Origin: a virus
Strand: one strand, 5' to 3'
Length of the DNA stretch: 20,827 nucleotides
Virus record (IMG/VR): IMGVR_UViG_3300006916_000507
Span: 1 to 20,827 of that record
Part shown: one piece after another, positions 1 through 20,827 of the stretch
How positions within the stretch are numbered: the stretch's first letter is position 1
How the letters are laid out: each line of letters opens with the position of its first letter
The notes under the pieces: generated by a model
What the model saw: the letters and a program-made list of their open reading frames with translations, nothing else
Database searches by the model: none
What the model was told of the DNA's origin: nothing
Translations under genes and position numbers: made by a program

Positions 1-207
1 AAGTCAGGCAATCAGGCGATGTTGGACAAAGCAAGAAAGAAGAGAGCAGAAGATAAAGCCGCAGGCAAGAAGCCCGGTTTTCTTTCTAAGTTGTTTGGCA
101 AAAAGTCTGGAGGCTCCATGAAAAAAGTAACTGGGTACAAGTCTGGCGGCTCATGCCGAGGCGGCGGCGCCGCGACTAAAGGAAAGCGTTACGGTAGGTC
201 TGGTTAA
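1..207 (+). CDS. small basic, Lys/Gly-rich phage protein, 5' end uncertain (probably partial)
   Basis: The reading frame is open from base 1 through an ATG at 19 to the TAA at 205-207, so the gene probably begins before the window. The ATG at 19 lacks a convincing Shine-Dalgarno, although a 62-residue product from there is possible. The visible protein is very basic: a Lys/Arg-rich stretch, then SGG and GGG segments ending in RGGGAATKGKRYGRSG. Small proteins with this Gly-Lys tail are common beside head-tail genes of marine phages, and their function is not known to me. Its stop overlaps the next start (TAATG), which suggests translational coupling. A nucleic-acid-contacting virion role is only a guess from the charge. 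Confidence 0.6.
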   Translation, partial: KSGNQAMLDKARKKRAEDKAAGKKPGFLSKLFGKKSGGSMKKVTGYKSGGSCRGGGAATKGKRYGRSG

Positions 208-722
208 TGGCTTTTGCTAGAGGGAAATATGCCTATGGCATCTGTGACAAGACAGGATTCCGCTACAGGCTGAACGACCTTGTCAATGAGATGAATAATG
301 GCGTTAAGACTGGTCTTAGGGTTGGCAAGGATGTTGCTGACCCAGACCACCCTCAAAACTATTTGGGTCGCATGAGAATTAATGACCCGCAGTCTGTCAT
401 GAATGCAAGGCCAGACAGAACAGAACCAGTTTCTATTTCAATGCTTGGCAACAATCCATTCAGCACAGGCGCTCAAGGCTCCGGTGTTGTTACTATAACC
501 GAAACAAACCATGGTCGTGATACAGGCGATACGGTTCGGTTCCGTGGAGTAGATAACTTTGACGGCATTACTAAAGCTGTAATGGAGCTTTCGACAGGCT
601 ACAGCATTACAAAAGTAAGTGCCGATACATATACAGTCACCGTCACAGATACGGCGTCTGTAGGCAATTTAGATGGTGGCGGTGGTCTTGCTAGTGCTGG
701 ACCAGTAACACCCGTGGCGTAG
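207..722 (+). CDS. neck/head-completion-like structural protein with FCCH-like C-terminal module
   Basis: A 171-residue protein. Residues 1-75 match a family I recognise from marine phages: a start of the type AYGICDKTGFRYRLNDL followed by a DPDHPQ motif and a segment rich in Asn, Pro and Arg. Better-known relatives carry paired CxxC zinc motifs in this part; here only C13 remains, so a zinc ribbon looks lost. Residues 91-160 form a beta module (VTIT, NHG, TGDTVRF, GYSI, DTYTVTV) resembling the E1 FCCH-like domain often annotated in phage structural proteins. The same kind of module recurs in the hub-like protein at 13805-15700. Its place between the basic protein and the adaptor suggests a head-tail junction role. 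The exact function is not established. Confidence 0.75.
   Translation: MAFARGKYAYGICDKTGFRYRLNDLVNEMNNGVKTGLRVGKDVADPDHPQNYLGRMRINDPQSVMNARPDRTEPVSISMLGNNPFSTGAQGSGVVTITETNHGRDTGDTVRFRGVDNFDGITKAVMELSTGYSITKVSADTYTVTVTDTASVGNLDGGGGLASAGPVTPVA
477..686 (+). repeat. FCCH-like beta module, copy A (codons 91-160 of the neck-like gene)
   Basis: The encoded segment has the order VVTITETNHG, TGDTVRFRG, GYSITKVSADTYTV and a closing Gly-rich stretch. It aligns by eye with codons about 108-183 counted from the GTG at 13796 in the hub-like gene. Similarity is at protein level only, with no long DNA identity, so the copies are old or independently acquired. Confidence 0.55.
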
Positions 723-730
723 AGGTATAA

Positions 731-1408
731 ATGGCTTACACATACGGCGAGCTAAAGCAGGCCATAGAAGACTTTACTGAGAACAACGAAGCGGGGTTTG
801 TGACAAATCTCCCTGTGTTTATACGCGCCGCAGAGGACCGCATACTTGTTAATGTTGATTTGGAAAACTTTCGCAAGAACGCCACATCTGCGATGTCAAT
901 TAACGATGAGTACCTATCCACACCATCAGACTTCTTGGCGCCGTTTTCTTTGTTTATTAAGGACTCTGGCAAGGAAGGCTTTCTTCTGGAAAAGGACGTT
1001 AATTTTCTAAGAGAGGCATATCCTGACAGAACAACAACGGGGACCCCTAAATATTATGGGTTCTTTGACGCTACAGCTACTGTAGGCTCTGGAAACGTTC
1101 AGGCCAATTTCATATTGGCACCAACGCCCGACCAAGCATATGCAGTCGAGCTACATTACTATTATAGGCCAGCAAGCCTAACCGCTGGCGCTAATACAGA
1201 ATATACATGGTTGAGCAGTAACGCTCCTAATGCCCTACTGTACGGTTCCCTTATAGAGGCGTATATTTATATGAAGGGCGAGCAGGACGTAATCTCCATG
1301 TATGAGGGGCGTTTCCAAGAAAGCCTGTCCCGACTTAAAGACCTTGCAGAAGCAAGGGAAAACGATGATGCATATAGAATGGGTCTTCCCACTAGACCGC
1401 GCACATAA
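731..1408 (+). CDS. head-to-tail adaptor protein (SU10-type)
   Basis: A 225-residue protein starting AYTYGELKQAIEDF, preceded by a GAGG Shine-Dalgarno seven bases before the ATG. The N-terminal helices with F-I-R-A-A-E-D-R-I, the beta middle (YLSTPSDFLAPFSLFI, GTPKYYGFFD, FILAPTPDQAYAVELHYYYRP) and the C-terminal helices (ALLYGSLIEAYIYMKGEQD, then RFQESLSRLKDLAE) are the usual plan and length of the phage SU10 adaptor family. These adaptors form a ring under the portal and connect it to the tail nozzle. Adaptor genes typically lie just before tail genes, as here. The family call is from pattern recognition without a profile search; the general adaptor role is fairly secure. Confidence 0.8.
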   Translation: MAYTYGELKQAIEDFTENNEAGFVTNLPVFIRAAEDRILVNVDLENFRKNATSAMSINDEYLSTPSDFLAPFSLFIKDSGKEGFLLEKDVNFLREAYPDRTTTGTPKYYGFFDATATVGSGNVQANFILAPTPDQAYAVELHYYYRPASLTAGANTEYTWLSSNAPNALLYGSLIEAYIYMKGEQDVISMYEGRFQESLSRLKDLAEARENDDAYRMGLPTRPRT

Positions 1409-1418
1409 GGAGTAAAAG

Positions 1419-2468
1419 ATGGCAACATCAAATGCGGCAACCACATATCTGGAAAGGCGCGTTCTTGACTACATCTTCAAGAATGATTCACTTTCCTTTG
1501 CCTCGCCGGGCAACAGCATTTATGTGGGTTTAGCTACAGCAATCGCTAATGCTGAATCAGGCAGTCTAACGGAGGTTAGCGTCATTGCAGAAGACGCTGA
1601 CTATACACGTCAACAAGTAACGGCGGCAAACTGGAAACAGTCTGTAACCACTGTGGCCGTAAACGCAACCGCATCCGATACAGAAATTGTCCTAACTGAC
1701 GCAGAAGCATTTCCGTCAGCCGGAACAATTGAGGTTGGTAACGAGATTATTGACTACACAGGTAAGGATGGAACGGCAACAGCGGATGCTAATGGCGCTG
1801 TAAGCTCTTCAACGTCTTTGTCAGTAGACGGCAATAGCGGGACAATTTCCAAGGGCATGGTCGTGAGTGGTACGGGAATTACCGGAACTGTTCGTGTGGC
1901 TACCGTCACATCCCAAACAGCATTGGTTCTTGATACTGCGATTACCATCTCAGATGACACTGCTTTGACCTTTACAGGGACAAGCATACTTACTGGATGT
2001 ACGCGCGCACAAGACGGAACGACTGCTACTTCGCATGCGGCTACGGCAACAGTTATTTCTGACGCTCAGAGAGTAATCAACGACAATAACATTGAGTTCC
2101 CTCCATCAAGCGGAATTTCAAGCTACACAGTTACACATGCCTTTGTAGCGGACAAGCCTTTTGCGACCGCTTTGGTTAACGGAAATGTGTCCTCTTCAAC
2201 AGCAGTAGCCCTAGACAATAACGCGGGTACAGTTGCTGTAGGTGATGTAGTTACTGGAACTGGAATCACAGGAATTGTTACCGTTGCTACCGTTAATAGT
2301 CAAACAAGCATTGTTCTGGATACTGCGGTAACGCTTTCAGATGATTCAAAGCTAAAGTTTGATGGCTCTAACGTTTTGTTTATAGGAACGCTAGATGTAT
2401 CAAAGACAATTGCATCAGGTGATATCTTCCGGATTAACGGAAGTAATCTGAGCATTGAGTTGAAGTAA
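1419..2468 (+). CDS. tail fibre-like structural protein with two inserted beta modules
   Basis: A 349-residue protein with a strong AAGGAG ribosome site. Residues 1-75 (YLERRVLDYIF, NSIYVGLATAI, EVSVIAEDADYTRQQV) resemble the N-terminal part of proteins annotated as phage tail fibre in many marine phages. A phage beta motif follows: EVGNEIIDYTGKDGT, then LTGCTRAQDGTTATSHA. It is split by a 66-residue insert at residues 122-187. The C-terminal part, ending FIGTLDVSKTIASGDIFRIN, carries a second insert of the same module at residues 251-316. A third copy lies in the next gene. Without the inserts the protein would be about 217 residues, a plausible ancestral size. It probably decorates the tail or baseplate region. 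Receptor binding is not shown. Confidence 0.7.
   Translation: MATSNAATTYLERRVLDYIFKNDSLSFASPGNSIYVGLATAIANAESGSLTEVSVIAEDADYTRQQVTAANWKQSVTTVAVNATASDTEIVLTDAEAFPSAGTIEVGNEIIDYTGKDGTATADANGAVSSSTSLSVDGNSGTISKGMVVSGTGITGTVRVATVTSQTALVLDTAITISDDTALTFTGTSILTGCTRAQDGTTATSHAATATVISDAQRVINDNNIEFPPSSGISSYTVTHAFVADKPFATALVNGNVSSSTAVALDNNAGTVAVGDVVTGTGITGIVTVATVNSQTSIVLDTAVTLSDDSKLKFDGSNVLFIGTLDVSKTIASGDIFRINGSNLSIELK
1782..1979 (+). repeat. 66-residue beta module, copy 1 (codons 122-187)
   Basis: The encoded segment contains NGAVSSST, DGNSGTI, GTGITG, TVTSQ, LVLDTAI and ISDDTALTF. It interrupts a phage motif that normally runs directly from the IDYTGK part to the LTGCTRAQDGTTA part. It aligns without gaps over 66 residues with copies 2 and 3. 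By hand count about two thirds of residues match copy 3. Codons differ at many synonymous positions, so it is not a recent DNA duplication. Confidence 0.85.
2169..2366 (+). repeat. 66-residue beta module, copy 2 (codons 251-316)
   Basis: This is the same module as copy 1, offset by exactly 129 codons within the same gene and without gaps: NGNVSSST, DNNAGTV, GTGITG, TVNSQ, IVLDTAV, LSDDSKLKF. It sits between HAFVADKPFAT and SNVLFIGTL, two parts that are nearly adjacent in related phage proteins as I know them. Confidence 0.85.
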
Positions 2469-2470
2469 AG

Positions 2471-2482
2471 GTACTATAGTAC
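2471..2482 (+). promoter_or_regulatory. perfect 12-base palindrome between two structural genes
   Basis: GTACTATAGTAC is its own reverse complement and fills most of the 17-base gap between the stop at 2468 and the ATG at 2486. It lies between the AAGG at 2467-2471 and the start codon, so that Shine-Dalgarno would be unusually far from the ATG unless the palindrome folds. The TATAGT inside resembles a -10 element, but no clear -35 was found. Function unknown. Confidence 0.35.
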
Positions 2483-2485
2483 AAA

Positions 2486-3061
2486 ATGGCACTCGTAATC
2501 AAAGACCGTGTTAAAGAGACAACAACCACTACGGGTACTGGCACGTTAACTCTTGCTGGCGCTCTTACTGGTTTTGACTCATTCGGCGTAATAGGAAATA
2601 GTAACACCACTTATTATTCCTGCACCGATGGCACGGACTTTGAGGTCGGGGTCGGAACGTACACTGCATCAGGCACAACGCTCTCTAGGGACTCTGTGTT
2701 GGAAAGTAGCGGCGCAACTGCCTCTGCTGATGTTAACGGCGCTGTGTCGGCTTCTACGAGCGTTGCACTGGATGGGAACAGCGGAACAATTGCTGTCGGC
2801 ATGCGGGTGCGAGGCACGGGAATTAGTGGGGTGGTTACAGTGTCTACCGTTACAAGTCAGAGCGCTATCGTTCTTGATACGGCTGTAACTCTTGCCGATG
2901 ATGCCGCGCTCACATTTGGGGACGCTAAAATTAACTGGGGCGCAGGCACCCGAACAATCTTCTGCACAATGCCAGCAGAAAAGATAATTTTCAATGATGC
3001 CAGTGGTACTCCGGTGAACTTCACCGACAACAGCTTGGCATTTGCAATTGCATTGGGGTAA
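2486..3061 (+). CDS. phage tail structural protein with inserted beta module
   Basis: A 191-residue protein of a common phage type. The N-terminal half (VKETTTTTGTGTLTLAG, then FGVIGNSNTTYYSC, FEVGVGTYTASGTTLSRD, VLESS) and the end (AGTRTIFCTMPAEK) form one familiar domain, in which VLESS is normally followed after a few residues by the GTR-FC-PAEK part. Here the two halves are separated by a 66-residue module at residues 81-146, the same module found twice in the preceding gene. The last 20 residues (VNFTDNSLAFAIALG) look like a short C-terminal strand. It is probably a fibre or tail-tip component translated with its neighbours. The product family is recognised, but its place in the virion is not known. 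Confidence 0.72.
   Translation: MALVIKDRVKETTTTTGTGTLTLAGALTGFDSFGVIGNSNTTYYSCTDGTDFEVGVGTYTASGTTLSRDSVLESSGATASADVNGAVSASTSVALDGNSGTIAVGMRVRGTGISGVVTVSTVTSQSAIVLDTAVTLADDAALTFGDAKINWGAGTRTIFCTMPAEKIIFNDASGTPVNFTDNSLAFAIALG
2726..2923 (+). repeat. 66-residue beta module, copy 3 (codons 81-146)
   Basis: The encoded segment (NGAVSAST, DGNSGTI, GTGISG, TVTSQ, IVLDTAV, LADDAALTF) aligns end to end with copies 1 and 2 of the preceding gene. It is inserted into a different host domain, between VLESSGATAS and the KINWGAGTR segment. Confidence 0.85.
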
Positions 3062-3064
3062 GAG

Positions 3065-3394
3065 ATGGCAAACGCATTTAAGACATTTACAGATACTGCG
3101 GTAGGGACAAGCCCAGCGACTATATATACTTGCCCCGCCTCAACAGAGACAACTATTATCGGACTAAATGTTTCCAACATATTGACAGTGTCTATCACCG
3201 TAGATGTTCAATTGGAGAACGCTGATGGTGACAATGTATATATTGTGAAAAGCGCAATTGTGCCAGTTGGCTCTTCTTTGGTGGCCTGTGGAGGTGACCA
3301 GAAGATTGTAATGAACGCATCCGATGTGTTGAAGGTGACTGCAAGCGCGGCGTCAGCGGCTGATGTAACTATGTCTATTCTGGAGATTACATAA
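3065..3394 (+). CDS. small conserved phage structural protein
   Basis: A 109-residue beta-rich protein. It has the pattern FTDTAVGTSPATIYTCPAST, TIIGLNVSNI, TVDVQLENADG, IVPVGSSLVACGGDQKIVM, DVLKVTASAASAADVTMSILEIT. Proteins with this order (threonine-rich start, I-G-L, V-D-V, PVGSSL, GGDQK, a closing S-x-L-E-I-T) are frequent in the tail gene region of marine phages. I recognise the type but know no tested function; a small jelly-roll or Ig-like virion protein is likely. Three bases separate it from the preceding gene, and its TAA overlaps the next ATG (TAATG). No signal peptide or membrane segment is seen. Confidence 0.65.
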   Translation: MANAFKTFTDTAVGTSPATIYTCPASTETTIIGLNVSNILTVSITVDVQLENADGDNVYIVKSAIVPVGSSLVACGGDQKIVMNASDVLKVTASAASAADVTMSILEIT

Positions 3395-4551
3395 TGGCGT
3401 TAGGCACTATTAACACCAACCAGATTGCAAGTGAAGCGGTCAACACCAACCAGATTGCAAATGAAGCGGTCACTGTACCGAAAGTGACTGACCAAGTTTT
3501 GTCTAGCAGAAACCTCATTATAAACGGTGCGATGCAGGTGGCACAGAGGAGTACGTCAGCTACAGGGCTTGGTGCGTCAAGCGGCTATTTTACAGTAGAC
3601 AGAATAAATTTTGGTTCAAGCGGAACTAGTGCGGGTAGATTTACTATGACACAAACTGCTGATGGACCTAGTGGTTTTGCAAACTGTTTAAAATTAGAAT
3701 GCACGACAGCAGATGCATCTGTTGCCGCTACTGAGTGGGAACACCTTCAGTATAGTGTAGAGGCACAAGACCTTCAAAGGCTAGGGTTTGGGTCTTCTGA
3801 CGCTGAAAGTTTTGTTCTTTCGTTCTATGTAAAGGGAAACGCGGCCGCCACATATACTATGGGTGCGTACCAAGTTGACGCAAACAGGTGGATGGCACAA
3901 ACATTTTCTGTAACTAGTAGCTGGAACAGGGTTTCTCTTTTATGGCCTAAAGATGTATCAGGTTATATAGCTGACGATAATGGCAATGGAATGGCCTTTT
4001 ACCTAACCTTACAAGTTGGAACAAATTTTACAAGCGGCTCTGTACCAGCTACATGGGAAACTTTAAATACTACAGATATAGCTGATTCAGGACAAACACA
4101 GTTTTTCGATAGCACATCAAGAACCCTTTCTATTACAGGTTTACAGATGGAAATAGGCGAGGTAGCCACGCCGTTTGAACACGAGCCATTCTCAGTAACT
4201 CAACAGAAATGCTTCCGCTATTACTATAATTCAAGATTTGGCAGTAATGACGGAGGCGCATATTCTTCGGGTCGTGATGCTCAGTATGGTCATGTCAGAG
4301 CATGTTTTGCACAGTTTCCTGTAAAAATGAGAGCGACACCAACAGTGTCAATTCAGTCTAGCAGTGCAAACTCAATGGATAGGTTTGGTCGGGGACAAGA
4401 AGAATGTTTCCCGAAAGCTGATAATATTCACCCTGACCATTTTCAAAACATCGTCAAATATACTTCGTCAGCGCAGACCACTACAGCCAACTGGACAGAC
4501 AGTGGTAACTATATAAATCGGGCTGGATATAAAGCGGATGCGGAGTTGTAA
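3394..4551 (+). CDS. tail fibre / receptor-binding protein with CBM-like middle (fibre copy A)
   Basis: A 385-residue protein. Residues 6-26 hold two ten-residue repeats (NTNQIASEAV, NTNQIANEAV), a known fibre pattern that probably forms a trimeric stalk. The RNLIINGAMQVAQRS motif at 39-53 opens a beta-sandwich region with FVLSFYVKGN and a closing ITGLQMEIGEVATPFEHE at 247-264. That is the usual layout of phage fibres with a carbohydrate-binding-like fold. The C-terminal part (CFRYYYNSRFG to the final DAEL) is probably the variable receptor-facing end. The fibre at 9858-10970 has the same motif order and also ends DAEL. Both are followed directly by a small protein of one family, so this pair is half of a duplicated cassette. 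Confidence 0.78.
   Translation: MALGTINTNQIASEAVNTNQIANEAVTVPKVTDQVLSSRNLIINGAMQVAQRSTSATGLGASSGYFTVDRINFGSSGTSAGRFTMTQTADGPSGFANCLKLECTTADASVAATEWEHLQYSVEAQDLQRLGFGSSDAESFVLSFYVKGNAAATYTMGAYQVDANRWMAQTFSVTSSWNRVSLLWPKDVSGYIADDNGNGMAFYLTLQVGTNFTSGSVPATWETLNTTDIADSGQTQFFDSTSRTLSITGLQMEIGEVATPFEHEPFSVTQQKCFRYYYNSRFGSNDGGAYSSGRDAQYGHVRACFAQFPVKMRATPTVSIQSSSANSMDRFGRGQEECFPKADNIHPDHFQNIVKYTSSAQTTTANWTDSGNYINRAGYKADAEL
3412..3471 (+). repeat. 30-base direct tandem repeat, two units
   Basis: Units 3412-3441 and 3442-3471 differ at one base (agt versus aat at the seventh codon). They encode the two ten-residue stalk repeats near the start of the fibre. The near identity points to a recent duplication that could change stalk length by slippage. 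Confidence 0.9.
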
Positions 4552-4737
4552 ATGAACGAAAATATTTATACAGACGTTGTTAGTCACATTCCTACGGGCG
4601 AAAATGTAGCTAACAATGTGTCCTGCAAAATTAACGGTGAGCCAACTTGTGTGCCAATGGATACAGATAACAGACATTGGGCAGAAATCATGCGTCAGGT
4701 AGAATCTGGCGCACTAACCATTGCGGATGCTGATTAA
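4552..4737 (+). CDS. small fibre-associated protein (copy A)
   Basis: A 61-residue protein starting directly after the fibre stop, with a GGAG ribosome site inside the last fibre codons. The C-terminal half, DNRHWAEIMRQVESGALTIADAD, matches the end of the protein encoded at 10967-11140 (NRHYSEIMRQVAAGELTIEDAD). At DNA level, 21 bases are identical (4682-4702 versus 11085-11105). The N-terminal half is unrelated or strongly diverged. Short ORFs after fibre genes are often fibre assembly proteins, so a chaperone-like or fibre-tip role is a reasonable inference, not shown. Its stop overlaps the next ATG (TAATG). Confidence 0.65.
   Translation: MNENIYTDVVSHIPTGENVANNVSCKINGEPTCVPMDTDNRHWAEIMRQVESGALTIADAD
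4682..4702 (+). repeat. 21-base direct repeat, copy 1 (in small fibre-associated gene A)
   Basis: It is identical to 11085-11105 in the second small fibre-associated gene, within the codons for EIMRQV. It is the longest exact match I noticed between the two cassettes and a possible recombination point. Similarity at DNA level falls off quickly on both sides. Confidence 0.8.
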
Positions 4738-5954
4738 TGTCATATATAGGAAATAAGCCATCGCAGACACTAGCAAGCCCGACTAGCCAGTATTTTAATG
4801 GTACTGGCTCACAGACGGTGTTTACGCTGAACCGCCTTGTTAATGTATCCGAAGACCTTGAGGTGTTTGTTAATAACATTCAACAGGAGCCGGGTGTTGG
4901 TAAGTCTTACACAGCTACAGGCTCAACACTGACATTTGATGCCGCGCCCTCCGCTGGGACAAGCAATGTGTATGTGGTTTATCGTGGGCTGGCAGAGATT
5001 ACAACACGACTAGAGCATGACCCTAATGCCGCGCTTGCCGCAACGACTGGGACGTTTACGGGCGATTTAACTGTAGACACCAACACACTGTATGTAGACA
5101 GCGCAAACAATCGGATTGGCATTAATACTATAACGCCTAGTGAAACCCTGCACGTTGAAGAAGCCACAACAGGTAATGCTGTGCGTGTGTCTAGAGGTGG
5201 CAATTATATTATTATGGGTGGTTCTGGCTCTGGAACACAATATGTAAAAGGTTACGAAGGCACTATTGCTTTTGGCAATGCCTTTGCGGGAAATACTACA
5301 TTTTTAACTGACGACACAGAACGTATGCGTATTACGTCATACGGAGACGTAGGTATAGGTCGCCCTGACCCGCAAAACATCGTGGGTAATAGTGGTGGCG
5401 GTCTCGTTGTAAGAAGTGGTGCAAGTCGCGCGGCTACTACTTCGTTGTTTGCGGTTCAAGACAGCAGTGGAAATAACTCGTTTCTGCAACTGCACAATGG
5501 TGAAACCACTTTTAGCGTAGGTGCGATTGGTTCTAAGACTGAAGCAATGCAAATCACTTCGGCTGGAGATGTTCTTGGTACTGATTTTGTTATGACATTT
5601 AACCCTTCATTCCCACCATCAGGAACAGGGACGTATTATCAAAACGGCGCTTTGACTAGCACTGACGCCTCATTAATCAATACCCTTGCGCCGTGTAATT
5701 TTAAAATTAAAGAGTTAAAGGTTTATGTTAACAGTGCGCTTACAAGCGGCTCTGCAACAGTTGCAATACTAAAAGATGGTTCCACTACTGGAAACCTTAG
5801 TATTGGAACAGGAACCAATGTTCATAGTTTAACTTCTTTTCTTGCAAATAATAGCTTTATCGCAAGCAGTAATAACAGGATTGGTGCAAGAATTATACTT
5901 AGTGGAACGTCACCCGCTTGGTATCACATATCAATACGTTGCGAGAGGACATAA
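4737..5954 (+). CDS. tail fibre protein with shaft repeats
   Basis: A 405-residue protein. The start MSYIGNKPSQTLASP, then QYFNGTGSQTVFTL and EVFVNNIQQEPG with YTATGSTLTFDAAP (about residues 18-75), is a common N-terminal anchor of phage fibres. A shaft follows with motifs of the VGIG type: NNRIGINTITPSETLHV, ERMRITSYGDVGIGRPDP, and EAMQITSAGDV. The last about 110 residues (from YYQNGALTST, through KELKVYVNSALTSG, to the end) are beta-rich and form a separate tip that I do not recognise. It begins on the stop of the preceding small gene and lacks a strong ribosome site, so coupled translation is likely. The shaft motif is shared with the fibre at 6521, and the anchor with 7478. Confidence 0.78.
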   Translation: MSYIGNKPSQTLASPTSQYFNGTGSQTVFTLNRLVNVSEDLEVFVNNIQQEPGVGKSYTATGSTLTFDAAPSAGTSNVYVVYRGLAEITTRLEHDPNAALAATTGTFTGDLTVDTNTLYVDSANNRIGINTITPSETLHVEEATTGNAVRVSRGGNYIIMGGSGSGTQYVKGYEGTIAFGNAFAGNTTFLTDDTERMRITSYGDVGIGRPDPQNIVGNSGGGLVVRSGASRAATTSLFAVQDSSGNNSFLQLHNGETTFSVGAIGSKTEAMQITSAGDVLGTDFVMTFNPSFPPSGTGTYYQNGALTSTDASLINTLAPCNFKIKELKVYVNSALTSGSATVAILKDGSTTGNLSIGTGTNVHSLTSFLANNSFIASSNNRIGARIILSGTSPAWYHISIRCERT

Positions 5955-5955
5955 T

Positions 5956-6159
5956 ATGTCTTTAGAAATAGACAGTTTAGAATTTGAACAGTATTCAGAA
6001 AAACTTGCTGAGATACATAAGTTAGAAATTGAAGGTCAAGATTTGCGGGTAATGAGAAACGCTATTCTCGGTAATGCTGATGCCATAGCAACACTTCAAT
6101 CTATCGAAGACCAAATTTCTGTTTTAAGAAATGATATGGCAATTTTAGAGGCTGAATAG
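5956..6159 (+). CDS. small coiled-coil protein in fibre block
   Basis: A 67-residue protein. The ATG at 5956 has GAGAGG a few bases upstream; the frame is open further upstream but only inside the preceding fibre. The sequence is acidic and helical with heptad-like hydrophobic spacing (LEFEQYSEKLAEIHKLEIEG, then IEDQISVLRNDMAILEAE), so a coiled coil over most of its length is likely. No Cys, Trp or membrane segment is seen. It lies between two fibre genes and ends directly before the tiny ORF at 6160. Small helical proteins here may be fibre assembly chaperones, but I do not recognise the family. Confidence 0.6.
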   Translation: MSLEIDSLEFEQYSEKLAEIHKLEIEGQDLRVMRNAILGNADAIATLQSIEDQISVLRNDMAILEAE

Positions 6160-6237
6160 ATGCCGATTAGTAAGATTGAAAAATGGAATGAGCGTCTATT
6201 GTCTTGGGTGGAAATAGCCAATGCCGAACAGGAGTAA
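6160..6237 (+). CDS. possible 25-residue mini-ORF or relic of a fibre gene start
   Basis: An ATG directly after the preceding TAG opens 25 codons: MPISKIEKWNERLLSWVEIA, then NAEQE, stop TAA. The first 11 bases of the ORF are identical to the start of the fibre gene at 6521 (which begins MPISKLHS), and two bases upstream also match, so it may be a displaced copy of that start. No strong ribosome site is visible. It could instead be a true short helical peptide coupled to its neighbours. Confidence 0.35.
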   Translation: MPISKIEKWNERLLSWVEIANAEQE

Positions 6238-6242
6238 ATAAA

Positions 6243-6515
6243 ATGCCAAATATTACAATCGAAGTAACAGACACTGAACTCAAGTGTATGGAGTATGCGG
6301 CACTTAGCCCCCAAGACTGGGCTGATAACGCAGTAACAAACCGCGCGCGCATCGCTGGCGATGAAATCGTAACGGCACTGGTAGCGCATTGCAACGCTAA
6401 CGAGATTGCTATTGCAACTGGCAAGGATGCCCAGATTGCACAGGCTTTTGAGTTGGGTGTGGTGAAGACTGCGGCAGAAGTTCAGGCCGAAGCTGAAGCT
6501 AACCTAACGGAGTAA
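6243..6515 (+). CDS. small conserved phage protein of unknown function
   Basis: A 90-residue protein. I chose the ATG at 6243 because GGAG sits eight bases upstream; a TTG at 6204 in the same frame would overlap the mini-ORF and has no ribosome site. The body contains TIEVTDTELKCMEYAALSPQ, DWADNAVTNRARIAGDEIV, VAHCNANEIAIATGKDAQI and a helical end with VVKTAAEVQAEAEANL. Proteins of this length with the segments SPQDWADNAVTNRARIA and HCNAN occur near fibre genes in other phages as far as I recall, without a defined role. It has no membrane segment and is mostly helical. An assembly role for the neighbouring fibres is possible but not shown. Confidence 0.6.
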   Translation: MPNITIEVTDTELKCMEYAALSPQDWADNAVTNRARIAGDEIVTALVAHCNANEIAIATGKDAQIAQAFELGVVKTAAEVQAEAEANLTE

Positions 6516-6520
6516 CCGAG

Positions 6521-7474
6521 ATGCCGATTAGCAAACTCCATTCAGCGAGCATGCCGGACTCGATAGCTATCGACACTGATGCTCTTGTCGTGGATGGCAC
6601 GAATAATCGGGTTGGTGTTGGCGTCACCGCCCCAGAAGCCAAGTTAGATTTAATTGGCAATTCAGACACTACGGCGGCACTTAAAATTGGTCCTAACGCC
6701 AACTTTGGACACCATTTCTACGACAGTTCTACAAACGGTGACTTAGTTATTAAGCGTGAGGAGAGTGGCGCACAGAATGAAACAATGCGGTTAACTCGTA
6801 GCGGCGGCAGGGTGGGCATTGGACAAACCAACCCAGACAGCGAAAGTTTGTTAGACTTAGGTTCTGGCGAAAACTCTGGTTACACTCGTAAACTGCTTGT
6901 TACGAACACAGGAAACTCTCGTGCGGGTTTAGGTGCGCTGAGTAATATCTTTCGTCTGTTTTACGCTGATGACCAAGCGGTTCAGTTTGGCACAGTGAGC
7001 CGTGACGGTAACTTTACCTTCAATGAGAAAATGCGCCTTGACTCATCAGGCCGTGTCACGAAGCCGTATCAACCCGCGTTTGGCGGCTATGCTTCACCTA
7101 CAGGTAGTGGTAACAGAACATTTGTATCTGGAACTTATTATCGTAAGACCAACTACAATACCGCGACTCATGAAACTGCATTCAATGTAGGCAACAACTT
7201 TAACACAACAACAGGAATATTCACTGCGCCAGTGGGTGGACTTTATGTATTTCACATGAGATTTTCACAAGGCATAGCAGATGGCAGAAAAATATACCAG
7301 TTCCAATTTCCAAGCGGCAATTTTATTGAAATAGCAGAAGACTTCAAACAGCACGGCGATGAACACGCCGCTATTCTAGTTAAGATGAACGTAAATGATA
7401 CAGTGTCTTGCGGCCTTCATAGCGGAATACAAGATAACGTCACCGTATTTTTTAGTGGCTACTTATTGGGGTAA
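6521..7474 (+). CDS. tail fibre with VGIG shaft repeats and C1q-like tip
   Basis: A 317-residue protein. After MPISKLHSASMPD comes a shaft with NNRVGVGVTAPEAKLDLIG, ETMRLTRSGGRVGIGQTNP and EKMRLDSSGRV, the typical beta-prism-like fibre repeat. About residues 187-317 form a clear C1q/TNF-like jelly roll: AFNVGNNFNTTTGIFTAPVG, GLYVFHMRF, MNVNDTVSCGL, FFSGYLLG. C1q-like domains are used by phages as trimeric receptor-binding heads. The start has a GGAG about nine bases upstream. The shaft is related to that at 4737, while the tip is related to the tips of 8214, 8743 and perhaps 9262. Confidence 0.82.
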   Translation: MPISKLHSASMPDSIAIDTDALVVDGTNNRVGVGVTAPEAKLDLIGNSDTTAALKIGPNANFGHHFYDSSTNGDLVIKREESGAQNETMRLTRSGGRVGIGQTNPDSESLLDLGSGENSGYTRKLLVTNTGNSRAGLGALSNIFRLFYADDQAVQFGTVSRDGNFTFNEKMRLDSSGRVTKPYQPAFGGYASPTGSGNRTFVSGTYYRKTNYNTATHETAFNVGNNFNTTTGIFTAPVGGLYVFHMRFSQGIADGRKIYQFQFPSGNFIEIAEDFKQHGDEHAAILVKMNVNDTVSCGLHSGIQDNVTVFFSGYLLG

Positions 7475-7477
7475 AAA

Positions 7478-8206
7478 ATGGCATATATAGGAATAGACCC
7501 AAATGTAGGCGACATAACCTTCCAGACATTTACGGGAAATGGGAGCGCCACTGCGTTTACCCTTGCTCAGTCTATTGTGAGTGGCGAGGCGTTACTTGTG
7601 ACTATTGGTAACGTGGTTCAAGAGCCGGGTGTATCTGCCGCTTACACAGCGCAAGGCAACACACTTACATTCTCTGCCGCGCCTGCTAACGGAGATGTGA
7701 TTACTGTAAGGTTCTTTGGGCGCGCTGTGGACCAACCTACAAGCTATGCCATGCAGTTGTTCAAGTATGTGGCTACCGCAAGTCAGACAGCATTTACTGG
7801 CGCGGACAATGCGGGCGCTATTTTAGCCTTTAGTGGGAATGATGTGGATGTATATCTAAATGGTGTGCATCTCGATACGTCTGACTTCACACCATCTAAT
7901 GGCGACACCATTACACTGGCATCAGGGGCGGCGCTAAACGATGAATTGGTCATCCGTGCCTATCGTGCGTTCACTGTAACTGATACAGTGAGTAAGTCTA
8001 GTGGAGGCACATTCGCGGCTGAGATTACCGCGCCGCAGTTTCAGACAACCAACACAACGGTAGACACCGCAGTATTTCGTACTAACGGACAAACTGTGGA
8101 CGAAAACACCACCATTGGGTCAACAAAGAATGCTTTGGCTATTGGTCCGCTGACAATAGACCCGTCAACGACCATTACAGTCAACGGCAACTTAACTATA
8201 CTGTGA
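7478..8206 (+). CDS. tail fibre anchor-type protein with two repeated N-terminal beta domains
   Basis: A 242-residue protein. Two related blocks follow each other. The first (about 14-86) has FTGNGSATAFTL, NVVQEPGVSAAYTAQGNTLT, FSAAPANGDVITVRF. The second (about 90-170) has ATASQTAFTG, DVDVYLNGVHL, FTPSNGDTITL, LNDELVIRAYRAF. Both are the repeated fibre domain also seen once in the gene at 4737. The end (TVDENTTIGSTKNALAIGPL, then TIDPSTTITVNGNLTIL) is the standard closing strand group of many marine phage fibres. It therefore lacks a separate tip domain and may act as a connector or as a fibre with a minimal head. GGGG lies seven bases before the ATG. Confidence 0.75.
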   Translation: MAYIGIDPNVGDITFQTFTGNGSATAFTLAQSIVSGEALLVTIGNVVQEPGVSAAYTAQGNTLTFSAAPANGDVITVRFFGRAVDQPTSYAMQLFKYVATASQTAFTGADNAGAILAFSGNDVDVYLNGVHLDTSDFTPSNGDTITLASGAALNDELVIRAYRAFTVTDTVSKSSGGTFAAEITAPQFQTTNTTVDTAVFRTNGQTVDENTTIGSTKNALAIGPLTIDPSTTITVNGNLTIL

Positions 8207-8213
8207 GGCGCAG

Positions 8214-8729
8214 ATGGCTTCGATATTAAATGTAGACGCAATAAACAACGTGGCGGGAACATCCGCCTTAACGATTGATAGCAATGGAGTTGTGTCATCT
8301 ACTGCTGTTTTATCTGTAATGTATAACAGTAGTAGCGTAACTATCCCAGATAACTCTGATACTGTAATTCCGTTACAGACTTCTGTTACAGATACTCACA
8401 GTCTTTATGATGCAACTAACGATAGACTGCTAATTACATCAGCGTTTAACAATTCATATTTTATAATTTCTTGGTCAGTTATGGTTACTGCGGCTGACGG
8501 TGACAATATGCAATGTCATCTTTCAAAAAACGGCTCTGCAATTCAAACTGACCGTAAATTTTATAATGGCGGAGAAGGTGAATCAATAAGCATGGGTGGA
8601 ACTTGGATGGGTCAGGTATCAACTGGCGATTACTTTGGCTTAATAGCATTTTGTGACAAGGCGTCAGGCACATCTTCTTCTGTAGTGGGTCTGAACAATA
8701 CGTTCTTGTACGCCGCTAAACTGTTTTAA
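8214..8729 (+). CDS. short tail fibre with ALTIDSNG tag and C1q/TNF-like domain
   Basis: A 171-residue protein. Residues 1-27 form a short tag ending ALTIDSNGVV, shared with the next two genes. The remainder is a jelly-roll-like domain: SVTIPDNSDTVIPL, then LYDATNDRLLIT, YFIISWSVMVTAADG, MQCHLSKNGS, GQVSTGDYFGLIAF and a closing NNTFLYAAKLF. That order fits C1q/TNF-like receptor-binding domains. GAGG precedes the ATG. Short fibres of this build could attach through the tag to a common tail component, with the jelly roll binding the cell surface. The attachment is inferred from the shared tag only. Confidence 0.75.
   Translation: MASILNVDAINNVAGTSALTIDSNGVVSSTAVLSVMYNSSSVTIPDNSDTVIPLQTSVTDTHSLYDATNDRLLITSAFNNSYFIISWSVMVTAADGDNMQCHLSKNGSAIQTDRKFYNGGEGESISMGGTWMGQVSTGDYFGLIAFCDKASGTSSSVVGLNNTFLYAAKLF
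8271..8287 (+). repeat. 17-base direct repeat in fibre tag, copy 1
   Basis: ACGATTGATAGCAATGG here is identical to 8800-8816 in the next gene, at the same codon position (residues 20-25, TIDSNG). A 14-base part of the same tag region (8794-8807) also recurs at 9316-9329 in the third gene. These are short shared stretches suited to homologous exchange between adjacent fibre genes. Confidence 0.85.
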
Positions 8730-8742
8730 ATAGGATAAAAAC

Positions 8743-9255
8743 ATGAGTACGCTCTATGTAGACAACATATACAGCAAGACGGGAGCCTCGCAGGCGCTGA
8801 CGATTGATAGCAATGGTATTGTTACTACACCATCTGTACCAGCGTGGCGCGTTTCAATAAGCGCAAACCAATCAGTTTCAGCTTCTGGTTTTACTCAAGT
8901 ACAACTTGACCTAACAAGTACACAAAACTGCTTCTTAAATGGTGGTGTGACAATCTCAAGTTATGAAGTGGTTGCTCCAGTAACAGGGATTTACGCTGTA
9001 AATGCTTTTGTAAGACTTGACGGCATTGGAAGCGGTTATACGCAAATAGGTATACAGGTAAATGGTATAAGAACTGGTATCAGTGATACTTATTCTATCA
9101 ACGGTTCTCCACCATCAAATTACATCACTATAACGGCAAGCGATGTATACAGCGTAACCGCAAACGATACATTTAAACTGGAAGTTTATACAAGTGCAGA
9201 CACGTCATACATTATAAATAATAATACTGTCTTTTCGGGGCATTTAGTAGGATAA
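8743..9255 (+). CDS. short tail fibre with ALTIDSNG tag and C1q-like domain
   Basis: A 170-residue protein. It starts MSTLYVDNIYSKTGASQALT and continues IDSNGIV, a fibre tag I know from many ocean phages. Residues 35-170 read as a C1q-like jelly roll: AWRVSISANQSVSASGFTQV, YEVVAPVTGIYAVNAFVRL, IGIQVNGI, VTANDTFKLEVYTSADTSYI, and the end VFSGHLVG with the F-x-G-x-L signature. AGGA lies eight bases before the ATG. It is the middle of three tandem genes with the same tag, and shares a 17-base identity with the first at the tag. Confidence 0.8.
   Translation: MSTLYVDNIYSKTGASQALTIDSNGIVTTPSVPAWRVSISANQSVSASGFTQVQLDLTSTQNCFLNGGVTISSYEVVAPVTGIYAVNAFVRLDGIGSGYTQIGIQVNGIRTGISDTYSINGSPPSNYITITASDVYSVTANDTFKLEVYTSADTSYIINNNTVFSGHLVG
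8800..8816 (+). repeat. 17-base direct repeat in fibre tag, copy 2
   Basis: Identical to 8271-8287. Both encode part of the ALTIDSNG tag at the same distance from the start codon. Confidence 0.85.
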
Positions 9256-9261
9256 CGAGAC

Positions 9262-9849
9262 ATGACCAGCATTTTAAAAGTCAGTGAAATCCAAGACCCA
9301 ACGAACAGCAACACCGCGCTGACGATTGACAGTAGTGGCAATGTTTCGTTTAGCAACTCCGTGTCAAACGCAATACAGCCTGCCGTATTTGTTCGGTATT
9401 CTAACACTACTGGAAGGTCTAGCAATACATTTCACACTAGACAGTTTGACACCATTTCTTCAGGTAGCATACCGGGTGCAAGCGTTGATGCATCTGGCTA
9501 TGCGAACCTTCCGGCTGGCACTTATATCATTCAATATAATGCGACTTGTATCAATAATTCTGGCGGCCACGGTGAGGTTGTCTCTCGCCTGTACGACCAT
9601 GCGGCGGGTTCAGTTGTTGCAAACTCTTACTCTGTTCGCTCGACACAGGCGGCTGACGGAACAGATAGCACATTTCATGGCGGGTCTGTTGTGGTGTCCT
9701 TTTCTTCAACGGCGGCAATAACCGCCCAAACATTGGTTGAAAACTCTTCGTGGGACGATGTTAATACTTTTGATGGTAGCCCCGGAAATACACTTGGTGC
9801 GGCAAACAATCAGAAGAATGTTGAAATGACCGCTATTAAGATTGCATAG
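9262..9849 (+). CDS. short tail fibre with ALTIDS tag and probable jelly-roll domain
   Basis: A 195-residue protein. The tag MTSILKVSEIQDPTNSNTAL, TIDSSGNV is one residue longer than in the two preceding genes. The body contains FHTRQFDTISSGSIPG, YANLPAGTYIIQYNATCIN, EVVSRLYDHAAGS, FHGGSVVVSFSSTAAITAQT, VENSSWDDVNTFDGSP and ends NVEMTAIKIA. The P-A-G-T-Y-I-I-Q-Y strand followed by R-L-Y-D and a closing I-K-I-A is the pattern of a TNF/C1q-like sandwich, though it is more diverged than its neighbours. A weak GGA lies in the overlap region upstream. Function as a receptor-binding fibre is inferred from the tag, fold pattern and neighbours. Confidence 0.72.
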   Translation: MTSILKVSEIQDPTNSNTALTIDSSGNVSFSNSVSNAIQPAVFVRYSNTTGRSSNTFHTRQFDTISSGSIPGASVDASGYANLPAGTYIIQYNATCINNSGGHGEVVSRLYDHAAGSVVANSYSVRSTQAADGTDSTFHGGSVVVSFSSTAAITAQTLVENSSWDDVNTFDGSPGNTLGAANNQKNVEMTAIKIA

Positions 9850-9857
9850 GAGCAAAC

Positions 9858-10970
9858 ATGAGCAACGCCCGAAATCTAGCAAACCTACTTGGTACTGGAA
9901 CGCAGATAACCACTGCCGATATTGCTGATGGGGTGTTTCAGGCAAACAAAAACCTCATCATCAATGGTGCGATGCAGGTATTTCAGAGAGGAACTGCATC
10001 TACTGGCAATAACGCATATTCAGTAGACCGATGGCAACACAAAGATAACGCATCAACTGTTGCAATGACCATTACTCAAGATACAGATGTGCCTACTGGA
10101 CAAGGTTTTTATTACAGCCTCAAAGCGTCTACAACAGCAAATGTAACAGCGAACGGTTTTTTAGGGATAGCCCAACGCATGGAAGGGTATAACATTAACC
10201 CGCTTGCGTGGGGAACTTCGGGAGCAAAACAGGCAACCTTATCATTTTGGGTTAAATCTTCAACAGCAGGGACTTACGGACTATCATCAAGAAACAATGC
10301 CGCTGATAGGTCGTGCGTAATGGAATACACAATCAATGCGGCAGATACTTGGGAATATAAAACCGTTACTTTTCCTGCGGATACTAGCGGCACTTGGGAA
10401 ACAACGACAAATATTGGTAATCGCCTATGGTGGGGATTATCCGCAACAGGCGGCATTACATCAACAATCGGAAGTTGGCAAAATGCAAACCTTTACCAAT
10501 CATCTAACAATGTCGATTGGTCTGGCTCAACTGCAACAGCAACCTTCTACATCACAGGCGTACAGCTTGAAATAGGCGAACAGGCCACGCCGTTTGAACA
10601 CCGCAGTTTTGGCGATGAGTTGGCTAGGTGTCAGCGGTATTATGAACATTCGTACCCTTATGGAACAGCGGCGGGTGCGGCTAATGGCGGGATAGGCGCG
10701 TATCATATTCATGCGGGGGCTTTACGAGCAAATTTTTATGGTTTCGTAACCACAAGATACACTGTTCAAAAACGAGCATCGGCTACCGTTACGGTGTACA
10801 GCTATGGCGGGACATCAGGTCAAATATCTAATGGGGACAGTGGTGCAAACATAGGTGCGGCAAGCGTCATTCAAAACGGCGCAACATCTTTTTTAATACG
10901 AAACAACTCTGGTGGAACACTAGCTGACCAACCGATTATTTTCCATTATAGTGGAGACGCGGAATTATGA
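9858..10970 (+). CDS. tail fibre / receptor-binding protein with CBM-like middle (fibre copy B)
   Basis: A 370-residue protein with an AGGAG ribosome site. It begins MSNARNLANLLGTGTQITTA and DIADGVFQANKNLIINGAMQ VFQRG, a common phage fibre N-terminus. The middle is a carbohydrate-binding-like sandwich: ATLSFWVKSSTAGTYGLSS, TWEYKTVTFPADTSGTW, ATFYITGVQLEIGEQATPFE at about 227-246, followed by ELARCQRYYEHSY. The C-terminal part, ending IFHYSGDAEL, is the likely variable tip. It shares motif order and final residues with the fibre at 3394-4551, while the N-terminal stalks differ. Its stop overlaps (ATGA) the start of a 57-residue small gene of the same family as the one after the first fibre. 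Confidence 0.8.
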   Translation: MSNARNLANLLGTGTQITTADIADGVFQANKNLIINGAMQVFQRGTASTGNNAYSVDRWQHKDNASTVAMTITQDTDVPTGQGFYYSLKASTTANVTANGFLGIAQRMEGYNINPLAWGTSGAKQATLSFWVKSSTAGTYGLSSRNNAADRSCVMEYTINAADTWEYKTVTFPADTSGTWETTTNIGNRLWWGLSATGGITSTIGSWQNANLYQSSNNVDWSGSTATATFYITGVQLEIGEQATPFEHRSFGDELARCQRYYEHSYPYGTAAGAANGGIGAYHIHAGALRANFYGFVTTRYTVQKRASATVTVYSYGGTSGQISNGDSGANIGAASVIQNGATSFLIRNNSGGTLADQPIIFHYSGDAEL

Positions 10971-11140
10971 TTATTTCATCAGCACAATACATAGCAGATA
11001 ACAGCGGTGATATTGTTGGTATATCTGCGGTTATAGATAGCGACAATGTTAATGTGCCTCTTGACCCAGCCAACCGCCACTACTCAGAAATCATGCGTCA
11101 GGTAGCCGCTGGCGAACTGACGATAGAGGATGCTGACTGA
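10967..11140 (+). CDS. small fibre-associated protein (copy B), short ORF easily missed
   Basis: The ATG at 10967 overlaps the fibre stop (ATGA) and opens 57 codons ending with TGA at 11138-11140, which itself overlaps the next ATG (TGATG). The protein starts MIISSAQYIADNSGDIVGIS and ends NRHYSEIMRQVAAGELTIED AD. Its last 22 residues match the end of the 61-residue protein at 4552-4737, and 21 bases are identical (11085-11105). This conserved family and double overlap make it a real gene despite its length. It leaves no gap between two fibre genes. A fibre assembly or tip role is inferred from its fixed place after CBM-like fibres. Confidence 0.8.
   Translation: MIISSAQYIADNSGDIVGISAVIDSDNVNVPLDPANRHYSEIMRQVAAGELTIEDAD
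11085..11105 (+). repeat. 21-base direct repeat, copy 2 (in small fibre-associated gene B)
   Basis: Identical to 4682-4702, encoding EIMRQV within the conserved C-terminal half of the small fibre-associated proteins. Confidence 0.8.
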
Positions 11141-11859
11141 TGCTAGGCGCGGTTGCCATATCAGAAAGAGCTATATCAGACCAAGGCGTTCTTCTTGAGG
11201 GCGCTCAGTCTATATTTTCTCAATTTGAGCTAGGAAACAATTCAAATATAATTGCCAAAGGCTCCGCTGAAATGACCGCCATAGGCGTCAAGGCTTCTAT
11301 TGGTGTTGGAATACTTACTGGCATAATGGAGGCATCCGCAAACTTTACGCAGAGTGCGTCTTCGTTAAGGTTTGCCACTGGCGTTTCGGGTATGGTTTGT
11401 ACTAGCGTACAAACTTCATCTGGCACATATGTTGCGAGCGCGCTGTCAGAACAAGACGCTTCATTTATACAGGACTCTGCCGCAACAAGGATTGCTATAA
11501 CATCTTCTGAGCAGTCCGCTAACTTTACACAGTCATCTTCGGCAAATGTTGATTTTTCAGGAGCCGCCGCTGTTGACTTTGAGTTCTCTCAGGAGGCTTC
11601 AGGTAGCCGCGTGAATACTGGGGTTCTGGCTCTTGTATCAGAGTTTGAGCTTGATGAAACAGCAGGCATATTAATCTACGACAATGAATTACATGTAGAT
11701 TTCTTCTTTGTTCAAACAGCAAATGGCGCGCTTCTGTGGGAAAAAATAGACGCTGGAGCATCTCCAGAAAACTGGAGTCCAGTTGCCCCATCTGGCGGCA
11801 CATGGACAGAGGTAGATGCGAATGGTAATATAGAGATATGGAAGAAAATGGTGGTTTAA
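11140..11859 (+). CDS. fibre-like protein made of 20-residue repeats
   Basis: A 239-residue protein overlapping the previous stop (TGATG). From about residue 9 to 208 it is built of 20-residue units. Phe recurs at 29, 69, 109, 129, 149, 169 and 189, a Q or similar residue two positions later, and Gly at 21, 41, 61, 81, 141 and 161. The units are rich in Ser, Ala and Thr, for example FTQSASSLRFATGVSG and FTQSSSANVDFSGAAAVD. The last 40 residues (ALLWEKIDAGASPENWSPV, then TWTEVDANGNIEIWKK) resemble W-rich endings of phage fibres. The regular period suggests a beta-solenoid or spiral shaft. I do not recognise a named family; a fibre role is inferred from repeats and neighbours. Confidence 0.7.
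   Translation: MLGAVAISERAISDQGVLLEGAQSIFSQFELGNNSNIIAKGSAEMTAIGVKASIGVGILTGIMEASANFTQSASSLRFATGVSGMVCTSVQTSSGTYVASALSEQDASFIQDSAATRIAITSSEQSANFTQSSSANVDFSGAAAVDFEFSQEASGSRVNTGVLALVSEFELDETAGILIYDNELHVDFFFVQTANGALLWEKIDAGASPENWSPVAPSGGTWTEVDANGNIEIWKKMVV
11224..11763 (+). repeat. nine-unit 60-base (20-residue) protein repeat
   Basis: Units of exactly 20 codons start at codons 29, 49, 69, 89, 109, 129, 149, 169 and 189, with a probable degenerate tenth unit at codons 9-28. Column 1 is Phe in seven of nine, column 3 is Gln in five consecutive units (69 to 149), and column 13 is often Gly. DNA identity between units is low, so the repeat is old and held by protein structure. Confidence 0.75.
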
Positions 11860-13260
11860 ATGGCTTCGACTTATACCCGTAATATTGGAATTGAAAAGCC
11901 CGGTACTGGCGATAAGTCAGGAACTTGGGGCGTTACAACTAATGTTAACTTTGACATTATTGATGATGGCATCAATGGTCAGGCCACTATTGCTATATCT
12001 GGAAGCCAAGACCTAACCACAACTGATGGAACATCTGGCTCAGACGGTTCTCATAAAGTAATCATTCTCACTGGAACTCCGGGGGCCACATTTGAGCTTC
12101 GAGTAACCCCAACGGACCAGCAAAAATATTTTGTAATTAAAAACGAAACAGATTCTGCTTGTCGCGTCATTTATAAGGGCGTCACATATTCAACATCAAA
12201 CGGCGTAGAGATTGTATCTGGTGCAACTCAAGCGGTTACTGGTGACGGTGGCGGCGCATCAGGCGTGTTCAAATCCTTAACACCTAACACAGACCTTATT
12301 AACGATGTGACACCCCAGCTTGGGGGCAATTTGGACGTTAATGGCAACGATATTGTCTCAGTGTCCAATGGTGATATTGACATCATTCCAAATGGCACTG
12401 GCGCGGTTAACATCACAGGCACCACAAACATCACTGGCGACCTTGATGTAGACAACATCAATATTGATGGCAATACAATTATCAGCACCAATTCAAATGG
12501 CAATATCAATTTTACGCCAAATGGCACTGGCGCTGTCACTATTACAGCGACAACCAATGTCACTGGCGACTTGGATATTGATAACCTGAACATTGATGGC
12601 AATGCCATTACCAGCACAAATACAAATGGCGACATAACCATAACGCCAAACGGTTCTGGTAGTGTTGTGATTGATGGTATCAGTCACCCACAAGCTGACG
12701 GAACAAGCGGTCAAGTTTTGCAAACAAACGGGTCTGGTCAGCTATCGTTTGCCTCTCCATCAAGCCCATCTCCGGCTAATATTGTTTTTTACAGTAGTGG
12801 CAGTGGCAACATTTCTTTGCCATCAGGTACATCAGCTGTTTATATAGAGATTGCTGGCGGCGGCGGTGGTGGCGGAACACGAGGCCCCGGCAACGGCAAT
12901 AACTCCTATGGCGGCGGTACTGGCGGTGACAGCACCATAAGCGGTCCGGTCAGCATTAACATGAGAGCCAAGGGTGGCGGTGGCGGCAATGGAGACGGCT
13001 CTTATAACGGCCCGTTCTCAAGTGGGGATTCTGGCGGCACAGTATTTGTTGGCAATGGCGGCGCGGGGGGCGCTCAAGACGGTAACTTTGACATTACTGG
13101 CAACGAGGGCCGTAGAGGAAATATGGTAAAAAAATTCGTTAATAATGCGGGCCTAAGTGGAGGAACGCTCAGTTACTCTGTGGGCGGCGGAGGAGCGTCA
13201 TCGGGCGTTGACAGCGCTAAAGCGGGCGCAAACGGATGGGTAGAAGTTTGGTATTGGTAA
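11860..13260 (+). CDS. tail fibre with 43-residue repeats and glycine-rich tip
   Basis: A 466-residue protein starting directly after the preceding stop. Residues 1-130 (MASTYTRNIGIEKPGTGDKS, GTWGVTTNVNFDIIDDGING, then YFVIKNETDSACRVIYKG) match a widespread N-terminal fibre domain of marine phages. TPQLGGNLDVNG at 151-162 opens a shaft with a 43-residue repeat of the form NGTGAV, TTN-TGDLD, DGN-I, STN-NG. Residues about 331-450 form a glycine-rich tip with runs of up to seven glycines, similar in composition to the adhesin tips of some T-even-like phages and to phage Gly-rich domains, ending GANGWVEVWYW. The tip is probably the receptor-binding part. It is the last fibre before the hub-like gene and the oxygenase. 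Confidence 0.8.
   Translation: MASTYTRNIGIEKPGTGDKSGTWGVTTNVNFDIIDDGINGQATIAISGSQDLTTTDGTSGSDGSHKVIILTGTPGATFELRVTPTDQQKYFVIKNETDSACRVIYKGVTYSTSNGVEIVSGATQAVTGDGGGASGVFKSLTPNTDLINDVTPQLGGNLDVNGNDIVSVSNGDIDIIPNGTGAVNITGTTNITGDLDVDNINIDGNTIISTNSNGNINFTPNGTGAVTITATTNVTGDLDIDNLNIDGNAITSTNTNGDITITPNGSGSVVIDGISHPQADGTSGQVLQTNGSGQLSFASPSSPSPANIVFYSSGSGNISLPSGTSAVYIEIAGGGGGGGTRGPGNGNNSYGGGTGGDSTISGPVSINMRAKGGGGGNGDGSYNGPFSSGDSGGTVFVGNGGAGGAQDGNFDITGNEGRRGNMVKKFVNNAGLSGGTLSYSVGGGGASSGVDSAKAGANGWVEVWYW
12340..12678 (+). repeat. 129-base (43-residue) tandem repeat in fibre shaft
   Basis: The phrase for NGTGAV or NGSGSV recurs at 12391, 12520 and 12649, exactly 129 bases apart, with two full units and partial ones on both sides. 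DNA similarity between units is clear (AATGGCACTGG at the first two). This suggests unit gain or loss by recombination. Confidence 0.85.
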
Positions 13261-13275
13261 ATCGTTCATTGGGAG

Positions 13276-13830
13276 ATGAAATTGATAAAAATAGAGGACA
13301 ATGTATTAACCGAAGATGAACTTAATAAAGTTGATGGCATAAAGCATCCGAGCTTTCCATGGTATTCAGATGACCACACTGACTTTCCGGGTGACGGAAA
13401 CCCACAGTTCACTCATTTGTTTTATCAAAACATACAATTTCAACAAAGCAACTACCTTGAGTTGTTGTATCCACTTTTCGGCAAAATAAAGCCATTTGCG
13501 TTATTGAAAGTAAAAGCCAATCTAAATCTAGCCACATCCAAGGAAAGTATATTCCACATCGACTACGGAGAAGTAGAGAACAGGGTTTACCCAGAGATGA
13601 AAAGTTTGGTTAAGACTTCTATTTTTTACTTAGATGATGACCTTGGCGGCACAGAATTTGAGTCTGGTGAATTTGTAGAAACAAAAAGAAACAGGTTAGT
13701 CACCTTTCCGTCTGGCGTGAAACACAGGTCTGTAAAGCACACGCAAGAGGGTGCCAGAAGGTTTGTTGTAAACTTTAATTACATACCATTTATGAGTGAG
13801 CAATATGCCCCTTCAGAAGTTACAATTTAG
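13276..13830 (+). CDS. 2-oxoglutarate/Fe(II)-dependent oxygenase
   Basis: A 184-residue protein with the jelly-roll oxygenase signature. The iron site is H94-x-D96 in SIFHIDYGE and H150 in FPSGVKHRS, and the 2-oxoglutarate-binding Arg is R161 or R162 in EGARRFVVNFNYI. The GGTEF strand at 124-128 lies at the expected place between them. Enzymes of this superfamily hydroxylate proteins, nucleic acids or small molecules; the substrate cannot be told here. It lies between the Gly-rich fibre and the hub gene and overlaps the latter by 26 bases, so a virion protein substrate is possible. GGGAG touches the ATG at 13276 directly, while a TTG at 13282 would have ideal spacing, so the true start may be that TTG. 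Confidence 0.85.
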   Translation: MKLIKIEDNVLTEDELNKVDGIKHPSFPWYSDDHTDFPGDGNPQFTHLFYQNIQFQQSNYLELLYPLFGKIKPFALLKVKANLNLATSKESIFHIDYGEVENRVYPEMKSLVKTSIFYLDDDLGGTEFESGEFVETKRNRLVTFPSGVKHRSVKHTQEGARRFVVNFNYIPFMSEQYAPSEVTI

Positions 13831-15700
13831 ACCCGGTATAAATAGAGATGTAACATCATACTCTAACGAAGGCGGCTGGGTGGACGGAAATAAAATTCGC
13901 TTTAGACTGGGATACCCAGAAAAGATTGGCGGCTGGGCTAAGTACACAGCTAACTCATTTCTGGGCGTTTGTCGCGCCCTTCACAACTGGATTGGTCTTG
14001 ACGGCTCCAACTTCCTAGGGGTTGGAACTCATCTAAAATATTATATTGAAGAGGGCGGTGGCTTCAATGACATCACACCCCTCAGAAGCACCACAGCCGC
14101 TGGTGACGTGACCTTTGCCGCAACTAATGGCTCTAGCGTCATAACTGTCACAAATATCAATCACGGCGCCATTCAAGACGATTTTGTTACGTTCTCTGGA
14201 GCCGCATCCTTGGGCGGCAACATAACAGCAAACATATTAAACGACATAAACGGCTATCAAGTCATAGCTGTCCCGTCATCAAGCACCTATACAATTGATG
14301 TGGGTACTTCCGCCAGTGGCGCCGATACGGGCAATGGCGGAGCTTCAGTGGTAGGCGCCTATCAAATAAACGTTGGCCTAAACTCTCAGGTGGGGGGCAC
14401 AGGTTGGGGTGCTGGCACATGGGGACGAGGAGGATGGGGTTCAGGCTCATCTCTAACCACGACTACACAGATTCGCATTTGGTCGCATGATAACTTTGGT
14501 GAAGACCTTATCATCAACCCAAGAGACTCTAATGTGTACTACTGGGACAAGGGCGGCGGGCTTGGCGCGCGCGCAGTTGAGCTTTCTACATTAGCTGGCG
14601 CTAAAAGCGTTCCTCAAGTGGCAAAGCAAGTTCTTGTATCTGACTCAGACAGACACGTTATTGCTTTTGGGTGCGATGGGCTGGGCGCTAGTCCAAGCGC
14701 CACACAGGGCAACGGTACTCAAGACCCCTTGCTTATTAGATTCTCATCTCAAGAAAATGCTACTGATTGGTATCCTACAACAACAAATACCGCCGGAGAC
14801 TTGTTGATTGGTTCAGGCTCTACCTTTGTTCAGGCTATAGAAACAAAGCGAGAGGTTCTTGTTTGGTCAGACACATCTCTGCACTCCATGAAATTTATTG
14901 GGCCTCCGTTCACTTTCGGCATTCAGCAAATTACTGGTGGCATCACAATTATGGGTCCAAACGCCGCCGCCGCAACTGAAGACTTTGTGTTTTGGATGGG
15001 TATAGATAATTTCTATGTATATGCTGGTCAAACTCAACAGCTTGACTCCCCCGTAAAAGACTTTGTGTTTAACGACTTTAACTTCTCTCAAACAGATAAG
15101 GTTTGGGCCGCAGTTAATTCAGAGTTTTCCGAAGTTATATGGCTATACCCATCACAGACTAATTCTCTTGGCAATGGCGGAACCGGAGAAAACGACAGAT
15201 ACGTTATATACAATTACAAAGACCAGATTTGGTACTACGGTACAATAAATAGGTCTGCTTGGATTGACCGTGGTACAAGAACATTCCCTCTCGCGGCGGA
15301 AAGTGGCTATCTTTACAATCAGGAGTTTGAGTATGATGATGACGGCTCTCCAATGGATTCGTTTATTGAGTCCGCGCCAATGGACATTGAAGATGGAGAC
15401 AGATTCTCTCTGGTTACAAAGGTTATACCAGATATGACATTTCAAGGCTCAACGAGCCTAGCCAGTCCGCAAGCTACGTTTACTCTAAAGGCTAGAACGG
15501 CGCCCGGAAATGCATATGGCTCCACTGATACAGGAACAACAGTCCGGCTATCATCTTCACCCATAGAGACATTTACAGACGAACTTAACCTTAGAGTTAG
15601 GGGCAGAACATTTGCTGTAAGAATTGATTCATCTGCGCTGGGTACAAAATGGAAGCTAGGTTCTCCTCGTGTTAATATCCGGCCAGACGGGAAAAGATAA
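13805..15700 (+). CDS. large tail hub/nozzle or stabilisation-like protein
   Basis: A 631-residue protein from the ATG at 13805; an in-frame GTG at 13796 is possible but has no better ribosome site. The start LQFRPGINRDVTSYSNEGGW, DGNKIRFRLGYPEKIGGWAK, FLGVCRALHNW is typical of a large marine phage family. I relate this family to P22 gp10-like stabilisation or T7-like nozzle proteins, which are beta-propellers below the portal adaptor. An FCCH-like insert (about 14117-14344) is followed by WGAGTWGRGGWGSGSS. Propeller-like blades come next (TQIRIWSHDNFGEDLIINPR, VLVWSDTSLHSMKFIG, KVWAAVNSEFSEVIWLYPSQ, RYVIYNYKDQIWYYG). The adaptor at 731 and this protein would form the tail tube. The nozzle call is inference; family membership is fairly sure. 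Confidence 0.75.
   Translation: MPLQKLQFRPGINRDVTSYSNEGGWVDGNKIRFRLGYPEKIGGWAKYTANSFLGVCRALHNWIGLDGSNFLGVGTHLKYYIEEGGGFNDITPLRSTTAAGDVTFAATNGSSVITVTNINHGAIQDDFVTFSGAASLGGNITANILNDINGYQVIAVPSSSTYTIDVGTSASGADTGNGGASVVGAYQINVGLNSQVGGTGWGAGTWGRGGWGSGSSLTTTTQIRIWSHDNFGEDLIINPRDSNVYYWDKGGGLGARAVELSTLAGAKSVPQVAKQVLVSDSDRHVIAFGCDGLGASPSATQGNGTQDPLLIRFSSQENATDWYPTTTNTAGDLLIGSGSTFVQAIETKREVLVWSDTSLHSMKFIGPPFTFGIQQITGGITIMGPNAAAATEDFVFWMGIDNFYVYAGQTQQLDSPVKDFVFNDFNFSQTDKVWAAVNSEFSEVIWLYPSQTNSLGNGGTGENDRYVIYNYKDQIWYYGTINRSAWIDRGTRTFPLAAESGYLYNQEFEYDDDGSPMDSFIESAPMDIEDGDRFSLVTKVIPDMTFQGSTSLASPQATFTLKARTAPGNAYGSTDTGTTVRLSSSPIETFTDELNLRVRGRTFAVRIDSSALGTKWKLGSPRVNIRPDGKR
14117..14344 (+). repeat. FCCH-like beta module, copy B (in hub-like gene)
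   Basis: The encoded segment has VITVTNINHG, DDFVTFSGAASLGGNITA, GYQVIAVPSSSTYTIDVG and a Gly-rich close. It matches the order in codons 91-160 of the neck-like gene at 207-722. It appears as an insertion into the N-terminal region of the hub-like protein. Confidence 0.55.
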
Positions 15701-15930
15701 TGTCTTCAAATGAAATAGCGCCACCTAGAATACCAGAAGCTCCGCCAGAATACTCTGCTGTATATATGCAGGATTTGGCTAGGGCGCTTGAGGCTTTTAT
15801 TGCTCAAGAAAGGAATCCGGGTGCGATTAGGGCGACTAAACTAACTCTGACCAATCTTCCTACATCCGCCACAGGGCTTGAGTCCGGTGCTTTGTACAAC
15901 GATTCGGGAACAGTAAAAATTGTACCGTAG
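15700..15930 (+). CDS. small conserved structural protein following the hub gene
   Basis: A 76-residue protein whose ATG overlaps the preceding TAA. It has a proline-rich start (APPRIPEAPPEYSAVYMQDL), a short helix (ARALEAFIAQERNPGAIRA), and the ending TKLTLTNLPTSATGLESGAL, YNDSGTVKIVP. The TLTNLPTSATGL-GALYNDSGTVKIV segment is very common in marine phage virion proteins, and a gene of this size and end regularly follows the hub-like gene. It is probably a tail or connector component. No function is known to me. Confidence 0.65.
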   Translation: MSSNEIAPPRIPEAPPEYSAVYMQDLARALEAFIAQERNPGAIRATKLTLTNLPTSATGLESGALYNDSGTVKIVP

Positions 15931-15935
15931 TATAA

Positions 15936-16157
15936 ATGGACTATATAAAACGACTAATCGAATACAATATTATCGCAAGGCTAACTATGATTTGCTCAAT
16001 AGCAATGTCATGGAGATGCGCTGAGTGGTTTATGGATTTGCCGCCTGAGGCCCAAACAACGGGCGCGACAACATTTGTTTCTGTTATAATGGGTGTTATG
16101 ACGGGTATATTTGGAATATGGATGGGCCATGAGTCTAGGGGCAGAGGAAGCAACTAA
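15936..16157 (+). CDS. small membrane protein, candidate holin
   Basis: A 73-residue protein with two probable membrane segments, about 12-30 (IIARLTMICSIAMSW) and 44-64 (ATTFVSVIMGVMTGIFGIWM), and a charged tail (GHESRGRGSN). Size, two segments and charged end fit class II holins. It lies directly before a second holin-like gene and in the same region as the amidase, which supports a role in lysis, either as holin, antiholin or pinholin. No clear ribosome site precedes the ATG, so expression may depend on the upstream gene. The function is inferred from topology and position only. Confidence 0.6.
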   Translation: MDYIKRLIEYNIIARLTMICSIAMSWRCAEWFMDLPPEAQTTGATTFVSVIMGVMTGIFGIWMGHESRGRGSN

Positions 16158-16169
16158 CAGGAGATTTCA

Positions 16170-16565
16170 ATGTTACAGGCACTAATTGGACCAGTTACAG
16201 GGTTGCTGGACAAGTTTATTGAAGATAAAGACCAGAAAAACATGCTGGCTCATAAGATTGCCACGATGGCTGAAGAGCAGATGCATGAAGCTAATATGGG
16301 TCAAATTGAAATTAATAAGGCAGAGGCCCAGCATAGAAGCATATTTGTAGCTGGTTGGCGCCCATTCCTTGGTTGGGGTTTGAGTTTTGCGATGGTATGG
16401 CACTTTGTTTTAGCGCCAGTCACTATGTTTATTTGCTCCTACGCTGGCGTAGAAATACCAGAATTGCCCACTTTTGACATGGATTCACTGTTGACCGTAT
16501 TGATGGGTATGCTTGGGCTTGGTGGGCTAAGAACCTTTGAAAAAGTCAAAAAGGTTACAAAATAG
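16170..16565 (+). CDS. 3TM GTA-type phage holin
   Basis: A 131-residue protein with AGGAG before the ATG. An amphipathic N-terminal half (LLDKFIEDKDQKNML, EEQMHEANMGQIEINKAEAQ) is followed by the signature SIFVAGWRPFLGWGLSFAMV at 57-76. Membrane segments lie at about 66-90 and 104-122, and the tail is basic (KVKKVTK). This is the pattern of the 3TM holin family first described for gene transfer agents of alphaproteobacteria. Such proteins make membrane lesions that let the endolysin reach the cell wall. Its neighbour upstream is a second candidate holin and the amidase lies downstream. The family call is confident; which of the two proteins sets lysis timing is not known. Confidence 0.75.
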   Translation: MLQALIGPVTGLLDKFIEDKDQKNMLAHKIATMAEEQMHEANMGQIEINKAEAQHRSIFVAGWRPFLGWGLSFAMVWHFVLAPVTMFICSYAGVEIPELPTFDMDSLLTVLMGMLGLGGLRTFEKVKKVTK

Positions 16566-16576
16566 AGGTTTAGGTG

Positions 16577-16596
16577 TTACAATTAACCCATTGTAA
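16577..16596 (+). promoter_or_regulatory. 7-base inverted repeat in the longest gap of the region
   Basis: TTACAAT and ATTGTAA are perfect reverse complements around a six-base spacer, in the 48-base gap between the holin stop and the metallophosphoesterase start. The stems are AT-rich and no T-run follows closely, so a rho-independent terminator is unlikely. An operator or promoter element is possible. Confidence 0.3.
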
Positions 16597-16613
16597 AACT
16601 TGGGGGACAAGTA

Positions 16614-17648
16614 ATGCCTACTCCATCTCTACCAGACCGCATTTACGAAGAGACTGCAAGAGCCTTTTATAGTAACGGCAAAAGCGTAAAAAAAGCCGCA
16701 CAAGCAGAGGGTGTTAATTACGCCACCTTCTCTACTAGACTTAGAAGAGCAAGGGATATGGGCCTTGTTAATGAAAGTGCTAGGGTAGAGGCAGAGAAAA
16801 GCGCGCCCATCAAAGAGGCAACTGTTGTTCTAAAGCCCGTATATAGGATTCAGCAAAGAAAATCTAAGCCAGAAGAAACACAAAGGGTTCTTGCTATAGG
16901 AGATTGCCATGATGGGCCGTCCCTACCAGATAAACAGAGATTCTATGCGATGGGGCGCTACGCTAAAGAGAATCAGGTGGACAGAATTGTTCAGATAGGT
17001 GACTTTGCAAGTGTTGACTCTCTAAATAGATTTGACCGTAACGACACTATTAAGGGCCAGAAGAAGCCATCTTTTGGTCAAGACATGAAGAGCTTCCAAC
17101 AGGCCATAAGGGCCTTTCACAGGGGTTTAGATGGCTACGATGTGCCGAAGCATGTAACATTAGGCAATCATGAAGACAGAATCTGGTCGTACACTAACAA
17201 GAACCCAGAGATTATTGAGCTTCTCGACCAAATACTATTTGCAACTATGGATGATTATGGGTGGACTTACTCCCCCTACGGAGAGTTTTATTTTATTGGG
17301 GACGTAGGTTTTACTCACGCCCCCTTAAATATTATGGGGAAAGCATACGGTGGAATGCATGCTGAAAATCAAATCTCTAGAGATGCCCTTCATGATGTGG
17401 TATTTGGGCATACTCATAAAAGGCTGGATAAAAACTTTCCTAAAATGGGTAATCAGTCGATAACTATAATGAATTTAGGCACAAGCCTACCGCAAGACCA
17501 CGTTGAGGAGTATGCTAAACATACATTAACTGGATGGTCCTACGGGGTCTACGACATCCAGATAAAAGATGGTAGAATAGACGAAAGAACGTGGGTTCCT
17601 ATTAACAATCTTATTAATCGCTATGGTGAAGGTTATGCGGGAGATTAA
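16614..17648 (+). CDS. metallophosphoesterase with N-terminal helix-turn-helix
   Basis: A 344-residue protein with a GGGGGA ribosome site. Residues about 10-50 (ARAFYSNGKSVKKAAQAEGV, NYATFSTRLRRARDMGL) form a resolvase-like helix-turn-helix. Residues 91-310 carry the calcineurin-like metal site in order: GDCHDG (D97, H99), GDF (D130), GNHED (N185, H186), FTHAP (H235), GHTHK (H266, H268). All metal ligands are present. Such enzymes cleave phosphoester bonds in nucleic acids, nucleotides or proteins; the substrate is unknown here. Phage copies with an N-terminal HTH are fairly common. Its last bases overlap the amidase start. It lies in the lysis region, but a direct lysis role is not implied. 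Confidence 0.85.
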   Translation: MPTPSLPDRIYEETARAFYSNGKSVKKAAQAEGVNYATFSTRLRRARDMGLVNESARVEAEKSAPIKEATVVLKPVYRIQQRKSKPEETQRVLAIGDCHDGPSLPDKQRFYAMGRYAKENQVDRIVQIGDFASVDSLNRFDRNDTIKGQKKPSFGQDMKSFQQAIRAFHRGLDGYDVPKHVTLGNHEDRIWSYTNKNPEIIELLDQILFATMDDYGWTYSPYGEFYFIGDVGFTHAPLNIMGKAYGGMHAENQISRDALHDVVFGHTHKRLDKNFPKMGNQSITIMNLGTSLPQDHVEEYAKHTLTGWSYGVYDIQIKDGRIDERTWVPINNLINRYGEGYAGD

Positions 17649-18045
17649 AAAAGTTATCGTACATTGTGCGGCCACCCCAGAAGGTAGAGACGTGAAGACC
17701 GAGGAGATTAAACGCTGGCACACAGAGGAGCGTGGCTGGAGTGATATCGGTTATCATTGGGTTGTGGAGCTTGATGGCGCTGTTTGTGAGGGCCGCGATG
17801 AGTCTATCAATGGCGCTCATTGTCGGGGTCATAACAGTGACAGCATCGGCATCTGCTATGTTGGTGGTTCTGACGCTGAAGGAAATCCTAAAGACACACG
17901 CACCCCAGAGCAGAGTGATTCGCTTGTCACCCTCATCAAAGAAATACTTGATAGGCATCCGGACGCAGAAGTATTCGGACACAGAGACTTTTCAGAAAAA
18001 GCCTGCCCGTCATTTGACGCAAAAACAGAATACGCAGGATTGTAA
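17635..18045 (+). CDS. N-acetylmuramoyl-L-alanine amidase, T7 lysozyme-type endolysin
   Basis: A 136-residue protein, close in length to the 151-residue T7 lysozyme. From the ATG at 17635 the zinc ligands are H10 (VIVHCAAT), H116 (FGHRDF) and C124 (KACPSFD), and the catalytic residues Y40 (DIGYHW) and K122. The offset to T7 residues Y46, H122, K128 and C130 is a constant six. GRDESINGAHCRGHNSDSIG and ICYVGG also match the family. It cleaves the amide bond between muramic acid and L-Ala of peptidoglycan. No signal peptide is seen, so release needs a holin. AAGG lies before 17635; an in-frame ATG at 17623 has no ribosome site. It overlaps the phosphoesterase by 14 bases. In T7 this enzyme also inhibits RNA polymerase; whether that applies here is unknown. 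Confidence 0.9.
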   Translation: MREIKKVIVHCAATPEGRDVKTEEIKRWHTEERGWSDIGYHWVVELDGAVCEGRDESINGAHCRGHNSDSIGICYVGGSDAEGNPKDTRTPEQSDSLVTLIKEILDRHPDAEVFGHRDFSEKACPSFDAKTEYAGL

Positions 18046-18055
18046 GGAGTAGATT

Positions 18056-19201
18056 ATGGCATTACCACTCTTGTTAGGACTAGCAGGGTCTGGACTGGCT
18101 GGCGCTGGCATGCTTGGTGGCATGGGCGCGCTAACGGCTGGGGCTATCGGTTCAGGTCTTGGCTCTTACCTTGAGACTGGTGATTTGGGTCAGGGCATTC
18201 AGACTGGCCTTTTGTCATTTCTAGGTGGTAAGGCTCTTGGCTCTATGATGGGTGGCGCATCTGGCGCTGGTGCTAGTGAGGCCGCTTCTGCGGCAACGCA
18301 AGCCCCACTACCCGGCGGTCTTGAGGCCAGTGTGTTACAGCAAGCAAATCCTGCCACAGCATTTACTGCATCAGCCACACCCGCGACAACAATGCCGTCT
18401 GTATTTAATACATCCGCACAGAATGCCGCTCTTGCTGGGGATGCGGCTAACAAGAGCTTTATGGGCAATATTTTCTCTGACCCAACAGCAGGGCAGTCTG
18501 GTGTGGGTCTAAGCGGGGCTATGGATGCCATAAAAACCCCATATGCGCTCGGCGCGGCTGGCTCTGCGGCACTTCCCGGATTGCTTGAGCCTAAGTTCGA
18601 TGCAATGCCAAAGAAGACATACAACACAGAAGAGGCAGATGCGGCTGACCGTCAGGCAAGAACTCCCGGTTCAAACTTCCGCCCCGGCGTTAGCCCAGAG
18701 TTTGATTACTTTGGTCCAATGCAGACTAGCTTTGCTGATGGCGGTCTTGCGTCCCTAAAATATCAAGAGGGCGGAGAGATGCCAAATGACAAAGAACTTA
18801 TCTCCGAGGCTGTAGATGCTATCCAAGGGCGCGATGACACCCCAGAGCGCACACTTGCTATGTTTGTACAGCGTTATGGAGAAGACGCCTTGCGTGACCT
18901 AGTTGACCGTGTTCAAAGCGGTGAGTTCGGGGTTAACGCAGGCATAAGCGAGGGAGAGTTGAACGGTGCTGGTGACGGCATGGATGACATGATTCCCGCG
19001 ACTCTGGAAGGAGAGCAAGATGTTGTATTATCCGATGGTGAGTTTATCGTTCCTGCGGACGTGGTTAGCGGGCTGGGCAACGGCTCGTCTAACGCAGGCT
19101 CGAAAGCTCTTTATGAAATGATGGATAGGGTTCGTGAAATGCGAACTGGCAAGAAAGAGCAACCAGACCAAGTGCCACAAGGACAAATGCTACCAGCATG
19201 A
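18056..19201 (+). CDS. Gly/Ala-rich virion protein, probable internal protein
   Basis: A 381-residue protein with AAGGAG before the ATG. Residues 1-75 are strongly Gly, Ala and Leu-rich (LPLLLGLAGSGLAGAGML, GGMGALTAGAIGSGLGSYLE) and could insert into membranes. A low-complexity middle rich in Ala, Ser and Pro follows, then a conserved C-terminal part. The latter holds MPNDKELISEAVDAIQG, LAMFVQRYGEDALRDLVDRV, GAGDGMDDMIPATLEG and LSDGEFIVPADVVSGLGNGS ending at about residue 366 in REMRTGK. The last block is a hallmark of marine phage proteins of unknown function that precede internal virion genes. An ejection or pore-related role is inferred from the hydrophobic start and position. Its stop overlaps the next ATG (ATGA). 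Confidence 0.68.
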   Translation: MALPLLLGLAGSGLAGAGMLGGMGALTAGAIGSGLGSYLETGDLGQGIQTGLLSFLGGKALGSMMGGASGAGASEAASAATQAPLPGGLEASVLQQANPATAFTASATPATTMPSVFNTSAQNAALAGDAANKSFMGNIFSDPTAGQSGVGLSGAMDAIKTPYALGAAGSAALPGLLEPKFDAMPKKTYNTEEADAADRQARTPGSNFRPGVSPEFDYFGPMQTSFADGGLASLKYQEGGEMPNDKELISEAVDAIQGRDDTPERTLAMFVQRYGEDALRDLVDRVQSGEFGVNAGISEGELNGAGDGMDDMIPATLEGEQDVVLSDGEFIVPADVVSGLGNGSSNAGSKALYEMMDRVREMRTGKKEQPDQVPQGQMLPA

Positions 19202-19617
19202 TTATTACGGCAGTACCCAGCGAAGCGCTGGGCATCGTCTGGGGAGACGTTGCAAGGTTAATGTACAAGTCAGTAGAGACTTCAAAAGGCAAGTTTCATA
19301 TTGACGATTTGTACCACGGTATAAATAAAGGGATGTATGCCCTTTGGCTCGTGATGGAAGGTGAAGAGGTAATAGCCGCCATCACCACAAGAGTCATCAC
19401 ATATCCCGGACGCAAAGCTATGGCTATGGACTGGATAGGGGGCAGTAGAATGGGAGAGTGGCTACCCATGGCGGTAGATACTCTTGCCAAGTATTCCAAA
19501 GAAAATGGCTGTGACCATTTAGAGGGATACGGACGGAAGGCATGGGGGAGATGGTTAGGAAAGCACGGCTGGAAGCCGGAATACATTGCTTATAGAATGG
19601 AGTTAGATAATGGGTAA
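19198..19617 (+). CDS. GNAT-like small virion-region protein
   Basis: A 139-residue protein overlapping the preceding stop by ATGA. The layout MIITAVPSEALGIVWGDVAR, HIDDLYHGINKGMYALWLVM, EEVIAAITTRVITYPGRKAM, MDWIGG, WLPMAVDTLAKYSKENGCD, LEGYGRKAWGRWLGKHGWKP resembles the GNAT acyltransferase fold. Proteins of this kind occur in the internal virion gene region of many marine podoviruses. The usual acetyl-CoA loop (Q/R-x-x-G-x-G/A) is not evident, so enzyme activity is doubtful. T7 gp13 lies at a similar place and may be related in role. The fold is suggested by pattern only. It overlaps the next gene by eight bases. Confidence 0.65.
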   Translation: MIITAVPSEALGIVWGDVARLMYKSVETSKGKFHIDDLYHGINKGMYALWLVMEGEEVIAAITTRVITYPGRKAMAMDWIGGSRMGEWLPMAVDTLAKYSKENGCDHLEGYGRKAWGRWLGKHGWKPEYIAYRMELDNG

Positions 19618-20542
19618 AGGCGGCGGAAGCCCAGCACCAACAGACCAAACGGTGGTGCAGACCAATTTGCCAGAGTATGTTCAACCATACTTTGAGCGCC
19701 TTCTGAATCGCACAGAGGGAGAGTCTAAACAACAATATCAGCCATACACTGGTCAGCGCCTTCAAACTGGGGGTGCTGATGTTACGCAAGCCCAACAGAT
19801 GGGACGCAACATTGCTGGTCAGGGCATTCAAGGATTACCAACAGCACAAGCGGCTACGACCGCTGGCCTTGGTAGAGCATTGCAGGGAATGGGGTATCAG
19901 GCTGGTCAGTTTGATAGCGCCGCCGCCCAGCAATACATGTCCCCCTATATTCAGAATGTGGTAGATGTCCAAAAACAACAAGCTATTCTTGACGCACAAA
20001 GACAAAACGCAGGACGTGCGGCGCAAGCCGTGCAAGCGGGCGCTTTCGGCGGGTCACGCCAAGCGGTTCAGCAGGGACTCGCTGGCGAAGCACTTACGAG
20101 GCAGTTGGCAGAGATACAGGCTTCGGGGCAACAGCAAGCATATGAATCGGCACAAGGACAGTTTGAGCGAGATAGAGCCGCTAGAGAGTCCGCAGAGAGA
20201 CTAGGCATTGGCGCCGCAGAGTCAGCCGCTGGTCAGTCAGCGCAACTGGCTCAGTTGGGTCAATTGGCTCGTGATGGGGATATCCAAGCCGCTTCTTTGC
20301 TAGAGAAGATTGGCAGGGATGTTCAGGCTGAAAAGCAAGCTGGTCTGGATATTGCTTATGAAGATTTTGTACGTCAGCGGGATTATCCCCGCGAACAGTT
20401 GCAGTTCTATTCATCCATACTTAGAGGTGTACCTGTACAACCTTCAACAGAAACAACCAAACTTCAGTCATATAACCCTATCCAGCAATTGCTTGGAACG
20501 GGAATCTCCGCTCTAGGGTTGTATAAAGGTATTACAGGATAG
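19610..20542 (+). CDS. Gln/Ala-rich helical internal virion (DNA ejection) protein
   Basis: A 310-residue protein starting MGKGGGSPAPTDQTVVQTNL and PEYVQPYFERLLNRTEGES, a familiar opening of marine phage proteins placed next to internal virion genes. Residues about 55-250 are very rich in Gln, Ala and Gly with long helices (for example QKQQAILDAQRQNAGRAAQA, SGQQQAYESAQGQFERDRAA), so an extended coiled coil is likely. The motif GAFGGSRQAV at about 153-162 is conserved in this family as I recall. The end is LLGTGISALGLYKGITG. The composition resembles ejection proteins that form a channel through the cell envelope. The role is inferred. Confidence 0.7.
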   Translation: MGKGGGSPAPTDQTVVQTNLPEYVQPYFERLLNRTEGESKQQYQPYTGQRLQTGGADVTQAQQMGRNIAGQGIQGLPTAQAATTAGLGRALQGMGYQAGQFDSAAAQQYMSPYIQNVVDVQKQQAILDAQRQNAGRAAQAVQAGAFGGSRQAVQQGLAGEALTRQLAEIQASGQQQAYESAQGQFERDRAARESAERLGIGAAESAAGQSAQLAQLGQLARDGDIQAASLLEKIGRDVQAEKQAGLDIAYEDFVRQRDYPREQLQFYSSILRGVPVQPSTETTKLQSYNPIQQLLGTGISALGLYKGITG

Positions 20543-20546
20543 TTTT

Positions 20547-20827
20547 ATGAACATTATTGATGTCCAAGACCAGCTAAAGAACTTCTCAGAGAATCAGCTT
20601 ATCAGCGAAATGCAGATGCCTTCAGGCTCGGCTCCGCAATTTCTTGTGCTGAGTGAGATTCAGCGCCGTAAGCGCGTCAGAGACGACTTTAGCAAGCGGG
20701 AAGCCGCTAACCAGCAGACCGTTGCTCAAGAGGCTGTAGCGGCGGCTGGTGTGCCTATGCAGGGCATTGCTGGTATGTCAGAAGCCATGGCTCCACAGAG
20801 CGCGGCATCTGAGGGGATTGGAACTAT
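20547..20827 (+). CDS. start of an internal virion protein, cut by the window end
   Basis: The ATG at 20547, with GGAT about eight bases upstream, opens a frame that runs off the window after 93 codons. It begins MNIIDVQDQLKNFSENQLIS, then EMQMPSGSAPQFLVLSEIQR, RKRVRDDFSKREAANQQTVA, QEAVAAAGVPMQGIAGMSEA. The start with SENQL-EMQMPSGSAPQFLVLSEIQRRKRVR is very common at the N-terminus of large internal virion proteins of marine phages. The remainder of such proteins may carry a lytic or ejection domain, which is not visible here. Confidence is high that it is a real gene, moderate for the role. Confidence 0.75.
   Translation, partial: MNIIDVQDQLKNFSENQLISEMQMPSGSAPQFLVLSEIQRRKRVRDDFSKREAANQQTVAQEAVAAAGVPMQGIAGMSEAMAPQSAASEGIGT

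Follow-up and report, generated by a model that had tools for sequence, protein, structure and literature searches.

Gene content of the locus

The window, by which we mean the whole stretch of DNA analysed, corresponds to a virus record 20,827 bases long. The gene for a repeat protein lies in it among the following tail genes:

731, upstream: tail protein (phrog_10775/2941)
3394, upstream: tail fibre protein (phrog_4492)
4737 and 7478, upstream: tail fibre proteins (phrog_18673)
9858..10970, + strand: upstream tail fibre protein (phrog_4492 tail fiber, 4.7e-59)
10967..11140, + strand: 57-aa protein between the fibre gene and the repeat gene, with a paralogue at 4552-4737
11140..11859, + strand: repeat ORF, complete, 239 aa, with an N-terminal motif, nine 20-aa units and a Trp-rich C-terminus
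11860..13260, + strand: downstream fibre-like gene, N-terminus matching phrog_31104 (8.9e-29), probable partner
13796..15700, + strand: tail 'stabilization' or virion structural protein (phrog_3287, 2.2e-67), with relatives annotated as stabilization protein

A DNA ejection protein gene is also found downstream of the repeat gene. The N-terminus of the 11860..13260 product matches phage 'tail spike/tail fiber' proteins. In all 34 usable loci (those extending far enough) a homologue of this gene directly adjoins the repeat gene, starting within a few bases of its stop. The repeat protein is ordinary in its location, and it probably resides on the virion surface. We regard as very improbable the alternative of a secreted or host-interaction repeat protein that is no part of the virion and merely happens to lie in the tail cluster. 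Our literature search found no proteomic data for any homologue, which leaves room for such a protein. However, inspection of the N-terminus by eye gave no sign of a secretion signal, and the place between fibre genes is fixed in these 34 loci and recurs in Venkman and MW202481 (see below).

Several neighbouring genes deserve mention. About ten appendage-like genes stand in a row at 3394-13260, several of which match PHROG tail fibres or have N-termini of the fibre type; this is a rich fibre arsenal for a marine, probably short-tailed phage. The paralogous proteins of about 60 residues at 4552-4737 and 10967-11140 both contain NRH[WY].EIMRQV..G.LTI.DAD, and each directly follows a phrog_4492 fibre gene. 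A relative precedes the repeat gene in many homologous loci, and these proteins are possibly a fibre assembly chaperone. The top PHROG assignment of 13276-13830, 'DNA endonuclease V' (phrog_274), looks wrong; Pfam weakly indicates a 2OG-Fe(II) oxygenase, and pelagiphages carry genes annotated 2OG oxygenase at the equivalent position. By eye only, the N-terminal helix-turn-helix-like stretch in the product of 16614-17648 is followed by a motif resembling that of metallophosphoesterases (GDCHDG...GDF...GNHEDR).

Nine units of 20 residues

The ORF occupies 11140-11859, as the initial annotation had it, and the Phe (29, 69, 109, 129, 149, 169 and 189) and Gly (21, 41, 61, 81, 141 and 161) residues from which a 20-residue repeat had been proposed are correctly placed. 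Seven of the 13 Phe fall into one class modulo 20, a clustering reached by none of 20,000 random placements; the corresponding P was ~0.003 for Gly, and for Gln it was ~0.0008. Across residues 21-198, BLOSUM62 autocorrelation peaked at lags 20, 40 and 60 only, with z = 6.4, 6.7 and 5.3, compared with a 95% shuffle maximum over all lags of 3.3. The 20-residue period lies far above chance, which supports a real structural repeat. Mapping the homologue-derived unit profile onto the protein gave the following layout:

11140..11199, + strand: N-terminal motif, residues 1-20, M[FL]G..A[IL]SE.AI[AS].QG[IV], highly conserved, presumed docking segment
11200..11259, + strand: unit 1, GAQSIFSQFELGNNSNIIAK, unit profile
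11260..11319, + strand: unit 2, GSAEMTAIGVKASIGVGILT, specialised, K at position 11
11320..11379, + strand: unit 3, GIMEASANFTQSASSLRFAT, unit profile
11380..11439, + strand: unit 4, GVSGMVCTSVQTSSGTYVAS, S replaces F
11440..11499, + strand: unit 5, ALSEQDASFIQDSAATRIAI, unit profile
11500..11559, + strand: unit 6, TSSEQSANFTQSSSANVDFS, unit profile
11560..11619, + strand: unit 7, GAAAVDFEFSQEASGSRVNT, unit profile
11620..11679, + strand: unit 8, GVLALVSEFELDETAGILIY, unit profile
11683..11742, + strand: unit 9, NELHVDFFFVQTANGALLWE, after the one-residue insertion D181; repeat Phe F190; holds the first Trp, W200
11737..11856, + strand: C-terminal Trp array, W200, W212, W222 and W234 at intervals of 12, 10 and 12; Trp invariant in the alignment

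The units start at residues 21, 41, 61, 81, 101, 121, 141, 161 and 182 and span residues 21-201. The earlier count of nine or ten units of exactly 20 residues therefore holds for the period and settles at nine, whereas the accompanying claim of no insertions is slightly off: units 8 and 9 are separated by one extra residue (step 161 to 182). F190 was taken as the repeat Phe of the last unit because the homologue alignment matches this residue and not F189. Two features had not been remarked on before, a conserved Gln two residues after the Phe and the Trp-rich tail. The letters DANFT would fit a bacterial N-glycosylation sequon, a match by letters only, and we rejected this assignment.

A family with whole-unit variation under purifying selection

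Scans of viral contigs yielded about 105 distinct homologous proteins. The commonest unit is G-x-[SA]-[ET]-[MQ]-D-[AF]-N-F-T-Q-T-[ST]-x-[GA]-x-[LR]-[IV]-A-S, with F in 91% and Q in 71%. The step from unit to unit was 20 residues in 751 of 835 cases and 21 in 51. Homologues retain the 20-residue period and vary by whole units, with 5 (n=3), 9 (n=83), 10 (n=16) or 13 (n=3) units as judged by span. The unit with Lys at position 11, unit 2 in the window, is usually second in homologues; it comes first in L003-like proteins, and L104 and L107 have it as the fifth or sixth. In units 7-9 of the repeat genes of L003, L004 and L009, near-identical proteins differ in clustered blocks within the late units, as if units had been swapped by gene conversion.

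Consistent with the earlier remark that no named family was known to have this unit, Pfam and PHROG searches returned no family covering the repeat protein. Known phage tail fibre PHROGs gave no credible profile match, a search of annotated phage proteins with the window protein as query gave no match, and scans of genome contigs gave no confirmed relative. A PHROG tape-measure match to the window protein at 0.033 and PDB matches at E 0.14-10 were at chance level and were discarded.

Pairs of close homologues are under purifying selection, and the ORF is therefore a real gene. pN/pS was 0.18 in the units and 0.21 in the C-terminus, and lowest, at 0.09, in the N-terminus. Within the unit, selection was strongest on F9 (0.01) and Q11 (0.05), then on positions 7, 19 and 5, and weakest around the turns.

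C-terminal tryptophans come in pairs

After the last unit, Trp residues in the homologue family are spaced 10-13 residues apart. The number of Trp intervals was odd (3, 5 or 11) in 104 of 105 proteins; therefore the array Trp come in pairs, giving an even count. The exception, L112, has the aromatics F, F, Y and W at about the same spacing, equal to three intervals. Proteins of the Venkman type (see below) have 1, 3 or 5 intervals, and six of them with (12,10) intervals are 3+1 arrays interrupted by an insert with a Trp of its own.

In L103, L106, L107 and L114 neighbouring 10-residue half-units are nearly identical, so slippage by a half-unit should be as easy as slippage by a double. Since no addition of single half-units is seen, 20 residues seem to behave as one indivisible coil of two strands, as far as the sequences suggest. 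Duplication in steps of 60 bases could account for part of this parity.

Relatives and look-alikes in annotated phages

Because periodicity alone inflates profile scores, comparisons with other repeat proteins were controlled with reversed sequences. Venkman EXVC282S gp51 (MT375522) scored 39.3 bits against the A3 profile forward and 2.8 reversed, and MW202481, annotated 'serine-rich adhesin', scored 36.5 bits forward, while its reverse did not appear among the matches listed. Both share the N-terminal motif with the window protein (MYGLSAFSQSPYSALG in Venkman gp51), carry exact 20-residue units in the same register and end in a Trp array with steps of about 10 residues, and their genes likewise lie between fibre genes and the stabilization protein. 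The Venkman-type unit, G-x-A-S-I-x-G-T-A-T-[LV]-T-A-x-G-x-R-I-x-x, replaces the Phe at position 9 of the window family by Ala and the Gln at 11 by Val/Leu. Comparison of the two profiles by hhalign gave 95.8% and 7.5e-9. The Venkman type thus combines homology with an exact tandem 20-residue unit and an even C-terminal Trp count at steps of about 10 residues. About 80 contig loci encode such proteins, and in some of them a different N-terminus precedes a module of this kind. Electron microscopy showed a short tail on Methylophilales phage Venkman (PMC8163748). Its gp51 (L180:5938-6654, 238 aa) is annotated 'putative E3 ubiquitin-protein ligase HERC6', evidently a misannotated repeat protein.

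These sequence comparisons support homology beyond periodicity only for Venkman gp51 and MW202481. MW202462, MEP401 and MEP402 agree with them in architecture or period, but scored as well or better when reversed, and no homology is claimed. In gp53 of Roseobacter phages CRP-902 and CRP-901 (L177:6964-7890 and L186:6564-7508), a phrog_28581 N-terminus, of the same family as window 207-722, is followed by VTGVAGTGAVGTV repeats of about 20 residues and a GWGxxxWGxGxWG end. These proteins resemble the window protein in a 20/40-residue periodicity leading into a Trp/Gly array; however, their N-terminal domain and gene position differ, and the likeness noted is one of periodicity and array. Tail fibres of the Lactobacillus LP65 type also have a 20-residue period (L175, phage LP65 orf97, z 13 at lag 20), but their sequence, such as YKTQTADLIASKVATKDFSA, is unrelated and was judged convergent.

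Predicted fold of the repeat

AlphaFold2 (AF2) monomer prediction of the window protein from 64 sequences drew regular strands at a pLDDT of 35.6 and pTM of 0.21. A regular homologue, L090, reached a pLDDT of 54.1 and pTM of 0.45 from 40 sequences, with up to about 70 in the middle units and strands at unit positions 4-11 and 15-20. Both models contain two strands per unit, or one per ~10 residues, in low-confidence monomer predictions that bear on the solenoid or beta-spiral shaft suggested initially. No globular fold was predicted. Foldseek found no match at E <= 0.001 in PDB or BFVD; the BFVD entry A0A6J5LZG7 (231 aa), at probability 0.99 and TM 0.42 though without E <= 0.001, may be a relative.

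Among the matches listed for the L090 model, nearly all were parallel beta-helices (best Z 12.7 over 188 residues at 3.1 A), including the L. reuteri SRRP (Z 12.7) and P22 tailspike (Z 10.9), alignments to be read with the model's low confidence. The coils of these two proteins are longer and irregular, in contrast to the regular 20-residue units here. AF2 is known to build confident but unrealistic beta-solenoids from random repeats, ten copies of a random 20-residue unit being one such case (PMC11795689). Given this bias, a solenoid model at pLDDT 54 is weak evidence. Strand A shows polar/apolar alternation in both the FTQ and the Venkman families. A parallel beta-solenoid fold would draw jointly on this alternation, the Trp parity and the weak models.

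Curlin offers a further comparison. The CsgA repeat is a two-strand coil of about 23 residues with alternating inward hydrophobics ending in an inward Gln (PMC10192328). The Psi5-x-Psi7-x-F9-x-Q11 pattern of the window family resembles half of the curlin motif, N-x-Psi-x-Psi-x-Q in both strands; however, the leading Asn is missing, the short strand has no second Q motif, and the signature appears only as a Psi-x-Psi-x-Psi-x-Q half in one strand. Unlike CsgA, which may terminate in a half repeat, the window family shows none, and nothing here points to polymerisation. Curlin families in Pfam gave no match at E <= 0.1 among 64 members.

The monomer models also bear on a homotrimeric shaft built from a new 20- (2 x 10-) residue unit, either a beta-spiral like that of adenovirus fibre or an intertwined triple beta-helix like that of T4 gp5. 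Obligate trimers can be mispredicted as monomers, as in the case of a Vgr-type protein (PMC10584680), which would fit the pLDDT of 36, and both the tail-fibre gene context and a strand-turn every 10 residues are compatible with such a shaft. Nevertheless we consider it rather unlikely. The period of 20 differs from the 15 or 8 residues of known shafts: autocorrelation showed no peak at 15, expected of an adenovirus-type beta-spiral, and the Gp5_C profile of the T4 gp5-type triple beta-helix, with 8-residue repeats, matched 1 of 64 members at E 0.028 only. There is no sequence relation to PDB fibre shafts, and a trimer with one strand per turn does not require an even number of Trp.

Choline-binding repeats are also about 20 residues long. 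That length, the aromatic-rich tail and the weak matches of 2 among 64 members to Bflower_3 (4.2e-5 at best) would suit an antiparallel beta-hairpin repeat of the choline-binding or beta-flower-like kind, with one hairpin per 20 residues and aromatic sites on a glycan-binding surface. We judge this improbable. For the beta-flower profiles (PF21784-PF21786) L045 scored 19.7 bits against a curated cut-off of 34 and the window protein had no match; moreover, beta-flowers are closed rings with a fixed strand number, whereas the unit number here is open. The Pfam choline-binding repeat profile gave no match at E <= 1 for the window protein or at E <= 0.1 for 64 members.

A putative tail appendage with a Trp-rich tip

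Our preferred reading, which we hold to be about equally likely right or wrong, is a virion tail-appendage protein consisting of a docking peptide, a short beta-solenoid-like rod and a Trp-rich tip. The conserved N-terminal ~20 residues would dock the protein to the tail. Each 20-residue unit would make a single two-stranded coil. Its long strand, at positions ~4-11, would point M/Q5, A/F7, F9 and Q11 to one face and D/S6, N8 and T10 to the other; its short strand, at ~15-20, would have I/V18 buried. Judging from the alternation, the weak models and the parity, the coils would stack into a short rod with a ladder of F9 and Q11 inside, like a two-sheet beta-solenoid. The C-terminal Trp-rich coils would continue the strand-turn rhythm of ~10 residues into a tip whose probable contact would be either the surface of the host or the fibre protein encoded by the adjoining downstream gene. 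Gain and loss of whole units, seen in the sequences, would set rod length. Nine such coils would measure only about 4-5 nm, so the earlier description as fibre-like suits the tail-fibre gene cluster but overstates the dimensions.

Under this reading the protein is a beta-repeat phage appendage protein, a known kind, unnamed and new in its unit. The family is common in aquatic viral contigs, where the ~105 distinct proteins and ~80 Venkman-type loci have no Pfam or PHROG entry, and it is misannotated in cultured phages. Whole units and an even number of Trp together amount to a clean structural prediction, and the natural 5-, 9-, 10- and 13-unit variants permit direct comparison of repeat number with rod length. 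It is possible, although we would lean against it, that these proteins form an undescribed appendage class across aquatic phages, in which a curli-like rod of two-strand coils with Phe/Gln ladders changes length by whole coils and joins varied N-terminal docking pieces to a host-binding tip with a Trp ladder. The repeat protein may be one of the parts with which abundant marine phages, most of whose adsorption proteins are unknown, contact their hosts.
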